64,000 nt of DNA. Origin: Chryseobacterium sp. Its GTDB lineage: Bacteria; Bacteroidota; Bacteroidia; Flavobacteriales; Weeksellaceae. Shown piece by piece: positions 1-64,000 of the stretch. Below the pieces are notes generated by a model that saw nothing but the letters and a program-made list of their open reading frames with translations, was not told the origin of the DNA and did no database searches. The position numbers and the translations under genes were made by a program. The stretch lies in NCBI RefSeq assembly GCF_019236175.1, contig NZ_JAFAJM010000009.1:186001-250000 (forward strand). The letters run 5' to 3'. Within the stretch, counting starts at the first letter, position 1; every line of letters begins with the position of its first letter.

Positions 1-37
1 AAAAATTCAAATCTAAAATTAAAGACTGATATAAATC

Positions 38-67
38 AAAGGCTTTCAGAATCTGGAAGCCTTTTTT
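38..67 (+). terminator. Rho-independent terminator of the gene left of the window
   Basis: A GGCTT/AAGCC hairpin is followed by six T residues on the plus strand. No gene start lies before it in the window, so it probably ends a plus-strand gene beyond the left edge. Confidence 0.7.
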
Positions 68-144
68 ATGTCCGTGATTCAATATTTTGGGATTAAAAAT
101 TTTAAATTCCAGCTATTTTACCGAAATTAGGGCTCGTTTTTCAA

Positions 145-2229
145 ATGAATTTAGATACCCCCATAGAATATGTAAAAGGAATAGGTCCGGAAAGAGCCAA
201 ACTCATCAAAAGTGTGCTGGGTCTCTCCACGGTAGAAGATCTTCTGAACTTCTACCCTATCCGCTATCTGGATAAAAGTAAAATCTACACCATCTCTCAG
301 CTCCAGGAAACTAACCTGGATGTACAACTCAAGGGAAAAATCACTCAGGTACAGGAAATCCAGACCGGGAAGACCAAGAGGCTCACCGCTAAATTTAATG
401 ATCATACCGGCAGTATGGATCTGGTTTGGTTTCAGTATTCAAAATGGCTGAAGGAACAGCTGCCGATTAATAAGGAGGTTTATATTTTCGGAAAAATAAA
501 TGTTTTCAACCGTCAGTTTTCCATGCCACATCCGGAAATAGAAGCGGAAGAAAGCAAAGAAAACGACACGCGGCTAAAGCCTATTTATCCAAGTTCTGAA
601 AAACTTACGAAAAGAGGCTTAGGACAAAGATTTTTTCAAAATGTTCTGAAAAATATCTGTAAAGAAATTCCTTCTCTCATTGAGGAAAACTTTCCGGAGT
701 ATATGATGAAAACGTTTAAGTTTATCTCGAGACAACACGCTTTTCTCAATGTTCATTTTCCAAAAGATATGGAGCTTTTTGACAAAGCGGATTACAGACT
801 TAAGTTTGAAGAATCATTCTTTTTTCAATTGGGGTATGGTTTAAAAAAACTTCATCATAAAACTCAGTCTTACGGAAATCCCTTCCCTATTATCGGGGAT
901 CATTTCAATGATTTTTATGAACACCACCTACCCTTTGATCTTACCAATGCGCAAAAAAGGGTTTTAAAGGAAATCCGGATGGATATGAAGAGGCCTATCC
1001 AAATGAACAGGCTTTTACAGGGAGATGTAGGTTCCGGAAAAACCATGGTCGGACTACTCACGATGCTGATTGCTATGGATAACGGCTTTCAAAGCTGTAT
1101 GATGGCTCCTACGGAAATTCTTGCCCAGCAACATTACAACGGAATCAAAGAATTATTACTGGCAACCGGTATTAATGTTCGTCTGTTAACTGGCTCTACC
1201 AAAGCTTCGGAAAGAAGAATCATTCATGAAGAGCTGGAAAACGGAAGTCTTTCCATACTGGTGGGTACCCATGCGGTTCTGGAAGATAAGGTTAAATTTA
1301 AAAACCTCGGACTGGCTATTATTGATGAGCAACACAGATTTGGGGTAGCACAAAGGGCAAAATTATGGGCTAAGAATACAATTCCGCCTCATATTCTTGT
1401 TATGACAGCCACGCCTATTCCAAGAACGCTGGCTATGAGTTTTTATTCCGATCTCGATGTATCGGTGATCGATGAAATGCCTGTTGGAAGAAAGCCGATT
1501 ATTACAGCCCACAGACGCGAAAAGGACAGACTTTATGTCTATAATTTCTGTAAGGATGAGATTAAAAAAGGAAGGCAGGTGTATTTTGTATATCCTCTTA
1601 TTGAGGAATCTGAAACTTTAGATTATAAAAATCTGATGGAAGGTCTTGAACATGTCATGGAATTTTTTTCGGATTATAATGTTACGATGCTTCACGGAAA
1701 AATGAAAGCTGATGAAAAAGACGCAGCTATGAATTATTTTGCTTCGGGAAAGTCTGAAATTATGGTGGCTACAACTGTGATCGAAGTGGGAGTGAATGTT
1801 CCGAATGCTTCTGTAATGGTTATTGAAAGTTCGGAAAGATTCGGTCTTTCTCAGCTTCATCAGCTCAGAGGCCGTGTCGGAAGAGGTGCGGAACAAAGCT
1901 ATTGTATTCTGATGACCTCCGATAAGATGTCTAAAGAAAGCAGAACCCGTATCAAAACGATGACGGAAACTAATGACGGTTTCAAAATTTCTGAAGTAGA
2001 TATGCAGCTTCGTGGTCCGGGAGATATTTTAGGAACGCAGCAAAGCGGGGTTGTGGATTTTAAAAGACTGGATCTCATTAATGACTCTGCCATCATCAAG
2101 ACAACAAAGAATACGGTAGAGAGAATTCTTGAAGCAGATCCTATGCTGACAAGGCCGGATAATCTGATTATTAAAAATTATTACATCAAGTATTACAAAG
2201 GGAAAAACAAATGGAGTAAAATTTCATAA
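145..2229 (+). CDS. recG: ATP-dependent DNA helicase RecG
   Basis: RecG is a double-stranded DNA translocase that regresses stalled replication forks and branch-migrates Holliday junctions. At 694 aa it has the usual family length. The N-terminal wedge/OB domain lies around residues 50-150. The superfamily 2 motifs are intact: Walker A GDVGSGKT near 293-300, the DEQHRFG box near 394-400, TATPIPRT near 420-427 and the motif VI region QLRGRVGRG near 573-581. The chosen ATG gives the family N-terminus with helix-hairpin-helix-like residues (VKGIGPERA). It is followed by a hairpin and then a 560-base stretch without genes. Identification is firm. Confidence 0.97.
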   Translation: MNLDTPIEYVKGIGPERAKLIKSVLGLSTVEDLLNFYPIRYLDKSKIYTISQLQETNLDVQLKGKITQVQEIQTGKTKRLTAKFNDHTGSMDLVWFQYSKWLKEQLPINKEVYIFGKINVFNRQFSMPHPEIEAEESKENDTRLKPIYPSSEKLTKRGLGQRFFQNVLKNICKEIPSLIEENFPEYMMKTFKFISRQHAFLNVHFPKDMELFDKADYRLKFEESFFFQLGYGLKKLHHKTQSYGNPFPIIGDHFNDFYEHHLPFDLTNAQKRVLKEIRMDMKRPIQMNRLLQGDVGSGKTMVGLLTMLIAMDNGFQSCMMAPTEILAQQHYNGIKELLLATGINVRLLTGSTKASERRIIHEELENGSLSILVGTHAVLEDKVKFKNLGLAIIDEQHRFGVAQRAKLWAKNTIPPHILVMTATPIPRTLAMSFYSDLDVSVIDEMPVGRKPIITAHRREKDRLYVYNFCKDEIKKGRQVYFVYPLIEESETLDYKNLMEGLEHVMEFFSDYNVTMLHGKMKADEKDAAMNYFASGKSEIMVATTVIEVGVNVPNASVMVIESSERFGLSQLHQLRGRVGRGAEQSYCILMTSDKMSKESRTRIKTMTETNDGFKISEVDMQLRGPGDILGTQQSGVVDFKRLDLINDSAIIKTTKNTVERILEADPMLTRPDNLIIKNYYIKYYKGKNKWSKIS

Positions 2230-2260
2230 AAAAACCGCAGAAAAAAAAATTTCCTGCGGT
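2228..2260 (-). terminator. Hairpin terminator, T-run on the minus strand
   Basis: The arms ACCGCAG/CTGCGGT flank an A-rich loop. The uninterrupted T-run lies on the minus-strand side. It sits immediately after recG, so it may work both ways. For minus-strand transcription it would end a transcript running through the gene-free stretch 2261-2825. Confidence 0.5.
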
Positions 2261-2310
2261 CCCCTTATAAAACTGTTATTTAGAAGAAATTACTTTTGGT
2301 CTGCTTAAAA

Positions 2311-2400
2311 AATTTATTTTAATAGTTTAGGCTTAATATTTTGTGATGTGGTGTGAAAATATCTATACTTACTGAAAAGCCGCCACTATTAAAATAAATT
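2311..2400. repeat. Structured element: 16-bp perfect inverted repeat with nested stems
   Basis: A perfect 16-bp inverted repeat (2311-2326 and 2385-2400) encloses a second GGCTT/AAGCC-type stem and a third ATATTTT/AAAATAT stem with a 13-nt loop. Together they can form one long nested hairpin. It lies in the gene-free region between recG and the receiver gene, where I see no convincing small ORF. It could be a structured small RNA or a miniature transposable element. No flanking target duplication is evident. Confidence 0.55.
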
Positions 2401-2525
2401 ATAAAAAACAAAATGAATTATTTTTCCAACTTGCTTATTATAAAAACTAACTGAATTGAGGTGGAGATGAGGGAATGAAACGAATAAAAATATCTCCAAC
2501 TACTTTTGAGTTTTCATGATTGTAC

Positions 2526-2560
2526 CGTTTTGTTTAAAGATCTTCTATGCTTTAAAATTG
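2526..2560 (-). repeat. Possible outlying copy of the array hairpin-element core
   Basis: On the minus strand this stretch contains AGCATAGAAGATCTTTAAAC. That closely follows the core of the five hairpin elements at 56.7-57.8 kb, for example AGCGCAGAAGATCTTTAGTC. The paired outer stem of the array copies is not obvious here. It may be a relic or distant relative; chance resemblance in AT-rich DNA is not excluded. Confidence 0.35.
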
Positions 2561-2825
2561 GAAATTAATATAATTCATTTTGTTACTAACATTGTGATTT
2601 ATATAAACTTGTTTTAAGAAACAATTACTTTTCATTCATCCGCATCTTTCTATTTATATCAAATTTGTGTCACTGATTTTATACTGACAAAAATCCGAAT
2701 TTTAATTGAGAATATTTTTATATTATTTCAATCATTAGTTATAAAATTTTCACTTTTGTGTGAATAGTATGCAATAAATACCTCTCAATTCCTTTGGGTG
2801 GAATTGACAGAAAAGCTTTTATTAA

Positions 2826-3272
2826 TCATACTTTCAAGATAAAATTTTCTTTATTCAATCCCGAAGTATGGTACTGCCAGTTGATGGTGATCACTTCTGA
2901 AAGCACCTTTTTCAGGCTTTCAAAAGCATCGGGTTTTTTAATGAAAATGTTTCCTCCTTTTACAAAAATATCCTCAATTTCATTTTCTGTGATGGGTTCA
3001 GAATATACTGCCGTCACCATATTACTGAATTTGACATTCCCTTTGATTTCATCAATACAGTCCAGACTGTGTTTTTGGGGAAGGTCATATTTCAGAAATA
3101 TAATTTCAGGAATAAGAGCCTCATCATTATTCAAATACTCCATGACATCTATTCCGTTGTGAAAGCACTGAACTTTTATAGAGATTTTAAGCTCCTTACA
3201 TATATTTTTAAAAAAAATTAAAGTATTTTCATCGCTATCAGCTACAATAACGTTCAGAAATTCTTTATTCAT
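2826..3272 (-). CDS. Degenerate response-regulator receiver protein (no phosphoacceptor Asp)
   Basis: This 148-aa protein is a stand-alone CheY-like receiver fold. The N-terminal acidic patch (VADSDE, about residues 10-15) and the C-terminal switch lysine (IKKPDA) are present. The beta-3 end, normally FLD with the phosphorylated aspartate, reads IIFLKYDLP, so a Lys replaces the acceptor. Its start overlaps the end of the upstream AraC-type gene by 8 nt, so the two are translationally coupled. It is probably a phosphorylation-independent pseudo-receiver that partners the regulator. The partner relationship is inferred from overlap only. Confidence 0.75.
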   Translation of the reverse strand: MNKEFLNVIVADSDENTLIFFKNICKELKISIKVQCFHNGIDVMEYLNNDEALIPEIIFLKYDLPQKHSLDCIDEIKGNVKFSNMVTAVYSEPITENEIEDIFVKGGNIFIKKPDAFESLKKVLSEVITINWQYHTSGLNKENFILKV

Positions 3273-3846
3273 ACTGCATTTTAGGGTTTATTGCGGCACT
3301 TTGGGCTCTTCTTCTTTTTCCTATTATCTTTTGAAACTGGGAGGGAGTAATACCGGTTGTATTTTTAAACTGGGTACTCAGATGAGCGACGCTGGAATAA
3401 TTTAATTTGTGTGCAATTTCTGTAAGACTCTGTTTATTTCTTATGATTAAAACTTTTGCATGCTCTATCTTTTGCAGAATAATAAAGTTTTCAATAGAGG
3501 TATAAGCGACTTCTGAAAACAGATTGGAAAGATATCCGTAGCTGTGATTCAGTTTTTCAGAAATGTAAATAGATGCTTTTACAGGAATGATTTCTTCAGA
3601 AAAAACAAGTTCTACAATGGCATCTTTTATTTTCTGTACTAAAGCCGTTTTCTGGCTTTCTATAATTTCAATACCGTAATCTCCAAGATTCTTCTTAAAA
3701 AGATTATGTTGCTCCTGAGTGAAAGGTTCGTAAAACTCTACCTCCCCAAAGTTCAGCAACCTGTACTTCAGTCCGTGCTCTTTAAGCTTGTCATCCAACA
3801 CTTTCTTACAGAGAGCATTGAAATCAAATTTTACATACATTTTCAT
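3265..3846 (-). CDS. AraC-family transcriptional regulator
   Basis: This 193-aa protein has a C-terminal AraC-type double helix-turn-helix at about residues 85-185. Typical segments are SLTEIAHKLNYSSVAHLSTQFK and the closing GITPSQFQKI. The N-terminal half is short and resembles no sugar-binding cupin I can name. It is the first gene of a two-gene unit with the pseudo-receiver at 2826-3272. An alternative start is the Met two codons in. The target genes are unknown. Confidence 0.85.
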   Translation of the reverse strand: MKMYVKFDFNALCKKVLDDKLKEHGLKYRLLNFGEVEFYEPFTQEQHNLFKKNLGDYGIEIIESQKTALVQKIKDAIVELVFSEEIIPVKASIYISEKLNHSYGYLSNLFSEVAYTSIENFIILQKIEHAKVLIIRNKQSLTEIAHKLNYSSVAHLSTQFKNTTGITPSQFQKIIGKRRRAQSAAINPKMQYE

Positions 3847-3940
3847 CCTAGTATAAGTAAGTCAAATTTTTAGTAAATATAATGATTTATTTCAATTAAA
3901 AGTGAAATAGAAACTATTTTTTTTAACATAATATGAAATA

Positions 3941-3969
3941 AAAAAAACCCCTGTATCCGAGAATACAGG
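3941..3969 (-). terminator. Terminator downstream of the GNAT gene
   Basis: A CCTGTAT/ATACAGG hairpin is followed on the minus strand by a run of eight or more T residues. It is placed to end the transcript of the minus-strand acetyltransferase at 4141-4644. Confidence 0.65.
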
Positions 3970-4140
3970 AATTTAAACACTAAGGATGAAAAAAATATAC
4001 TGATAAAAAGCTAAATAAGCTCAAAACCAAGCATATGAATGTATTATTTGTAAGTGATTTGGTTCTGAAGCAAAGATGAATCAAAAAAAGAAATCACCTG
4101 TTATAGAATTACAAGATAAAGTTACAAAATTTTAAGTCAA

Positions 4141-4644
4141 TTACTTGTGAATTAGGAATTCCATTAAAAAATCATCCATGACGAAACCGTTTCCTATATC
4201 AAAAATACCTTCACCATAGACTGTATACCCTTGAGATTCGTAGAAACTTCTCGCAGAATTGTATTTATTAACATTTAAAATAATTCTGTCATTATTATTT
4301 TCTGAGACTTTCCGATTCAGAAACACAAGCGCTTCTTTGCCAAATCCTTTTCCTTTACTCTCCGGAACTAAATAAATACGATGTAATTTTGTTGTCCTGT
4401 TTTCATAATTGTGTTCATACCCTATAAACCCTTCAAAAGAACTGTTATTTTCATCCTGAATTAAGTAATAATGGTAATTGGAATTTTGGAGGTGGCCCGT
4501 TATTTCCTTTTCGGAATACATCTCTGAAAGCATATACTCCATCTGCTCGTCAGAAAGTATATCTGCATATGCGTTTTTCCATGATCTTCTTGCCAGCTCC
4601 TGGATAAGGGGAATGTCTTTGTCTGTTGCCTGTATTAATTTCAT
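4141..4644 (-). CDS. GNAT-family N-acetyltransferase
   Basis: This 167-aa single-domain GNAT protein transfers acetyl from acetyl-CoA to an unknown amine. The acetyl-CoA loop reads ESKGKGFGKEAL, followed by the typical helix. Motif B contains NKYNSARSFYESQGY. It looks monocistronic: a terminator hairpin separates it from dapA upstream, and another lies downstream. The substrate cannot be deduced. Confidence 0.85.
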   Translation of the reverse strand: MKLIQATDKDIPLIQELARRSWKNAYADILSDEQMEYMLSEMYSEKEITGHLQNSNYHYYLIQDENNSSFEGFIGYEHNYENRTTKLHRIYLVPESKGKGFGKEALVFLNRKVSENNNDRIILNVNKYNSARSFYESQGYTVYGEGIFDIGNGFVMDDFLMEFLIHK

Positions 4645-4662
4645 AATTTTTTATTTAAAGAT

Positions 4663-4692
4663 TAAAAAAAGTGAAAAGCCGGAACTTTTCAC
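4663..4692 (-). terminator. dapA terminator (possibly bidirectional)
   Basis: GTGAAAAG/CTTTTCAC arms are flanked by an A-run on one side and a T-run on the other. On the minus strand the T-run follows the stem just after dapA. Confidence 0.7.
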
Positions 4693-4737
4693 TTTTTATT
4701 TTCATTTGTTATCGCCAGTTAATAGACTGTTTACCAA

Positions 4738-5610
4738 TTAAATCTTTGTCATTTCAGCCTTAATTTTCGCATACAGACCTTCTGAAGCCTGAACTAAAGG
4801 CAGCCTTAAATAATTTTTAATGATTCCCTTTTCAGCCAGAATTACTTTGATTCCGCAAGGATTTCCTTCAGCAAAGATCAATCTTGTAATTTCAACCAGC
4901 TTATTGTGAATTTCATAAGCTTCTTTTACCTTACCTTCCAAAGCAAGCTGTACCATGGTAGAGAATTCTTTAGGATATCCCTGCCCAATTACAGAAATAA
5001 CACCGTCTCCACCTGCTAGTGTTACAGGAAGTGTAAACTCATCGTCTCCTGAAACCAATGAAAACCCTTCAGGTTTTTTTCTTAAAATGTCAAAATACTG
5101 AAGAATGTTTGGTGCAGCTTCCTTGATCATAAATAAGTTGGGAAACTCTTTTGCAATACGAATAGTTGTATCCGCTTCAATATTTTGTCCTGTTCTTGAC
5201 GGAACATTATAAATAATAATATTTTTCCCTGTGGAAGCCAACGCTTTATAATGCTGATAAAGGCCTTCCTGATTAGGTTTATTATAATACGGAGACACAG
5301 AAAGTACAGCTTCAAATGCAGATAGATCCGCTTCTTCTATCTGTTTCTTGACTTCAAGAGTATTGTTCCCGCCAATTCCTAATACCAAAGGAAGACGTTT
5401 ATTATTCACCTTAATGATATGCTCAATTACCTGTTTCTTCTCATCTTCAGAAAGCGTAGCGGCCTCAGCCGTAGTTCCCAATACCACCAAATAATTGGTT
5501 CCGTTTTCAATATTGTATTCAACGAGTTTTGTTAAACTGTCGAAGTCAACGGATAAATCTTCATTAAAGGGTGTTACCAATGCAACACCTACTCCTTTTA
5601 AAATGCTCAT
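4738..5610 (-). CDS. dapA: 4-hydroxy-tetrahydrodipicolinate synthase
   Basis: DapA condenses pyruvate with aspartate semialdehyde, the first committed step to diaminopimelate and lysine. The 290-aa length is standard. The family residues are visible: GTTAEA at 45-50, Tyr134 in IIYNVPSRTG, Arg139, and the Schiff-base Lys163 in MIKEAA. A TAAATTTG -7 box lies about 20 nt before the start. It is transcribed divergently from the nucleotidase-PorZ-recO operon. Confidence 0.97.
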   Translation of the reverse strand: MSILKGVGVALVTPFNEDLSVDFDSLTKLVEYNIENGTNYLVVLGTTAEAATLSEDEKKQVIEHIIKVNNKRLPLVLGIGGNNTLEVKKQIEEADLSAFEAVLSVSPYYNKPNQEGLYQHYKALASTGKNIIIYNVPSRTGQNIEADTTIRIAKEFPNLFMIKEAAPNILQYFDILRKKPEGFSLVSGDDEFTLPVTLAGGDGVISVIGQGYPKEFSTMVQLALEGKVKEAYEIHNKLVEITRLIFAEGNPCGIKVILAEKGIIKNYLRLPLVQASEGLYAKIKAEMTKI

Positions 5611-5629
5611 CTGTTCGAATTATTTTTGT

Positions 5630-5637
5630 CAAATTTA
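5630..5637 (-). promoter_or_regulatory. -7 promoter box of dapA
   Basis: The minus strand reads TAAATTTG, a full match to the Bacteroidetes -7 consensus TAnnTTTG, about 20 nt upstream of the dapA ATG. I did not find a confident -33 TTG at standard spacing. Confidence 0.55.
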
Positions 5638-5691
5638 ATAATTTACAATAAGAATTTATAATAAATAATAATGTTTTATTATACATATAAT

Positions 5692-5700
5692 TATATTTGC
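5692..5700 (+). promoter_or_regulatory. -7 promoter box of the nucleotidase-PorZ-recO operon
   Basis: TATATTTGC matches TAnnTTTG. It overlaps the upstream in-frame ATG at 5697, which argues that translation really starts at 5718. Confidence 0.65.
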
Positions 5701-5717
5701 ATATACTAAAAGATATT

Positions 5718-6476
5718 ATGAAAAATAAATTCTTGTTATTAGGAATTGCTCTGGCTTCTCTTACGGCATGTAAAACGGCTTCTTCGCTACAAATTGCCAA
5801 TGTACAGACCCAGAAAAATATTTCTATTAATAATGAGCTAAAGAATGATGAGGAGTTTGTAAAAGTAATTGAGCCTTACAAACAAAAACTGGACAAAGAA
5901 ATGAACCAGAAGATCTCCCATACGAATGTAGATCTGACCAAACAGGGAGACAACAGTAATCTGGGTAATCTTTTAGCTGATTATACCCTGGAAGGAGGAG
6001 ATCAATGGACAAAAGCTCATATCAAGCAAAATGTAGATGCTGCCCTGATCAATATCGGAGGAATCCGTACTACAATAGGGAAAGGTGATATTATGCTGAA
6101 AAATCTTTTTGAAGTAATGCCTTTTGAAAATGAATTGATCATTGTAAAAATGAAAGGAGCAGATTTACCCGGACTTTTTGAATATTACGCAAAAACACAG
6201 GTAAACAATCCGGTCTCTCATCTCTATATTGAAACAAAAAACGGACAGTTAACGAAATCTTTAATTAACGGGAAACCGGTAGATCCAAGTAAAGACTATT
6301 ATATTGCAACTTCAGATTATCTTGCTCTGGGAGGAGATAATATGAAATTCTTTGCAAAAGGAGAATCTATCCCAACCGGGGTAAAACTTAGAGATTTATA
6401 TATAGAATGTTTCAAGAAAAACCCTGAGATCATTCCCAATACAGATGTTCGTTTAAATTTTATCGGTAAAAAGTAA
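5718..6476 (+). CDS. Lipoprotein with 5'-nucleotidase C-terminal domain
   Basis: This 252-aa protein corresponds to the C-terminal substrate-binding domain of UshA-type 5'-nucleotidases. It has NLLADY, a NIGGIRT motif, FEVMPFEN and a late TSDYLALGGD motif. The N-terminus is a lipoprotein signal ending in LTAC (Cys about residue 16), so it should be membrane anchored in the periplasm or outer membrane. The start at 5718 is preferred because the earlier ATG lies inside the -7 box. Its stop overlaps the ATG of the metallophosphatase half (TAATG). The usual single polypeptide is thus split into two genes in reversed order. Confidence 0.85.
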   Translation: MKNKFLLLGIALASLTACKTASSLQIANVQTQKNISINNELKNDEEFVKVIEPYKQKLDKEMNQKISHTNVDLTKQGDNSNLGNLLADYTLEGGDQWTKAHIKQNVDAALINIGGIRTTIGKGDIMLKNLFEVMPFENELIIVKMKGADLPGLFEYYAKTQVNNPVSHLYIETKNGQLTKSLINGKPVDPSKDYYIATSDYLALGGDNMKFFAKGESIPTGVKLRDLYIECFKKNPEIIPNTDVRLNFIGKK

Positions 6477-7426
6477 TGGATAGAAAAAGTTTTTTAAAAG
6501 CAATAGGTGGCGGAACTTTAGCAATGGCTTTAGCTCCCAATATGATGAAGGCAGAAGGATTGGCAATTCCAGGTTTAAAATCCACAACGAAACTGACTCT
6601 TCTTCATACCAATGATCAACACAGCAGAATTGAACCTTTTGACGCAAGTTATACTAAAAATCCTAATCAGGGAGGTTTTGCAAGAAGGGCAAGCTTAATT
6701 CAGCAGATCAGAAATCAGGAAAGCAATGTACTGCTTCTTGATTCAGGAGATATTTTCCAGGGAACTCCGTATTTTAATTTTTTTGGAGGAGAACTGGAAT
6801 TTAAACTAATGTCCATGATGAAGTATGATGCTTCTACCATGGGAAATCATGATTTTGACAATGGCTTAGATGGCTTTTTAAAAGTACTTCCTAATGCAAA
6901 GTTTCCTTTTATCTGTTCAAATTATGATTTTAAAAACACCATCCTTGACGGAAAGACTTCTCCTTATAAAATCTTTGACAAAAACGGGATTAAAGTGGGT
7001 ATTTTCGGAGTCGGAATCCAGCTGGATGGCCTTGTAGGTAAAAAACAATATGGAGAAACCGTATATTCTGATCCGATAGAGGTGGCACAACATTATTCAA
7101 ACTTTTTAAAAAATGATCAGAAGTGTGATCTTGTCATATGTCTTTCTCATATTGGTTACGACTATAGGGATGAGCCCAATAAAGTAAGTGATAAGATCTT
7201 GGCAGCCCGCACAGAAAATATTGACATTATTCTGGGAGGTCATACGCATACATTTCTTCCGGAACCACAGACTTTCACCAACAGACAGGGAAGGAAAGTC
7301 CTGGTCAACCAGGTTGGATGGGCAGGGCTCCTTCTGGGCAGAATAGACTTTCATTTTGATATCAATAAAAACGTACAGCACATTTCCTGGAACAATCAGG
7401 TAATAGACAGCAGCATAACAGCATAA
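6476..7426 (+). CDS. Metallophosphatase half of a 5'-nucleotidase
   Basis: This 316-aa protein is the calcineurin-like catalytic domain of UshA-type nucleotidases. Metal-ligand motifs include LLHTNDQHSRIE, DSGDIFQGTP, MGNHDFDNG, SHIGYD and GGHTHTF. The N-terminus (DRKSFLKAIGGGTLAMALA) is an export signal resembling Bacteroidetes Tat-like leaders but lacks a twin arginine. It overlaps the upstream binding-domain gene by one base and is followed after one base by the PorZ-like gene. It probably acts with the upstream lipoprotein as a two-piece periplasmic nucleotidase. Confidence 0.88.
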   Translation: MDRKSFLKAIGGGTLAMALAPNMMKAEGLAIPGLKSTTKLTLLHTNDQHSRIEPFDASYTKNPNQGGFARRASLIQQIRNQESNVLLLDSGDIFQGTPYFNFFGGELEFKLMSMMKYDASTMGNHDFDNGLDGFLKVLPNAKFPFICSNYDFKNTILDGKTSPYKIFDKNGIKVGIFGVGIQLDGLVGKKQYGETVYSDPIEVAQHYSNFLKNDQKCDLVICLSHIGYDYRDEPNKVSDKILAARTENIDIILGGHTHTFLPEPQTFTNRQGRKVLVNQVGWAGLLLGRIDFHFDINKNVQHISWNNQVIDSSITA

Positions 7427-7427
7427 T

Positions 7428-9683
7428 ATGAAAAAACTCTCTTTAATTTCTCTTGGTATTTTAGCCTCTCTGCAACTGGCAAAAGCACAGAACATTGCAT
7501 CAAAAAAATGGGCAGATCTTTTTTCCTACAATAATGTCTTAACCATGAAGGAGGACAACGGGAAAATAATAGCCGCAACAGAAAACGGCATATTTTATTA
7601 TACCATAGGAAGCGGAGAGATTACCAAACTATCTAAAGCTAACGGCCTCCACAATATAGGAATAACCGCTTTTGATTATAATCCGCAAACCAAAACAGGT
7701 CTTGTAGGATATTCGGATGGGTCAATGGATATGATCACTCCGCAGGAAATTAAATATATTGTTGATATTCCTATCGCTACCGGTTATAATGGTAACAAAA
7801 AAATCAATCATATTTCTATCACCGGAGATCAGGCGGTAATTTCTGTCGGATACGGAGTTTCTATATTTAATCTGAAAAAGAAAGAATTCGGAGATTCTGC
7901 ATTCTTCAATAATACGGGGGTATATGAAGCCAGTAATGAAGCAACCATGTTTGGAAATAAAATATTTACTGTTACCAATTCAGGATTGAAAAGCCATGAA
8001 ATAAATGGTACTTTTCCCATATATTCTTCATGGACAACGGAAGCTACAGGGGCGTTCACCAATATTGATGCAGAATCTGAACTGGTCTATTCATCTGCTA
8101 CTTCTGCATTCATGTATAATAATGGTTCTCCGGTAGCACTTCCTGCCAGTTTTGCGAACATCAGGGACGTTGTGGTAACATCAAACAATATCGTCGTTAC
8201 AGATAACAGAGTATACACATTTGGAATAAACGGAATTTCCTTAGGGGCAGTAAGTCTTGGGGAAGAATGTAATACAGCGATCACTACAGGAGGAAAAGTA
8301 TTTGGAGGAACTGTTTTATCCGGAATAAAAGATGAAGGTAATAATACTTATAAACCTTCGGGTCCTTATTTCAATTTTGCCTATAAAATAAACTTATATG
8401 ACAACAACCAGCTGATGGTATCAAGTGGTGCCCGAGCTGGGAATTATAATTTTCCGGTAGACAATCCTAAAAAGCCCGGATTCTACTTTTATAATGGCTC
8501 AGAATGGATTTATTCTTCTTATTTCATCAATAATCCAAAATCAATCAATGTATTAGATGCAGTAATAAATCCTGCCAATAATAATGAAGTATACTTTACA
8601 AATTATACCATGTATGATAACGGAGTATATAAGATGAAATATAATTCAGCAAACAAAGATTTCGAATTTGTAAAATACTATAATCTGGGATCAACCCCTT
8701 ATTATCGCCGGCCGGCCGGATTTGCAAGTGACAGCCAAAATAATCTTTTTGTTTCTATAGGATATGTGGATGATGGAGGATACCCTTCAGTAGGTATTTA
8801 TGATAAGGCTACGGATGATTTTATCATAAAGAAATACGCATTCTCCAGTTCAGGGGTACAAAAACCTGTTTTTTATGAAAATATGTTGTGGATACCTCTT
8901 CCCAGAACCAATAACTTTTGGGTATATGATTATAAGAATGCCACGAATCTTTCCGATGATACGGATTATCTTTTGAAAGAATCCAACAACCTTGTAGGGA
9001 CAGGAACAATCTCTGTGGCATTTGATAAGTCCGGAGATGCCTGGATAGGCTCAGACAATGGATTAAGGGTTCTTCCCAATGCAGCAGCTGAGATCAGGAA
9101 ACCGGATCCTAAACTTGAACCTATTGTCATTGAGCAGAATGGTCTTGGTGAAGAACTTTTCAGAAATTCTCCAATTCTTCAGATTGAAGTAGACGGAGGG
9201 GATTATAAATGGGTATCCGTAGATGGCGGAGGTGTATATTATCTTTCTGCTGACGGTCAGAAAACCATTAAACATTTTACAAAAGAAAATTCACCGCTTC
9301 CTACCAATACTGTTACAGATATTAAAGTAGACAAAAAGACAGGTAAAGTGTATTTTGTAACTTATAATGGTATTGTAACCTACCAAAGTGACGTTGCGGA
9401 TGTCAATTCTAATTTCGGAAATGTGGTGGTTTACCCCAACCCTGTTGTTTATGCTAACTTCAAAGGAAATGTTACCTTTAAAGGTCTTGCTGAAAAGACC
9501 AATATAAGAATTGTAGACGCGGCCGGAAATGTAGTCCACTCAGCGGTAGCAAGGGGAGGATATTATGAATGGAATCTTAACAATCAGAAAGGAACCAGAG
9601 TTGCTTCGGGTATTTATTTTGTATTGATGACCAATGAAGATGGTTCTGATAAAGCGACGGCGAAAATTGGAGTAGTCAATTAA
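7428..9683 (+). CDS. porZ: PorZ-like beta-propeller protein of type IX secretion
   Basis: This 751-aa exported protein has signal MKKLSLISLGILASLQLAKA. The body carries two-component-regulator-type propeller repeats, such as IIAATENGIFYYTIGSGEI and AWIGSDNGLRVLPN. The last 80 residues form a type A sorting domain (VVVYPNPV, ending in SGIYFVLMTN). In Porphyromonas, PorZ works at the cell surface in the T9SS attachment complex. Placement directly before recO, overlapping it by TAATG, is the usual Flavobacteriia arrangement as I remember it. The name rests on architecture and synteny. Confidence 0.8.
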   Translation: MKKLSLISLGILASLQLAKAQNIASKKWADLFSYNNVLTMKEDNGKIIAATENGIFYYTIGSGEITKLSKANGLHNIGITAFDYNPQTKTGLVGYSDGSMDMITPQEIKYIVDIPIATGYNGNKKINHISITGDQAVISVGYGVSIFNLKKKEFGDSAFFNNTGVYEASNEATMFGNKIFTVTNSGLKSHEINGTFPIYSSWTTEATGAFTNIDAESELVYSSATSAFMYNNGSPVALPASFANIRDVVVTSNNIVVTDNRVYTFGINGISLGAVSLGEECNTAITTGGKVFGGTVLSGIKDEGNNTYKPSGPYFNFAYKINLYDNNQLMVSSGARAGNYNFPVDNPKKPGFYFYNGSEWIYSSYFINNPKSINVLDAVINPANNNEVYFTNYTMYDNGVYKMKYNSANKDFEFVKYYNLGSTPYYRRPAGFASDSQNNLFVSIGYVDDGGYPSVGIYDKATDDFIIKKYAFSSSGVQKPVFYENMLWIPLPRTNNFWVYDYKNATNLSDDTDYLLKESNNLVGTGTISVAFDKSGDAWIGSDNGLRVLPNAAAEIRKPDPKLEPIVIEQNGLGEELFRNSPILQIEVDGGDYKWVSVDGGGVYYLSADGQKTIKHFTKENSPLPTNTVTDIKVDKKTGKVYFVTYNGIVTYQSDVADVNSNFGNVVVYPNPVVYANFKGNVTFKGLAEKTNIRIVDAAGNVVHSAVARGGYYEWNLNNQKGTRVASGIYFVLMTNEDGSDKATAKIGVVN

Positions 9684-10369
9684 TGAATTCACAAAACGGT
9701 TTTTTACTTTCCTTTATAAAATATGGAGAAAATGATGCTGTATTGCATTGCTTTACAGAAGAAGAGGGTTTTCAGACTTACTTTCTAAAAGGAATCTATT
9801 CCAAAAAGAATAAAAAGAAAGCCCTGTTACAGCCGTTGAATAAGCTGAACTTCTCAGTCAATCCGGTAAGAGGCAACGGCATACCCTCTGTTTCAAAATT
9901 TGAATTGATCAAACATCATGATATTGATACCGATATCAAAGCAAGCGCTGTTGTTTTTTTTATTTCAGATTTTCTGAATCAGATTCTTAAGCATGAAAAT
10001 AAAAACCTTAGCATATTTGGAAGCATTGATCAATTTATCGATGAGTTGACTGCTCCGAATTATCAGTCTCATCTTCTGTTCTTGCTTTCTGTTTTAAAAA
10101 TCCAGGGAGTTGCGCCATTGCTAAGCGAAGGAAAATACCTGGATCCGGAAACCGGAACTTTTTCAACCGGGCCTGCGCACCAGCTTTTCGGTGAAGAAAT
10201 TTCAGCAATATGGAGAAATGCACTTATGGCTGAAAATCTCTATGCTACAAAAATTCATTCATCGATCAGAAAAGATTTCCTTGACAGCCTTTTAGTCTAC
10301 TATCATTATCACATCACAGATTTTAAAATCCCGGCATCCTTAGAAATCATTCAGCAGATTTTTGAATAA
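9683..10369 (+). CDS. recO: DNA repair protein RecO
   Basis: RecO helps RecF and RecR load RecA on SSB-coated DNA. The 228-aa protein has the N-terminal OB-fold with the family opening (LSFIKYGENDAVLHCFTEEEG, partly) and a helical C-terminal half. The zinc cysteines found in some RecO proteins are absent, as in many Bacteroidetes homologues. It is the last gene of the operon starting at 5718, and no hairpin terminator is evident after it. Confidence 0.93.
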   Translation: MNSQNGFLLSFIKYGENDAVLHCFTEEEGFQTYFLKGIYSKKNKKKALLQPLNKLNFSVNPVRGNGIPSVSKFELIKHHDIDTDIKASAVVFFISDFLNQILKHENKNLSIFGSIDQFIDELTAPNYQSHLLFLLSVLKIQGVAPLLSEGKYLDPETGTFSTGPAHQLFGEEISAIWRNALMAENLYATKIHSSIRKDFLDSLLVYYHYHITDFKIPASLEIIQQIFE

Positions 10370-10440
10370 AAAGATTAAAAAATTCCTGTAAAAGCAGTCT
10401 TTCTCTTATTCTTCCTCTTATTTGTATAGGTTTCTTTCGG

Positions 10441-13098
10441 TTATTTTGCATCCTCCGGCATTTCAGTTTCCGATTCTGCAATTTCTTTTTTAGAATACCT
10501 TGGCTGAAGAATTTTTGCAATAAGCCCTGTCCAGCCTGTCTGATGCGAAGCTCCTACTCCACGCCCATTATCCCCATGGAAATATTCGTAAAATAAAATA
10601 TAGTCTTTAAAATCAGGATCTGTCTGAAACCTTTCATACTGACCATGCACCGGACGTTTTCCGTTTTCATCCTTTAAAAAAATTTTAGAGAGTCTCTTAC
10701 TCAGAGCATCAGCAATCTGATCAAGGTTGGAATAATTTCCGCTTCCGGTAGGATATTCCACTAAAAAATCCGGACTGTAATAAAAGAAAAACCTTTGAAG
10801 ACTTTCAATGATAAGAAAATTAATAGGAAACCATACAGGGCCGCGCCAGTTGCTGTTTCCTCCGAAAAGCCCGCTGTCACTTTCTGCAGGTGTATATTTC
10901 ACACAATAATCTGTTTCATTAAGATTCAATGTATAGGGATTCTGTTCATATTCTTTAGACAAAGCTCTGATCCCGTAATCACTTAAAAACTCGTCAGGAT
11001 TCAACATTCTGTTCAATAATCTTTTTAAGCGGTGCCCCCGAAGCAGAGACAATAAATGTTTGGAGTCCTGTCCTTTCACCTCCCATCTTGAAACCAATGA
11101 GGCTAATTCCGGTTTGTTATCTAAGACCCATTTCATTCTTTTCTTAAAATTGGGAAGGTTTTCAATCATTTCATCATCTATAACCTCTACGGCAAACATT
11201 GGGATGAGACCTACAATGGTTCTTAACCTCAGATACATATGAGTACCGTCACTGGAAGCAATGGCATCATAAAAGAATTCATCTTCTTCATCCCAAAGGC
11301 TAAAATTTTCATCTCCCATATTATCCAGTGAATTCGCAATAGACAGAAAGTGTTCAAAAAACTTCATGGCCATTTCTTCATAGACATTATTGTACAATGC
11401 CAGCTCCAGAGCAATTCTCATCATATTCAGTGCAAACATGGCCATCCAGCTTGTCCCGTCAGACTGTTCCAGTTGCTCCCCATTGGGTAAAACAGAATTC
11501 CTGTCAAAAACACCAATATTATCAAGCCCGAGAAATCCACCTTCAAAAATATTATTGCCGTTGCTGTCTTTTTTATTAACCCACCATGTAAAATTCATCA
11601 GTAATTTCTGGAAAGCGCTTTCCAGAAACTCGAGATCAGGTTTTTCTCTCAGATATTCATCAATTTTGAATACTCTGAAAACAGCCCATGCGTGTACGGG
11701 AGGGTTCACATCACTAAAGTTCCATTCATAAGCGGGAAGCTGCCCGTTAGGATGCATATACCATTCAAACAAGAAAAGTTTCAGTTGGTGTTTTGCAAAA
11801 TCCGGATCTATCATTGAAAAGCTGATGGTATGGAATGCCAGATCCCATGTTGCGTACCACGGATATTCCCATTTGTCGGGCATAGAAATAATATGCTCAT
11901 TATTGAGATGCTTCCAGTCATAATTCCTTATTTTCTCACGGTATTTTGGAGGCCGCAGCTCTGCCGGATCCCCTTTCAGCCACTTTTCAACATTATAATG
12001 ATAAAACATTTTATTCCAGAGCATTCCTGCAAAAGCCTGTCTTTGTATCAGTTTTTCATCTTCTGACTGAATACCTTTCTGAATATCTGCATAGAATGCA
12101 TCAGCTTCCTGAAGTCTTTGATCCAAAATAGTGTCAAAATCATTAAAAGGCTCTTTCAGCTCTTTATCAGAAATTCTGAACTCAAAAATTTTGGTTTCTT
12201 TGGCCTTAAAGTTTTCATCGATTAGAAATGACGCTTTTGTTCCTTTCTTATCAGGGTTAACCGCTTCCTGATTTCCATTCACTATAAAATCATTGATTCC
12301 GTCTTTACAATATTCCGATTTATCAGGAGACTGATAAAGTTTTTTATTATTCGTCTCATTATCACAAAAAAGGATCTCTGAAGATTGTTTTGCATATATG
12401 TTTCTGATCTCAAGATCTTTGTGATTGACTTGGATCTGATCTTTTTTTTGAGCAGTCAACAACTGGGGCTTATAATCGTCATATCCCCAGTTCCAGGTAT
12501 TTCTGAACCATAGTGTAGGAAGAATAACAAGTGGAGCTTCATTTTCGGACTTATTGATTACAGTAAGCCTGACCAGAATATCATTCTGGCTTTCTTTAGC
12601 GTATTCAATAAAAATATCAAAATACTCATTGTGATCAAAAATCCCTGTATCTATCAATTCGTACTCCGGCTCAGCTTTATTTCTTTCCGAATTGGTCTTC
12701 AAAAGATCTTCATAGGGAAAAGTATTCTGAGGGTATTTATACAGCATCTTCATATAAGAATGAGTAGGGGTAGAATCCAGGTAATAAAAATATTCCTTTA
12801 CATCTTCTCCATGATTTCCCTGGCCGTTGGTAAGCCCAAAGAATCGTTCTTTTACCATCCTATCTTTTTTATTCCAGAACCCGACGGAAAAAACAAGCCT
12901 CTGAAGATCATCACAAATTCCACCTATACCTTCTTCTCCCCATCTGTATGTTTTAGCTTCTGCGGTATCATGGCTGGTATAATTCCAGGCATCACCATTT
13001 TCACTGTAGTCCTCACGTACAAGTCCCCATTCACGGTTACTTACATAAGGTCCCCATTTTTTCCATGAAATATCTGAAATTCTCTGTTTTTCTGACAT
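10441..13098 (-). CDS. Large glucosidase-like protein (GH63/MGH1-like)
   Basis: This 885-aa cytoplasmic protein has no signal peptide. It resembles bacterial glucosidases with a C-terminal (alpha/alpha)6 barrel of the mannosyl-oligosaccharide glucosidase type. Clear segments include the SWKKWGPYVSNREWGLVREDY opening, WATWDLAFHT with acidic residues, GGFLGLDNIGVFDRN, SDGTSWMAM and a late GHQ-like HQTGWTGL. Substrate unknown, probably a glucoside or small oligosaccharide. A glucose dehydrogenase-like gene lies upstream on the same strand about 96 nt away, which is compatible with sugar turnover. Confidence 0.8.
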   Translation of the reverse strand: MSEKQRISDISWKKWGPYVSNREWGLVREDYSENGDAWNYTSHDTAEAKTYRWGEEGIGGICDDLQRLVFSVGFWNKKDRMVKERFFGLTNGQGNHGEDVKEYFYYLDSTPTHSYMKMLYKYPQNTFPYEDLLKTNSERNKAEPEYELIDTGIFDHNEYFDIFIEYAKESQNDILVRLTVINKSENEAPLVILPTLWFRNTWNWGYDDYKPQLLTAQKKDQIQVNHKDLEIRNIYAKQSSEILFCDNETNNKKLYQSPDKSEYCKDGINDFIVNGNQEAVNPDKKGTKASFLIDENFKAKETKIFEFRISDKELKEPFNDFDTILDQRLQEADAFYADIQKGIQSEDEKLIQRQAFAGMLWNKMFYHYNVEKWLKGDPAELRPPKYREKIRNYDWKHLNNEHIISMPDKWEYPWYATWDLAFHTISFSMIDPDFAKHQLKLFLFEWYMHPNGQLPAYEWNFSDVNPPVHAWAVFRVFKIDEYLREKPDLEFLESAFQKLLMNFTWWVNKKDSNGNNIFEGGFLGLDNIGVFDRNSVLPNGEQLEQSDGTSWMAMFALNMMRIALELALYNNVYEEMAMKFFEHFLSIANSLDNMGDENFSLWDEEDEFFYDAIASSDGTHMYLRLRTIVGLIPMFAVEVIDDEMIENLPNFKKRMKWVLDNKPELASLVSRWEVKGQDSKHLLSLLRGHRLKRLLNRMLNPDEFLSDYGIRALSKEYEQNPYTLNLNETDYCVKYTPAESDSGLFGGNSNWRGPVWFPINFLIIESLQRFFFYYSPDFLVEYPTGSGNYSNLDQIADALSKRLSKIFLKDENGKRPVHGQYERFQTDPDFKDYILFYEYFHGDNGRGVGASHQTGWTGLIAKILQPRYSKKEIAESETEMPEDAK

Positions 13099-13194
13099 AA
13101 GCTTTTATTATGAATAATGAATAATGCATTGCCCGGTCGCAAAAGATGCGTGTATTGTTTTAAATTGTAAACACAGGTCTTAAACAATCAACTT

Positions 13195-14004
13195 CTATCC
13201 GCCTGTAGAAAAGCTCTCAAACGTAGTCATCCCTCCGTCAACGAAAATACTGGTTCCGGTGATATAATCTGCCAAATCACTGGCAAGGAATACTGCTAAA
13301 TTTCCGATATCCCGAGGTTGTCCTATTCTGTTATACGGAATAAGTGTGAGAAGAGAATTAAGGGCTTCAGGGGTATCCCACGCATTTTTATTAATAGGTG
13401 TCTGGATAGCACCGGGACAAATAGAATTAACCCTGATTTTATGTGCTCCGTATTCCTGAGCCAAAGTTTGCATTAACATTCTGATAGCACCTTTACTCGA
13501 AGCATAATTGGCATGTCCCGCCCAGGGGATAACCTCATGGACAGAACTGATATGAATAATTTTTCCACAGGCGATGGAACGAGACGGATCTATTCCCCTG
13601 CGAAGAAACTCCTTAATTGCTTCCCTCGCACAAAGAAACTGCCCCGTAAGATTAACACCAATGACTGCATTCCACTGGTCTATTGTCATCTCTGTAAATC
13701 CGGAGTCTTTTTGAATACCCGCATTATTAATCAGAATATCTACTGTCCCAAACTGTGAAACAGTATCCTGAAACATTTTAATCACCTGATCTTCTTTAGA
13801 GACATCACAGGCATAAGTAATTCCTTTTCCTCCGGCATCTGTAATTTCTTTTAAAACAGCTTTTGCTTCTTCTAAAGATCTTTCCGAGGAATGATTGACA
13901 ACTACTGTTGCCCCTGCTTCTGCCAGAGATTTTGCGATTCCCGAACCTATTCCACTGGAAGCTCCTGTGACTACAGCGACCTGATTATGAAGTGATATTT
14001 CCAT
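13195..14004 (-). CDS. Glucose 1-dehydrogenase-like SDR
   Basis: This 269-aa classical short-chain dehydrogenase has cofactor motif TGASSGIG at 13-20, NNAG at 93-96, catalytic Ser near 153, Tyr167 and Lys171 (YASSK). The segment HISSVHEVIPW and the PGAIQTPIN stretch match Bacillus-type glucose 1-dehydrogenases rather than FabG. It likely oxidises glucose or a related polyol with NAD(P). It is followed downstream by the glucosidase-like gene, so the two may form a unit. Confidence 0.85.
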   Translation of the reverse strand: MEISLHNQVAVVTGASSGIGSGIAKSLAEAGATVVVNHSSERSLEEAKAVLKEITDAGGKGITYACDVSKEDQVIKMFQDTVSQFGTVDILINNAGIQKDSGFTEMTIDQWNAVIGVNLTGQFLCAREAIKEFLRRGIDPSRSIACGKIIHISSVHEVIPWAGHANYASSKGAIRMLMQTLAQEYGAHKIRVNSICPGAIQTPINKNAWDTPEALNSLLTLIPYNRIGQPRDIGNLAVFLASDLADYITGTSIFVDGGMTTFESFSTGG

Positions 14005-14077
14005 ATTTTATAATTTGATGTTACTCAAAGTTATGGAAAGAAATCAGCAGGATAAAAATTTTAAATTTAAAATTTTA

Positions 14078-14551
14078 TTAAAGTTTTTTATCCATAAGAT
14101 ACTGAAGGCCACTCCTTCCTATTCTGGTTTTACCTTCATAAGAATACCCTGCTTCACGGTAAATATGATAGGCTGCTTCATTTTTTTGATTCACAGCCAG
14201 AACAATTTCATTACAATCTTTAAAATGTTCTCTCACAAAATCGTCCACTTTCATCATCGCTGCTTTTCCGATTCCTTTACCCTGCATTTCAGGATTTACG
14301 GATAAAGACCTTATCAATACTGCATTTTTATTATCAGTAAGCTCCAGCTTATCATCACCAAAATCAAGGATAAAAAAACCTGCAGCCTGTTGACCATCAA
14401 AAATAGTTACCGGAAATGCAAAATGATCATCTCTTTCGCGAATCATCTTCAATGCCTTTGCTACCGATGCTGTAAAACGCGATTGATTTTCATCCAAATC
14501 ATAGCTGATGGCAGGAAGGTCTTCGGGATTAAAAAGTTTCAGATATATCAT
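14078..14551 (-). CDS. GNAT-family N-acetyltransferase
   Basis: This 157-aa protein has the acetyl-CoA signature MQGKGIGKAAM and a late NEAAYHIYREAGYSYEGKTR segment. The start lies just 6 nt after the stop of the DUF1684-like gene, so the two are co-transcribed. Substrate unknown. Confidence 0.85.
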   Translation of the reverse strand: MIYLKLFNPEDLPAISYDLDENQSRFTASVAKALKMIRERDDHFAFPVTIFDGQQAAGFFILDFGDDKLELTDNKNAVLIRSLSVNPEMQGKGIGKAAMMKVDDFVREHFKDCNEIVLAVNQKNEAAYHIYREAGYSYEGKTRIGRSGLQYLMDKKL

Positions 14552-14556
14552 AACTA

Positions 14557-15171
14557 TTAATAGTGGTAAATATCTTCATACATAACCCCGGCACGTATTT
14601 CAACAGGAAGTTTATTTTCTTCCGGAACGATGGGACAGTTGTAATCATAAGCATTATATGCACAATACGGCTGATAGGATTGATTAAAATCCAGTACAAT
14701 GGTATTTCCTTCAGGAATTCTTAAGTCCATGTATTTTCCGCCGCCATAAGTCTCTTTTCCATTGGTAGCATCACGGAACGGCAGAAAAAGATAATCTTTA
14801 TATTCAGATTTTTTAATCAGATCAAGACTTTGATATAAGGTCACGGTATAGGGTTTTCCGTCAAGTTCAAAGGTTGCCTTTCCAAACTCCTGATAAGACT
14901 TTGTTTTTCCGGAAGAAGTAGGCAGCTCAAAAGGCTGAGTATTTTCAGACTTCAAAAAAGTGGCCGATACCCTGTATTTCATGTTAATCGGGAAAAAAGG
15001 GTGCTTTTTAAAATTTTTAAAGTGATCTCCTCTTAAAGGTGTTTCTTTAGGATTAAGATATTCAGCATTGAGCTCTTTTTGGAATTTCTTAACCGCTAAT
15101 ATCTCTTTTGAGGTTTTCTGAGAAAAAGCCAATAATGGTAAGACTAGAAAGAGCAGAATATATTTTTTCAT
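14557..15171 (-). CDS. Exported DUF1684-like protein
   Basis: This 204-aa protein has signal peptide MKKYILLFLVLPLLAFSQ. The body contains features I recall for DUF1684: a GKATFELDG/PYTVTLYQS strand pair, LFLPFRDATNGKETYGGGKYMDL and YQPYCAYNAYDYNCPIVPEEN with conserved Cys and Pro. The biochemical role of the family is unknown. It is the upstream gene of a pair with the GNAT gene. Confidence 0.75.
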   Translation of the reverse strand: MKKYILLFLVLPLLAFSQKTSKEILAVKKFQKELNAEYLNPKETPLRGDHFKNFKKHPFFPINMKYRVSATFLKSENTQPFELPTSSGKTKSYQEFGKATFELDGKPYTVTLYQSLDLIKKSEYKDYLFLPFRDATNGKETYGGGKYMDLRIPEGNTIVLDFNQSYQPYCAYNAYDYNCPIVPEENKLPVEIRAGVMYEDIYHY

Positions 15172-15304
15172 GAATGCTTAAATTATAAGTAAAACTATGA
15201 ATTTTTCATGGGACAAAGAGTTAAAATTGTGATAAAAAGTATAATCTGTTTTAAATAAAAACCAGTTTATGCTCCTCTAGCATACTTTTTGAAAAAGCAG
15301 ATTT

Positions 15305-16885
15305 ATGGACAGGAAGACATTCATTACAACAAGCGCTCTGGCAATAAGCGGTTTTTATTTTCTTCAGTCGGATTTGTTTCGGGCAGCAGAAAGAAAAAAC
15401 AAATACGGGAAGGAAAACCTGGACGTTCCGATACTCATTATTGGCAGCGGTTACGGAGGTGCTGTATCTGCGCTTCGTCTTTGTGAGGCAGGTAAAAAAG
15501 TGGTTATGCTGGAGATGGGTCTGAACTGGGAAAAGTCTGGAATCCCGTTTTCCAATTTACTGAAACCGGGTAAAAGTTCTGCGTGGTTAAAAAAGAAAAG
15601 TATAGCTCCATTTATGAATATTTTCTCTTTAACTCCGTTTACAGGAACTCTGGACCGGCTGGATTTTGATCATATTAAAATCTGGATGGGAAGAGGTGTT
15701 GGTGGAGGTTCATTGGTTAACGGAGGAATGGCCGTTACTCCGAAAAAGGAATATTTCAGAGAAGTATTTCCTGATCTCGATGCTGAAAAATTTTACGGTT
15801 ATTATTTCCCTATGGTACGAGAAGAACTCAAAGTCAATGTTATTGATGAGCAATTCCTGAAAGACTGTCCTTATTACAAGTTTACAAGAGTGGGAGAAGC
15901 AGAAGCTCACAAAGCCGGATTTAAAACAATAAGGGTTCCCAATGTTTATGATTTTAAATATATGGAGAAAGAATACAGGAATGAAGTTCCAAGATCCGCT
16001 CTGAATACAGAAGTAATCTATGGAAATAATTACGGTAAAAACAGTTTGGATAAGACGTATCTCAAAAAGGCACTGGACACCGGAAATCTTGAAATCCTTG
16101 ACCTTCACCGTGTTGACGATATTAAACTTAATGATGACAAAAGCTATACGGTTACCGCTCAGCAAACCGATACCTCGGGAAACCCCATTGCAGACAAAAT
16201 TTTTAATTGTAAAAAGCTGATTCTTGCAGCAGGAACCATGGGCACGCTGAAACTTTTACTGCACTCCAAGGCTGTTCATAATTTATCTCTTCATGAAAAT
16301 GTAGGCAAAAACTGGGGAAACAACGGCAATTTTATGACCGGAAGAAACTGGGTTCAGCCTTTATCCGGCGGAACAGGGACAAAACAATCCACCATTCCGG
16401 TTGCAGGTATTGACAATTGGGAAGACAAAGACCATTCTTTTTTCACCGAAATAGCTCCGTTACCTATGGGAATGGATGTGGCCACAGCTCTGTATTTATT
16501 AATCAACAGAGTGGATAAAAAGGGAGAAGTTACTTATGACCCCATCAAACAAGCCCTGAAATTAGAATGGAATGAAAGCAATACTTTAAAAATGAAGGAA
16601 AATGCTAAATATTTCATCAGAAAAATGAATAAAGCTAATGGTGGGACCAGAAGTCATTTTTTATTTAATAACGGATTCGGTCCGGATATATGCTATCACC
16701 CGCTCGGAGGTTGTGTCCTGAATGAAGCTACTGATAAATTTGGTAAATTGAAGGGGCACGACCATCTCTATGTTTTAGACGGATCATTAATTCCCGGAAC
16801 CATTGGAGTTAATCCGTTTGTTACCATAACCGCCATAGCCGAATACTGTATTGAAAATCTTATTACAGAGAACGAATTTGATTAA
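15305..16885 (+). CDS. GMC-type oxidoreductase (cholesterol-oxidase-like)
   Basis: This 526-aa FAD enzyme has dinucleotide motif GSGYGG at 47-52 after a hydrophobic leader (FITTSALAISGFYFLQS) that suggests export or membrane tethering. The GRGVGGGSLVNGGM loop and the C-terminal CYHPLGGCVLN plus NPFVTITAIAEY segments follow the cholesterol oxidase/GMC pattern. It would oxidise a sterol or other alcohol using O2 or another acceptor; the substrate is not deducible. Its end overlaps the convergent adenylyltransferase gene by 4 nt. Confidence 0.85.
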   Translation: MDRKTFITTSALAISGFYFLQSDLFRAAERKNKYGKENLDVPILIIGSGYGGAVSALRLCEAGKKVVMLEMGLNWEKSGIPFSNLLKPGKSSAWLKKKSIAPFMNIFSLTPFTGTLDRLDFDHIKIWMGRGVGGGSLVNGGMAVTPKKEYFREVFPDLDAEKFYGYYFPMVREELKVNVIDEQFLKDCPYYKFTRVGEAEAHKAGFKTIRVPNVYDFKYMEKEYRNEVPRSALNTEVIYGNNYGKNSLDKTYLKKALDTGNLEILDLHRVDDIKLNDDKSYTVTAQQTDTSGNPIADKIFNCKKLILAAGTMGTLKLLLHSKAVHNLSLHENVGKNWGNNGNFMTGRNWVQPLSGGTGTKQSTIPVAGIDNWEDKDHSFFTEIAPLPMGMDVATALYLLINRVDKKGEVTYDPIKQALKLEWNESNTLKMKENAKYFIRKMNKANGGTRSHFLFNNGFGPDICYHPLGGCVLNEATDKFGKLKGHDHLYVLDGSLIPGTIGVNPFVTITAIAEYCIENLITENEFD

Positions 16886-17748
16886 GACAAAGACTTTACT
16901 TCAAGAAGATAGGCTCTGATGTCCTTTTCCAGTGTAACCGGATAAGTAAAACCCAGCTTCTGTGCCAGATCAGTTCCCCATTCATGTACCAGGTTGGCGA
17001 AGGCAAATAAAGCAGCCCAGTTTTCCTGAGTATTACTTCCTGAAAAGGTTGCCTCTACAGCTTCCCACTGATCCGCTGACAAATATTTCCTGAAAAGTCT
17101 TCCATGTTTGTTGGTCGTTATCTGATCCCAGTCATGGGCATCGGCAATGCACCATTCGATCAAAGGAACAAGATAATCGGTTCTGAGAATATTTTCAGCC
17201 ATAAATTTTGCATAGAAAATATCTCCACGTTTTAAGCATTTGGCAACGTAAGTAGTATCCCACCAAAAATCATTGATCAACTGCCTGAATTCCTTTTCTG
17301 TAGGTTTATGAATCATCACAGACTGATACGTCGGAGGCTTCAGATTTTTTGTAAGGTTATCTTTATCAATTAAAACTTTATAGCCTACATCCCAATCATC
17401 CGGGAGACTTTCGTTCTTTATTTCTTCAATAAATTCTGATACCTGATAGAGTTTAAAATCCACCTTTACATGATCCCTGTAAAGAACCATTTTCATCGCA
17501 TGTTTTCCTTCAAAGACCGTATCATCTTCCTCAATCATGGAAATAGGATCACCAAAGAACCGGACCCATTCATTCTCGGTTTCATAAGGCAGCCTCTGAT
17601 TAAAGACCAGTTCCACATCAAGGTCGCTTAAATCATCTACAGGAGCATAAGGATTGACCAGTGAGCTGGTCAGGAGCACAGCACGGATATCCGGATTTGC
17701 TTCAGCCCATCGGATAATTTTTTCCAGCTTTTCTTCCCTTAGTTTCAT
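16882..17748 (-). CDS. aadS: Aminoglycoside 6-adenylyltransferase, AadS-like
   Basis: This 288-aa protein belongs to the ANT(6) family, which adenylylates streptomycin. The nucleotidyltransferase motif LLTSSLVN...SDLDVEL places the metal aspartates at 42 and 44. The length matches AadS from Bacteroidetes. Upstream, after 8 nt, lies an unknown small gene on the same strand. No mobile element flanks it, so it looks like an intrinsic chromosomal resistance gene. Whether it confers resistance depends on expression. Confidence 0.87.
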   Translation of the reverse strand: MKLREEKLEKIIRWAEANPDIRAVLLTSSLVNPYAPVDDLSDLDVELVFNQRLPYETENEWVRFFGDPISMIEEDDTVFEGKHAMKMVLYRDHVKVDFKLYQVSEFIEEIKNESLPDDWDVGYKVLIDKDNLTKNLKPPTYQSVMIHKPTEKEFRQLINDFWWDTTYVAKCLKRGDIFYAKFMAENILRTDYLVPLIEWCIADAHDWDQITTNKHGRLFRKYLSADQWEAVEATFSGSNTQENWAALFAFANLVHEWGTDLAQKLGFTYPVTLEKDIRAYLLEVKSLS

Positions 17749-17756
17749 TCAATCAT

Positions 17757-18158
17757 TTAATAGGATTCTGAAATTTTCACACGATATACATCTAAAGAGT
17801 TTCTTTTAATAGACTCTACAAAGAACCCTCCTTCTTCCGGAATTACTTCTTTAAGATCAAAACTTTTACAATCTTTCGGTAGTCCTGAAAATATGAGAGT
17901 AAACCAAAAGTCTTTCATAAAAGGAACCGGCGTCCAAGAAGGAGAAATTGAAATATTTTCAGCATGAATCAGCTTACTTCTATGCTCAGACTGGTTATCA
18001 AAAAGATAAGTAGAATGCCAGATTCTGATCAGATTTCCTAAAAACGGTGATGCCGGAAAACAACAGTGTACAATAACCTGCTTCTCCTCTTCAATTTTTG
18101 TCTGAAAAGACTCCAGGAGCTCCTTGGCAATAATTGGTTTTACAACTACTTCTTCCAC
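17757..18158 (-). CDS. Uncharacterised 133-aa protein upstream of aadS
   Basis: I do not recognise this protein. It is soluble, without a signal peptide or membrane segment, and carries adjacent cysteines (VHCCFPASPFLG) and an aromatic-rich middle (PVPFMKDFWFTLIFSGLP). It ends 8 nt before aadS starts, so the two are probably co-transcribed. No function can be assigned from sequence alone. Confidence 0.7.
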   Translation of the reverse strand: MEEVVVKPIIAKELLESFQTKIEEEKQVIVHCCFPASPFLGNLIRIWHSTYLFDNQSEHRSKLIHAENISISPSWTPVPFMKDFWFTLIFSGLPKDCKSFDLKEVIPEEGGFFVESIKRNSLDVYRVKISESY

Positions 18159-18167
18159 GCTTTTCTA

Positions 18168-18235
18168 TGAGTAATAAATGATGAGCAATGAATAATATGT
18201 GGTATAACAATATTATTCATTGCCCATTACTAATG
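18168..18235. repeat. REP-like palindromic intergenic repeat
   Basis: Arms 18184-18198 and 18210-18224 form a perfect 15-bp stem around an 11-nt loop, with a partial outer AGTAAT/ATTACT extension. The same words (TGAATAATGCATTGCCC, GGTAATGAGTAATC) recur near 13105-13133 and 56351-56397. This suggests a dispersed palindromic repeat; it could also end mqo or aadS-unit transcripts. Confidence 0.5.
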
Positions 18236-19741
18236 TTAGTATTCTAATTCTAATTTTTCTTTGGTATAATGTCTCAGTTCTTTGGTAAGTTCCGGATGTT
18301 CTGCCAGTTTTTTACCATAAGAAGGCACCATTTCAAGCAATTTGGCATTCCATTCTCCATTTATTTTTTCAGGAAAACATTTTTCAAGAACGTTCAACAT
18401 TGCATATACTGCCGTGGAAGCTCCCGGTGAGGCTCCCAATAAAGAAGCTATCGTTCCTTTTTTGTTCACGACCACTTCAGTTCCGAATTCCAGCTTACCT
18501 CCTTCTTTTTCATCTTTTTTGATGATCTGAACTCTCTGGCCGGCTACCTTCAGCTCCCAGTCTTCTTCTTTAGCATCCTTCACAAACTCTCTTAAATGCT
18601 GCATTCTCTGTGCCTTAGTCATAGCAACCTGCTGGATAAGATACTTGGTCAACGGAAGATTGTGCCACCATGCACCGAATAATGATTTTAAATTTTTAGT
18701 ATTCACACTTTCCGGTAAATCAAGGTAGCTTCCTTCTTTCAGGAATTTTGTTGAAAACCCTGCAAAAGGTCCGAAAAGGAGAGCTTTTTCCCCGTCAATA
18801 ATTCTAAGATCAAGGTGAGGAACAGACATTGGCGGTGCATCTACAGTAGCCTGTGTATATACTTTTGCCTGGTGTCTTTCTACCAGTTCCTGATTATGGC
18901 TCACAAGCCACTGTCCTGAAACCGGAAATCCTCCGTACCCTTCACTTTCTTTGATATCTGAGCTGTCCAGCAGCGGAAGTGCGTATCCTCCTGCTCCGAT
19001 AAATACAAAATCAGCAAGTACTTCCTGTTTATGATTATGGATCCTGTCCTTAATCTTCATTTCCCATTTCCCGTCTTCTCTCGGATTGATATCTTTTACT
19101 TCATGGTATAAGAAAACTTCAACATTAGAATCTTCAAGAAGGTGTCTTCCCATTTTTCTCGTTAAAGTTCCGAAATTAACATCTGTTCCCATGTCCATTT
19201 TAGTAGCAGCCATTACTTCGGATTTATTTCTTTTACTCATTACCAGAGGAAGCCATTCTCTCAGTTGTTCATGATCTGTAGAAAACTCCATGCCTGAAAA
19301 AAGAACAGACTCTGCCATTTTATCATGGCGTTTCTTAAGATATTCGGCATCTTTTTCACCAAATACCAGGCTCATATGCGGGCATGAGTTGATAAAATCT
19401 TTAGGTTCATGAATATATCCTTTGGTAACCAGATAAGCCCAAAACTGTTTTGAAATTTCAAACTGTTCAGCAATGCTTTCAGCTTTTGTAATATCAATAG
19501 TTCCGTCTGGTTTTTCAGGGGTATAATTTAGCTCACAAAAAGCGGAGTGTCCTGTTCCGGCATTGTTCCATGCTGCTGTACTTTCTTTGGCGAACCTTCC
19601 CAGTCTTTCAAAAATAGCGATTTCAAGATTCGGATCAAATTCATGAAGCAGCGTTGCCAGAGTGGCGCTCATGATTCCGCCGCCTATCAGTACAACGTCG
19701 TATTTAGGTTTCGGTGTTCTGCTTGTAAGCGATTGTGACAT
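18236..19741 (-). CDS. mqo: Malate:quinone oxidoreductase
   Basis: Mqo is a membrane-associated FAD enzyme that oxidises malate to oxaloacetate and reduces quinone, replacing or supplementing NAD malate dehydrogenase. At 501 aa it has the family length. The FAD motif (VVLIGGGIMSATLATLL) is near residues 16-32, with the family segments AAWNNAGTGHSAFCELNYTP, FIGAGGYALPLL and LGASPGASTAV. It appears monocistronic. Identification is firm. Confidence 0.96.
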   Translation of the reverse strand: MSQSLTSRTPKPKYDVVLIGGGIMSATLATLLHEFDPNLEIAIFERLGRFAKESTAAWNNAGTGHSAFCELNYTPEKPDGTIDITKAESIAEQFEISKQFWAYLVTKGYIHEPKDFINSCPHMSLVFGEKDAEYLKKRHDKMAESVLFSGMEFSTDHEQLREWLPLVMSKRNKSEVMAATKMDMGTDVNFGTLTRKMGRHLLEDSNVEVFLYHEVKDINPREDGKWEMKIKDRIHNHKQEVLADFVFIGAGGYALPLLDSSDIKESEGYGGFPVSGQWLVSHNQELVERHQAKVYTQATVDAPPMSVPHLDLRIIDGEKALLFGPFAGFSTKFLKEGSYLDLPESVNTKNLKSLFGAWWHNLPLTKYLIQQVAMTKAQRMQHLREFVKDAKEEDWELKVAGQRVQIIKKDEKEGGKLEFGTEVVVNKKGTIASLLGASPGASTAVYAMLNVLEKCFPEKINGEWNAKLLEMVPSYGKKLAEHPELTKELRHYTKEKLELEY

Positions 19742-20265
19742 AATTTTAAAATTTTACTTCAAATTTCGGGAAAAGTTTTAAAAAGAGAAACGCGTTTAAC
19801 GATTTTAACACGTTATTTTTTTGTAAAAAAGGACTTCGTCAGAATCCAACAAAAAGCCATCGAAAATTTCAATAAAGTTTCATTGAAATGATTAATAACT
19901 CCCTAAATCTGATTGAAAATTCAAACAAAATATACCACATTTTCATAATTTTTAATTCACTGAATAGTAAATAATTACAATAAAATACAGAGCTCCACAT
20001 TTTATAAAAATTTAAGTTCACTTAAGTTCGCTATATAAAACACTGCAAACATAAACATTTACACTATTGTCTTTTATCAACATAAAGTGACAAAACATTA
20101 CAAACCATTAAACAAAAATCACATTTGATTGACAAATAATCAATTTTATAGATAAAAATCGACAAAAAAACCATATAATTAGTTTATTTTTTACGTAACT
20201 TTCAATTAAACAAACACAACATTTAATGATTATTTAATTAAAATTATTCAACAAACATACTAAAG
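19742..20265. other. Gene-free AT-rich stretch upstream of the secreted paralogues
   Basis: About 520 bases hold the start regions of mqo and of the first secreted paralogue. I see no convincing ORF, RNA gene or strong hairpin. The stretch 20120-20245 is very AT-rich, but no clean TAnnTTTG box stands out. Confidence 0.5.
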
Positions 20266-21372
20266 ATGAAAATTATTAACTTCGTTAGTACACTTTTCGC
20301 AACAGTGGCATTGGCCCAAAGCGGAAGTGTAGGAATCAACACGTCCACACCGGACCCTAGTGCGATACTGCATATTGAGAATTTCAATGGAACTCCCGCC
20401 ACTGCTACCGCTTCTGTTTCAGGAGGAGCTGTGACAGGTGTAACCATCACCAATGGAGGAAATGGCTACACTACTGCCCCCACAGTTAATTTTTACGGAG
20501 GAGGATCCGTCATCAACGGTGGCTCAAAAGCCCGTGCTACAGCGACTTTAACCAATGGCGTTGTAACCGGCATCACCATCAATAATGGAGGAAGCGGCTA
20601 TACTTCCTCACCAGCTATCATTCTCTCCGGAGGTAATAAGGGTATTTTATTTCCCAATTTAAACCTTGCCAATCTCAGCAGTACAACCACTCCTGTTGCT
20701 TCTCCTGCAGATGGCCTTATCGGATATAACGGCGGAAGCAACACCAATAACAAAGCGTTGCATTTCTTCAGCACGACGGTCAATCAATGGCAAAGTACCA
20801 TTGATGCTGAGAATACACCTAAAGTAGCATATCTGGATTTTACAGGATCCTTATCTGCGCTGGATAATGCAGCTGCAGGTGTCAGCAATTTATTAATAGT
20901 AAACCCGCCTGCCATTTCCGGAGTATCCAATATCAACGGATTTAAAATTGTTCAAAACGCGGTTTCGGGTGGTTATTCATTAATATTACCGCAGGGAAAT
21001 TACCTGGTCGAAGTCAATCTCAATCTCAATTCCCCTCAGGAAAGTCCTCCCGGACAAGGAGGAACAGCTCCTCTTACAGGAAGTACTTATTATCTGATGG
21101 GATATTTTATAGACTTTGCCAACGATACGTATAATAATTCTACCAATGCATTTACAGCCGGAGCCAGTACGAGAAAAGAGGTTCCTATTGTTTCGAAAGT
21201 CAATACCAATCATTTGGCGACATGGTCTTACTATTATAGTGTACCGGCTAATGCCAATGCCAATATTATCGGTGGACTTCGATTACGATTGGGAAGAATG
21301 CAGAACAGTACATTTTACGATCTTGTAAATGTAATGCCTACCGGATCTTATATTAAAATATCTCAACTTTAA
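20266..21372 (+). CDS. Secreted surface protein with inserted tandem repeats
   Basis: This 368-aa protein has signal peptide MKIINFVSTLFATVALA. The mature part opens with VGINTSTPDPSAILHI and continues with KGILFPNLNLANLSSTTTP and PADGLIGYN, a module shared with the next two genes. Between these blocks sit two tandem repeats of about 36 residues (45-80 and 88-123), each with a GVTITNGGNGY-type turn. They are absent from the paralogues, so they look like a cassette insertion. The C-terminal half is probably a beta-rich lectin- or TNF-like fold. No T9SS sorting domain is evident. Function unknown. Confidence 0.75.
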   Translation: MKIINFVSTLFATVALAQSGSVGINTSTPDPSAILHIENFNGTPATATASVSGGAVTGVTITNGGNGYTTAPTVNFYGGGSVINGGSKARATATLTNGVVTGITINNGGSGYTSSPAIILSGGNKGILFPNLNLANLSSTTTPVASPADGLIGYNGGSNTNNKALHFFSTTVNQWQSTIDAENTPKVAYLDFTGSLSALDNAAAGVSNLLIVNPPAISGVSNINGFKIVQNAVSGGYSLILPQGNYLVEVNLNLNSPQESPPGQGGTAPLTGSTYYLMGYFIDFANDTYNNSTNAFTAGASTRKEVPIVSKVNTNHLATWSYYYSVPANANANIIGGLRLRLGRMQNSTFYDLVNVMPTGSYIKISQL

Positions 21373-21382
21373 AAACCAGCAC

Positions 21383-22204
21383 ATGAAAAAAAGTTATTTC
21401 ATACTATTATTTTTGATAGTACAAACAATATATGCCCAAGTTGGCATAGGTAAAACAACAATTACCAGCTCTGCGGTGCTGGATGTATCTCCGGCTACCA
21501 ATAAAGGAGTTCTTCTTCCAAGAGTGGATATTGTAGATATATTAAACAATACTTCCCCTGTTAATAATCCGGCTGCCGGTCTTGTGGTATACAATAAAGG
21601 AAACTCAATCAGCCCCGGACTTTATATCTGGAAAAATAACAGATGGACGCAGCTTGCCGACACTTACAATCTGGTAAGTTATATGATTCTTCAGAGAACA
21701 ACAGACTACACTATATTGGGAAATTTTGCCAATGGTACGTATAAAAATTTTACGGATGCCAACTTTAGTGTCATATCCAATGATATAGGTGCATCCTATA
21801 ATAGTGGCACCGGAGCTATTAGCCTGCCTGGAGACAGCGGATATCTGGTCAACTTATGCCTGAACATAAAGACAACGCTTGAAAGCTCTACCGCGGGAAT
21901 CGGAGGTACTCCTGTACATTTACACCAATATCTGGTAAGACTTATAGATCCTGTAAGCGGAACACAATATGGCAAAACCATCAGTATCAATGCACAATCC
22001 ATTGCCAGCAATAAGACCCATACTCTTAATCTAAGCTTTTCTTTTGTGACGACTTCCACTACTCCCATTTCTTTAGTCCCTTCTATTGCTCATGATGCAG
22101 GAGGCACTTATCAGCTGGGAGCCGGAGGTACAGCGCCTAATAACGGAGAGATCATCATCACCAATGCAAAAGTTGATATTCAAAGATCAGCACTTAACCA
22201 ATAA
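21383..22204 (+). CDS. Secreted surface protein, paralogue 2
   Basis: This 273-aa exported protein has signal MKKSYFILLFLIVQTIYA. It begins VGIGKTTITSSAVLDV, followed by NKGVLLPRVDIVD and PAAGLVVYN, the module shared with its neighbours, then a WKNNRWTQL strand. It starts 10 nt after the previous stop, so the three form an operon. The C-terminal domain is beta-rich and differs from its paralogues. Function unknown; surface display is an inference. Confidence 0.75.
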   Translation: MKKSYFILLFLIVQTIYAQVGIGKTTITSSAVLDVSPATNKGVLLPRVDIVDILNNTSPVNNPAAGLVVYNKGNSISPGLYIWKNNRWTQLADTYNLVSYMILQRTTDYTILGNFANGTYKNFTDANFSVISNDIGASYNSGTGAISLPGDSGYLVNLCLNIKTTLESSTAGIGGTPVHLHQYLVRLIDPVSGTQYGKTISINAQSIASNKTHTLNLSFSFVTTSTTPISLVPSIAHDAGGTYQLGAGGTAPNNGEIIITNAKVDIQRSALNQ

Positions 22205-22215
22205 TCAGTAATACA

Positions 22216-22992
22216 ATGAAAACATATATCTATATCATCTCAATGTCAATCTTATTTTTTGGCATACCGGTAAAGGCACAGGTTGGTATCAACACAAGCA
22301 CTCCCAACGCAAGTAGTGTACTGGATATCAATTCCTCAAACAAAGGTGCTCTTTTCCCGCAATATGATCTTATTGTACTCAACAGTACTTCGACACCGGT
22401 AGCCAATCCGGCAGACGGGCTTATTATTTATAACAAGGGAGGAGCTTCCCCATTTCCAAAAGGATATTATGTATGGATCAGAAATCAATGGCAACGTGCT
22501 ATCCTTTCAGGATCGGAACCACAAACCATGTCTCTGATCATCAATCCGGGGATTTTAATTCCTACCGGCAGCACCAATAATACGCTGACGAATTTCACTA
22601 TGGCCTCCAATAAAATTACCGGAGCTTCACTGGGAGCGGATACTTCTACCATAACATTACCGGCAGGAACTTATATCGTACGCTATTCGGTAGACTCCAG
22701 TAATGCCAACAATAATAACGGGACGGCTAATACTCAGTATCTTTCCCAGAATTTTACCTGTACCAGGTCGTATCTGATCAATGCTGCAACTTCAGGAAAT
22801 CTTTCGGAAACCAATCAGATGTGCCAGTTATCCAGTTCTTTTACCTTTTATCAGGGAACTTATTTTTTAAAATTAACCGCACCTACTGCTATTAAACAAA
22901 AATTTGAATTTGATACCGGAAACGGATTTACAGCCAGCAATCTTAATGTAAGATCTTCACTGGCTCTGGTGATCACCAAAATGAGCCAATAA
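22216..22992 (+). CDS. Secreted surface protein, paralogue 3
   Basis: This 258-aa exported protein has a signal ending GIPVKAQ and begins VGINTSTPNASSVLDI, then SNKGALFPQYDLIVLN and PADGLIIYN. It is the last of the three-gene operon, which a strong bidirectional terminator ends. Cys residues in the later half (NFTCTRSYL, NQMCQLSS) could form a disulfide. Function unknown. Confidence 0.75.
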   Translation: MKTYIYIISMSILFFGIPVKAQVGINTSTPNASSVLDINSSNKGALFPQYDLIVLNSTSTPVANPADGLIIYNKGGASPFPKGYYVWIRNQWQRAILSGSEPQTMSLIINPGILIPTGSTNNTLTNFTMASNKITGASLGADTSTITLPAGTYIVRYSVDSSNANNNNGTANTQYLSQNFTCTRSYLINAATSGNLSETNQMCQLSSSFTFYQGTYFLKLTAPTAIKQKFEFDTGNGFTASNLNVRSSLALVITKMSQ

Positions 22993-23030
22993 AAAAAGAG
23001 GCTGTATCAATAGTGATACAGCCTCTTTTT
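22991..23030. terminator. Bidirectional terminator between paralogue 3 and gpsA
   Basis: A nearly perfect GAGGCTGTATC/GATACAGCCTC stem has A-run and T-run flanks, serving both converging genes. Confidence 0.85.
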
Positions 23031-23053
23031 ATCAATCGTCAGCTCTGTTTTTA

Positions 23054-24094
23054 TTAATTCAGCTTCGCCGTCAGTTTCTTAAATTGTTTCTCGGCATTTT
23101 TACCCTCATAAAGAATAGCGTAAACGGTATCAATAATCGGTAATTTCAGATTTTTTTGTTTTGCAGTTTTATAAATGGAATCTGCAGCATAATAACCTTC
23201 TGCCACCATGTTCATCGACTGAATTGCAGATTTTACCGTATACCCTTTCCCGATCAGATTTCCTAAATTTCTGTTTCTTGAGAAAAGAGAATAAGCGGTT
23301 ACCAGAAGATCTCCTAAATAGGCACTTTCATTGACATCTCTCGGAGCTTCGTAAATGGCTTCAAGGAAAGTCTCCATTTCACGGATGGCATTGGACACAA
23401 AAACGGCAGTAAAGTTATCTCCATATCCTAATCCACTTGCTATTCCTGCTCCAATGGCAAAAATATTTTTAAGAATGGCACTGTATTCATTTCCTAAAAT
23501 ATCTTTACTGGTATGTACTTTAATAAAGTCTGAACTGAAAATTCCTTCCAGCTTTTCAGCGGTTTCATCTTCTACAGCAGCAATAGTAAGATAAGAAAGT
23601 CTTTCCATAGCAACTTCCTCTGCATGGCAAGGTCCGGCAATAACAGCCTGATTCCTGAAACCAATTTTAAATTCGTCACGAAGATAATGAGCTACCACAT
23701 CATTCACTTTCGGAATAATTCCTTTAATTGCAGAGATAAAGATTTTATCCGAGTAATCACAGGTCATTCTATCCAGCGTATCAGACAGGTATATAGAAGG
23801 TGTTGCTAATACAATTACATCACAGGCAGAAACCAGCTCATTGATATCTGTGGTCAGCTTTAAGGTTTTAAGATTAAAATGAGCTGCTGTAAGATAAGTC
23901 GGGTTATGTCCGCGAAGCTCTATTGCTCCTTTTACAAACTCACTTCTTACGCACCAGTGTACTACTTTACAATTTTCAACAAGCATTTTTACGATAGCAG
24001 TTGCAAAACTTCCGCTCCCCACTACCCCTACAGAAACCTCTTTTTTATTCTTTTTTGGATGAGAAGATTCTGAAATTGTTTTCTTTTTAGCCAT
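23054..24094 (-). CDS. gpsA: Glycerol-3-phosphate dehydrogenase [NAD(P)+]
   Basis: GpsA reduces dihydroxyacetone phosphate to sn-glycerol 3-phosphate for phospholipid synthesis. The 346-aa form from the ATG at 24094 is chosen because the 24 extra upstream codons do not fit the family. The N-terminus is Lys-rich, then VGVVGSGSFATA gives the cofactor loop. The catalytic lysine lies in SAILKNIFAIGAG, followed by GLGYGDN. Identification is secure. Confidence 0.95.
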   Translation of the reverse strand: MAKKKTISESSHPKKNKKEVSVGVVGSGSFATAIVKMLVENCKVVHWCVRSEFVKGAIELRGHNPTYLTAAHFNLKTLKLTTDINELVSACDVIVLATPSIYLSDTLDRMTCDYSDKIFISAIKGIIPKVNDVVAHYLRDEFKIGFRNQAVIAGPCHAEEVAMERLSYLTIAAVEDETAEKLEGIFSSDFIKVHTSKDILGNEYSAILKNIFAIGAGIASGLGYGDNFTAVFVSNAIREMETFLEAIYEAPRDVNESAYLGDLLVTAYSLFSRNRNLGNLIGKGYTVKSAIQSMNMVAEGYYAADSIYKTAKQKNLKLPIIDTVYAILYEGKNAEKQFKKLTAKLN

Positions 24095-24272
24095 AATTGG
24101 AATGTGAACTGCAAAGATATTAAAACATAGGCGTAACATCGGTCTTGAGACTATGATAAAAGCCATTTTTTGAAAAAATTAACACTTCAATACAATTAAA
24201 CAGTTAATTAAACGTTAAATACAGAAAAAACTGAATTTTAGTTAAAAATAATTCACAAAGATTATTTTTAAT

Positions 24273-24281
24273 TAAATTTGC
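24273..24281 (+). promoter_or_regulatory. -7 promoter box of the M23 peptidase gene
   Basis: TAAATTTGC matches TAnnTTTG and lies about 40 nt before the preferred ATG at 24320. It overlaps the longer ORF start at 24278, which supports the shorter protein. Confidence 0.6.
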
Positions 24282-24319
24282 AACTTCAAAACCGTTTTAA
24301 ACTTACTAAGAGAAGAAAT

Positions 24320-25354
24320 ATGAAAAAATTTCTAAACAGCAAGAAGAACGTAAACATTCTCCTCGGAGGACTTTTACTAGTAGTTTTTGCACAAGGAGTA
24401 TGTATTGCCAAGTTATTCTCTGAAAGAGATGACAAAACTTATGAAGTAAACCTTGTCAAAATAAACACTGAAAGAGACAGTGTAGATTATTTAAAAATGA
24501 AAACTGATCTTAATCTTGTAGATCAGACGGTTGCCCAACTTAATTCTTTCCTGAAATCCAAAGATATCCCGAATCAGAAGCTAATGGTTCTCAGCCAGGA
24601 TAGTATTTCCAATTCCATTTATCTTGCTAAACAGGCTAACCGATACAGCCAGTACCTGATGGATCTGCAGAAAAAGCTAATGCAGGTTCCACTGGGAATG
24701 CCTACAGACGGGTATATTTCTTCTAATTTTGGAATTAGAAAAAATCCGATTCCATTTAAAACTGTTTTTGCTTCTGTAAAGAACAACACGGCACCACAGG
24801 CAAAAGCACTTGCTGCTACTGCAGCTCCAAAGCCTGAAGTTAAAGCAGAACCTGTAGAAAAGATTATTGAAGTAACAGACAGCTATGGAATCAAAAGAGA
24901 AATTAAAGTAATGGTGACTCCTAAAGCAGCCCCGGCCGCTCCTGAACCGGCTCCGGCGTCCAATAAAGCTGTGGCAAATACTTCTGGCTCATCCAAAGCT
25001 GTACCTGCAGAAAAAAACAATCCGCCTGCTGAAGCGGATCAGATGCAGTTTCATAAAGGACTGGATATTGCTGTTGCTTATGGTTCCGATGTAAGGGCTG
25101 CCGCTGCTGGAACCGTTATTTTCTCCGGACAGAAAGGAGGGTACGGAAATTGCGTCATCGTTTCTCACGGTAACGGGCTGGCTACTCTTTACGGACATTT
25201 ATCACAGCTCATTTCAAAGACCAATGATAAGGTAAAAGTAGGTCAGGTAATTGCCAAATCAGGAAATACAGGCCGTTCAACAGGACCTCATCTTCATTAT
25301 GAAGTACACAAGAACAATACACCGGTGAATCCGAAATTGTTTATGAATCTATAG
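24320..25354 (+). CDS. M23-family (LytM-type) peptidoglycan peptidase
   Basis: This 344-aa protein has one N-terminal transmembrane helix (VNILLGGLLLVVFAQGVCIA), a short coiled segment, an Ala/Pro-rich linker and a C-terminal lysostaphin-type peptidase. Zinc-site motifs are HKGLDIAV and HLHYEVH, both intact, so it should be active or an envelope hydrolase activator. The start at 24320 follows an AGAAGAAAT stretch and fits the promoter box. A terminator follows. It probably acts in the periplasm on cell-wall cross-links. Confidence 0.9.
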   Translation: MKKFLNSKKNVNILLGGLLLVVFAQGVCIAKLFSERDDKTYEVNLVKINTERDSVDYLKMKTDLNLVDQTVAQLNSFLKSKDIPNQKLMVLSQDSISNSIYLAKQANRYSQYLMDLQKKLMQVPLGMPTDGYISSNFGIRKNPIPFKTVFASVKNNTAPQAKALAATAAPKPEVKAEPVEKIIEVTDSYGIKREIKVMVTPKAAPAAPEPAPASNKAVANTSGSSKAVPAEKNNPPAEADQMQFHKGLDIAVAYGSDVRAAAAGTVIFSGQKGGYGNCVIVSHGNGLATLYGHLSQLISKTNDKVKVGQVIAKSGNTGRSTGPHLHYEVHKNNTPVNPKLFMNL

Positions 25355-25359
25355 AACAG

Positions 25360-25390
25360 AAAGCTGCCTCATTTTGAGCCAGCTTTTTTT
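25360..25390 (+). terminator. Terminator after the M23 peptidase gene
   Basis: AAAGCTG/CAGCTTT arms are followed by a T-run on the plus strand. Confidence 0.75.
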
Positions 25391-25445
25391 GAAGGTAAAA
25401 GAATCAGCAAGCTGATCCGGTGAAGCGGATGAATCATCAAACTAC

Positions 25446-25475
25446 AAAAACGACTGTCCTTTGACAGTCGTTTTT
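25446..25475. terminator. Terminator hairpin after the MBL-fold gene
   Basis: Perfect AAAAACGACTGTC/GACAGTCGTTTTT arms form a stem with A and T runs built in. It is usable in both directions and lies about 50 nt after the minus-strand MBL gene. Confidence 0.75.
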
Positions 25476-25524
25476 ATTATAACCGGATGAAGTTTCCGAT
25501 ATTCCCTGTGAAATTTTTAATGAT

Positions 25525-26700
25525 TTATTTTAAAATCTTAAGACTTCCTTTGGGGTGGGTAAATATTCCATCCGGACCCGCGATATTTGAATATACCATA
25601 TTTTTATTGTAATCCTGAATATGAGTAACATTGAACCCCAGATGAGGCTCATGCCAGTACACCATAAAAATATTTTTCGCTACTTCCACGGCTGTATACT
25701 CTACAGTATCGGTACTGTTTTTTGAGCTTCCGGCTGTTCCTGTGAAGGTCATTGTTTTATTGTCTTTAAAATCAAGGATGAATTTCACTGTTCCGAAATC
25801 TACTTCAACCTTTCTGCCTATGGCCGGATAAGGAGACTTTAAATCCCAGTTCATTTCACCACGAAATACTTTCACACCCATTTCAAGCTCATTTTTTCCT
25901 GGAAGGTCAGGGTATTTCTTCACCATAAAATCCACAATAGCAGGAGTTGTTGTATTTTCCGTTACTGCTTTTTTATAATTTTCCAGATATTCTCTGATAA
26001 AATCGAGAGATTGCGGAGACAAAGACTGCTTTGAAAAATGTGAAGGAACTACCTGTTCAGGTTGTAACGCTTTCATGGCATTAATTTGCCCGATCCACTG
26101 GTCAATTGCTTTTACGTTTTGAGTATCTGCCATCCAAAGATGAGAACCTGTAGACACAGAAATTCCGCCTGCAATTGTTTTTAGGGATGGAATCCAAAGA
26201 AAGCTGTGAGCAGGATCTTCAGAATTTTGCTTTATTTCTATTTTATTTCCTTCAAGATCAGGAATCGCAGTTACAGCCTGAGGAACAATAATTTCTGAAG
26301 GAGCATCTGTTTTCAGCTGAGGTTTCCATACGGCCATTTTATCATCCATGGAAGCTGAAATCAGATAAGCGGTCTGGGCAGTTGAAATAATTTTCACAGT
26401 AGGGAATGCTCTTTTGATGACATCCAGTCCAAAATAAAAATCGGGATCACTGTGAGAGATAAAAACGGTTTTCAGGTTTTTACCGGTTGCTTTTATTTCT
26501 TTAACCAGTTGTTCTGCGTATTGTTTCTGAAACTGTGCATCAATAAGCATAGCATCTTTATCTCCGTAAATAAGGGTTGAAGTCACTGCAAAGATAGCTT
26601 TTGACCCCGGGTTATATACTTTCACTTTCAGGTTACCTGCGAAGAGTATTCCCATAAAGCCAAGCAGGGCAGCCAGTGATAATAATTTCTTTTTTAGCAT
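25525..26700 (-). CDS. Exported MBL-fold protein with MoaF-like C-terminus
   Basis: This 391-aa protein has signal peptide MLKKKLLSLAALLGFMGILFA, a metallo-beta-lactamase domain at about 30-260 and a MoaF-like lipocalin-type domain at about 300-380 (VEYTAVEVAKNIFMVYWHEP). The canonical HxHxDH motif reads H83-S-D85-P-D87-F88, so two usual His ligands are changed. Catalysis may differ from standard hydrolases. It is the last gene of a unit starting with the Rrf2 regulator and the NAD(P)-binding oxidoreductase. Confidence 0.8.
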   Translation of the reverse strand: MLKKKLLSLAALLGFMGILFAGNLKVKVYNPGSKAIFAVTSTLIYGDKDAMLIDAQFQKQYAEQLVKEIKATGKNLKTVFISHSDPDFYFGLDVIKRAFPTVKIISTAQTAYLISASMDDKMAVWKPQLKTDAPSEIIVPQAVTAIPDLEGNKIEIKQNSEDPAHSFLWIPSLKTIAGGISVSTGSHLWMADTQNVKAIDQWIGQINAMKALQPEQVVPSHFSKQSLSPQSLDFIREYLENYKKAVTENTTTPAIVDFMVKKYPDLPGKNELEMGVKVFRGEMNWDLKSPYPAIGRKVEVDFGTVKFILDFKDNKTMTFTGTAGSSKNSTDTVEYTAVEVAKNIFMVYWHEPHLGFNVTHIQDYNKNMVYSNIAGPDGIFTHPKGSLKILK

Positions 26701-26715
26701 TTTGTTCTTTTTTAA

Positions 26716-27369
26716 TTAGTAAGCTGCAGTAAAACGTTCACGAATGTGGTTATTCTGTTCAAGTTCATCTACCAAAACCACTGCTACGTCTTCAACTGAA
26801 AGACGGCTTCTTCCGTTTTCGTCAAACACAGGAGTTTCCAGAGATGTTCTGTATTGTCCGGTTCTTTCTCCTACGTTAGCCTGGTTCATTTCTACGGCAG
26901 GGCTAAAGAACGTCCAGTCCAGTGTATTATTTTCTTTGATTTTGTTTAAGTAATCTCTCGCTGCAGTAGCTCCGGGTTTGTAAGCATCCGGAAAATCAGG
27001 GGTATCTACAATCTGTACATGGTCAGGAGTATATAAACTTCCGGCTCCTCCTACTACAATAAGTCTTTTTACTCCGGCCTGTTCCACTGCTTTTTCAATA
27101 TTCACAGAACCGTTGAAGAAGTCATTATAAAGATTAGGGTTTGTCCAGCCCGCATTAAAAGCACTGATAACAGCATCACTTCCTTTTAAAGCTCCTGCCA
27201 GTTCATCTACATTGTTTACATCAATACTTTTTGCGGTTACATTCTCTTGTGTTTTTACCTTCGATGCATCTCTGACTAACGCCTCTACGGCATATCCTCT
27301 GTGTGCTAATTCTGTTACGATGTGTGCTCCTACAAATCCTGTGGCACCAATTACTGCTACTTTTTTCAT
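26716..27369 (-). CDS. NAD(P)-binding oxidoreductase (atypical SDR)
   Basis: This 217-aa protein has N-terminal cofactor motif GATGFVG at 8-14 and resembles NmrA/YwnB-type single-domain reductases. The middle contains VVGGAGSLYTPD and the end a SVEDVAVVLVDELE segment. A 19-bp palindrome matching the one at the Rrf2 promoter lies 25 nt upstream, so it is probably repressed by that regulator. It may act in quinone or electrophile stress, an inference from the regulator family. Confidence 0.85.
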   Translation of the reverse strand: MKKVAVIGATGFVGAHIVTELAHRGYAVEALVRDASKVKTQENVTAKSIDVNNVDELAGALKGSDAVISAFNAGWTNPNLYNDFFNGSVNIEKAVEQAGVKRLIVVGGAGSLYTPDHVQIVDTPDFPDAYKPGATAARDYLNKIKENNTLDWTFFSPAVEMNQANVGERTGQYRTSLETPVFDENGRSRLSVEDVAVVLVDELEQNNHIRERFTAAY

Positions 27370-27393
27370 AATGTTTTATTTTTAAAATTAAAC

Positions 27394-27412
27394 TGTAATA
27401 AATATTGTTACA
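27394..27412. promoter_or_regulatory. Candidate Rrf2 operator, copy 2
   Basis: TGTAATAAATATTGTTACA is an inverted repeat with TGTAA/TTACA arms. It agrees at 17 of 19 positions with the palindrome in the promoter of the Rrf2 gene at 27877-27895. Confidence 0.6.
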
Positions 27413-27430
27413 TTTATGGGTAAAAAAATT

Positions 27431-27841
27431 TTACCCGAACTGATCAGCGAATTCTTCCAAAGACTTAACTCCTAAAAAACGAACGACTAATTGATCTGTC
27501 TCTTCAAATAGCGTATTTAAATGAATATTAATTTCCTTCCCGACACTGCATGCCGGATTGGGATTCTGGTTTTTCTTTCCTAATACTTCTGTATTCTTTA
27601 CCGCTTTGTAGATATCAGAAATTGCAATTATTCCGGCATCTTTTGCAAGCTGGCTTCCACCTTCTTTTCCTTGTCTGCTGACAATCAGACCTGCTTCTCT
27701 CAACACGCTGATTTCTTTTCGGACAATCACAGGATTAACATTGATACTACCGGCAATCCATTCAGAAGTAAGCCACTCCTGAGGACTTTTCGCCAATAAC
27801 GTCATTATATGTACTGCCGTAGCAAATCTTGTATTATTCAT
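27431..27841 (-). CDS. Rrf2-family transcriptional regulator
   Basis: This 136-aa winged-helix repressor opens with RFATAVHIMTLLAKSP, has recognition helix region SINVNPVIVRKEISVLREAGL and a wing with RQGKEGGSQLA. It has a single cysteine (NPACSVGKE) instead of the three of IscR, so it is more like thiol-sensing YwnA-type proteins than a cluster-binding one. It heads the unit with the oxidoreductase and MBL genes. The operator overlapping its own promoter suggests autoregulation. Confidence 0.88.
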   Translation of the reverse strand: MNNTRFATAVHIMTLLAKSPQEWLTSEWIAGSINVNPVIVRKEISVLREAGLIVSRQGKEGGSQLAKDAGIIAISDIYKAVKNTEVLGKKNQNPNPACSVGKEINIHLNTLFEETDQLVVRFLGVKSLEEFADQFG

Positions 27842-27853
27842 TGTAATTACATG

Positions 27854-27862
27854 GCAAAGATA
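27854..27862 (-). promoter_or_regulatory. Promoter of the Rrf2 gene (-7 box)
   Basis: The minus strand reads TATCTTTGC, with a TTTG at -33 separated by 19 nt. Both Bacteroidetes elements are therefore present. The short leader ends at the ATG at 27841. Confidence 0.7.
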
Positions 27863-27876
27863 GACATTTTTTTAAA

Positions 27877-27895
27877 TGTAACAAATATTATTACA
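27877..27895. promoter_or_regulatory. Candidate Rrf2 operator, copy 1
   Basis: TGTAACAAATATTATTACA, with arms TGTAA/TTACA, covers the -33 element of the Rrf2 promoter. A bound repressor would block polymerase. Confidence 0.6.
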
Positions 27896-27907
27896 GTTAA
27901 TTTTTTC

Positions 27908-28858
27908 TTAAAGAACCAATTTGTCCAGATCCAGTAACAGATAATTAATATTCTGATTGATCGTTCTTGTAGCAGACTGCATCTGATTAAGCATTGCTGC
28001 TCTGTTATGCAGGTCATCTGCCCTGTAATATCCACCGTCACTAAAAATTACTGATTGATCTGCTGTTATTTTATTATCATTAAACTGATAATGCAGCCAT
28101 CTCATTTTCATATTTCCGATAATAGAACGTTCTTCTCTGTTTGAAAATTTCTTCTCTGTATACATATACCAGATGAATGGCGGAAAATTGGGCGACTCCA
28201 GTTTTTCTCTCCATACATCTCTAAGGAGATTTCTCTGATGAATAAATTCAACTTTTTTACCTTTCGGATTGAGGGTTGCCAATCCAAATCCGGCCCCTAA
28301 AACCCCACCGCCAATACTTATCGCATTATCCCAGCCATCTGCTTTTACAATTCCTCCGGCAATAGAAGTAGCTGCTCCGGCAATAATGGAGTATAAAATC
28401 AGTTTATTATTTCGGGATGAGTTAAGGTTATCTACATAATTTCCGATTTGGGCTACTCTTTCACCCTCACAGTCAAATTCAGCGGCAACGGCATCCAGCT
28501 CAGTTAAAGCAATGGTAATCCTGCTGTTGATTTTAGTTTTAAGCTGTAAAATTTTCACCTGTGAAGTAAGTGATGAATCTTTTTTAAGTTCAATGATCTT
28601 ATGCACATCGCTCAGATTATCTAGTGCATTCAGGATGAGGATACTCTGATCCGTAAATATTTCTTTAAGGTCTTTATTAGCAGCTAAAATAGAGTCTGAA
28701 TGATAAGAAGGAAGTTTATTGCTGTAGTTATATTTAAACGGGGCTTTACAATAACTATCCTTAAGAGTAAGGATATTCTGCTGAATTACCTGATTTTTTT
28801 TGGAAACACAAGATGCCAAAACGCTTACAACAGCAATAAAGTAAAAGAGTTTTTTCAT
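27908..28858 (-). CDS. Uncharacterised lipoprotein, 316 aa
   Basis: The N-terminus MKKLFYFIAVVSVLASC is a lipoprotein signal with lipobox LASC. The mature part is helical to about residue 165. A Gly/Ala-rich hydrophobic stretch (IIAGAATSIAGGIVKADGWDNAISIGGGVLGAGFGLA, quoted in part) could be membrane-inserting. An aromatic C-terminal part (FPPFIWYMYTEKKFSN) follows. I do not recognise the family. It is transcribed alone. Confidence 0.7.
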   Translation of the reverse strand: MKKLFYFIAVVSVLASCVSKKNQVIQQNILTLKDSYCKAPFKYNYSNKLPSYHSDSILAANKDLKEIFTDQSILILNALDNLSDVHKIIELKKDSSLTSQVKILQLKTKINSRITIALTELDAVAAEFDCEGERVAQIGNYVDNLNSSRNNKLILYSIIAGAATSIAGGIVKADGWDNAISIGGGVLGAGFGLATLNPKGKKVEFIHQRNLLRDVWREKLESPNFPPFIWYMYTEKKFSNREERSIIGNMKMRWLHYQFNDNKITADQSVIFSDGGYYRADDLHNRAAMLNQMQSATRTINQNINYLLLDLDKLVL

Positions 28859-29008
28859 TCAGTTCTATTTTGTGTATTCATTGAATTATTATAAAACTAA
28901 ATTGTAAACTCTATATATCATTTCATAACAATTCATCCATACGAATATAAAACAAATAAAAAAATTTACCTGGATTCAGGTAAATTTTTAATCTATTTTT
29001 AAGCCGGA

Positions 29009-29443
29009 TTATTTAATTCCCAATAATTCAACTTCAAAAACAAGTGTACTGTTTGGTCCTATTTCTTTACTGATTTCCTGATCTCCATACGCTAAATGCG
29101 GCGGAATAATCAGTCTCCATTTACTTCCGACAGGCATTAGCTGAAGAGCTTCAGTCCATCCGGAAATTACCCTGTTTAGAGGAAAAGAAGCTGGTGTTCC
29201 TCTTTTTACAGAGCTGTCGAAAATTTTTCCGGCAATTGTTGTTCCGTGGTAATGGCATTTTACGGTGGACTTAGGGCCTGGTTTTGCACCGTCTCCTTCC
29301 GTAATAATTTCGTATTGTAAGCCGCTTGGTAATTGTACCACACTTTCTCTCTTACCATACTCTTCCATATATTCCTTACCGTCTTTCAGGTTCTTTTCTG
29401 CCAATTCCTTTTTACGTTTAAATAACAAATCTGCTACTCCCAT
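29009..29443 (-). CDS. FKBP-type peptidyl-prolyl isomerase
   Basis: The 144-aa form starting at MGVADLLF is preferred, because the 49 upstream codons are AT-rich and unlike the family. The FKBP domain includes VKCHYHGTTIAGKIFDSS, VISGWTEALQLMPVGSKW and IPPHLAYGDQ, as in Mip/FkpA/FklB proteins. With this start it is cytoplasmic, with a short helical N-terminal extension. It catalyses cis-trans isomerisation of X-Pro bonds. Confidence 0.9.
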   Translation of the reverse strand: MGVADLLFKRKKELAEKNLKDGKEYMEEYGKRESVVQLPSGLQYEIITEGDGAKPGPKSTVKCHYHGTTIAGKIFDSSVKRGTPASFPLNRVISGWTEALQLMPVGSKWRLIIPPHLAYGDQEISKEIGPNSTLVFEVELLGIK

Positions 29444-29706
29444 ATTATAATTTTTTACAAAGATAATGCTTTTTGAAATGAGCAGATCATGTAAAAGCCA
29501 AGACTGATTTTCTTCTTTCAGATTAAAGCTAAAAAAATAATTTTGTATAACCAGATCTTTTTCATAAATAAAAAAAACATTGATATTCAAATATTTATAA
29601 AGAAAATAAACGATTTATTCTTTATTATCATGAAAATTCAAATAATTGTAATACACCGTTAACACAGATTCCAAAACTTGGCGTTATAATTGAATTTAAA
29701 AACTAA

Positions 29707-30714
29707 ATGCCAAATCCATTAAAATATAATAAAAAGTTCGATGAACTTAATGAAGAGGAGAAAAAACTTCTGGAAATCAATAAAAAAACAATTGCTGATT
29801 TTGTTGAGCAATCTTCATTGATAAGCGATGTTAATTATGCCACCAGAAATGCCCATGCAAAAACCTATGTCATAGCCAAGGGAGAGTTTTTGATTGATCC
29901 CCATATTCCTGAAGCATTACAGCCTTTTTTTGATAAAGAAAAATTTGATCTTATCATCCGATTATCTAATGCCCGGTTTACCATTAAAAATTCCGAAAAG
30001 GATGTTCCTGCTTATGGATTTGCAGTGCAGATCAGAGATGAAAATGGCGGATTACTGGCCAATTATCCGTTGGCTAATTTCCCCCTGTTTCCTATCAATT
30101 CTGTTTCCACCTTTTTAAAACTATTTACGGCTATTAACCGTTCTTATCTAAAAAAAGGGAGTGGGTTATTTTCTATCGCCGCTCAGCTTCTTAAAACGAT
30201 TCCTTCTGTCTTAACCGGGTCTTTCCTAAAGAATGCTGTAAAATTATTTCGTAAGAAAAATGATTTCATTTTATCTTTTGATTATTATTCGGTAGGGGCT
30301 TACCGTCTCGGAGACTACATGATCAAAATAAAACTAAGTCCCGTATCCGTAGATAAAAATACAGGCAGAAAAGAAAATATAAAAGAAACTTTAAAGGCTT
30401 ACTTTCAAACCCATGATTTTACGGCGAATGTCTTAATACAGATTTGCTATGATCTCAAAGATCAGCCCATCAATAAGCTGAATATTGAATGGAAGAACTC
30501 TCCTTTCATTAAAATTGGCGAAGTCAAAATAAATAAAGATTCTCTGCTGGATTCCAGAAATTGCACCAATGAACTTCTTTCATTTAACCCTTTTGAAAGT
30601 AAGATATTTTTCCAACCGGTAGGAAAAATACAAAAACTGCGCGATGAAGCCTATAAAATATCCGTACAGACAAGGAGAAAAATCAATAAGCTGCTACATG
30701 GTAAAGGAATTTGA
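29707..30714 (+). CDS. Catalase-fold protein
   Basis: This 335-aa protein resembles the small catalase-related family rather than a full catalase. HAKTYVIAKGEFLI corresponds to the region around the distal histidine, RLSNARFTI to the conserved FS-type strand, and the end (FNPFESKIFFQPVGKIQKLRDEAY) to the FNPW/PLG motif. The proximal tyrosine segment is not clear, so heme binding is uncertain. No signal peptide. It could act on lipid peroxides or be non-catalytic. Confidence 0.7.
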   Translation: MPNPLKYNKKFDELNEEEKKLLEINKKTIADFVEQSSLISDVNYATRNAHAKTYVIAKGEFLIDPHIPEALQPFFDKEKFDLIIRLSNARFTIKNSEKDVPAYGFAVQIRDENGGLLANYPLANFPLFPINSVSTFLKLFTAINRSYLKKGSGLFSIAAQLLKTIPSVLTGSFLKNAVKLFRKKNDFILSFDYYSVGAYRLGDYMIKIKLSPVSVDKNTGRKENIKETLKAYFQTHDFTANVLIQICYDLKDQPINKLNIEWKNSPFIKIGEVKINKDSLLDSRNCTNELLSFNPFESKIFFQPVGKIQKLRDEAYKISVQTRRKINKLLHGKGI

Positions 30715-30753
30715 AAACAGGGTTATTTTCAGTTTTACCCACGAATATTTACT

Positions 30754-30789
30754 AAAAAAAAAAGACTGTCGCATCAACAGTCTTTTTTT
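30754..30789. terminator. Bidirectional terminator
   Basis: AAAGACTGT/ACAGTCTTT arms lie between long A and T runs, separating the catalase-fold gene from the convergent NTF2-like gene. Confidence 0.8.
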
Positions 30790-30792
30790 ACT

Positions 30793-31206
30793 TTATTTTA
30801 ATTTCCGGTCTTCTTCCTGTATAGGCAGATCATTGATACTTGCATATCTTTTGGCCATCAGTCCGTTTTCATCAAATTCCCAGTTTTCATTTCCATAAGC
30901 TCTGAACCACTGCCCGTCTTGTGTCTGATATTCATATTCAAAACGAACCGCAATCCGGTTATCAGTATGGGCCCAATATTCTTTTTTAAGCCGGTAATGG
31001 AGTTCTTTTTCCCATTTATTTTTAAGAAATTCTACAATATCCTCTCTTCCGTTGACAAATGTACCTCTGTTTCTCCATTCACTGTCAAGGGTATAGGCTT
31101 TCGAGACCTTTTCAGGATCCTGACTGTTCCAGGCATCTTCTGCTATTTGAATTTTTTGTTTTGCCGTTTCCAGAGTGAAAGGCGGCAGCGGATGTTTCTG
31201 TTCCAT
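30793..31206 (-). CDS. NTF2-like protein (DUF1348-type)
   Basis: This 137-aa SnoaL/NTF2 fold protein has family segments [34 protein letters not shown] and [18 protein letters not shown]. Proteins of this type are small and cytoplasmic with no agreed reaction. It starts 3 nt after the end of the TetR gene on the same strand, so it is the likely regulated partner. Confidence 0.85.
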
Positions 31207-31209
31207 TGG

Positions 31210-31737
31210 TTAGGGTATTAAATTGATTAGTATTTTCTTTGTCTTTTCTATCAGTTCATTGGATCTGAAAAGCTGGCTCTCAACAATACTGCTCTCAAAA
31301 AGCATATACACATGATCCGAAAGCACATCATCTCTCAGCAGTTCTAAAAAGTAATTTCTAAGATCTGTTTTATGCGACCGGATTACATCTAAAATTTTAA
31401 TATTATCCGTAGGAATTTCAGATAAAATATTCAAAAAACTACATCCTCTGAAACTCTCTTTTTTGTTCATATAGATCAGGAAATCAAAAGCATACATTAT
31501 CTTAGATTTGGGATCAGGAGCCTGCTTTGAAAAAGTAAGCAGCTCATTAAACCAGTACTGATGTCTTACATTCAGAAATTCGACACAAAGGTCTTCTTTG
31601 GATTTAAAGTATTGGTAGAAACTTGCTTTTGCGACCTCCGCTTCTGCAATGATCTGATTAATTCCTGTGGAATTATATCCCTGTTTTGTAAATAATTCGA
31701 AGGTTGTTTCTACAATTCTTTCTCTCGGAGACTTCAT
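31210..31737 (-). CDS. TetR/AcrR-family repressor
   Basis: This 175-aa protein has an N-terminal helix-turn-helix (FTKQGYNSTGINQIIAEAEV and SFYQYFKSKEDL) and a helical ligand-binding part. A promoter with an overlapping 18-bp palindrome lies just upstream, indicating autoregulation of this gene and the NTF2-like gene behind it. The ligand is unknown. Confidence 0.9.
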   Translation of the reverse strand: MKSPRERIVETTFELFTKQGYNSTGINQIIAEAEVAKASFYQYFKSKEDLCVEFLNVRHQYWFNELLTFSKQAPDPKSKIMYAFDFLIYMNKKESFRGCSFLNILSEIPTDNIKILDVIRSHKTDLRNYFLELLRDDVLSDHVYMLFESSIVESQLFRSNELIEKTKKILINLIP

Positions 31738-31757
31738 TTTACTGTTATTTTATAAAA

Positions 31758-31765
31758 CAAATATA
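31758..31765 (-). promoter_or_regulatory. -7 box of the TetR operon
   Basis: The minus strand reads TATATTTG, with a TTTG 20 nt upstream that lies inside the palindrome at 31781-31798. Confidence 0.65.
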
Positions 31766-31780
31766 AGATAAAAGAGCAAA

Positions 31781-31798
31781 ACAGACAAACCTGTCTGT
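31781..31798. promoter_or_regulatory. TetR operator palindrome
   Basis: ACAGAC-n6-GTCTGT is a perfect interrupted palindrome typical of TetR-family operators. It covers the -33 element of the TetR promoter, so binding should block initiation. Confidence 0.7.
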
Positions 31799-31837
31799 CT
31801 GTTAATTTAAATTATGTTTAAGTCTAAGTTTTAAAGA

Positions 31838-31875
31838 CAAAAAAACCTCCGGGAATTACTTCCAGGAGGTTTATT
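31838..31875 (-). terminator. Terminator of the Ter cluster
   Basis: An AAACCTCC/GGAGGTTT stem is followed on the minus strand by seven T residues, 20-50 nt after the TerC stop. Confidence 0.75.
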
Positions 31876-31891
31876 ATCTATTTTAATACAC

Positions 31892-32911
31892 TTATTTTTC
31901 TTTCGGTTCTTCTTTTTTCTCTTCCTCTTTGTCAGGGAAAATGATAGACAGAATAACAGAAATAACCAGTACTCCACCTACAATTCCAAGAGAAACAGGG
32001 GATGAAATATGATACCATGGTGCAATCAGCATTTTAACTCCGATAAACGAAAGGATAATAGCCAGTCCGTACGGAAGCTTGCTGAACATATGAATAAAGT
32101 TTGCCAATAGGAAATACAGTGATCTAAGTCCTAAAATGGCAAAGATATTGGAGGTATAAAGGATGAACGGATCATCAGAAATCGCGAAAATTGCCGGGAT
32201 GGAATCCACTGCAAAAAGGACGTCTGTAAATTCAATTACTCCTACCACCACCAATAATGGTGTTGCCATTTTAATTCCGTTTTGAATAGTGAAAAACTTA
32301 TCACCATCATAATTATCGGAAACTTTCCAGAAGCTTTTAATGAGCTTGGCTCCTGCTGTATTACTGTAATCTTCATCATCGTCATCATCTCCGTCACCCC
32401 ATGATTTGATTCCGGCATACACAAGGAATAACCCAAACAGAGTCATTACAATATTAATTTTCACCGGGGTTCCAAAAATATCCATCTCAGGAAGGTAAGT
32501 CAGGTTGATTAGCCCTACTCCGGCAAAGATAAATATGGCTCTGAAAATCAATGCTCCGATGATTCCCCAGAACAGAACTTTATGATGCAGGAATTTGGGT
32601 ACTTTGAAAAATCCAAAAACAAGGATAAATACAAATAAATTATCCACAGAAAGGGCTTTTTCAATCCAGTAGGCTGCCTGATATTGGGTAAACTTTTCTA
32701 CTGCCAGTGCATGACTTTCCGGAGTTCCGTCTGTATTGAATACCCAATATACTACTCCTGAAAAGATCATGGATAATGAAATCCAGACCACGGTCCAGAT
32801 AGTAGCTTCTTTGGATGAAACTTCATGGCTTTTTTTGTTGAATACTCCTAAATCCAGAAGCAGCATGATAACAACCGTTATCGCAAATCCCCACACCAAG
32901 CCGGGGTGCAT
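31892..32911 (-). CDS. TerC-family integral membrane protein
   Basis: TerC proteins are multi-pass membrane proteins linked to tellurite resistance, metal export and Ter-type stress systems. From the ATG at 32911 the protein has 339 aa, about eight hydrophobic helices, and conserved acidic residues in membrane segments (LLLDLGVFNKK, ALSVDNLFVFILVF, VDSIPAIFAISDDPF). An acidic loop (GDGDDDDDEDY) lies in the middle. A GTG at 32935 is an alternative start. It is the last gene of the Ter cluster. Confidence 0.92.
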   Translation of the reverse strand: MHPGLVWGFAITVVIMLLLDLGVFNKKSHEVSSKEATIWTVVWISLSMIFSGVVYWVFNTDGTPESHALAVEKFTQYQAAYWIEKALSVDNLFVFILVFGFFKVPKFLHHKVLFWGIIGALIFRAIFIFAGVGLINLTYLPEMDIFGTPVKINIVMTLFGLFLVYAGIKSWGDGDDDDDEDYSNTAGAKLIKSFWKVSDNYDGDKFFTIQNGIKMATPLLVVVGVIEFTDVLFAVDSIPAIFAISDDPFILYTSNIFAILGLRSLYFLLANFIHMFSKLPYGLAIILSFIGVKMLIAPWYHISSPVSLGIVGGVLVISVILSIIFPDKEEEKKEEPKEK

Positions 32912-33023
32912 ATCTAAAATACTATGTTTTTCCACTGAGTTATATATTATTTTATACGATAAAAGCAATAAGTGCACAAAGTACAAATATTGCTATTTTA
33001 TTTATCTATTGACTGATTGTTGA

Positions 33024-33632
33024 TTATAAATAATTCATCTGCACGGTCTGAATCGTCTGCTCAAGTTTTCTGTCTGCAGTGGGATCTCCGATAGCATTGA
33101 ATTTCCATTCTCCGTTTCTCTTGTAAAAAACCCCCATTACCATGGCCACATGGCCACTGAAAGAAGCAGTGTTTGCAATGTCATATTTAGCAAAAACCTC
33201 TCTCACATTAGTAGGCGTACCTTCATAGATACGGATAGAAGCAAAAGGAATCGTTCCGAAATCCTGACCTCTGTAGCTATTCAATACCATCGCGACATGC
33301 TCTACATTAGGTTCCAGTTTACTGAAATCTACTGTGATAACTTCATTGTCTAATCCGTCATCACCATCGATATCACCGGTAAGGTCATCTCCGCTGTGTC
33401 TTACCGATCCGTTTTTTGATTTCAGATTTCCGAAATAGATAACTTCAGTCACATTTTTATTTGAATCGTATAAAATGCAGCTTCCGTCTAAGTCTACTGC
33501 TTCTTTTTTAGTTCCGAAAAATCCTTTTTTTTCAATTGCTCCCCAGTTGATTCCAACACATGCCTGGGAAAGTTCAGCTCCGTTTTCTTTTTTAAGGTTA
33601 ATTCTCTGACCTTTTTGTAAGTTGATAGCCAT
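33024..33632 (-). CDS. TerD-family calcium-binding protein, copy 1
   Basis: This 202-aa TerD domain opens with MAINLQKGQRINL. Calcium-site acidic residues are in VDLDGSCILYD and GDDLTGDIDGDD, and the end has FYKRNGEWKFNAIGDP. TerD proteins are cytoplasmic or membrane-peripheral Ca-binding scaffolds of the Ter stress system. It is larger than copy 2 (185 aa) and diverged, so the two are not redundant recent duplicates. Confidence 0.93.
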   Translation of the reverse strand: MAINLQKGQRINLKKENGAELSQACVGINWGAIEKKGFFGTKKEAVDLDGSCILYDSNKNVTEVIYFGNLKSKNGSVRHSGDDLTGDIDGDDGLDNEVITVDFSKLEPNVEHVAMVLNSYRGQDFGTIPFASIRIYEGTPTNVREVFAKYDIANTASFSGHVAMVMGVFYKRNGEWKFNAIGDPTADRKLEQTIQTVQMNYL

Positions 33633-33761
33633 CTTTTTATGTTTAGTTGTTATTTATTTTTTAGGACAAAAAAACAATAAGAAAGGGATGTGGTACAGGG
33701 TAAAGATTTCCTATTCATATCCCATTTTCCGTTTGGCGTTTTTTTGCATTCAAATTTCATT

Positions 33762-34709
33762 TTAGTTATTATTCAAATTCAAATTAAGCATTGCCCGCAG
33801 AATATTTGTCTCTTCATCAAAATCAAATATTTTGCTCATAATATCTATATTCTCAAGGTTTCTCAGATAATCTTTCAGCACACCTTCCACCTCTGCCGGC
33901 AAAGTACGTTTTCTTTCATTCATCCCGTTTTCCAGCAGTTCATTTTTTCTTTTCAGCTGATCAATGATGCCGCTTTGGTTCGACTGGTTTTCAGAAATAT
34001 CAAGCTGAGCAAGATCACGATCAAAAAGGTAAAGCTTTTTGTCTTCTATACTGAAGATAAAATAATCATCAGACTGAAAGATCCTGAACAATTCGTATTC
34101 GTGAATTCCGATCAGGTAGCCACAGACAAAACGAACTTTAAACCCTTGTATATTCAACCGTCCCAGTAATTTCCTTTCAATGGAATAATCTTTATACTGA
34201 TAGGCGGGAAAAGAACCGGGGGTCAGCAGAGATTCATCTGCTTCTGTCCTGTAATATTCCTGGGCATATTTTTTATAAAAATATAATACATTATCCCAAC
34301 TGGCGGTAAAAATATCTTCTGTAAGATCTTTATAGAGTGTTTTAAGATGTTGGGAAAACACACCGCTGTACATTTTCCGGTCCGTCTCAAAGCTATCGAT
34401 CTGTCTTTCCTGAAAACCTGATATATATTTATTATTAATATCAATTTCATTAATGACAGCCAGCATATCATTTTCTTTCTGACGCTTTATTTTGGTCAGC
34501 AATTCTATGAGACTATCGGTATACTGAAGGTGAAAAAGTTCCAGTTTATTATAATCTAAAGCCGTATTTTCCTGAAACAGATTGTGGATAATATCCGTTT
34601 TAATATAAATAGATATTATGTCAATATGTTCAAAAAAATTAGCCAGAAGCTTAAGCCTCGTTAATCTTCTTCTGCTTTGTGATAATATGGTTGCTGCATC
34701 ATCTCCCAC
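33762..34709 (-). CDS. Uncharacterised protein of the Ter cluster
   Basis: This 315-aa protein has no signal or membrane segment and is predicted mostly helical. A C-terminal coiled segment (GIIDQLKRKNELLENGMNER) ends in a short acidic helix. I do not recognise it. It starts 15 nt after the TelA stop and precedes TerD copy 1, so it belongs to this operon. It may be a scaffold or TelA partner, judged from position only. Confidence 0.75.
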   Translation of the reverse strand: MGDDAATILSQSRRRLTRLKLLANFFEHIDIISIYIKTDIIHNLFQENTALDYNKLELFHLQYTDSLIELLTKIKRQKENDMLAVINEIDINNKYISGFQERQIDSFETDRKMYSGVFSQHLKTLYKDLTEDIFTASWDNVLYFYKKYAQEYYRTEADESLLTPGSFPAYQYKDYSIERKLLGRLNIQGFKVRFVCGYLIGIHEYELFRIFQSDDYFIFSIEDKKLYLFDRDLAQLDISENQSNQSGIIDQLKRKNELLENGMNERKRTLPAEVEGVLKDYLRNLENIDIMSKIFDFDEETNILRAMLNLNLNNN

Positions 34710-34724
34710 CTTGATCTCTATAAA

Positions 34725-35894
34725 TTAACCTCTGACATTTGCTTTTAATTCGCTCTCCAAAGTCTGAAGATCCTGGTCCAGTTTTCTTCTGTTATCAGCA
34801 CCCTGTTTCTGAATTTGTTTCACTTCATTCAGGGTATTAATCAACATTGAAGTTGTTTCTCTTAATGTTTCTACAGATACGATTGTCTGTTCATTAGCTC
34901 TTGCTACATTAACTGAATTTTGACCTAAACGTTCGGCATTCTTTCTTAAAATCTCTTCAGTGGTAGAAGATACTTTCTGTTGAATTTCAATATTCTGCTG
35001 TTGTCTGTACATAGCAACGGCAAGAGAAAGCTGATTTTTCCATACCGGAAGAGTTGTGGTAAGAATCGTCTGTGCTTTTTCAGCAATAGAAACGTTGTTA
35101 TTCTGTACCAGCCTGATCTGTGGAAGAGACTGCATCATAATAACACGTACTACTTTAAGATCCGCCATTCTACGGTCTAATCTTGCAATAAAATCTCTTT
35201 TATCAGCAATCTGATAATCCTGGAAGTTTTGTGGGTTGGCTTCCATCTGGGTAAGCTCCACTGCTGCTCTTTCCATTCTTACATTCCCTGCAATAACCAG
35301 ATCTTCAATCTGCTTGATGGAATTGACATTACTCTCAAAAATAGTCTGTAAAACAGCATTATCTTTTGTTGAGGTTATAATTCCTGCATTTACTTTATAA
35401 GAGATCTGTTCAATATTGTTGATGATCTTATCATATTTTGTAAACAAGTTTTCTACCTGAGTCACGATTTTTTTCATGAATGGTATTTTACTCAGGAAGC
35501 TTTTCACTTTATTTCCGTTTAGCTCCTCTACGTCTACATAGTTTAGTTCTACCAAAAGGTCGTTGATAAGTGCACCTACCTCTCCTGAGTTTGATCTTCT
35601 TACATTTCCCAGGAAGCTGTCACTCTGGTTGGCCAGTGTTTTTTGAAGTTCTGCTCCAAAATTGACGATAGATCCGGGATTGGCTTCATCAATAGAATTG
35701 GCAAGAACTTCGTATTTTTGGCGTTCTTCCGACTGCATCTGTGTCAGATTTACATTTCCTTCTCTGTCTACAAGAACCGCCGGTGCTGCATTCTGCGCAG
35801 GCTGGCTTGGTGGCGCCATCGGGGTAGGTTCAAATGTTCTAAGAGGTTCAATTGATCCAAGTGGATCTATCGGTTGATTTTCCTGATTATCCAT
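34725..35894 (-). CDS. TelA-like toxic anion resistance protein
   Basis: This 389-aa TelA (KlaA) family protein is almost all helical and cytoplasmic. The N-terminal 30 residues are Pro-rich. Family segments include FLSKIPFMKKIVTQVENLFTKY, VNAGIITSTKDNAVLQTIFE (in part) and WKNQLSLAVAMYRQQQN. It starts 3 nt after the end of TerD copy 2. TelA proteins accompany TerD in tellurite and colicin tolerance and phage-related stress responses; the mechanism is unresolved. Confidence 0.92.
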   Translation of the reverse strand: MDNQENQPIDPLGSIEPLRTFEPTPMAPPSQPAQNAAPAVLVDREGNVNLTQMQSEERQKYEVLANSIDEANPGSIVNFGAELQKTLANQSDSFLGNVRRSNSGEVGALINDLLVELNYVDVEELNGNKVKSFLSKIPFMKKIVTQVENLFTKYDKIINNIEQISYKVNAGIITSTKDNAVLQTIFESNVNSIKQIEDLVIAGNVRMERAAVELTQMEANPQNFQDYQIADKRDFIARLDRRMADLKVVRVIMMQSLPQIRLVQNNNVSIAEKAQTILTTTLPVWKNQLSLAVAMYRQQQNIEIQQKVSSTTEEILRKNAERLGQNSVNVARANEQTIVSVETLRETTSMLINTLNEVKQIQKQGADNRRKLDQDLQTLESELKANVRG

Positions 35895-35896
35895 GA

Positions 35897-36454
35897 TTAT
35901 TTCTGATAAATTGATACAAATTTCTCAAGGCCTTCTCTTTGTCCTGCTCCTACTGCCTCAAATTTCCATTCTCCGTTTCTGTTGTAGATTCTTCCGAATT
36001 CTACTGCTGTTTCAATTGAGAAGTCTTCATCCAGTTCATATTTTAAGATCTCCTCATTCGTATCTGTATTGAAAATTCTGATAAAAGAATTTCTCACCTG
36101 TCCAAAGTTTTGTCTTCGTGAATCGGCTTCATGAATCGTTACCACTACTGTGATTTCCTTTACAGCAGCATCAATTTTTGTAAGATCGATTTTGATTTGT
36201 TCATCATCTCCTGCTCCTTCTCCTGTAAGGTTGTCACCTGTATGGATCACTGCTTTATCCGGAGATTCAAGGTTATTATAAAAAATAAAGTGATTATCTG
36301 AAACTAATTTTTTATCGTCTCCAAGCAGGAATAAAGAGGCATCAAGATCGAATGCAGTTCCTGTGGAAGTGTTATTGAGATCCCATCCTAAGCCTACTGT
36401 AAATTTAGGGGCGTTGATGTTTTCTCTTTGTCCTTTTTGTAAGTTAATAGCCAT
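35897..36454 (-). CDS. TerD-family calcium-binding protein, copy 2
   Basis: This 185-aa TerD domain opens with MAINLQKGQRENINAPK and carries DLDASLFLLGDD and GDNLTGEGAGDDE for calcium. The end reads IYNRNGEWKFEAVGAG. Its ATG overlaps the stop of the PRTase-like gene by 11 nt, so translation is coupled. Confidence 0.94.
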   Translation of the reverse strand: MAINLQKGQRENINAPKFTVGLGWDLNNTSTGTAFDLDASLFLLGDDKKLVSDNHFIFYNNLESPDKAVIHTGDNLTGEGAGDDEQIKIDLTKIDAAVKEITVVVTIHEADSRRQNFGQVRNSFIRIFNTDTNEEILKYELDEDFSIETAVEFGRIYNRNGEWKFEAVGAGQREGLEKFVSIYQK

Positions 36455-37268
36455 AATATAATTCCGTTTGTGTTAAAGTATTGATGTTATTTTCGTATTC
36501 TTTTATTAAATGATAATTGTTACTGATGGCAAGTTCCAAAAGAAGATCCATCTGCTCTTTTTTTACTTTAGACGTAAGATAATCAAAATTACCTGAATCC
36601 AGGCCTAAAATATATTTTACAATTCTTGTATTGAACTCAAAGCTTGGTTTTTGCATGACTTCGGCAATATGTCTTACGTTATTTACCGCATAATAGTTGA
36701 AGAAGTTTTCAATCTTGGGATCAAGATCAAAATTCATCAGCTCTGCATAATACATGAACATAAAATCGGCCTCAACGTTATATTCATTAAGAATTCTGTT
36801 GACCGTATATTCATGACTGCCCGTAATTTTTATATCATCTATAAAAATACAAAGTTTTCCTCTTAAAAAATCTTTATCGATATAATAAGTATCATTGGCG
36901 ATCAAATTTTTCCGGTCTTCAAAATTAAGATTTCCGTAATCTGTAATATAGGTATGATTTCGGTTGATTTTGGATAAAACACTTGATTTTCTGCCTTTCT
37001 GAAACAAATAGAAATCCAGGTATTTTTTAAAGAAAAAACATAAAAAATTGGAAGCCGTAGGAATCGCCATATAAGGGCTCGGAAGAACTACAATTTCTTT
37101 ATCTGTAAGTAAAATGTCTTCATTTTCGGAAATAAATCCGTTGAATAATTCTTTTGCAAATTTCTCAGCATACGACTTATCGCCATACTTGAAAAAGCTG
37201 TATTCTGCAGGTGAGAAACTAAACTCATCCGCCGAATGAATGTGGTGTAAGCTGTATCGTTTATTCAT
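36444..37268 (-). CDS. PRTase-like protein of the Ter cluster
   Basis: This 274-aa protein resembles the phosphoribosyltransferase-fold proteins found in Ter operons. A strand-acidic loop (LCIFIDDIKITGSHEYTV) matches the PRPP-binding motif, and VVLPSPYMAIPTASNF may form part of the active site. The start at 37268 is chosen because the HAD gene upstream ends at 37276 and the longer ORF would overlap it. In Ter systems these proteins are suspected to make nucleoside-like metabolites; that is family-level inference. Confidence 0.8.
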   Translation of the reverse strand: MNKRYSLHHIHSADEFSFSPAEYSFFKYGDKSYAEKFAKELFNGFISENEDILLTDKEIVVLPSPYMAIPTASNFLCFFFKKYLDFYLFQKGRKSSVLSKINRNHTYITDYGNLNFEDRKNLIANDTYYIDKDFLRGKLCIFIDDIKITGSHEYTVNRILNEYNVEADFMFMYYAELMNFDLDPKIENFFNYYAVNNVRHIAEVMQKPSFEFNTRIVKYILGLDSGNFDYLTSKVKKEQMDLLLELAISNNYHLIKEYENNINTLTQTELYYGY

Positions 37269-37275
37269 GTTTATA

Positions 37276-37944
37276 TTAGTATTTAAGTAAATGGGCACTG
37301 AAACCGAAGCTTTTTGCTCCCTGATAATCTGCAAACGGATTATCTCCGATATGCAAAATCTGATGCAACGGCAAATCCTGATTTTTGATCTTATTCTTCA
37401 CTTCCTGAAAAATAAGCGGATTCGGTTTGGAACAATTGATCTCATCAGAATAAATATGGAAATCAATATACTGATCCAGGTTTTCGTGAATCAGAAACTT
37501 TCTCATGGTTTCTCCTTTGATAAATCCGGTATTACTGAGGATATTAATGGTCTTCCCCTGATTTTTGATATCATCAAAAAGTTCACGGATATTTTCAAAA
37601 ATGACAATCGGCTTATATTCCAGGAATAATGCCTCACTCTGCGCGTAAAATTCATTGAGCTTTTCTTTGTGTAAAAGCTTGATATCAACATTCAAAGAAC
37701 CTAAGATCAATAAATAAATTTCAAAAGTATCTATATTTCCGCCTGTTACTTCATTGATGCTGTTGCAAAGATCATCATAATACTTTACCGTTTTTGCAAC
37801 TTCATCTATCGGTTTACTGATAGCAAAAAACGAGGAGAACAGCTCAACTCTTTTTGCTTTAAATTCAGGATGAGATTTGATTAAGGTAAGCCACAGATCA
37901 AAGGAAAAATGACAGTGGTTGTGAATGTCGATATCTGTTTTCAA
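37276..37944 (-). CDS. HAD-family hydrolase of the Ter cluster
   Basis: This 222-aa haloacid-dehalogenase-type phosphatase has motif I FDLWLTLI (nucleophile Asp), motif II LSNTGF, the lysine in CSKPNPLIF and motif IV HIGDNPFADYQGA. It heads the cluster HAD, PRTase, TerD, TelA, unknown, TerD, TerC. It would dephosphorylate a small molecule, possibly the product or substrate of the PRTase-like neighbour. Confidence 0.88.
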   Translation of the reverse strand: MKTDIDIHNHCHFSFDLWLTLIKSHPEFKAKRVELFSSFFAISKPIDEVAKTVKYYDDLCNSINEVTGGNIDTFEIYLLILGSLNVDIKLLHKEKLNEFYAQSEALFLEYKPIVIFENIRELFDDIKNQGKTINILSNTGFIKGETMRKFLIHENLDQYIDFHIYSDEINCSKPNPLIFQEVKNKIKNQDLPLHQILHIGDNPFADYQGAKSFGFSAHLLKY

Positions 37945-38236
37945 TATGTTTTAGTTAAAAGTTTTATTCAGCTTTCTTGAAAAAGATTTAATTTTTTTGA
38001 CCATCAAAAGTGTTTCGTTGTCTATTCTTCCCAAAGATAAAATATTTATCATAAATGCATGACTATACTTCTCTGTTTTAAGATATTTTTATGAATTTGA
38101 AAATAGCGGGATAGAATGGACCGCATTTTTACTGTACAGTCTTTATGAGTCTATAGGAGATTTATTAATTTCCGTATTTTTACACCTATGCAGGGTTTTA
38201 AACTGATTTCCCGCTTATGGTCTGAAGTCTGTTATT

Positions 38237-39775
38237 TTAATTTTCCGGCATTACCTTATATGTAGGATCTTCCTGAATATTAACCTCTATAACAGCCTCC
38301 GCATTTTTCAGTATTTTTCTGCAGTCTTCACTCAGATGACGAAGGTATATTGTTTTCCCTTGCTGCCTGTATCGTTTCGATAACTTATCCAACGCATCAA
38401 TAGCACTCATATCTACAATACGGCTTTCCTTGAAATCTACCATTACTTCGGCCGGATCATTCATCGGATCAAACTTGTCTGTAAAAGCTGTGACGGAGCC
38501 AAAAAACAGGGGACCATATATTTCATAATGCTTGAGCCCGTTTTCATCTGTATATTTTTTTGCCCGGATTCTTTTCGCATTATCCCACGCAAAAACCAAT
38601 GCTGAAATAATGACTCCCACTAAAACAGCGAGTGCAAGATTATGCAGGATCACTGTAATCACTGCAACTGTAATCCCTACAAATATATCTGACTTCGGCA
38701 TTTTATTCACAATTCTGACAGATACCCACTGGAAAGTACTGATAGCCACCATCATCATCACTCCTACCAATGCCGCCATCGGAATTTTTTCAATAACAGG
38801 CGCCCCAAACAAAATGATCATCAAAATCATTACAGAAGCAATAATACCCGACAATCTTGCTCTAGAACCGGCATTAAGGTTAACCAACGTCTGGGCTACC
38901 ATGGCACAACCTCCCATTCCACCGAAAAAGCCGTTGCTGATATTGGCTATTCCCTGAGCTACAGATTCTCTGTTGGCATCTCCTTTTGAATTGGTAATCT
39001 CATCCACCATCGATAAGGTTAAAAGAGATTCAATTAATCCTACACCAGCCATAATCAGGGCATAGGGAAAAATTATCTGTAAGGTTTCCGCTGAAAAAGG
39101 AATCTGCGGAATATGAAAAGCCGGCAGACTTCCGCTGATATGAGCAATATCCGCTACGGTTTTTGTTTGAATATTAAACCCGAGAACTACAGCAAATACA
39201 ACAATGATTGCCGCCAGTGACGCAGGAATCGCTTTTGTAATTTTAGGAAAAAAATAAACTACAGCAATCGTAAGTGCTGTTAAACCTCCCATTATATACA
39301 ACGGGATTCCCTGAAGCCAGCTTACGGTTCCCTGGCTGTCTGTCATTTTAAACTGTTCAACCTGAGCCATAAAAATAATAATAGCCAGGCCATTTAAAAA
39401 GCCATACATAACCGGCTGGGGGATAAGCCTTACAAATTTGCCAAGTTTAAATATTCCGACAAGCATCTGTAATATCCCGGCAAGTGCAACGGTAGCAAAA
39501 AGATATTCCGTTCCGTGGGATTTTATCAGTGCGATCAATACTACTATAGTCGCTCCTGCTCCTCCGGAAACCATTCCCGGACGACCTCCCAGAATTGCGG
39601 TCACTAATCCCATAATACAAGCCGCATAAAGACCTGTAAGTGGAGAAAGACCTGCAAGGATGGCAAATGAAAGCGATTCAGGAATCATGGTCATCGCTAC
39701 GGTAAAACCGGCAAGTAATTCATTTTTATAATTTATTTTCTTCGAAAAGTTGAATAAGCGTATGGTATTTTTCAT
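38237..39775 (-). CDS. SulP-family anion transporter with STAS domain
   Basis: This 512-aa transporter has about 10-12 membrane helices at residues 20-400 and a cytoplasmic STAS domain at about 410-505 (VMVDFKESRIVDMSAIDALDKL). The SulP signature region ESLSFAILAGLSPLTGLYAA is near residues 33-52. Substrates in the family are sulfate, bicarbonate or dicarboxylates. The -7 box ends only 6 nt before the ATG, so the mRNA seems nearly leaderless. Confidence 0.92.
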   Translation of the reverse strand: MKNTIRLFNFSKKINYKNELLAGFTVAMTMIPESLSFAILAGLSPLTGLYAACIMGLVTAILGGRPGMVSGGAGATIVVLIALIKSHGTEYLFATVALAGILQMLVGIFKLGKFVRLIPQPVMYGFLNGLAIIIFMAQVEQFKMTDSQGTVSWLQGIPLYIMGGLTALTIAVVYFFPKITKAIPASLAAIIVVFAVVLGFNIQTKTVADIAHISGSLPAFHIPQIPFSAETLQIIFPYALIMAGVGLIESLLTLSMVDEITNSKGDANRESVAQGIANISNGFFGGMGGCAMVAQTLVNLNAGSRARLSGIIASVMILMIILFGAPVIEKIPMAALVGVMMMVAISTFQWVSVRIVNKMPKSDIFVGITVAVITVILHNLALAVLVGVIISALVFAWDNAKRIRAKKYTDENGLKHYEIYGPLFFGSVTAFTDKFDPMNDPAEVMVDFKESRIVDMSAIDALDKLSKRYRQQGKTIYLRHLSEDCRKILKNAEAVIEVNIQEDPTYKVMPEN

Positions 39776-39781
39776 TGCAAT

Positions 39782-39790
39782 GCAAAGGTA
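39782..39790 (-). promoter_or_regulatory. -7 promoter box of the SulP gene
   Basis: The minus strand reads TACCTTTGC, a full match to TAnnTTTG, with a TTG about 20 nt upstream. Only 6 nt separate it from the ATG. Confidence 0.65.
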
Positions 39791-40372
39791 TGTACTTGGC
39801 CAATGCCATACAATTTTTTATGCTGTTCCTGAAATTTTATCATTCAGAATAACTCACACAATCGTACAGATAATATGTTAATTTTCATTAAATTTTATAT
39901 ACAAATACACTTTTTTATACCACTCACCCTGCTTACTTCTAATTTTTGTTTAAATTTGAAACTCATTACGCTGATTATTTATCATGATTTGGAATCTCAG
40001 CATATAAAAAAATCCGGCTGCTATAATAAAAAATGCAGCCAAAAAATAAATAATAGCTTAGAACAATAATATTGCATAAAAAAGCTTTAATAGGTTATAT
40101 ATTATTTGCACAAATGGTAGAGAAAAGAAGTTTGAAGCGGATGGAGAATTAATGAACCAGATGAAAAAATAAGGAATATATCCGGTAGTTAAATTAAAGT
40201 AGCAAACAATGCAGTCTTTTTAATTTTTCAAATAATCTGAATCAGGATTATGACTTTGCAGGACATTATTATCCTTACTCATTAATATATCTTCCACTGA
40301 GCTTTAAAAGTTGATATGACCTATTTATTCTTTTTAATGTATGAGTTTAATAAGAGACAATATTCAATAAAA
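39791..40372. other. Gene-free stretch between SulP and the HTH pair
   Basis: About 580 AT-rich bases. The only structure I can support is a GGCTGC/GCAGCC hairpin near 40015-40038 with a T-run on the minus strand, although no minus-strand gene ends near it. No RNA gene or credible short ORF was seen. Confidence 0.45.
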
Positions 40373-40801
40373 ATGTTATATAAAGAAATCCATATTGGAA
40401 AGTTTATCAAGGAGAGGGTTGATGAAAGTGAAATAACGATAGAAAGGATATGTAAATTCCTGAATAAGGATGAAGAGTCTGTTGAAAAAATGTACAACAG
40501 CAAATCAGTAGACACGGATATACTTCTAAGATGGAGCAAATTATTGGAATATGATTTTTTCAGACTGTACAGCTCGCATTTAATATTATATGCACCTCCA
40601 TCGGCTGTCAATAAAAATCAACAGAAATCTGATAAGATTCCTTACTTCAGAAAAAATATTTATACTCAGGAAATTAAAGAATTCATTATGAAAAGGATTC
40701 TTTCCGGAGAGATGACACAAAGTGAGGTCATTAAAGAATATTCTATTCCTAAAAGCACCCTTCACAGGTGGCTTCAAAAGAGTGATAATACGAACGGATA
40801 A
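40373..40801 (+). CDS. Lineage-specific helix-turn-helix protein
   Basis: The start MLYKEIHIGKFIKERV is preferred, giving 142 aa. The N-terminal half looks like a diverged HTH. The C-terminal half has a transposase-like HTH (MTQSEVIKEYSIPKSTLHRWL). Relatives are common in Chryseobacterium and are often labelled transposase, but there is no DDE catalytic domain or terminal inverted repeat here. It precedes a second HTH gene by 11 nt. A small regulator seems more likely than a mobile element. Confidence 0.7.
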   Translation: MLYKEIHIGKFIKERVDESEITIERICKFLNKDEESVEKMYNSKSVDTDILLRWSKLLEYDFFRLYSSHLILYAPPSAVNKNQQKSDKIPYFRKNIYTQEIKEFIMKRILSGEMTQSEVIKEYSIPKSTLHRWLQKSDNTNG

Positions 40802-40812
40802 AGAGATATTAC

Positions 40813-41151
40813 ATGCGTCCCAATTACAAGAAAATTTATCAGGATATGCTCAAGCTGGAACATCCCGAAAAATTAAAGGATCCGAAAATCAAAGAGCTTC
40901 TTGGAAAGCTTAACACCAGTGACGATGTGCTGAAGTTTAATGAAAGGCTTTTCAAACAATCCAAGGAAAACCAAAAACTTAAGACTTACGACAAAAAGAC
41001 GATGCTTAAACTTCTTCAATATCAGAAGAAACACGGCCACTCTACCAGTTATATGTCCAGAAAATATAAAATAAGCAGAACTACGCTCGCCAAATGGAAA
41101 ACGATGTTTGAGGGAGAGCTTGAAGAAACAATAAAAAATGCCGGCAAGTAA
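40813..41151 (+). CDS. Small HTH protein, second of a pair
   Basis: This 112-aa protein opens MRPNYKKIYQDMLKLEHPEK and ends with an HTH (HSTSYMSRKYKISRTTLAKW) like the N-terminal part of IS3-family OrfA. As with its partner, no recombinase domain follows. The pair is found together in this lineage as far as I recall. A terminator hairpin follows directly. Function unknown. Confidence 0.7.
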   Translation: MRPNYKKIYQDMLKLEHPEKLKDPKIKELLGKLNTSDDVLKFNERLFKQSKENQKLKTYDKKTMLKLLQYQKKHGHSTSYMSRKYKISRTTLAKWKTMFEGELEETIKNAGK

Positions 41152-41167
41152 TTACCGGTATTTTTTG
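41139..41167 (+). terminator. Terminator after the HTH pair
   Basis: A TGCCGG/CCGGTA stem is followed by TTTTTT and overlaps the end of the second gene. Confidence 0.65.
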
Positions 41168-41950
41168 TAAAGGTACAGGAAGGAAAAAACAGGACAATGT
41201 CTGCCGGAAGTACCGGCTTCGCTATTCCTTTCCAGACTTCACAGGTAAGGAACCGAAAACGGGAAAAGGAAAATAGCAAAGTCTGAATGAATGATCAATT
41301 GGACTTTATAGAAAATTATGATACAAAGATCTTCCTTGTTCCCGCATTCGGTTCCTGTTTTTATAAAACAAGGTGACAGACAAAAGGTGTAATTGTGCTG
41401 TAAACTGCGGGGCTACTCTTCCTATAGATAGTTGTGTTTTTTTAGTGGAAGAGGCGGGATTTGAACCCACGATGCCCCGTCATGATGAATGAAATAGCAC
41501 TATTTTATGCCCCCTGCTTTCTTTGTCTTCCATCTGATATTTATTTAAACAGACGGGGTTTTTGTGATCTGGCGGATGAGTATTCATTGCTATTTGTTTT
41601 TTATAATTATTTGTTTTTTGTCCATCCCTGATTTCTGAATGCAAAGTAAACACTCTGATACGCAGTCTTTTTGCGTAGTTTTTTTTCTTTGATTTTATTT
41701 ATGGTATGTACGGGACAAAGGAAATCCGGAAATGGCTTATTATATTCTCCGGTTCTGTTCTATTGCAACTTCAAAAAAATACACCGCTGAATAAGGAAAA
41801 CAATATGATATTCGTGAATTCACAGCAATAGATAAGTGAATATACCGTATCATTATAAAATCCGTCTATCATTCGTTTTAACTAAAGAAATCATAAAATC
41901 CCTTTTCCTGAATATGCATTATTTAGTTTTGTATCATTACAATTAAAGCT
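41168..41950. other. Gene-free stretch around a tRNA-like element
   Basis: Nearly 800 bases hold one tRNA-like element (41446-41531) and short hairpins such as GCCGG-AAGTA-CCGGC near 41203-41217. I see no believable ORF. An AAAGATCTTCC word at 41325-41335 faintly echoes the array hairpin core but lacks the rest. Confidence 0.45.
41446..41531 (-). ncRNA. tRNA-like element with abnormal centre
   Basis: The 3' part is a good T arm (GTGGG, loop TTCAAAT, CCCGC) followed by acceptor strand CTCTTCC and A73. The 5' strand GGAAGAC pairs at six of seven positions. The centre does not fold into a standard anticodon arm: the only strong stem there is AAATA-GTGC-TATTT with a 4-nt loop. At 86 nt it is class II sized. 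It shares the GGAAG acceptor start and a GGGGGC stretch with the Tyr-like element at 57153. It is either a decayed tRNA or a tRNA mimic. Confidence 0.6.
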
Positions 41951-42397
41951 ATGATTAAAGGATTATATGAAACTCATATTCAGGTAAGCCATCTGGAAAA
42001 TGCCATACATTTTTATACGGAAGTTTTGGGATTAAAATTAGCTCATAGAGATGAGACAAGACCGATCGCCTTTTTATGGGTAGGTGAAGGGAAAGAATTT
42101 ATGCTGGGATTATGGGAACAGAAAGAAAACCTTCAGACCAGACATTTTGCTTTTACAAGCAGTAAAGAGGATATTTTAAACTATTCAGTAGGCTTTTTAG
42201 AAAAGAAAAACTTAAAGCCTTATAACTTTTTAAAAAACGGAACCGTTGAACCGATGGTATTTGCATGGATGCCTGCTCTGGCCATCTATTTTAATGATCC
42301 GGATGGAAACCAGCTGGAATTCATTTCTATTCTGGAAGGAGAAGGAAAACCCGAATTAGGAGTTCTTTCGTATGAGGAATGGCTGAAGCAGCCGTAA
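41951..42397 (+). CDS. VOC (glyoxalase-fold) family protein
   Basis: This 148-aa protein has two beta-alpha-beta-beta-beta modules typical of the vicinal oxygen chelate fold. The metal positions appear as His9 (YETHIQVSHL) and Glu in DPDGNQLEFI. It may be a glyoxalase, dioxygenase or antibiotic-modifying protein; the substrate is not deducible. A strong terminator follows. Confidence 0.85.
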   Translation: MIKGLYETHIQVSHLENAIHFYTEVLGLKLAHRDETRPIAFLWVGEGKEFMLGLWEQKENLQTRHFAFTSSKEDILNYSVGFLEKKNLKPYNFLKNGTVEPMVFAWMPALAIYFNDPDGNQLEFISILEGEGKPELGVLSYEEWLKQP

Positions 42398-42402
42398 TAC
42401 AT

Positions 42403-42445
42403 ATACAAGGACAGCTTCTTTAGCAGGCTGTCCTTGTATATTTTT
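42403..42445. terminator. Terminator after the VOC gene, shared with the SWIM gene
   Basis: A perfect 13-bp ATACAAGGACAGC/GCTGTCCTTGTAT stem is followed by a T-run, between converging genes. Confidence 0.85.
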
Positions 42446-43787
42446 ACTTACTAATTATTTTTTTTACCGCGAGAACGTGTTTGCAGGGGCCCCGTTCTCC
42501 CTGATATTTACTGAACCATTCACAGGTACAGCGTTCTTTCTCACCTTCAATAATTACAGTATGATGTACTCCGGTTCCGGCTACTCTGGCTTCTGTTCTT
42601 TCTTTCGTGGTATTTAGAATTTCTACTTTCCCTTCTTCAATCAGCTTTTCTGCGTTTTTCATTCTGGGATTTAAACCTAAGATACGGTTCAGCTTAAATG
42701 GCAGTCTCCGATAAAAAAATCCGTTATCATCCAGATCATATCCCAACATTCCCATCGCAGCAAGTCTTCCCGTAAGATTGGAAACTTTATTCAGGCTTAA
42801 CTTTTCTTCCAGAGCCAAAACTGTCGCATTGAAAGACTGATTAGCATAGGCATATTTATCCAGTGCATCAATCCATTCATCAGAAATATCAGTCACTAAG
42901 CTATCCAATACAGCACCTTCTCCGGAAAAACCTCTCCAGCTTTCTCTTGATAAGGAAAAACTAAATCTTATATTCCCCATATACAACTGCCATGTCGTAG
43001 ACTGCATATTCGGATGAGCAAAAATCTTCATATGATCAATATACGGCAGAAGGGGTTCCAGTAACCTCAGTCTGTGAATACCTCCTATACAAATTGCTTC
43101 TGCTGATTTTACAGGAGAAAACATCGGTTTATTCCCTCTCACCATGAGATAATAGTCTGACTTTATGACTCCCTTCGGCATTCCTCTGAACAACTGTTGT
43201 GTCTGAATTTTATTGAAACAGTGCAGCCTTTCTGATTCGGATAAATAAATCTGAACCGTTCCGAGACCTTTGATCCATTTTACCGGTAACGGAACTTTCC
43301 GCTCCACTATTTTTTTATCTTCCCTATACAGCCCTACCTCTTTTTCTCCTACAGAAAGCATAATATTTTCATTAGGCCGGATACTTCCCAAAGCAGTAAT
43401 CATCGGCTGATTAAAATCCACATTGGTTGTACCGTTTTCCAGAAACTCTCCGTCTAAGCCTTCCGGTAAAACATCTACACGCGCATACACGCCTGCGCAA
43501 TGTGAAAAACCTTCAAAACGCAACCTTTCATTTCCTGCCGTTACAATGGGATCTTTAAGCAATGCCATTTGAAATGGTGACATACTAAAGCTGGACTTTA
43601 CAATATTGGAAAGTGTGATCAGGCATCGGGCCAAGATAAACGGCTGTCCTACATTCCCCCAGAAAAAACAGGGAACATCGGTATTTTTCTGTATCTCACT
43701 ATATTTTGCAAGAAACAGTTCCTCCAGCGCACCCTTCTTTTCCAAAGAAGACGATCTGGAATAGTTGTAAATAAGCGTATCTTCCAT
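42444..43787 (-). CDS. SWIM zinc-finger protein
   Basis: This 447-aa protein has a C-terminal SWIM motif (CTCEWF...GPCKHVLAV), a zinc module that binds nucleic acid or protein. The rest is a large alpha/beta body without transmembrane segments, like E. coli YehQ. YehQ-type proteins neighbour MoxR AAA+ and vWA genes. It starts 3 nt after the DUF6493-like gene, so the three form an operon. It is probably an accessory of the vWA/beta-propeller system at 59-64 kb; that link is inferred. Confidence 0.88.
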   Translation of the reverse strand: MEDTLIYNYSRSSSLEKKGALEELFLAKYSEIQKNTDVPCFFWGNVGQPFILARCLITLSNIVKSSFSMSPFQMALLKDPIVTAGNERLRFEGFSHCAGVYARVDVLPEGLDGEFLENGTTNVDFNQPMITALGSIRPNENIMLSVGEKEVGLYREDKKIVERKVPLPVKWIKGLGTVQIYLSESERLHCFNKIQTQQLFRGMPKGVIKSDYYLMVRGNKPMFSPVKSAEAICIGGIHRLRLLEPLLPYIDHMKIFAHPNMQSTTWQLYMGNIRFSFSLSRESWRGFSGEGAVLDSLVTDISDEWIDALDKYAYANQSFNATVLALEEKLSLNKVSNLTGRLAAMGMLGYDLDDNGFFYRRLPFKLNRILGLNPRMKNAEKLIEEGKVEILNTTKERTEARVAGTGVHHTVIIEGEKERCTCEWFSKYQGERGPCKHVLAVKKIISK

Positions 43788-43790
43788 AAA

Positions 43791-46490
43791 TTATTTTTTT
43801 AGAAGAAGATTGCAGATTTTTTTCAGGCTCGAGTTTTCTTTCCAGTCGTTGAGTTTTTCTTTTACTTTTTCATCGGCCTCCGACTGGTTTAAAGCCAATA
43901 CTTCATGATAAACCTCCAGAAGCTTTTTCAGATTTGTCACAGGAGTATTCATTTGAAGCAAGCTACTGGAAACAAACTCTTCCAGTGCCTGATTATGATT
44001 TTTGCTTACGTTAATCATTTGATGCTGGATAAGATCAGTGAGTCTTTTAATAGGCGCCCATTCCAGTTTTTCATGCAAACCGGTCACTCTTCCCAGTTTT
44101 GAATTATCAATCATCTGATAAGAAACATGTTCCAGCCATATTTCAGCAGCTATCCCTCTGATTGTTTTATCACTATCAAGGAAAATAGTCCCCAAAAACA
44201 GATACCCCGTTTCATCCAAAGGTTTTTTCAGCTGATAAAGGGCCTGAGCTGTATTCAGAACCATATTTCTCTCATACACCTCAGCAAGACCGGAATAATA
44301 CAGACACTTTTTAATTACCCTGGCCAAAATATGGGCCGGAGTATTCGGGAAGCTCCACATAAAAGCGGGAGTTTCAGAGAAGTCCTTTTGCTCTGCAATA
44401 AAATAAGCCAGTAACAGCGGATTTTTTGCTTTTTCAAGGTGATATTTCGGAATGCTAATATTGAGTTCAGTAGGATAATATGAATTCTTTTTACTGTCAA
44501 TTGTTTTCCAGTCATAAATTCCGGACAAAGCTTCTTTAGGAATATTTTCATATCCAAAATCCTGAAATTCTTTAAAAACAGTTCCCGGAGATCGGGTAAT
44601 ACCTGCGGTCATCCACCATGAAGGATGATCAAATTTCCCTTCGGGCAAAATATTTCTTCCAAAGAAAAACAAGATTAAGTCTTTATATTCTCCTTTTAAT
44701 TTTTTCTCAGCCAACGATAAAGCTTTGGAGGTATTATCTAATGCACAACGCTGTAAAGCCAACTGGGCGTCCAGATGGTTAGGTTCAATATTTTGTTCCT
44801 GATACATTTCAAGTCGTTCTACCAATTTCACAGGATCAATCCAGCAGGGAGTATTCGTAATTGTTGATAACAGAGGGATTTTATTTCCTGAGCGTATTTT
44901 ATGAGATACCTCCCCTGCAATCTCTTTAAAGACATTCATAGCAAGGGTTCCTACTCCGATTCCTCCTATTGGTCCTAATTTTTTATTATAATTGGTATAT
45001 TCTTCCCTGGTAGCCTCATCCTGAACGGTTTTTTGATATATTTTCTCCAGATTTTTTAACGGCACCGGAAACCTGGTCAGTAAATTCAACCCGTAATTGA
45101 TTACAAGATTACAAAGAAGTACGTTAAAGTAAGGAACTTCCCATCTTGCAATTGTTTTACAGGCCTTTTGAAATACCGGTTCTATTAATTTTACGGAATC
45201 CGTATTGGCATCATCAGCAAAACGGATAAGGCCGGCCAACGCGATATCATAGTGATAAGTTCCCGGATTCTCTATGGCTAAAGGAATGAAAAACATAAGA
45301 TCTTCAAAACTTTCCGGTTCTTTAATTCTATTTTCTTCGGTGATTAGAGCCCGTTTTTCTGTTACCAGATCTTCTTCCAGTTCCTGTTGTCTGTCTTCAA
45401 TATATTTTGCCAAAATAGGACGTACATTCGTCAGGATATTGTCTGAATAGTGAAAAAGCGCTTCCCTGATGTTGTCAGAAACAGGAATATATTTCAGGAT
45501 GATTTTTGCCGCTTTAGACTGTATCCCGTCATCTTTACTCACAAATGCCGTACTTAAAGCTACACTCAGTTTTTCCGGGTTGGTTCTTCTTCGCTGAAAA
45601 ATTTTTTCTGTGACAATAAGACTGGCCATCACTACTGTTTTCACCTCCGAACTCAATAAGTTGGGAAGATAGTGTGAAAATTCATCGCTCTTAAATCCCG
45701 GAACCGTTATTATTTTTTTTAAATGAGCCAGAATGGTATTCACAGCTTTTGACTGCACAGAAGCTAATCCTGCCAATAGCTCATTCTGAAGCTCTATCAG
45801 TTCTTCTTCTGTAGGTTTTAATGCTGTAAATGTGTCCATAAACCAGCCGGTCACATTTTTATTAAAGTTTCTGTTGGAAGCCAAAAGGCATTCTTTGAGA
45901 AATCGTTTTCTGTCAATTTTTTGTTCTGCCAGCAGCTTTTGAATAATCGGAAACCATTCTTTACGAAAGGGTAAAGATTTGGACGGATATTCGCACAAAT
46001 ACCAGAAGTGGGTTTTCAGTGTTTCAGGGTGCTGATCGAGCTCAGCCGGGTAATTACTTAAATGATGGCCTAATAGTTCCGGCTTAGGCTGTACATAGCC
46101 TTTCTCACTCCATCCTAAAATATCCCGGTAATTAAAAGCAGTAAATTCAGCATCTACAGACTCATTGATAAAATCTGAGAACCAGTCCGGGCATCCCCAT
46201 TCCAGTACTTTTTCTGTTTGTTCCATATTTCTGAAAATACTCCAGTAATTTTTCCCGAAGTTTTTCTGGTCCATACAGACCAACGATGCAATGTCCAAGA
46301 TCGAATGTTGAGCTACAGAGCCTATCGTATGATATGAATTTTTAGTCATTACGATTTTATTGATCTCCCGGTCCATTTTTTTAATTGCCGGTACAAGTGC
46401 TTTTCTTTCCTCAGCGTTCAGCTGTTTTAAAAAAGGAATAATCTCATGTGTTTTGCCCTCATTAAGGATCTCATAAAGTCTTTCTTTCAT
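43791..46490 (-). CDS. DUF6493-like helical repeat protein, copy A
   Basis: This 899-aa protein is predicted all-helical with HEAT-like stretches, for example AAKIILKYIPVSDNIREALFHY. The opening MKERLYEILNEGKTHEIIPFLKQL and the end (VYHEVLALNQSEADEKVKEKL) parallel copy B. The family sits beside SWIM and vWA genes in other bacteria as I recall. Copy B's end overlaps its start by 20 nt. It is probably a scaffold for the conflict system. Enzymatic motifs are not visible. Confidence 0.78.
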   Translation of the reverse strand: MKERLYEILNEGKTHEIIPFLKQLNAEERKALVPAIKKMDREINKIVMTKNSYHTIGSVAQHSILDIASLVCMDQKNFGKNYWSIFRNMEQTEKVLEWGCPDWFSDFINESVDAEFTAFNYRDILGWSEKGYVQPKPELLGHHLSNYPAELDQHPETLKTHFWYLCEYPSKSLPFRKEWFPIIQKLLAEQKIDRKRFLKECLLASNRNFNKNVTGWFMDTFTALKPTEEELIELQNELLAGLASVQSKAVNTILAHLKKIITVPGFKSDEFSHYLPNLLSSEVKTVVMASLIVTEKIFQRRRTNPEKLSVALSTAFVSKDDGIQSKAAKIILKYIPVSDNIREALFHYSDNILTNVRPILAKYIEDRQQELEEDLVTEKRALITEENRIKEPESFEDLMFFIPLAIENPGTYHYDIALAGLIRFADDANTDSVKLIEPVFQKACKTIARWEVPYFNVLLCNLVINYGLNLLTRFPVPLKNLEKIYQKTVQDEATREEYTNYNKKLGPIGGIGVGTLAMNVFKEIAGEVSHKIRSGNKIPLLSTITNTPCWIDPVKLVERLEMYQEQNIEPNHLDAQLALQRCALDNTSKALSLAEKKLKGEYKDLILFFFGRNILPEGKFDHPSWWMTAGITRSPGTVFKEFQDFGYENIPKEALSGIYDWKTIDSKKNSYYPTELNISIPKYHLEKAKNPLLLAYFIAEQKDFSETPAFMWSFPNTPAHILARVIKKCLYYSGLAEVYERNMVLNTAQALYQLKKPLDETGYLFLGTIFLDSDKTIRGIAAEIWLEHVSYQMIDNSKLGRVTGLHEKLEWAPIKRLTDLIQHQMINVSKNHNQALEEFVSSSLLQMNTPVTNLKKLLEVYHEVLALNQSEADEKVKEKLNDWKENSSLKKICNLLLKK

Positions 46491-49002
46491 GTGTTTTAAT
46501 TTGATGAATAATTTTTTTCAGGTTATTTTCTTTTTCCCATTCTGTTAGCTGATCAGCGATGGCTTTATCTGCTTCAGATTGGTTAATGTTTATTAGTTCA
46601 TAATAAAGTTCCAGAATTTTTTTCAGGTTAAATACCGGTTTTTCAATCGCTGAAAGAACGGCTATCAACAGTTTCTCAAAAGCCATATTATGGCTGGAAG
46701 TCAGATTGATAAATCCGGACAATCCGTCTGTTAATCTTTTCACCGGTGCAAGGTCAAAACTGATTTTCCCACCGATCAACCGTCCGAATTGACAGCTATC
46801 AAAATCGTCCGAAACCGCTTTGTTTATCAGTACTTCAAAAGCTATACCACAGAATGTTTTATCTTTATTCAGCAATCCGGCTGAAAGAAATAAATAATGA
46901 ACCGGCTGAAAAGGCAGATCCAGTTTCATCCATGCATCGAGAAATTCTATGTTGCCTTTACTGTCATACTGGTAACTTGCATTAGATAAAGTCTCATTAT
47001 ATTTTTTGGCAAAAACAGACCCGGAAAAATAGGGTGCCGTGTATAAAATATGAATCAGATCATCCTGATAAATTCCATGATAAGAATTGAATAAATAGTC
47101 TAAAAAAGAAGGATTTTCCGGAAGTTCCTGTTTATTTTCGATGGATATCAGTAACTGCGGAATCTCTTCAGTCGTATTCCATTTATATATTTTTTTATGA
47201 CTCAGCTTCCATTCAAAACTCCCATCCAGATAGGTATATTCATACCGCTCCCTGTAATATTTTTCGTCAAAGACAGGTTTCAGAAAAGCATAATAGTCTT
47301 CATTAAGCAATGTCTTTGCATACTTTTCTGCCTCTTTAATATTTTCTTTTTTTACACGAAGTACAGCAATCTGAAGATCAAAAGGAATAGGTTTTTCATT
47401 TTGATCCTGATATATTTTCAGATGATGAATAAGTTGATGACAGGAAACCCAGCAAGGAGTATGATCCGGCATGGAGAGGAGAGGAAGATTTTTTCCCTGC
47501 TCCAATCTTTCAAAAATATCCAAAAGAAGCTGCTGATAGGCTTTAAAAAACAAAGATGTTCTTTTCTCTCCCCAATTTTCTAATCTTGGAAATTCCTGTC
47601 TGGCTTCCTGCAGAACAGATGATATCTTCTTCTGTCTGGATAACCCGTAATTGATAAAGAAAGTTGCCAGCAAATGGCGGAGTCCTGATGTGTTTTTTAC
47701 TTTAAGAGCAGCTTTAAAAGCCGGTTCAAGCTGATTTAAATGGTGTTCTTCAAGTGTATTATTCACCCTCATCAATGCATCCAGAAACTGATCGAAATGA
47801 AAAGTCTCATGCTGGTTGAATACCTGAGAGGCCAGAAATATAAAGTCTTCAATCGTTTTCACAGAAGAGACAGGTTCTGAAATATGCCATTTTTTGTTCT
47901 CATATCCTTGTCCTGTTTTTTGATCGGTCTTTTGATCTCCGGTAAAAAAATGCTCTAACAGCAGATAAGGATCTGAAAGAAGTGTTTCCTGATAAGATTT
48001 TAGTTCCTGTTTTATTCTGTCGGCTTCCGGATCACCATATCGGGCTATAATTTTTGCTGCTTTTGTTTGTATCGTTGTATCTTTATTCAAAAATACGGGC
48101 ATAAGAAGAATACAGATCTGCTCTTTGAACTTCGGATCATGCTTTGCCAGTTTTTCAAACGCTGCCAATATTCCATTTAAAACATTTTTGGCTGAAAGGG
48201 TGGGCAAAGACTCTACTGAGTGTAAAAATGTTTCAGTTTTAAAGCATTTATCCGTCATTACCGGACTTAAAAGTTTTATAATTCCGGGAAACAATGATTG
48301 TTGTGCGGAATGAAAAATAAGAAACAACTCATCTTGTAATTTCAGAATTTCTGTATGGGTAAGTTCCAGATGAATAAAAAGCTCAAGAAACCATGCATTA
48401 TATTCTTTTGAAAAATTATAATTAATGGCTTTCAGACATGATTTTAAAACTCTGATACGATCAATTTTATTTTCCTGAACAAGAGTTTTTAATAAATCTT
48501 TCCAGTTCTTATCCTGATAACGGGCTGTAATATTGCAGTCATATTCGAATAAGAGCCAGATATGAGATTCTAGGGTAATGGGATATTTAAATAATATATC
48601 TTCTGAAATAGAGGCTGAAAGCAATGATGCACAGATCTCATCATTCAGTATCAGATATCCTTTCTCTTCCCATTCCAGTATTTTAAGATACTCAATTTCT
48701 TTTAAAAACTGGTAGTTTTCTCCTATCCATTCAGGGACATAGGATTCAAACAATTCATCAATAAGATCTACCGGCATGGAATAATAACCCGGACTGACCT
48801 TACTGTATTCATTTCCAGTTGTACAACATGTCAACGCAGCCAACACAGAAATACTATTGTGCCCCCATTCTTTATTGATACGTTTCTTTAAAAGAGCGGC
48901 AATTTCTTTTTTGTCTTTCGGTGTAAGCTTCTTCAGAAAAGGAACAATTTCCTTTATTTTATAGTTTAAATAGATTGCTTTAAACTCCTCCTCAATAAGC
49001 AT
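46471..49002 (-). CDS. DUF6493-like helical repeat protein, copy B
   Basis: This 843-aa protein shares with copy A the start architecture (YKIKEIVPFLKKLTPKDKKEI), a middle segment about resting on one side of the repeat (AAKIIARYGDPEADRI) and the end (LYYELININQSEADKAIADQL). Divergence is high, so the duplication is old. It is the first gene of the operon B-A-SWIM. Function unknown; a protein-protein scaffold is likely. Confidence 0.78.
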   Translation of the reverse strand: MLIEEEFKAIYLNYKIKEIVPFLKKLTPKDKKEIAALLKKRINKEWGHNSISVLAALTCCTTGNEYSKVSPGYYSMPVDLIDELFESYVPEWIGENYQFLKEIEYLKILEWEEKGYLILNDEICASLLSASISEDILFKYPITLESHIWLLFEYDCNITARYQDKNWKDLLKTLVQENKIDRIRVLKSCLKAINYNFSKEYNAWFLELFIHLELTHTEILKLQDELFLIFHSAQQSLFPGIIKLLSPVMTDKCFKTETFLHSVESLPTLSAKNVLNGILAAFEKLAKHDPKFKEQICILLMPVFLNKDTTIQTKAAKIIARYGDPEADRIKQELKSYQETLLSDPYLLLEHFFTGDQKTDQKTGQGYENKKWHISEPVSSVKTIEDFIFLASQVFNQHETFHFDQFLDALMRVNNTLEEHHLNQLEPAFKAALKVKNTSGLRHLLATFFINYGLSRQKKISSVLQEARQEFPRLENWGEKRTSLFFKAYQQLLLDIFERLEQGKNLPLLSMPDHTPCWVSCHQLIHHLKIYQDQNEKPIPFDLQIAVLRVKKENIKEAEKYAKTLLNEDYYAFLKPVFDEKYYRERYEYTYLDGSFEWKLSHKKIYKWNTTEEIPQLLISIENKQELPENPSFLDYLFNSYHGIYQDDLIHILYTAPYFSGSVFAKKYNETLSNASYQYDSKGNIEFLDAWMKLDLPFQPVHYLFLSAGLLNKDKTFCGIAFEVLINKAVSDDFDSCQFGRLIGGKISFDLAPVKRLTDGLSGFINLTSSHNMAFEKLLIAVLSAIEKPVFNLKKILELYYELININQSEADKAIADQLTEWEKENNLKKIIHQIKTHERKTL

Positions 49003-49345
49003 AAATTCATTCTTGCCGGCTAAAATAACAAAAAATGAGTGACAGGCGACAAATTATCCCATAAAAGTGATTTTTTTAACAAAATATTAAGTATTGAAAC
49101 CTGTTCTATCACAACTATTAACAGACAAAATAAAATCTCTGTATTTAGATATATTGATCAATTTCGAATAAAAACGGTGATTTTTCCAACAATATTTTAC
49201 AATTTGGCAGGTTTTCTATTCTAAAAGACAAATAAATAAATGTTAAAAAAATATTTTCAGATTATTTTTTTTAAATAAAAATTGTAATTGATTTAAATTT
49301 ATATATTTGCATTATAAAAATACTTGACAACTCAAATACATTTCA
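49003..49345. promoter_or_regulatory. Divergent promoter region of the DUF6493 and MarR units
   Basis: On the plus strand, TATATTTGC at 49302-49310 is a -7 box, with ATTG at 49281-49284 as a -33 element at 17-nt spacing, for the MarR unit. TTGA-CAAC-TCAA at 49324-49335 is a short palindrome that could be a MarR site. I found no clear minus-strand box. Confidence 0.5.
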
Positions 49346-49771
49346 ATGATAAGTTCAGAATTATTACTATTAATCAACATCAATAAATTACAATCTGTTA
49401 TCGCACGAAAATTTGATGCACTGAGTGTACATGGTCTTGGATTCAATGACTTTGTTATTCTTTATATTCTGGGTACTTCTTCCGAGCGTAAAATGCGAAG
49501 AATTGATCTTGCTGAAAAAATCGGACTTACAGCTTCCGGAATAACCCGCCTGTTGAATCCATTGGAAAAAATAGGACTGGTAACCCGAGAAATCAACGAA
49601 AGAGATGCCAGAGTGAGCTATGTCGTCATCACCTCCAGTGGTCAGAAGATATTTGAAGAGGCTCAGATAAGTGCGGAAAATATTACAAAAGAAATCCTTT
49701 CTTCCAAAAAGAATAAATCACTTCGGATTGTCAGTGAGTTCTTATCCGATCTGGGAGGAAATATACAGTAA
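49346..49771 (+). CDS. MarR-family transcriptional regulator
   Basis: This 141-aa winged-helix protein has recognition region LAEKIGLTASGITRLLNPLEKIGLV (in part) and a wing with RDARVSYVVITSSG. It heads a four-gene plus-strand operon that interrupts the minus-strand island. The short palindrome near its promoter hints at autoregulation. Ligand unknown. Confidence 0.9.
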   Translation: MISSELLLLININKLQSVIARKFDALSVHGLGFNDFVILYILGTSSERKMRRIDLAEKIGLTASGITRLLNPLEKIGLVTREINERDARVSYVVITSSGQKIFEEAQISAENITKEILSSKKNKSLRIVSEFLSDLGGNIQ

Positions 49772-49776
49772 CAAAC

Positions 49777-50115
49777 ATGAAAAATACATTAAAAAAAGAA
49801 CTGAGGGAAAAAGCAAAAAACCATAAGATAACGATGGGGGTAATTGCTGTTACGAATACAATCAATGGCAGACGTTATATTCAGGGATCTTTAAATCTGG
49901 AGGCGCTGGTCAACAAAATGAAATTTTTATTGAATGGCGGTCAGTTCAATAATAGCCAGCTGCAAAAAGACTGGACAGAGCAGGGAAGTGATTCTTTTAC
50001 ATTTGAATTCGTAGTCATCATCCCATCTCAGGAAAACCAGTATATCAATGAACGTCAGGAAATTAAAAAAGCGGAGCAGACTTTTATTTCTGAAATAAAT
50101 AATGACCTTTATTAA
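49777..50115 (+). CDS. GIY-YIG-fold protein, active site degenerate
   Basis: This 112-aa protein follows the GIY-YIG nuclease layout, with the first strand pair GVIAVTNTINGRRYIQG and a later LQKDWTEQGSDSFTFEFV. The first catalytic Tyr of GIY is Ile (GVI) and YIG is broken to YIQG, so nuclease activity is doubtful. It lies 5 nt after the MarR gene and abuts the next gene. Confidence 0.75.
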   Translation: MKNTLKKELREKAKNHKITMGVIAVTNTINGRRYIQGSLNLEALVNKMKFLLNGGQFNNSQLQKDWTEQGSDSFTFEFVVIIPSQENQYINERQEIKKAEQTFISEINNDLY

Positions 50116-50553
50116 GTGATGTCAGAAAAATATCTATCTCCTACTTTTGAATCCGGCAAACATCTCTTTCTTAAAAATATAAAGGGATCTATCATTAATC
50201 TGAATTTAATTAAACTCAAAAAGGAAGCCGATTATTCCGGCCATCCGGACTTGATGCCGAATGAGAAGATCAGTGGCCTGGATGCTTATTTCACTTATAT
50301 CAGGGAGGCAGAGCCTTTTTTAAAAGAAAGTGGCGGAGAAATTCTTTTCATAGGAAAAGGAGATCTGTTTCTGATAGGTCCTGAAAATGAATATTGGGAC
50401 CTCTGTATGCTGATCAGGCAAAAAAGCGTAAGTGATTTTTTTAATTTTGAGCAGAATGAGAGGTATATGAAAATTACCGGTCACAGAATAGCTGCTCTTG
50501 AAGATTCCAGACTTTTGCCCTTGGAGGAAATATTATTAAATAAAAAAATGTAA
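50116..50553 (+). CDS. DUF1330-like small protein
   Basis: This 145-aa protein contains FTYIREAEPFLKESGGEILF and a WDLCMLIRQKSVSDFFNF segment reminiscent of DUF1330 ferredoxin-like dimeric barrels. No catalytic residue stands out. Its start immediately follows the previous stop and its stop overlaps the ATG of the hydrolase gene. The family match is moderate. Confidence 0.65.
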   Translation: MMSEKYLSPTFESGKHLFLKNIKGSIINLNLIKLKKEADYSGHPDLMPNEKISGLDAYFTYIREAEPFLKESGGEILFIGKGDLFLIGPENEYWDLCMLIRQKSVSDFFNFEQNERYMKITGHRIAALEDSRLLPLEEILLNKKM

Positions 50554-51437
50554 TGGAAACACTTACTATTGATGATGTAGAATTATGCTATGAGATACTG
50601 GGTAAAGAAAATAACAAAACCATCCTGCTGATCCCGGGACTGGGAAGCCAGATGATACGATGGGAAGATTCATTTTGCCGGTTATTATCCGGTCAGGGAT
50701 TCAGGATTATCCGTTTTGACAACAGGGATTCCGGCGCTTCTGTTTTTACCGGTCAAAAAGAGATGACTTCCGGCAGAAGTATCGAGGAGTTATTTTCAAA
50801 TTTAAAAAAAGAAGATCTCCCTTATTCATTAACGGATATGGCTCAGGATGTGATAAGGTTGCTTAATCATTTACAAATCGACAAAGCCCATATTATAGGC
50901 CGGTCAATGGGTGGAATTATTGCCCAGATCCTGGGAGCTTTTCACCCTGAAAGACTTATCAGCATGACGATTATAATGTCTACATCTCTCAATCCGGAAT
51001 TACCTCCCCCTGATCCTGAAGTGATGCGGATGATGACAAAGCCTCCCGCTGATCCTGTAACAGAAAAGGAAGCCTACATCAGGGAAAAATTAAATTTTGC
51101 ACAAAGTATCGCCGGAACAATATACCCGTTAGATACCGTAAAGGAAATCTCATTAATTGAAGAAGAGCTAAACCGTTCCAGAACAAAAAACGGGATGATC
51201 AGACAACTGATGGCTATGGGCTCCTATCAGTACAATCCGGATATTCTGAAAAGAATAACAGTTCCTTCACTGATTATCCATGGAACAGATGATCTGATTT
51301 TTCATCCGGATTGTGCAAAAGATCTGCATGCCGGTATTTCTGATTCTCAGCTCATTCTTATTGACGGAATGGGGCATTCTATTCCGGCTGAATTATTCGG
51401 ACTTCTTTCCCGTCATATTCTTAGCTTAACAAAATAA
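50553..51437 (+). CDS. Alpha/beta hydrolase
   Basis: This 294-aa alpha/beta hydrolase has oxyanion region LIPGLGSQM, nucleophile elbow GRSMGG, the acid in HGTDDLIFH and the catalytic His in GMGHSIP. The fold and cap resemble esterases or aclacinomycin methylesterase-like enzymes. It is the last gene of the MarR operon and is closed by a 17-bp stem terminator. Substrate unknown. Confidence 0.9.
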   Translation: METLTIDDVELCYEILGKENNKTILLIPGLGSQMIRWEDSFCRLLSGQGFRIIRFDNRDSGASVFTGQKEMTSGRSIEELFSNLKKEDLPYSLTDMAQDVIRLLNHLQIDKAHIIGRSMGGIIAQILGAFHPERLISMTIIMSTSLNPELPPPDPEVMRMMTKPPADPVTEKEAYIREKLNFAQSIAGTIYPLDTVKEISLIEEELNRSRTKNGMIRQLMAMGSYQYNPDILKRITVPSLIIHGTDDLIFHPDCAKDLHAGISDSQLILIDGMGHSIPAELFGLLSRHILSLTK

Positions 51438-51475
51438 GGAAAGCTGTACCGTGTACAGCTTTCCTTATTTTTATT
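51433..51475. terminator. Strong terminator between the hydrolase and exonuclease genes
   Basis: A perfect 17-bp stem (51433-51449 and 51453-51469) with a 3-nt loop and T-run serves converging genes. Confidence 0.85.
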
Positions 51476-51493
51476 GATAATCCTGTTGAAGAT

Positions 51494-52045
51494 TTAATTA
51501 TTCTTCAGACACCAGTGTAAAATTTTTGCGATATTTTTAGCATCATCCACTCCTCTGTGATGGGTGCCTTCCAGCGCAAAACCAAGCTCATCTAGGGCTC
51601 TGTTCATTCCTACACTTTTCCTGATGGTAGGATGCAACTGGCCAAATAGAGTTTTTACATTAATGTGATCATCACTCATCGGATAATCAGTATAAAATCT
51701 TCTTGCCTGATGCTGGAGCATATTGAGATCATAATTTCCGTAGCTTGCCCAGGTCAGTTCCTCCGAATCATATTCTGCTCTCAGGATATCGAAGGCATCA
51801 TCCAGCATGACTCCTTCATTATCGAGAATGTTTTGTGTAAGCGTTGTAAGTTCCGTACAAAACGGACTTACTTTTGAAAATTGAGGTTTTATAAGGATTC
51901 CCTCATTTCTGGAGACCTTACCGGTTCTGGCATTCATGATACAGACACCGATTTCAATGATCTCACTTTCCTGTCCTCTTGGCGGCCGGTTTTCCCAACA
52001 CGTTGCTTCAAGGTCTACAATGAGTATGTTTTCTGTTGTTTTCAT
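51494..52045 (-). CDS. DEDDh 3'-5' exonuclease, copy 1
   Basis: The 183-aa form from the ATG at 52045 is preferred. It is a DnaQ/KapD-like exonuclease with Exo I IVDLEATCWEN (Asp11, Glu13), a middle SYGNYDLNML and Exo III HHRGVDDAKNIA with the catalytic His and Asp. It would trim RNA or DNA 3' ends. It is the second of two paralogues, on the strand of the RNA-ligase operon and 95 nt downstream of copy 2. All catalytic residues are intact. Confidence 0.88.
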   Translation of the reverse strand: MKTTENILIVDLEATCWENRPPRGQESEIIEIGVCIMNARTGKVSRNEGILIKPQFSKVSPFCTELTTLTQNILDNEGVMLDDAFDILRAEYDSEELTWASYGNYDLNMLQHQARRFYTDYPMSDDHINVKTLFGQLHPTIRKSVGMNRALDELGFALEGTHHRGVDDAKNIAKILHWCLKNN

Positions 52046-52139
52046 TTGTTTATATTTTTTAAAATTGGAAGAGAGGCACAAAAGGTAATATTCACATCAT
52101 TATTTATAATTTATACTTACCTTCCGGCCTTCCATCGGA

Positions 52140-52688
52140 TTATTTACCCAGAATATGGCTTAAAATTCTGGCTGTATTATAGGCATCATCTGCTCCGTTG
52201 TGGTGGTTTCCTTCAAAATCCATATTCAGATGATCCAGGGCCCTTTTAAGACCTACTGATTTATAAAGTCTGAAATGTCTTTTAAACTCGTACATTACAT
52301 TCAGATAATGTTCTGAAAAAGGGTTTTTAATACCAAGCCAGTCACATTGTTCAATGATCTGTTCTCCGTCGAAATTCCCATATCCGGCCCAGGTAAGCGG
52401 TTCCGAATGGTATTCATCTTTAATTTTTTCGCAGGCTTCTTCAAAATAGATTCCTTTTTCTTCGATCAGCTGTGGGGTAATTCCCGTCAGCTTTGTACAG
52501 AATCTGTTAACTTCCGATCTTTCAGGAATTACATAGATGCTTTGTTTTTGGGAAATTGCTTTTGACGTTACATTAAGTTTGCAAATTCCTATTTCTATAA
52601 TATCAACTTTCTGCCCTGCAGGAGGTCTGTCATTTTCCCAACAGGTAGCTTCCAGATCGATAATTAATATTTCATTGGTTATTTTCAT
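52140..52688 (-). CDS. DEDDh 3'-5' exonuclease, copy 2
   Basis: This 182-aa protein parallels copy 1: IIDLEATCWEN (Asp11, Glu13), GYGNFDGEQI and HHNGADDAYNTA. The two are clearly paralogous but diverged, so they may have different substrates. It lies between the phosphoesterase and copy 1. It may trim damaged RNA 3' ends before ligation or degrade failed products; this is inferred from context. Confidence 0.88.
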   Translation of the reverse strand: MKITNEILIIDLEATCWENDRPPAGQKVDIIEIGICKLNVTSKAISQKQSIYVIPERSEVNRFCTKLTGITPQLIEEKGIYFEEACEKIKDEYHSEPLTWAGYGNFDGEQIIEQCDWLGIKNPFSEHYLNVMYEFKRHFRLYKSVGLKRALDHLNMDFEGNHHNGADDAYNTARILSHILGK

Positions 52689-52785
52689 GATTGATTGTTC
52701 ATATACATGATGATGGAAAGTCAGACAGCAGAAATCTAAAGGGATATATCCGCTTTAATTCCGTCATTATGACTGTCTTCCCGTT

Positions 52786-53349
52786 TTATTCTCTCGGACT
52801 GAACGGCGGAATCCATTTTTTCTTCATCATAATTTCTTTAACTTCTTCGTAGGAGACCGGATAAAAATTATGACAGTCTACCCCGACATCAAAGCTTAAT
52901 GCCATCTCGTCATCCGGTAAGGTTCCGTGGGAATGTCCGTATAGCTGCCAAACTCCGCGGTGTGAGCCGTTCCATGTACGCATGGCGTAGTGAAAAAGAA
53001 TAATTTTCTGTTTTCCATTGTTATTGTCCGGTTCATTAATTTTTAATTCATGATAGTCTCTTAACGAAGCAAAGCGTTTAGGATAAGTTAAGGCCGCTCC
53101 TTCATGATTTCCTTTTATCAGATGAATTGTTCCGTTTAAACGATCTAAGATTTCTTTTGTAAAATCAGGTTTTCCCAAGCTGAAATCACCTAAATGATAG
53201 ACTGTATCTTCCGGTCCTACTTTCTCATTCCATCGTTGAATCATTTCTTCATTCATCTGTTCCATAGATTCAAAAGGTCTTTCGGAAAATCGGATAATAT
53301 TTTCGTGACCAAAATGATGGTCTGCTGTAAAAAATATATTGGGTTTCAT
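52786..53349 (-). CDS. Calcineurin-type metallophosphoesterase
   Basis: This 187-aa protein keeps the full metal site: Asp10 and His12 (DHHFGH), Asp55 (LGDFSLG), Asn81 and His82 (GNHEG), His120 and GHSH at 138-141. The family hydrolyses phosphomonoesters or diesters. With an RNA ligase just upstream on the same strand, a role in removing 2' or 3' phosphates or opening cyclic phosphates is plausible. A 23-bp hairpin occupies its leader. Confidence 0.88.
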   Translation of the reverse strand: MKPNIFFTADHHFGHENIIRFSERPFESMEQMNEEMIQRWNEKVGPEDTVYHLGDFSLGKPDFTKEILDRLNGTIHLIKGNHEGAALTYPKRFASLRDYHELKINEPDNNNGKQKIILFHYAMRTWNGSHRGVWQLYGHSHGTLPDDEMALSFDVGVDCHNFYPVSYEEVKEIMMKKKWIPPFSPRE

Positions 53350-53376
53350 TGTTTTAATTGTTTTAAATTGTGATCA

Positions 53377-53447
53377 CAAAAAGGATTGCTCTTCCAAAGC
53401 TTACCCTATTTTTCAATATACCATCTTTGGAAGAGCAATCCTTTTTG
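53377..53447 (-). repeat. 23-bp perfect hairpin in the phosphoesterase leader
   Basis: Arms 53377-53399 and 53425-53447 are perfectly complementary around a 25-nt loop. The minus-strand 3' arm carries CTTTGGAAGAG, identical to the 11 bases at the 5' end of the tRNA-Phe-like gene at 56422-56494 and its flank. The stem is unusually long for a terminator and should be an RNase III-type substrate. It could control the phosphoesterase-exonuclease unit. Confidence 0.7.
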
Positions 53448-53460
53448 CAGTTTTGTAAAT

Positions 53461-53489
53461 AAAAAAGTTCCGGTAAAAAATACCGAAAC
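53461..53489 (-). terminator. Terminator of the RNA-ligase operon
   Basis: A GTTTCGGTA/TACCGGAAC stem is followed by a T-run on the minus strand right at the ligase stop. Transcription of the downstream phosphoesterase may need read-through or its own promoter. Confidence 0.7.
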
Positions 53490-54505
53490 TAAACTTTAAG
53501 AGTCATCAGCTCTTCTTTTATAAAATCAATCACTAAAGCATTCAACTTTTTGTTGATCTTTTTCTGTTCTTCTTTTTCGATAGTCGTAAAAACTGCCGGA
53601 AAATCCTTTTCAAAATCTTCTAAAATATCCTGCGCAAAAAGGCCGATTACCTTCCCAATCATTCGGGGTTCGAATTCACCAATCTTACTCATCACATTGT
53701 TCAGTCGATTGACAGTTGCATATAACTGGATCTCCACCCAGATATTTTGGGCTACCTCACTGAAATGAATCTGCTTATGAACAGTTTTCGGCTGCTTTTT
53801 AACCATTTTAGATTTCTCAATCCATTTTTCATTCTTATTTTTCAGAATGACTCTTGCTCCATTTCCAAAATATCGGGTTTTCAAAGTTTTTATAACAGTT
53901 CCTTCACACCTATTGTTTTCCATTTCAGGAAGCCCAAGCCAATCCGGAATCTTAGAATCAAAAGCATTCGGGTATTTCAATACCTCTTCCAGAGTTCCCT
54001 GAAACAAAGTTTTTGCATAGAAAAATCCGGTTTCTTCAAAAACGGAGTTGGTCAGATCGGTATCCAGATAGGTCGTTCCGTTCAGCTTAATGTCGAATGC
54101 ATAAAATTCATTGTAAGGAGCATATTCGATGCCCTTCTGTACCTTTACAGCACCCTCAGCCGGTTCTACTCCCTTATGTTTGTAACCGCCACCGAATAGC
54201 TCACCATAGATTACCACTGTCTTAAGATCCGGATATATAGTTTTTACTTTCCGGAATACTTCAATAACATTATTGTTGTAGCGTTCCAGAATTTGATGGG
54301 CATTGAAAAATTTTTCATCTTTTCCGATGAAAGCAGTTCTTTTCGCGATTTTAATTTCCTTCCCGTCGGTAAAGAAAGAGAAATTAGCTCCGTGAACTTT
54401 TTCCTGTACGATGAAAACCTCATCCCCAAACCCCTGCAGTCTGATCTGTTCGATCACGCGGGCCTGGTAAGCATTTTCTATACTGTTATATGTTTTGAAA
54501 ATCAT
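53489..54505 (-). CDS. T4 Rnl2-type RNA ligase
   Basis: This 338-aa protein matches the size of T4 RNA ligase 2 and keeps all nucleotidyltransferase motifs: nucleophile Lys36 in EKVHG, Arg56, Glu102 in YGELFG, the FYAFD strand at 135-139, Glu201 in CEGTVIK and Lys222/Lys224 in LKNKN. The family seals 3'-OH/5'-P nicks in RNA, best when bridged in duplex. It is the last gene of the operon YkuK-ATP-grasp-cREC-ligase, spaced 11 nt from cREC. A tRNA or structured RNA substrate is suggested by the array upstream. Confidence 0.93.
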   Translation of the reverse strand: MIFKTYNSIENAYQARVIEQIRLQGFGDEVFIVQEKVHGANFSFFTDGKEIKIAKRTAFIGKDEKFFNAHQILERYNNNVIEVFRKVKTIYPDLKTVVIYGELFGGGYKHKGVEPAEGAVKVQKGIEYAPYNEFYAFDIKLNGTTYLDTDLTNSVFEETGFFYAKTLFQGTLEEVLKYPNAFDSKIPDWLGLPEMENNRCEGTVIKTLKTRYFGNGARVILKNKNEKWIEKSKMVKKQPKTVHKQIHFSEVAQNIWVEIQLYATVNRLNNVMSKIGEFEPRMIGKVIGLFAQDILEDFEKDFPAVFTTIEKEEQKKINKKLNALVIDFIKEELMTLKV

Positions 54506-54516
54506 TTCTTTTTGTT

Positions 54517-54888
54517 TTAATAGTTTTTAAAGTTTTTTAAAAGGCTGATAATATTTTCCTTTCCTACAGGATTCATAGAGTGACAATAGAACATTGGTAA
54601 GTCTAAATAATGATCCATACAGTATTCCGTGAGCCATTTTGCACAATCATAGCCTGTTTTTTCAAGCCATTTCCGGGCATTGTTTTTTAGCTCATGTTCA
54701 TCTCCAAGGTCATGATCAAAAGATATTATTTCCGGAAGTCCTTTTTCTAAAATCCTGTTGACAAACTCTTCGTAGTTTCTTACAATATGCCAGTCTTTTC
54801 TAAGGAAAATGTCCTGATCCGTATACTGATATACTTCAGCCGGATATCTGATATCATCCAGAAATAATAATCCTTTTGTTATTTCCAT
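54517..54888 (-). CDS. Cyclic-phosphate-processing receiver (cREC)
   Basis: This 123-aa stand-alone receiver-fold protein carries the cREC pattern: LFLDDIRYP (Asp11, Asp12), WHIVRNYEEF, ISFDHDLGDE (Asp58, His59, Asp60), GYDCAKWL and HSMNPVGKENI. The family is predicted to process RNA 2',3'-cyclic phosphate ends and travels with RNA-repair genes. This is comparative-genomic inference, not biochemistry. It lies 9 nt after the ATP-grasp gene and 11 nt before the ligase. Confidence 0.88.
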   Translation of the reverse strand: MEITKGLLFLDDIRYPAEVYQYTDQDIFLRKDWHIVRNYEEFVNRILEKGLPEIISFDHDLGDEHELKNNARKWLEKTGYDCAKWLTEYCMDHYLDLPMFYCHSMNPVGKENIISLLKNFKNY

Positions 54889-54897
54889 CGTTTTTGT

Positions 54898-55683
54898 TTA
54901 CTCATTATTGATCCAGTCTGTCACAGTCTTTAAAAAGTGCTGTCTTACTTCTTCAAATCTTGTGATATTGGGAATATGATTAATTTCCAGCAAATGCTTT
55001 GTTCCGTCTTTCTGAATGATATAATCATTGGCAATCACATCCATTCCTATTTTATCTTTCAGCATCAGGGTATCTTCTAAAAGCCCGGCATCAATTTCCA
55101 TCATCCGGGCATTATCAGGATGAATGGATTTCAGCCAGGTTTCACCTTCAAGACTGATCTGCCATGATTGTTCACCAATATGTAAAATCCTTACTGCTTC
55201 GCCTTCAAAATAGGGTTCTAAAACACTGTTTTCCCAACTTTCCCAATTTCCCGTAAACTTGTGCTTGTTTTCTCCACAATGCCAGTTTCCCCATTTGGCA
55301 ACCAGTTCTGTATCTGTTTTCACATAGGTATCTGCAGAAATAAATCCTCTCGGAGAATTAAATTTAGAATATTTCATAGCTTTTACGAGGCACGGGATTT
55401 TCAATCTGCATTCCAGCATACCGAAATCATTTGGAAAGCAGGGGCCGTTCCACAAAGCCAGTCCTGCAATAAAATCAAGATCATCTTCAAAAATTCCGTG
55501 ATATATCATTTTGTCTACCGGAAGCATACCTACTCCCTGAGCTTTTTCAACATACAATGTTCCGTCCGTCACTTTGATTTTCGGAATCGACTGATGCCAG
55601 ATGATAAGGCCGTCAAAATGTTCTCTTATATATTGGTATTCCTGTTCGTGTAAGCCAACAACGGCTATTCTACTATGTATCAT
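54898..55683 (-). CDS. ATP-grasp-like protein of the RNA-repair operon
   Basis: This 261-aa protein has an ATP-grasp-like C-terminal half: EPYFEGEAVRILHIG, then NDYIIQKDGTKHLLEINHIPNI carrying the metal-binding Glu and Asn. The N-terminal third (IAVVGLHEQEYQYIREHF) looks like a pre-ATP-grasp Rossmann part. ATP-grasp enzymes in RNA-repair neighbourhoods are suspected ligases or modifiers of RNA ends. The exact reaction is unknown. It starts 21 nt after the YkuK-like gene. Confidence 0.8.
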   Translation of the reverse strand: MIHSRIAVVGLHEQEYQYIREHFDGLIIWHQSIPKIKVTDGTLYVEKAQGVGMLPVDKMIYHGIFEDDLDFIAGLALWNGPCFPNDFGMLECRLKIPCLVKAMKYSKFNSPRGFISADTYVKTDTELVAKWGNWHCGENKHKFTGNWESWENSVLEPYFEGEAVRILHIGEQSWQISLEGETWLKSIHPDNARMMEIDAGLLEDTLMLKDKIGMDVIANDYIIQKDGTKHLLEINHIPNITRFEEVRQHFLKTVTDWINNE

Positions 55684-55704
55684 GTTTTTAGTTTTATAAA
55701 AAGA

Positions 55705-56190
55705 TTAAACCATCATATCAGCACAATTGGAACTTGCGAAAGCAAAGGGTTTTGCTTTAAACACGTATCCCATTCCGAGAATATATCCCATCGCATCTTT
55801 TAATGCTACATTGGATTTAAAATCGGGATCGGTATTAATGTCTGCGTGTACCTCCATTTCTACTCCATAAGTGTCTAATACAGAACAGATCGCGTAAGCC
55901 GTTTCTACGGATTTGTTGACCTCGTTCAGCATTCGTTCTTTGATACTGATAGTCTGTATTTCTCTTTCTTTTCTAATAAAGGTAAACGCTCCTTTTCCCT
56001 CACGAATAAATACTACTGCTGTAGCGTAGCTGATGGCTTCTCCATATACATGGGAATCTGATCCCACACATACTTTCAGACGATGCCCGTTTGCCTGTTC
56101 GCGGATAATGGCTTCTTCTACCAGCTGCGTAATAGAATTTCGGAAAATTTTTCCGTTCATATTCTGCCATATTTGTTGTTGCGTTTCCAT
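55705..56190 (-). CDS. YkuK-like RNase H-fold protein
   Basis: This 161-aa protein of the YkuK (DUF458) group has VCVGSDSHVYG with a catalytic-type Asp45, IREGKGAFTFIRKERE, VHADINTDPDFKSN and a C-terminal GMGYVFKAKPFAFASSNCAD. The RNase H-like fold and acidic residues suggest an RNA-directed nuclease or binder. It is the first protein gene after the tRNA array: the array's tRNA-Gln ends 60 nt before its ATG and no terminator separates them. Confidence 0.85.
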   Translation of the reverse strand: METQQQIWQNMNGKIFRNSITQLVEEAIIREQANGHRLKVCVGSDSHVYGEAISYATAVVFIREGKGAFTFIRKEREIQTISIKERMLNEVNKSVETAYAICSVLDTYGVEMEVHADINTDPDFKSNVALKDAMGYILGMGYVFKAKPFAFASSNCADMMV

Positions 56191-56250
56191 TTCTACATAT
56201 TTTTATTTATAATTCATAAATGATTGTTGATATTTTATTTCCGGTTTTTG

Positions 56251-56323
56251 TTAATTCATTAGGACTCGAACCTAAACTCCAAGAATCAAAATCTTGTGTG
56301 CTGCCCCATTACACTATGAATCA
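56251..56323 (-). tRNA. tRNA-Gln(TTG)
   Basis: A 73-nt full cloverleaf: acceptor TGATTCA/TGAATTA with one G-U, D stem GTGT/GCAC, anticodon stem CAAGA/TCTTG with loop TTTTGAT (anticodon TTG), T stem TTAGG/CCTAA, A73. CCA is not encoded. It is the last array member before the YkuK-like gene. Confidence 0.85.
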
Positions 56324-56421
56324 GATTTAAAAAGGTGAGTATAAGAAAATCGGTAATGAGTAATCATCTTACTGTCTGAGCATTTCTTACCCATTACCTG
56401 TTACTTATCATTCGTGTTTTG

Positions 56422-56494
56422 TGGAACAGGCAGGAATTGAACCTGCACCTTTAGTTTTTCAGACTAACGTGCACACCTTGTACACCACTCTTCC
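56422..56494 (-). tRNA. tRNA-Phe(GAA), acceptor mismatch
   Basis: A 73-nt cloverleaf with anticodon loop CTGAAAA (GAA), anticodon stem TTAGT/ACTAA and T stem GCAGG/CCTGC. Acceptor GGAAGAG/CTGTTCC has a G-G mismatch at pair 5-68. A73 present, CCA not encoded. The mismatch is unusual for a housekeeping tRNA. Confidence 0.8.
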
Positions 56495-56502
56495 AAAGTG
56501 TT

Positions 56503-56543
56503 CCGGCCAGTACATTATCTGCCATGTAATTCAAAATCACCGG
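56503..56543 (-). repeat. CCGG-flanked hairpin, copy 1
   Basis: The minus strand runs CCGGTGATTTTGAATT and ends CTGGCCGG, with an inner TACAT/ATGTA stem. The ends match the element at 56919-56981, so the two form a small second repeat family within the array. Confidence 0.5.
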
Positions 56544-56576
56544 CTGATAATAACTTGCCTCTTATTTATATTCTTG

Positions 56577-56649
56577 TACGGAAAGAGGGACTCGAACCCT
56601 CAATATCTTGATCCTAAATCAAGCGTGTCTGCCATTCCACCATTTCCGC
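56577..56649 (-). tRNA. tRNA-Leu(TAG) without long variable arm
   Basis: A 73-nt molecule with acceptor GCGGAAA/TTTCCGT, the D-arm signature typical of bacterial Leu tRNAs (GGTGGAATGGCAGACACG), anticodon loop TTTAGGA (TAG), T stem GAGGG/CCCTC and A73. The variable region is only ATATT (5 nt), where bacterial tRNA-Leu normally has a 12-15-nt arm. It is thus a class II tRNA reduced to class I size. Confidence 0.8.
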
Positions 56650-56703
56650 AGATTTTTTGAGTACCGATAATAAATTACCTTTAATTATCCGTTATTTAGG
56701 TTT

Positions 56704-56777
56704 GAGAAAGCTCTGTCGGATTATAAACTATGCCTGCTAGTGTTTGTAAGATCTTCTGCGCTTGACAAACCTTTCTC
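56704..56777 (-). repeat. Array hairpin element R1
   Basis: A perfect 7-bp outer stem (GAGAAAG/CTTTCTC) closes a 74-nt, tRNA-sized unit followed by A, as at position 73. Inside, GTTTGT/ACAAAC pairs around the core AAGCGCAGAAGATCTT. The minus-strand direction is taken from the neighbouring tRNAs. No T-loop sequence is present, so it is not an ordinary tRNA. Confidence 0.7.
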
Positions 56778-56830
56778 TTTTCCTAATTGTTATATATGAT
56801 TCCTGCTCATCTATTATTTTGTATCCAGAA

Positions 56831-56892
56831 AAAAAAGGCAGTCTGTATTTCGTATTTGGTTAAAGATCTTCTGCTCTCGACAAACCTTTTTT
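56831..56892 (-). repeat. Array hairpin element R2
   Basis: An 8-bp outer stem (AAAAAAGG/CCTTTTTT) encloses TTTGTCGAGAGCAGAAGATC plus TTTA and a CCAAAT pairing partner. It has the same layout as R1 with a different stem sequence. Confidence 0.65.
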
Positions 56893-56918
56893 CTTTTCTT
56901 ATTTTTTTTGAATGGTGA

Positions 56919-56981
56919 CCGGCCAATGTATTTTTCAAATTTGAATTTTCATGGTATTAGTATCAATTCAAGATTGACCGG
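56919..56981 (-). repeat. CCGG-flanked hairpin, copy 2
   Basis: Outer stem CCGGTCAAT/ATTGGCCGG pairs over 9 bp with one G-U. An inner TTGAATT/AATTCAA stem closes the hairpin. The ends resemble the element at 56503-56543. Confidence 0.55.
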
Positions 56982-57000
56982 TTCATTCATTCACATCCTG

Positions 57001-57072
57001 TACTCTATAAGGGAATCGAACCCTTATTTTCTGCTCGAAAGGCAGACGTCCTCACCATTAGACGAATAGAGC
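57001..57072 (-). tRNA. tRNA-Glu(TTC), copy 1
   Basis: A 72-nt cloverleaf: acceptor GCTCTAT/ATAGAGT with one G-U, D stem GTCT/GGAC, anticodon stem TCTGC/GCAGA with loop CTTTCGA (TTC), T stem AAGGG/CCCTT, A73. It shares its T arm with Glu copy 2 but differs in the acceptor and anticodon stems. Confidence 0.87.
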
Positions 57073-57077
57073 AATTA

Positions 57078-57148
57078 TCCACTGACCAGGAATCGAACCT
57101 GAACAACAAGAGTACATTTCCTGCATGCTGCCATTACATTATCAGTGG
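57078..57148 (-). tRNA. tRNA-Thr-like, anticodon loop lacks U33
   Basis: A 71-nt cloverleaf with perfect acceptor CCACTGA/TCAGTGG, D stem ATGT/GCAT, T stem TCAGG/CCTGG and A73. The best anticodon stem CAGGA/TCTTG leaves loop AATGTAC, giving TGT (Thr) at 34-36 but A at position 33 instead of the near-universal U. Alternative registers break the stem, so the isotype is uncertain. Confidence 0.6.
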
Positions 57149-57152
57149 CTGG

Positions 57153-57289
57153 TGGAAGTAGCAGGATTCGAACCTACCCAGCAATAAAGCAACAGATTTT
57201 ACTCTCTGTTATTTTCCATCTTTTAAGGAAACGTTCAATTTGTTCCTCATCTCAGCCCGCCCCCAACTCTCCAGTTTCAGCGTACTTCC
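57153..57289 (-). ncRNA. tRNA-Tyr-like element with about 50-nt insertion
   Basis: A 137-nt element. The acceptor is perfect (GGAAGTA/TACTTCC), the T arm is good (GTAGG/CCTGC, loop TTCGAAT) and the variable arm is long (14 nt, class II). Anticodon stem ACAGA/TCTGT holds an 8-nt loop GAGTAAAA containing GTA (Tyr) without U33. Between D-loop-like bases and the anticodon stem lie about 50 extra bases that fold around AGGAAC/GTTTCCT. CCA follows A73. It is either an intron-bearing or a remodelled tRNA. Confidence 0.6.
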
Positions 57290-57340
57290 GTTTTTATAAG
57301 ACATCAGTATTTTTCTGATTTCTTATTTTCCTTTTTTAAT

Positions 57341-57402
57341 AAGAAAAAGCCTGTTTCAATTTGTTTGACTAAAGATCTTCTGCGCTTAACAGACTTTTTC
57401 TT
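57341..57402 (-). repeat. Array hairpin element R3
   Basis: A perfect 9-bp outer stem AAGAAAAAG/CTTTTTCTT encloses core AAGCGCAGAAGATCTTTA and a following GTCAAAC partner that can pair with GTCTG/GTTTG-type bases. Length 62 nt. Confidence 0.7.
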
Positions 57403-57482
57403 TTCTAATAAAGGATATTTTATAAGTGTGATCATATTCCCCTTATTCCGGTTACCGACTTTCGGTACAGACCACTACCTGG

Positions 57483-57564
57483 AGATGGTTATGGGATTCA
57501 AACCCACTCAGCTTACGCAGCGGTTTTGCAGACCACCCCGACTCTTCCGCTTCGGCGAACCATC
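57483..57564 (-). tRNA. tRNA-Cys(GCA) with long variable arm
   Basis: An 82-nt molecule with perfect acceptor GATGGTT/AACCATC, D stem CCGA/TCGG, anticodon stem GTGGT/ACCGC with loop CTGCAAA (GCA), and T stem GTGGG/CCCAT. The discriminator is U73, the main CysRS identity base, followed by encoded CCA. The variable region is 12 nt with a GC-n4-GC ministem, whereas normal tRNA-Cys has a short one. It recalls selC*-like and other unusual Cys tRNAs. Confidence 0.8.
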
Positions 57565-57615
57565 AGATTTATAATGAATAAAATAATTTATGCTGAGTCT
57601 TATTTATTCATTTAA

Positions 57616-57680
57616 AAAATAAAGCCTGTCCTGATTTTTTGTTTGATATAAGATCTTCTGCGCTTGACAAACTTTATTTT
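57616..57680 (-). repeat. Array hairpin element R4
   Basis: A perfect 9-bp outer stem AAAATAAAG/CTTTATTTT, different in sequence from R1-R3, encloses TTTGTCAAGCGCAGAAGATC plus TT and a CAAAC partner. Length 65 nt. Confidence 0.7.
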
Positions 57681-57730
57681 AACCTAAAATTTTATAAATG
57701 ATATTTCTGATTCCTGCCTGTTGATCATTG

Positions 57731-57809
57731 GGAGAGAAGGAAAAGTCTGTCTTTGTTTTTGTATTTGGTGTAAAGATCTTCTGCTCTTGACAAACTTTTA
57801 TTTTTCTCC
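57731..57809 (-). repeat. Array hairpin element R5
   Basis: Outer stem AAAAG/CTTTT, extended by GGAGA/TCTCC past an internal mismatch loop, encloses TTTGTCAAGAGCAGAAGATC plus TTTA and a CCAAAT partner. Length 79 nt. It is the first R element on the transcript. Confidence 0.65.
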
Positions 57810-57835
57810 TGAAACAATTAACATTGAGTTATCTG

Positions 57836-57907
57836 CGATTCCGGAAAGATTCGAACTTTCAACTTCCGGTTTAACAGACCGGTGCTCTGCCATTGAGCTA
57901 CAAAATC
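57836..57907 (-). tRNA. tRNA-Asn(GTT)
   Basis: A 72-nt cloverleaf: acceptor GATTTTG/CGGAATC with two G-U pairs, D stem GCTC/GAGC, anticodon stem CCGGT/ACCGG with loop CTGTTAA (GTT), T stem GAAAG/CTTTC. G73 is the AsnRS identity base. Confidence 0.87.
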
Positions 57908-57912
57908 ATTTG

Positions 57913-57984
57913 TATTCCATAAGGGAATCGAACCCTTATCTTTCGGTAGAAAGCCGAATGCACTCACCATTATGCTAATGGAAC
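57913..57984 (-). tRNA. tRNA-Glu(TTC), copy 2
   Basis: A 72-nt cloverleaf: acceptor GTTCCAT/ATGGAAT with one G-U, D stem GCAT/GTGC, anticodon stem TTCGG/CCGAA with loop CTTTCTA (TTC), T stem AAGGG/CCCTT, A73. Confidence 0.87.
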
Positions 57985-57990
57985 AAATAG

Positions 57991-58062
57991 TCTGGAAAGC
58001 AAGATTCGAACTTGCGACCTCCCGCGTCCAAGACGGGTAAACAACCACCGTTATCTTTCCAG
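57991..58062 (-). tRNA. tRNA-Pro(TGG)
   Basis: A 72-nt cloverleaf: perfect acceptor CTGGAAA/TTTCCAG, weak 3-bp D stem (AAC/GTT), anticodon stem CCCGT/GCGGG with loop CTTGGAC (TGG), T stem GCAAG/CTTGC, A73. The bacterial Pro feature C1-G72 is kept. Confidence 0.85.
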
Positions 58063-58128
58063 CTCTGGGGCTCACTTCCAATTCTTTTCCGGGAGACAGC
58101 CGGAGCAGAAAATTTCCATGAACCTTCG

Positions 58129-58202
58129 TAATCCCAGAAGGACTCGAACCTTCAACCTTCGACGTATCAGGTCGACGCTCTAACCAATTGAGCTATGGGA
58201 TT
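58129..58202 (-). tRNA. tRNA-Ile(GAT)
   Basis: A 74-nt cloverleaf with perfect acceptor AATCCCA/TGGGATT, D stem GCTC/GAGC, anticodon stem TCGAC/GTCGA with loop CTGATAC (GAT), T stem GAAGG/CCTTC and A73. Acceptor pair 1-72 is A-U rather than the usual G-C. Confidence 0.87.
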
Positions 58203-58212
58203 TTATATTTGG

Positions 58213-58284
58213 GGTATCTCCGGGAATCGAACCCTGTTCTCCGGTTCCACAGACCGGCGCTTTACCAAATAAGCTAGAGAAACC
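58213..58284 (-). tRNA. tRNA-His(GTG), first gene of the array
   Basis: Anticodon stem CCGGT/ACCGG with loop CTGTGGA gives GTG. G-1 and C73, the HisRS identity pair, are present and CCA follows. The acceptor GTTTCTC/GAGATAC has a U-U mismatch, and the 3' half is one base short, so either the T stem or acceptor stem loses a pair. It begins directly at the T-run of the hairpin at 58287-58316. Confidence 0.78.
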
Positions 58285-58286
58285 AT

Positions 58287-58316
58287 AAAAAAAGCGCCTC
58301 TTTTCGGGAGGCGCTT
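58287..58316 (-). terminator. Terminator-like hairpin at the head of the array
   Basis: A perfect 9-bp AAGCGCCTC/GAGGCGCTT stem is followed on the minus strand by seven T residues, then within three bases by tRNA-His. No room for a promoter exists between, so array transcription must read through it. It follows the small ORF at 58341-58466. Confidence 0.75.
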
Positions 58317-58340
58317 CATTTATTTTAATATACAAGATCA

Positions 58341-58466
58341 TTAGCTGACCCACGTATATAAGCACCTTTTATCCACAATTTCACTTTCAAGAATACACAC
58401 AGTACCCACCGGCCCCTGTCCGAATAGTTCTGAATATTGATTGAGTATGTGATGTAATTGTTTCAT
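58341..58466 (-). CDS. Small ORF 1 (41 aa) upstream of the tRNA array
   Basis: The ORF begins ATGAAACAATTACATCACAT and encodes MKQLHHILNQYSELFGQG, then a hydrophobic TVCILE segment and DKRCLYTW near the end. A terminator-like hairpin follows 25 nt after its stop. A GCAAAGTA word (TACTTTGC on the minus strand) about 70 nt upstream is a near-match to the -7 box. It may be a small protein or leader peptide. There is a weak resemblance to small ORF 2 (an S/A-EL start, acidic segment and Cys). Confidence 0.5.
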   Translation of the reverse strand: MKQLHHILNQYSELFGQGPVGTVCILESEIVDKRCLYTWVS

Positions 58467-58853
58467 TTTATTTTTTGTTTGTTTTTAAATTATTTTTTTG
58501 AAATCCTGAAAACCTGTTGCTTTCAATTTTCGGTTGCAAAGTAAATATGATTTTTTTTATCCTGCAAATAAATTTAAATATCAACTTATTGAAAACCAGG
58601 TAATTATAATTAATTTTTAGAATAGAAGATTTCTGTCCGCAATAGGTTGCGGATATTTAAATTACCTAAATGACTGTCTCTCACCGGGTTGCTTATCACT
58701 CTATTTTAGCGTATTAAAGTTTCATTGCTCATTAAAAAATTTTCATGTTTATGGTTATTTTTTTTCATTCTAAATAATTTCTGACCTAAAAAACAAAAAA
58801 CGCCTCGAAAAATCGAGGCGTTTCTGCTATATTTTGATTAAATTTTTACAGGT
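58467..58853. other. Intergenic region between the two small ORFs
   Basis: It holds a terminator hairpin at 58795-58823, a perfect TCCGCAA-TAGG-TTGCGGA hairpin at 58636-58653 and the probable promoter of small ORF 1. No further gene was seen. Confidence 0.5.
58795..58823 (-). terminator. Terminator after small ORF 2
   Basis: A CGCCTCGA/TCGAGGCG stem is followed by a T-run on the minus strand. The CGCCTC stem resembles the hairpin after small ORF 1. Confidence 0.75.
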
Positions 58854-58982
58854 TTACAGTAAATAATTTCCAAAGTCAGCACATTTCGCCTCATTCCATA
58901 TCACCTCATCATATACGAACAACCCCTTTGTAGACGGGCTTTCGCATAGTTCTGCATTGATATGTGCTCTTTGTATTGTCAT
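58854..58982 (-). CDS. Small ORF 2 (42 aa)
   Basis: It encodes MTIQRAHINAELCESPSTKG followed by LFVYDEVIWNEAKCADFGNY. A clean -7 box (TATCTTTGC) lies 12 nt before the ATG and a terminator after it. It thus has the parts of a real monocistronic small gene. Two Cys and no signal peptide; function unknown. Confidence 0.6.
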   Translation of the reverse strand: MTIQRAHINAELCESPSTKGLFVYDEVIWNEAKCADFGNYLL

Positions 58983-58993
58983 AATTTTCTGGT

Positions 58994-59002
58994 GCAAAGA
59001 TA
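58994..59002 (-). promoter_or_regulatory. -7 promoter box of small ORF 2
   Basis: The minus strand reads TATCTTTGC, a perfect TAnnTTTG match, placing transcription start a few bases before the ATG at 58982. Confidence 0.6.
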
Positions 59003-59119
59003 AATGTTTTTTGCTATTATTTCATAATTTTCACAAGTTGGGGGAATATGATAGCCCCTTCTGACAGCATTTTTTGCATGATCTGTATTTTCTTTATCAT
59101 CTTATTTCTTTAGAGCAAT

Positions 59120-60142
59120 TTAATGTCTGAACATCTTGTTTCTTCCCGTTTTAAATCTTGAGATATCTTTTAAAATCACCTCATCATCGGGATTGAAATA
59201 TTTCAGTTCATTCACAATTTCTGAACGGGTGCTCACTTTTCCCGCAATAATTTCATAACCTATATTCCGGATGACGGATTGCAGCTCCGGAGTTTTTCTG
59301 AATTCATATTTCATAACATCCAGATAAGTAATCTTTTGATAATCCGGAGTTGTCTCATACAGTGTCTGTATTTCTTTTTCCAGATTTTGAAGATCAGAAA
59401 TATTGGCAAAATAGTTATTTAAACAATTGAATGCGTCTTTGTCTTCTTTCCATCCTTTTAACAGTACTTTTTGTGCTTCTTCTGTTTTTTCCATCTTTTT
59501 ACGGTATACCAGAGAAGCTTTCACCATCTGGTTATTGGCCGTATAGTCATCAGCAACCATCTGGTAGTAGATATGAGCATTTTTAATATCATTGATTTCT
59601 TTATAAAGGTCTCCTACTTTTTCTTTCTGCTCCATTTCTTTATAGAGTTCAATGGCCTTTTTATATTGTTTTGCCTTTTCGTAGCAAACGGCGGCATCGG
59701 ATTTATTTCTTAATTTTTTAAGATAAACGACTGCCGCTTCATTATAAAACTCGCCATTTTCCAGTGTTTTTGCACCTCTGTAATTATCCTGAAGAAGATT
59801 CATATAAACCTTTGCAGCTTTTTTATAGTCATTTTCTGCAATATATTTTTCAGCAAGTTCTTCGTATTTATTTCTGATTCTGTCAAAAAGGGAAGTTTCC
59901 AGATAAAAGCTTCCACCGCCCATGCTTCTTTTTCCCGACTTCCGCTCACTTTGTTCTTTGTTTTTCAGAGCAGTAATAACAAGAAGAATAATAAAAGCAA
60001 CGATCAGGAAAATCACCAGTGTTCCGATCACACTCCACCAGCTCTCATGGAATAGCTGAGCAATAATGCCTACTACTTTAAACATAGCAAGCAGCACAAA
60101 GGCCGCCATAAATTTGTCGATAAATTTCTGCTTATTCATCAT
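59120..60142 (-). CDS. TPR membrane protein of the vWA/bpX cluster
   Basis: This 340-aa protein has two N-terminal membrane helices (about residues 10-30 and 34-56), then a cytoplasmic tetratricopeptide-type solenoid with repeats such as YIAENDYKKAAKVYMNLL and YEKAKQYKKAIELYKEM. Its start overlaps the bpX-like gene by 11 nt. It is probably a membrane scaffold partner for the upstream vWA/propeller proteins. No catalytic motif. Confidence 0.82.
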   Translation of the reverse strand: MMNKQKFIDKFMAAFVLLAMFKVVGIIAQLFHESWWSVIGTLVIFLIVAFIILLVITALKNKEQSERKSGKRSMGGGSFYLETSLFDRIRNKYEELAEKYIAENDYKKAAKVYMNLLQDNYRGAKTLENGEFYNEAAVVYLKKLRNKSDAAVCYEKAKQYKKAIELYKEMEQKEKVGDLYKEINDIKNAHIYYQMVADDYTANNQMVKASLVYRKKMEKTEEAQKVLLKGWKEDKDAFNCLNNYFANISDLQNLEKEIQTLYETTPDYQKITYLDVMKYEFRKTPELQSVIRNIGYEIIAGKVSTRSEIVNELKYFNPDDEVILKDISRFKTGRNKMFRH

Positions 60143-61823
60143 CTTCAGTGTTTAAAAGTGTTTTATCATCCCTGAACAACCGGTAAAGAAGCAACATGAC
60201 ACAAATAACAAGAGCCCATACAAACCAGTTGTATCCGAACATTCTCACCAATGGATAAAACAGATAGACCAACATAGCAACAAGAATTGCTATGAGAAAA
60301 ATTTTTATCCAGCCCGGTACGTTATCCCCACCCAGACTCAAGGATTTTTTCTTGAAAACGAAGGAGTATATTCCTACTGCTCCTATGATAAAGATAACCA
60401 GATAAAGAATATCTGAAATCCCGGTTTTCTCTTTCATCTGATTTCCACGGGCATCAATGCCTTTTACTTTAGATTTCTGGATGGCTGCAGAAGGTGTATC
60501 CTTATGATCTATGGTTCCGTATAGTCTGCCCAGAGAGTCTTCCATCAACGCCTGTCTTTTTTTCAGAAGGTATTTTACAACATCTCCGTTGACTGGTTTT
60601 CCATGAGTATACTGCTTTAGAGAATCTGAAATTCTACGTTTCAGCTTTTCTGTTTTTCCTTCAACCTGTTGTTTAATTTTTTTGCTATAAATAATTTTCA
60701 GAGAGTCTCTGCTTTTCTGCTCACGATTAACCAGCTTATCAATGTCAGGACTGATTTCATTAAGACTTCTTCCTCCTGATTTTCTGTATTCTTCTCTTTT
60801 TTTCTCTTTAGCAGCGATCATTGCACTTGCCACAGCCAGCTCTTTGGATAACGCAGTTCTTTTTTTATGATAGATAGAGTCAATTTTCTGATCAATTTCA
60901 GAAATTCCGGACTGAAAAGCTACCCTATCGGAAGGAGCTTTCAGGGCATCAGCAGCTATTGTTCCTGATGACATTTTATTTTCGTCCTGTTCCTGTTCAG
61001 TACTATTTTTTTCTGAAGGTAATGCAAACCTTAAAATAACAGCAATAATTAAAATACCCCAGAAAATATTGCGCGATTTTTTATTTCCGGTGCTTTCGGA
61101 GTTTCTTCCGAACAGGTTATCTAGCCAGGTAAATTTACTGAACCCATCTCCTCTGGATGTTCCCATGATATCTAAAGGGACTCCGAGTTCTATTGTTCTT
61201 TCAGGGTATTTCTCAATATATTTTAAATATTTTTCAATCTCTTTTTTATTTCCCGCCATTACTTTTTTCAAATCAAAGGGCAGGTTGTTCATCCATTCTT
61301 CTTCGGTTGGTTTAGATTGCAGAGCTTCCAGTACTTTCTCATCATCCATTTCAACAGTATAACGTTCAATGGTCTTTGGAATTTTCACCCCGTTAAGAGG
61401 TTTTCTGATTACTTCATTTATGATTTCCGGATTCTGAACAAGGGCTATCCAGTCTATTTCTTCGGATAACTTCACCAATCCGAATTCCGGATGCATAATC
61501 AGAAATCGGGAATCAAGCTGTTCCCAGTCTTCAGGATTAATTTTAGGATAAAAAACCGTATTTTCAGGAATAAAAAGCCGGTCATCTACGCTCTGGAAAT
61601 AAGCGTTTCTGCCGATTTCCTGTGGAACATAATCATCGAAAATAAGGAAACAGCCATATAGCAAATCAGGAATATTTGCAGGGACAGCATAAGATCTTAC
61701 CTCATTCAGACTGATTCCAAGCGTTTCCATTTCCTGAAGCCAAATCACCGGCGAGGAGCCTTTAATCAAAAGTCCCTTTTTAGGATATATATTTTTCGGG
61801 AAAGGTTTAATTCTAAGCTCCAT
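60132..61823 (-). CDS. bpX-like membrane protein
   Basis: This 563-aa protein has an N-terminal domain resembling the bpX domains of MoxR-vWA-beta-propeller ternary systems (PKKGLLIKGSSPVIWLQEME, then GCFLIFDDYVPQEIG). A single membrane helix lies around residue 250 (IFWGILIIAVILRFALP), followed by a charged coiled-coil and three or four C-terminal membrane helices. It overlaps the vWA gene by 11 nt. The bpX assignment is from remembered family features, so moderate. Confidence 0.72.
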   Translation of the reverse strand: MELRIKPFPKNIYPKKGLLIKGSSPVIWLQEMETLGISLNEVRSYAVPANIPDLLYGCFLIFDDYVPQEIGRNAYFQSVDDRLFIPENTVFYPKINPEDWEQLDSRFLIMHPEFGLVKLSEEIDWIALVQNPEIINEVIRKPLNGVKIPKTIERYTVEMDDEKVLEALQSKPTEEEWMNNLPFDLKKVMAGNKKEIEKYLKYIEKYPERTIELGVPLDIMGTSRGDGFSKFTWLDNLFGRNSESTGNKKSRNIFWGILIIAVILRFALPSEKNSTEQEQDENKMSSGTIAADALKAPSDRVAFQSGISEIDQKIDSIYHKKRTALSKELAVASAMIAAKEKKREEYRKSGGRSLNEISPDIDKLVNREQKSRDSLKIIYSKKIKQQVEGKTEKLKRRISDSLKQYTHGKPVNGDVVKYLLKKRQALMEDSLGRLYGTIDHKDTPSAAIQKSKVKGIDARGNQMKEKTGISDILYLVIFIIGAVGIYSFVFKKKSLSLGGDNVPGWIKIFLIAILVAMLVYLFYPLVRMFGYNWFVWALVICVMLLLYRLFRDDKTLLNTEDDE

Positions 61824-63999
61824 AATCCAAAATCTGTTCTATAAATGCTTTTAAAAAACGGGAACACATCTCCTCCATTGTTTTTACTTTCAGCAAAGTA
61901 TGTTCGGGAAGGTAATATTCAGAGCCTCCAAACTCGGTATACGTAGCGAGTGCTAAAAAGCCATGGGCCGTAGATGGAATAAAAAACTCTTCAATTCCTT
62001 TATTGCTGCTTCGGAAAACCAGCATACCACGGGAATCTCCGATGATTTCACTTCCATCAGGAAATATAAATTTGTTTTTATTCTGTTCTGCAAAAATTTT
62101 AATATCCGATCTGTTTTTATACAAATTCAGGGAATTTTCATACAAACTGCTCAATTCGTTTCCGGAAACAACCAGGTTATGACTTTCATTAACCCCGACA
62201 TTATTAAAATTGTTGATAATTTTCAATCCGCTTCGGTTCAGTTTTGCGACCTCTGCTTCTGCCTTTGTATTGTTTTTTTCTATGTCTTTTAATTTACCGG
62301 GAAGAATTTCAACAGAGATATTTCCGTCTATATTTATTTTGTATAATGCGCTGTGTTCAATATGATGCAGATAAAAGCTTTTTCCAAAATAAATTAATTC
62401 GTAGGAAGCCGGAATATTCAACCCGGTAAGATTCTGTTCCGAATATTCTTTGGTATTAATATTAAGTTTGGAGATCAGTTTTTTATCAGACTGATACTGG
62501 CACAGGATAAAATGCTGTTGTTTATTTTTTGCCAGAGCAAACTGACCTCTTGGCTTTACAGAAATATTTTCAAATAAAACTTCACAACCATGATAGGTCT
62601 TATAATAATCATAGGAATGTCTGTCATAATAATTATCTGAAAGATAGGTTTTCAGCAGCTGCTTTTTTGAACTCAGAATAAAAAACTCTCCTTCGTATAA
62701 GAACTGAGCCATTTTATTAACCGGTGTAGGAAAAAGAATCGGGTAATTTTGCGGAAGATCTGTCTTTTTTCCGTTATTATTTTCAGCAGTATGCTTCCTG
62801 CGCGGCGGATTAGCCCATAGTTCCTGAAGAGGAAGTTGTATTCTCTGAATATGTTTCCTTGCTCCTTTATCCTGTTTATAAAAATTAACTTCACCGCCTG
62901 CTGTGGTGGTCACCAGAAATTTGAGGCGGTCTCTGTTCTGATGAATGACTCTCTGAATCTTTTCATCTGCCATATTTTCCTGATGGGTCATGAAAAAGAC
63001 TTCAATGTCTTTTTCGGACTGTTCTTCATAAAAAAACTTTTCAAGCGCTTCTGAAACTTCCAGTACAGGGCTTACCTGATTCAGGTTTTCAATTACCGAT
63101 TCAGTTGTATCAAGAGAAATCTGTACACCGGTCTGGCCTAAGGCAAAAACCCTGCATTCCGAATGGGCTTTCGGATGTTTAATCACTGCTATTGCTGAGG
63201 CAAAAGCCAGAACCTTAGGAGTTCCCCAGTTTCTTAGCGAGGTATCGATCAGAATAATTCTTTCAAAAATATTTTCTTCCGGAGGTATTTCTCTTTGAAT
63301 ATAAAGCGCTTCATTATTAGCCACACGATTCATAAATACTTCATCATCATTGGCAAATTCGGAAAGAAGCATTCTGTGAAAATCACCTTTATTGGTCATA
63401 TCGGAAATCCCTCCTACTGGCTGTTCACCCGGAGAAAGATGCCGCATAGGAATTTTCAGGCCGCTCCAGATTCTTTTAATAAGGCTACCTACCTGAAATG
63501 TTTTAGGCTCTTCAATTAATTCTTTAATGAAATCTTTATCCGTTTCGGTGGATATATCTTCCTGAACGATTGCATCATCCAGGTCCGGTTTTCCTGCAAA
63601 GCCTTTCATTGCTTCAATGATAGATTCTGCTGTAGGGAACCTTTCGTTAAGCTGCAGTACTCTTATATCACTGACAAAAGCTGAGAATGTAGCGGGTTGT
63701 TTCTCTGCACTTACAGCCAGCTCATAAGGTCTTTTATAATATACATTCAGGAGAGCATCGGCATGAGTTGAAGATTTTCCCTGCCGGCTATTAGTGAATA
63801 TAGTTTGTAAAAGCAGTATCCTGTTTTGGCCTTGTTTATAAACTTTTGGAAGTGATTTTATTGTAGTAAGAAACAGAATGGCCCCCTCTACATTGGCAGG
63901 ATGTCCTTCATTAACAGCAAAAGCTCCTGTTTTATGCAAATCAGCTGTACGTCTTATAGCTCCCGCAACATCTGTATATCCGTCCTGCATTGCATACAA
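61813..63999 (-). CDS. vWA/beta-propeller protein, 5' end outside the window
   Basis: The reading frame is open to the window edge; the visible 728 residues are the C-terminal part, and a TTG at 63999 is unlikely to be the true start. A vWA-like region has MIDAS-type IILIDTSLRNWGTPKVLAFA. After a linker comes a beta-propeller-like half (FILCQYQSDKKLISKLNI, GKSFYLHHIEHSALYKINI). It fits the vWA or bpX component of a MoxR-vWA-propeller system, so a MoxR AAA+ gene is expected just right of the window. Confidence 0.75.
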   Translation of the reverse strand: MYAMQDGYTDVAGAIRRTADLHKTGAFAVNEGHPANVEGAILFLTTIKSLPKVYKQGQNRILLLQTIFTNSRQGKSSTHADALLNVYYKRPYELAVSAEKQPATFSAFVSDIRVLQLNERFPTAESIIEAMKGFAGKPDLDDAIVQEDISTETDKDFIKELIEEPKTFQVGSLIKRIWSGLKIPMRHLSPGEQPVGGISDMTNKGDFHRMLLSEFANDDEVFMNRVANNEALYIQREIPPEENIFERIILIDTSLRNWGTPKVLAFASAIAVIKHPKAHSECRVFALGQTGVQISLDTTESVIENLNQVSPVLEVSEALEKFFYEEQSEKDIEVFFMTHQENMADEKIQRVIHQNRDRLKFLVTTTAGGEVNFYKQDKGARKHIQRIQLPLQELWANPPRRKHTAENNNGKKTDLPQNYPILFPTPVNKMAQFLYEGEFFILSSKKQLLKTYLSDNYYDRHSYDYYKTYHGCEVLFENISVKPRGQFALAKNKQQHFILCQYQSDKKLISKLNINTKEYSEQNLTGLNIPASYELIYFGKSFYLHHIEHSALYKINIDGNISVEILPGKLKDIEKNNTKAEAEVAKLNRSGLKIINNFNNVGVNESHNLVVSGNELSSLYENSLNLYKNRSDIKIFAEQNKNKFIFPDGSEIIGDSRGMLVFRSSNKGIEEFFIPSTAHGFLALATYTEFGGSEYYLPEHTLLKVKTMEEMCSRFLKAFIEQILDYGA

Positions 64000-64000
64000 A

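Follow-up and report, generated by a model that had tools for sequence, protein, structure and literature searches.

The window analyzed here, a stretch of 64,000 nucleotides from a Chryseobacterium sp., was found to contain an array of tRNA genes that leads directly into a set of genes for RNA-processing enzymes. ARAGORN identified 11 tRNA genes in the window between positions 56250 and 58284, all on the minus strand. In the direction of transcription these are tRNA-His(gtg) (58211..58284), tRNA-Ile(gat) (58128..58202), tRNA-Pro(tgg) (57990..58062), a first copy of tRNA-Glu(ttc) (57912..57984), tRNA-Asn(gtt) (57835..57907), a tRNA-Cys(gca) with a long variable region and U73 (57480..57564), a Thr-like gene (57078..57148), a second copy of tRNA-Glu(ttc) (57000..57072), a tRNA-Leu(tag) that lacks the customary long variable arm (56576..56649), tRNA-Phe(gaa) (56421..56494), and tRNA-Gln(ttg) (56250..56323). 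Nine of the array tRNAs passed the Rfam gathering threshold in a scan of the window, and a tenth, the Thr-like gene, did so in a scan of the whole genome. The latter has the loop AATGTAC and no U33, and it is unlikely to decode. The twelfth member of the head-to-tail series counted in the first-pass annotation is a Tyr-like gene on the same strand (approximately 57152..57289), recognized by eye. It is interrupted between the D arm and the anticodon arm by an insertion of about 50 nt and is probably dead; a tRNA-Tyr of 85-87 nt occupies this position in five relatives (L046-L049, L051).

Scattered between the tRNAs, and not in tandem, are copies of a structured hairpin RNA family for which no match was found in Rfam. 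Using model R1, copies 1 to 4 were located on the minus strand at 57734..57803 (77.4 bits), 57613..57680 (82.2 bits), 57338..57402 (75.7 bits), and 56826..56893 (71.5 bits). Copy 5 (56699..56779, minus strand) is a long variant with a weaker match (37.7 bits). An assignment of these hairpins as plain terminators was rejected; their loop is conserved and is longer than the limit of the terminator scan, which did not flag them.

The protein genes follow on the minus strand. The first (55705..56190) encodes a YkuK-like protein of the RNaseH_like family (PF04308, 9.3e-31), which accompanies the array more constantly than any other protein in the locus survey. Its structure model has a pLDDT of 73.7, with residues 139-161 below 50, and a fold search returned RNase H entries among the matches, none with E < 0.02. 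The third gene (54517..54888) encodes cREC, a predicted cyclic-phosphate-processing receiver domain (PF20274, 3.7e-23; 82.4 bits versus a cut-off of 27) that is present at 71 of 80 named loci and whose enzymatic activity is a published prediction (PMC7824862). The product of the fourth gene (53489..54505) scores 208.2 bits against TIGR02307 (cut-off 197.15) and contains T4_Rnl2_C, which places it in the Rnl2 family of RNA ligases. It matches T4 Rnl2 at 4e-43, and the KxHG motif (EKVHGANF) is found in 11 of 11 aligned ligases. A calcineurin-like phosphoesterase (Pfam Metallophos; 52786..53349; 67 of 80 named loci) and two RNase_T/DEDDh-type exonucleases identified by Pfam (52140..52688 and 51494..52081) complete the set. 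Pfam and NCBIfam thus upheld the earlier labels of YkuK-like protein, cREC, Rnl2 ligase, and phosphoesterase. The label of ATP-grasp given to the 261-residue product of the second gene (54898..55683) is unconfirmed: the protein has no Pfam or NCBIfam match and no convincing solved relative, its AlphaFold2 model has a pLDDT of 52.9, and it is an accessory component found at 11 of 80 named loci.

Pfam detected no kinase domain in the genes of 51494-56190 (one of these genes matches no Pfam family). Because the operon has no 5'-kinase the sealing of 5'-OH breaks is unexplained, and the operon differs from tRNA repair of the Pnkp/Hen1 or T4 type, in which a 5'-kinase accompanies the ligase. No RtcB ligase or RtcR activator domain was detected by Pfam among the operon genes either, which sets the operon apart from those of the RtcB/RtcR type. 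All 20 genus genomes, with or without the Rnl2 ligase, carry RtcB at another site, and its distribution is therefore uninformative as to whether RtcB replaces a missing ligase.

The gap between tRNA-Gln (56250) and the first ORF (56190) is 59 nt, close to the 60 nt first reported, and the terminator scan found no site within it. The gap contains no Bacteroidota-type promoter in the window or in any of 77 named relatives with YkuK; a promoter-like site lies somewhere inside the array in one of the 77. Among 135 relatives found, 80 named ones were examined, and same-strand tRNAs lie directly 5' of the homologous genes in all 80, although the loci come mostly from one genus and the counts are not independent. 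The array is missing beside homologous genes in none of these. Because it is conserved in relatives, the placement of the tRNA array beside RNA-ligase genes is confirmed as real and not due to chance, and the earlier proposal of a co-expressed unit is partly supported.

The ligase is an accessory of this unit and not an obligatory part. Of 20 genomes of the genus, 11 lack it, and the hairpins, the array, and YkuK persist in 10 of these 11; we therefore rejected the ligase as the core of the system. Arrays are larger where the ligase is present (9 ligase-positive versus 10 ligase-negative genomes of the genus; Mann-Whitney p 0.003, kinship ignored). In a more distant genus (L254/L255) the array and YkuK lie approximately 22 kb from the ligase.

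The array tRNAs of the window are 53-69% identical to housekeeping tRNAs with the same anticodon (10 genes), and 72-97% identical to the array gene with the same anticodon in two distant species. They differ from the housekeeping tRNAs in the body and in some anticodon-loop bases. Housekeeping tRNAs with the array anticodons were found outside the array, the same redundancy as in a tRNA operon of the Anabaena type; for Ile(gat) none was seen in the 24-contig draft, where 150 of 309 candidates were scored. Among distinct array sequences, the bases that determine charging are kept: U73 in 38 of 38 for Cys, G73 in 24 of 24 for Asp, C1-G72 in 27 of 27 for Pro, G73 in 50 of 51 for Asn and 43 of 44 for Trp, and C73 in 34 of 35 for His. 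Phe, with G73 in 16 of 40 sequences, counts against the explanation that we favor. The retention of synthetase identity bases despite this divergence argues for chargeable spares rather than decoys. The first-pass annotation had proposed that the unit supplies, protects, or repairs tRNAs; supply is supported by these determinants. Repair would fit Rnl2, cREC, and the phosphoesterase, but against it stand the lack of a 5'-kinase in the operon and the genus genomes without the ligase.

The array tRNAs might instead be decoys or sensors that soak up or report anticodon nucleases, with the enzymes recycling the cut decoys. The strong divergence of the tRNA bodies, the disrupted Tyr copy, and the Thr-like gene, in which U33 is missing in 21 of 21 sequences and the "anticodon" varies, would all be consistent with such a role. 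The discriminator and 1-72 identity bases, however, are kept for each amino acid and are needless in a decoy for an anticodon nuclease; even the Cys gene, with its Tyr/Ser-like long variable region, has U73 in every distinct sequence. Because the identity bases are kept, we regard the decoy reading as unlikely.

The interval 53489-58284 given in the first-pass annotation was borne out, but the hairpin RNAs within the array and the leaders and terminators upstream of it (58287-58982) had been missed. The sequence TTTG-N20-TTACTTTG (58537..58568, minus strand), which we take to be a Bacteroidota-type promoter, is the only full match in 56100-59120. It precedes a putative leader ORF, denoted D (MKQLHHILNQYSELFGQGPVGTVCILESEIVDKRCLYTWVS; 58341..58466, minus strand), which is followed by an intrinsic terminator, T2 (58287..58314, minus strand), identified by the terminator scan, that ends 2 nt before tRNA-His. 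The leader motif and terminator were found at 89 of 97 loci, and the putative ORF at 84, all among the 89. The promoter is present at 89 of 89 with a spacing of 20 in all. The conserved set is a promoter, a putative ORF of about 41 codons, and a terminator; at 69 of 74 loci the terminator ends no more than 30 nt before the first tRNA (median 2 nt). A short putative ORF before an intrinsic terminator in a transcript leader is the arrangement of an attenuator, and we predict that the leader peptide and terminator attenuate transcription of the array.

Within ORF D, AGGTGCTT can pair with the 5' arm of the terminator. The predicted antiterminator 5' arm, AAGGTGCTTATATA (58355..58368, minus strand), is identical in 87 of 89 loci while the rest of the ORF varies. 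When nine loci were folded separately, the antiterminator ranged from -17.3 to -22.8 kcal/mol and the terminator from -12.7 to -15.0 kcal/mol. In folds of the whole region the terminator was preferred at six of the nine loci and the antiterminator at three, as might be the case for a switch that is off by default, which is no proof of one. The terminator arms change in step (GCGCCTC/GAGGCGC in 66, GCACCTC/GAGGTGC in 16, and single-sided changes in 7 of 89). No two-sided changes were seen in the putative antiterminator helix, which rests on conserved complementarity. Shuffle tests, with arms chosen by the analyst, gave modest results: 42, 166, 711, 645, and 115 of 5000 shuffles reached the observed run.

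A second leader ORF, denoted A, has 42 codons (MTIQRAHI...GNYLL; 58854..58982, minus strand), and its GAGGCG can pair with a further intrinsic terminator, T1 (AGAAACGCCTCGATTTTTCGAGGCGTTTTT; 58796..58825, minus strand). ORF A and T1 occur together at 68 of 89 loci by strict patterns, and 64 of the 68 ORFs encode 42 residues. The layout of ORF D recurs with unrelated peptides in three other lineages (L167/L168, L054, and L254). At L254 the arm and the mimic both differ (ATCTCCTT, AAGGAGAT); the terminator there was read by eye and was not flagged by the terminator scan.

We consider it likely that the locus is a unit of spare tRNAs and RNA-processing and ligase genes, and that its predicted leader attenuator admits transcription only when ribosomes stall or fail. 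From the layout, conservation, complementarity, and identity bases, all visible in the sequence, we infer five steps in the cell. Transcription would begin at the conserved promoter, and a ribosome would follow on ORF D. A ribosome that translates the whole leader would cover or unwind AGGTGCTTATATA together with the next hairpin; the terminator would then form, and transcription would end immediately ahead of tRNA-His. If the ribosome stalls early or does not start, with tRNAs cut, during starvation, or with translation blocked, AGGTGCTT would pair with AAGCGCCT of the terminator and the polymerase would continue through the array, YkuK, cREC, and the ligase. The released array tRNAs would then refill the pool, while cREC, the phosphoesterase, and Rnl2 would clean and seal broken RNA. 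Attack by tRNA-cutting toxins, the trigger first suggested, would be one case of a wider one, since the architecture of the leader points to any failure of translation.

The leader may answer a signal other than general failure of translation, for instance a single antibiotic class that stalls the ribosome, or a leader-RNA-binding protein. Ribosome-targeting drugs are sensed by some leader peptides (excerpts of PMC12121999), Cys (4.5x), Gln (2.5x), and His (2.4x) are overrepresented in ORF D, and leader A may add a separate input. A leader that senses the amino acids of the array was rejected on composition, as ORF D is hardly richer in these than the background (0.76 vs 0.727). Four unrelated peptides share the geometry and not the sequence, which points to the position of the ribosome, and we judge a narrower signal to be distinctly improbable.

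It is very improbable that the array was left behind by a phage or mobile element and that drift has preserved its tRNAs next to a chromosomal operon. Phages do carry tRNA clusters and Rnl2, the array varies from 1 to 18 tRNAs across loci, and one viral contig (L279) has an Rnl2 ligase (32% identity) amid 27 tRNAs. The analysis found 38 viral loci; a tRNA scan of 31 of them gave tRNAs in three (L279, 27; L293, 6; L294, 1). Against a relic stand the conserved place and strand at all 80 named loci and the 313 compensated stem cells, versus 79 in shuffles, a count limited to those sequences that have the most frequent ARAGORN fold of their class. The nearest viral ligases are 38-39% identical over most of their length, apart from one 53-residue fragment at 40%, and 0 of 1381 phage records reach 60%. 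A recent phage origin was rejected, as the phage relatives of the ligase and of YkuK are all distant. That the hairpins restrain YkuK as an RNase in a unit like a type III toxin-antitoxin system is scarcely credible: repeated structured RNAs do precede an RNaseH_like gene, but they are spread between tRNAs and not in tandem directly before a toxin gene, their range is 2 of 90 genera in the order (E <= 1e-6) versus 24 of 170 genera in the phylum for YkuK, and L219 has hairpins and tRNAs, but no YkuK was found in it.

The trp and whiB7 leaders are leader-peptide transcription attenuators, and vmlR is reportedly controlled by one that senses ribosome-targeting drugs. The predicted device resembles these in its short putative ORF, its terminator, and a predicted competing antiterminator; the literature searches on this point yielded no earlier description of such an attenuator ahead of a tRNA array. 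Salmonella Y RNAs have a tRNA-like part. They are encoded in rsr-yrlBA-rtcBA, an RNA ligase operon that tRNA damage induces and in which the activator RtcR senses tRNA fragments and RtcB/RtcA are the enzymes (excerpts of PMC7790460), whereas the Chryseobacterium locus has Rnl2/cREC, genuine tRNA genes, and no RtcR-like activator among the operon genes. In Anabaena, according to the excerpted text of PMC10272220, a redundant 26-tRNA operon that is silent in normal growth shares the repressor TrcR with the RNA ligase gene rtcB and is released by translation-blocking antibiotics. That repressor acts in trans, the array is on a plasmid, and rtcB lies elsewhere, whereas in Chryseobacterium a cis attenuator is predicted and the array is joined to YkuK, cREC, and Rnl2 genes and to hairpin RNAs. 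Phage tRNAs with changed anticodon-loop bases have been proposed to evade anticodon nucleases, and coliphages carry rnl1/rnl2 (excerpts of PMC10264068); the Chryseobacterium array likewise provides extra tRNAs with such changes, but it is chromosomal and conserved in a bacterial genus. The main text of a 2020 eLife article (PMC7159879) gave no match for RNA ligase, bpX, YkuK, or cREC, and tRNA and RNA repair matched in its reference list only. The HARP-ligase system involves a different ligase, and the excerpts of PMC12153264 do not mention arrays.

We give about even chances to a fuller proposal, a switch thrown by translation failure. In it, tandem cis leader-peptide attenuators would release charging-competent reserve tRNAs with altered anticodon loops along with tools for mending RNA; after an attack, a single transcript would thus serve both to replace and to repair the tRNA pool, and the interspersed hairpin RNAs of a previously undescribed family would be part of the device. 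If this is true, bacteria would have an emergency supply of tRNA that responds in cis to the state of the ribosome, is coupled to RNA repair, and forms the host's counterpart to the tRNA arrays of phages. With one leader and one terminator, the system would be open to a direct genetic test, and it could serve as a natural reporter of tRNA damage; the hairpin family gives RNA biochemistry a new target. The persistence of redundant, diverged tRNA arrays in chromosomes would also be explained.

The tRNA array spans 58284-56250 (minus strand). ARAGORN called 11 genes there, and nine array tRNAs reached the Rfam threshold in an Rfam scan of the window. The twelve tRNA or tRNA-like genes of the first-pass annotation comprise these 11 and a Tyr-like gene with an insertion of ~50 nt (~57152-57289, minus strand), which was read by eye. 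The tRNA-Gln gene ends 59 nt before the start of the YkuK-like gene (RNaseH_like family), which is followed by genes for a 261-aa protein, cREC (a predicted cyclic-phosphate-processing receiver domain), the Rnl2 ligase, a phosphoesterase, and two RNase_T-type exonucleases. No confirmation was obtained for the ATP-grasp label previously given to the 261-aa protein, and no 5'-kinase was found among the operon genes. The activity of cREC is a published prediction (PMC7824862, PMC9503650, as excerpted). Upstream of the array, 59120-63999 holds genes with bpX0, bpX1, and bpX3 domains of the MoxR-vWA-beta-propeller ternary system together with a TPR-like gene; among the best 80 of 135 named loci, this position is kept by the bpX3 protein in 70 and by the TPR-like protein in 70. 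Downstream, two DUF6493/DUF7824/DUF7825 proteins and a SWIM protein (42444-49002) have counterparts near the operon in 46, 45, and 29 of the same best 80 of 135.

The ligase query matched 12 of 148 family genomes: that of the window, ten with substantial matches, and one with a weak partial match. Same-strand tRNAs (2 to 16, ARAGORN) lie beside YkuK in the array region of all 10 other substantial-match genomes. Phylum-wide, ligase matches at E ≤ 1e-30 were found in 7 of 395 genomes. A scan of named genomes gave 135 relatives. We retained the best 80 for examination; 76 of these carry the title Chryseobacterium, and the locus counts are dominated by one genus. YkuK is preceded within 6 kb on its 5' side by 1 to 18 same-strand tRNAs in 77 of these best 80 of 135 (median 13 per array, at least 3 in 75, 981 in total). 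No YkuK match was found in L167-L169 (titled Flavobacteriia, Flavobacteriaceae, and Flavobacterium), where 10, 10, and 1 tRNAs stand directly before the ligase. The link is thus present in 80/80 of the best 80 of 135, and the array proposed earlier as a feature to seek beside homologous operons in relatives is indeed there.

The array (L254, with YkuK) and the ligase (L255) are ~22 kb apart in one genus. No array was found within 1.5 kb of 20 more distant YkuK loci, one of which has two tRNA-Lys genes downstream, and the ligase relatives L055, L256, and L257 have zero tRNAs in the surrounding 19-20 kb. A second, distant Rnl2-like ligase of the window's own genome (G000:C15:227756-228742, loci L091 and L055; 33% identity) has no tRNA within 19 kb around it. 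An Rnl2-type ligase (32% identity) also occurs amid 27 tRNA genes on a viral contig (L279), a possible phage counterpart. The combination of array and ligase operon was not found in print in literature searches; the 2016 review likeliest to mention the neighbourhood lay outside their scope.

Five copies of a hairpin RNA of ~65-81 nt, the fifth a weak match, lie between the tRNAs in the window. A pattern search recovered 230 copies in 75 of the best 80 of 135 named loci, with at least one copy (in L135) outside any array. In the window's own genome, five of six matches fall within the array and the sixth is marginal (E 8.6e-4). RNAalifold predicted a stem of 11 bp in which both partners of 6 pairs have changed; for the structure that we specified, 96.4% of cells pair, with two-sided changes in 21 cells vs 5.7 when shuffled. 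No Rfam family was matched above threshold, or at E ≤ 0.5 in a lax search.

The ligase is an accessory to the array. The hairpin RNA model matches 29 of 148 family genomes, including 10 of 11 ligase-negative genomes of the window's genus. Among 16 ligase-negative loci taken (10 of that genus and 6 of a second), tRNAs were found in 14 and YkuK in 13. Within the genus, ligase-negative genomes have smaller arrays.

Housekeeping tRNAs with the array's anticodons were found elsewhere in the genome except for Ile(gat), none of which was seen outside the array in this draft, probably because its rRNA operons are incomplete. The window's array tRNAs share 53-69% identity with same-anticodon housekeeping tRNAs and 72-97% with same-anticodon array genes of two distant species, the lowest value possibly comparing the two different Glu copies. 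Among distinct array sequences, the discriminator and 1-72 bases track amino-acid identity: Cys has U73 in 38/38, Asp G73 in 24/24, Ser G73 in 6/6, Asn G73 in 50/51, Trp G73 in 43/44, His C73 in 34/35, and Pro C1-G72 in 27/27, while in 34/35 Gln sequences the weak pair U1-A72 stands where housekeeping tRNA-Gln has A1-U72. Against this pattern, Phe carries G73 in 16/40, and a Thr(tgt)-called gene lacks U33 in 21/21 with a mixed discriminator. The same kind of loop occurs in genes called Ile(tat), Thr(agt), and His(atg), so the Thr(tgt)-called gene probably does not decode. The long variable arm is lost in array Leu(tag) and present in array Cys. Across the 77 arrays, calls for Ser and Met tRNAs are rare and those for Ala, Gly, and Val are absent; the array of another lineage, L254, contains Gly and Ser. 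Position 37 is unlike that of housekeeping tRNAs in array Pro, Gln, Glu, Asp, and most Arg(acg). Anticodon-loop changes in phage tRNAs are proposed, in the excerpted account, to permit escape from anticodon nucleases (PMC10264068), and the position-37 changes would fit this idea.

Another tRNA-like gene of 108-110 nt, its anticodon arm interrupted, lies ~100 nt after an RtcB gene (L297:1089-2723, own genome G000:C8; also L298 and L300). It has an Rfam match in three of four genomes examined, was not called by ARAGORN in L086, and is directly followed by insert-like repeats. The insert may be a tRNA intron, with RtcB as the joining enzyme.

Upstream of tRNA-His on the minus strand are a promoter (58568-58537), which we take to be of the Bacteroidota type, leader ORF D of 41 codons (58466-58341), and an intrinsic terminator (58314-58287). 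Across 97 loci (the window, the 80 named, and the 16 ligase-negative), the leader motif and terminator were found in 89 and the ORF in 84; loci without the motif are L108, L155, L158, L167-L169 (own leader type), L212, and L221. The promoter is present with identical spacing in 89/89. In 69 of 74 cases, ≤30 nt separate the end of the terminator from the first tRNA call (median 2 nt); one outlier has a tRNA called 3 kb upstream. The terminator stem changes on both sides, with GCGCCTC/GAGGCGC in 66, GCACCTC/GAGGTGC in 16, and single-sided changes in 7 of the 89.

The antiterminator 5' arm within ORF D (58355..58368, minus strand; AGGTGCTT) includes AAGGTGCTTATATA, which is complementary to the terminator 5' arm and identical in 87 of 89 loci. 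No variation on both sides was seen in the antiterminator helix, and its support is therefore conservation, not covariation. When each was folded by itself in nine loci, energies ranged from -17.3 to -22.8 kcal/mol for the antiterminator and from -12.7 to -15.0 kcal/mol for the terminator; the full region adopted the terminator form in six and the antiterminator form in three. Three other lineages (L167/L168, L054, and L254) have leaders of this layout that encode unrelated peptides; the leader in L254 has a different arm with a matching mimic and a terminator read by eye. Chance tests per leader gave 42, 166, 711, 645, and 115 of 5000 shuffles.

A second leader (58982-58796, minus strand) has a 42-codon ORF and a separate terminator, with GAGGCG as the mimic. 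A terminator-like hairpin is present there in 89/89 loci; strict patterns found ORF and terminator in 68 of 89, with GAGGCG in 60 of the 68. Between this terminator and the promoter of ORF D, a conserved stretch (~58700-58610, minus strand) contains GAGAGACAGT, found in 87 of 89 loci, and a palindrome (TCCGCAA...TTGCGGA), both inside a possible small ORF (RDSHLG...).

Because a terminator separates the promoter from the first tRNA, transcription from that promoter would reach the array only by read-through, and because the pairing is located in the leader ORF, ribosome position would be the natural control. The nearest functional parallel, as far as the excerpted account goes, is in Anabaena: there, one repressor acts on both rtcB and a silent tRNA operon, and translation-blocking antibiotics release the two (PMC10272220). 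Read-through dependence and ribosome-position control, both predicted from the DNA, lead us to favour a locus in which a translation-failure switch would govern a reserve set of tRNAs and putative RNA-mending enzymes.
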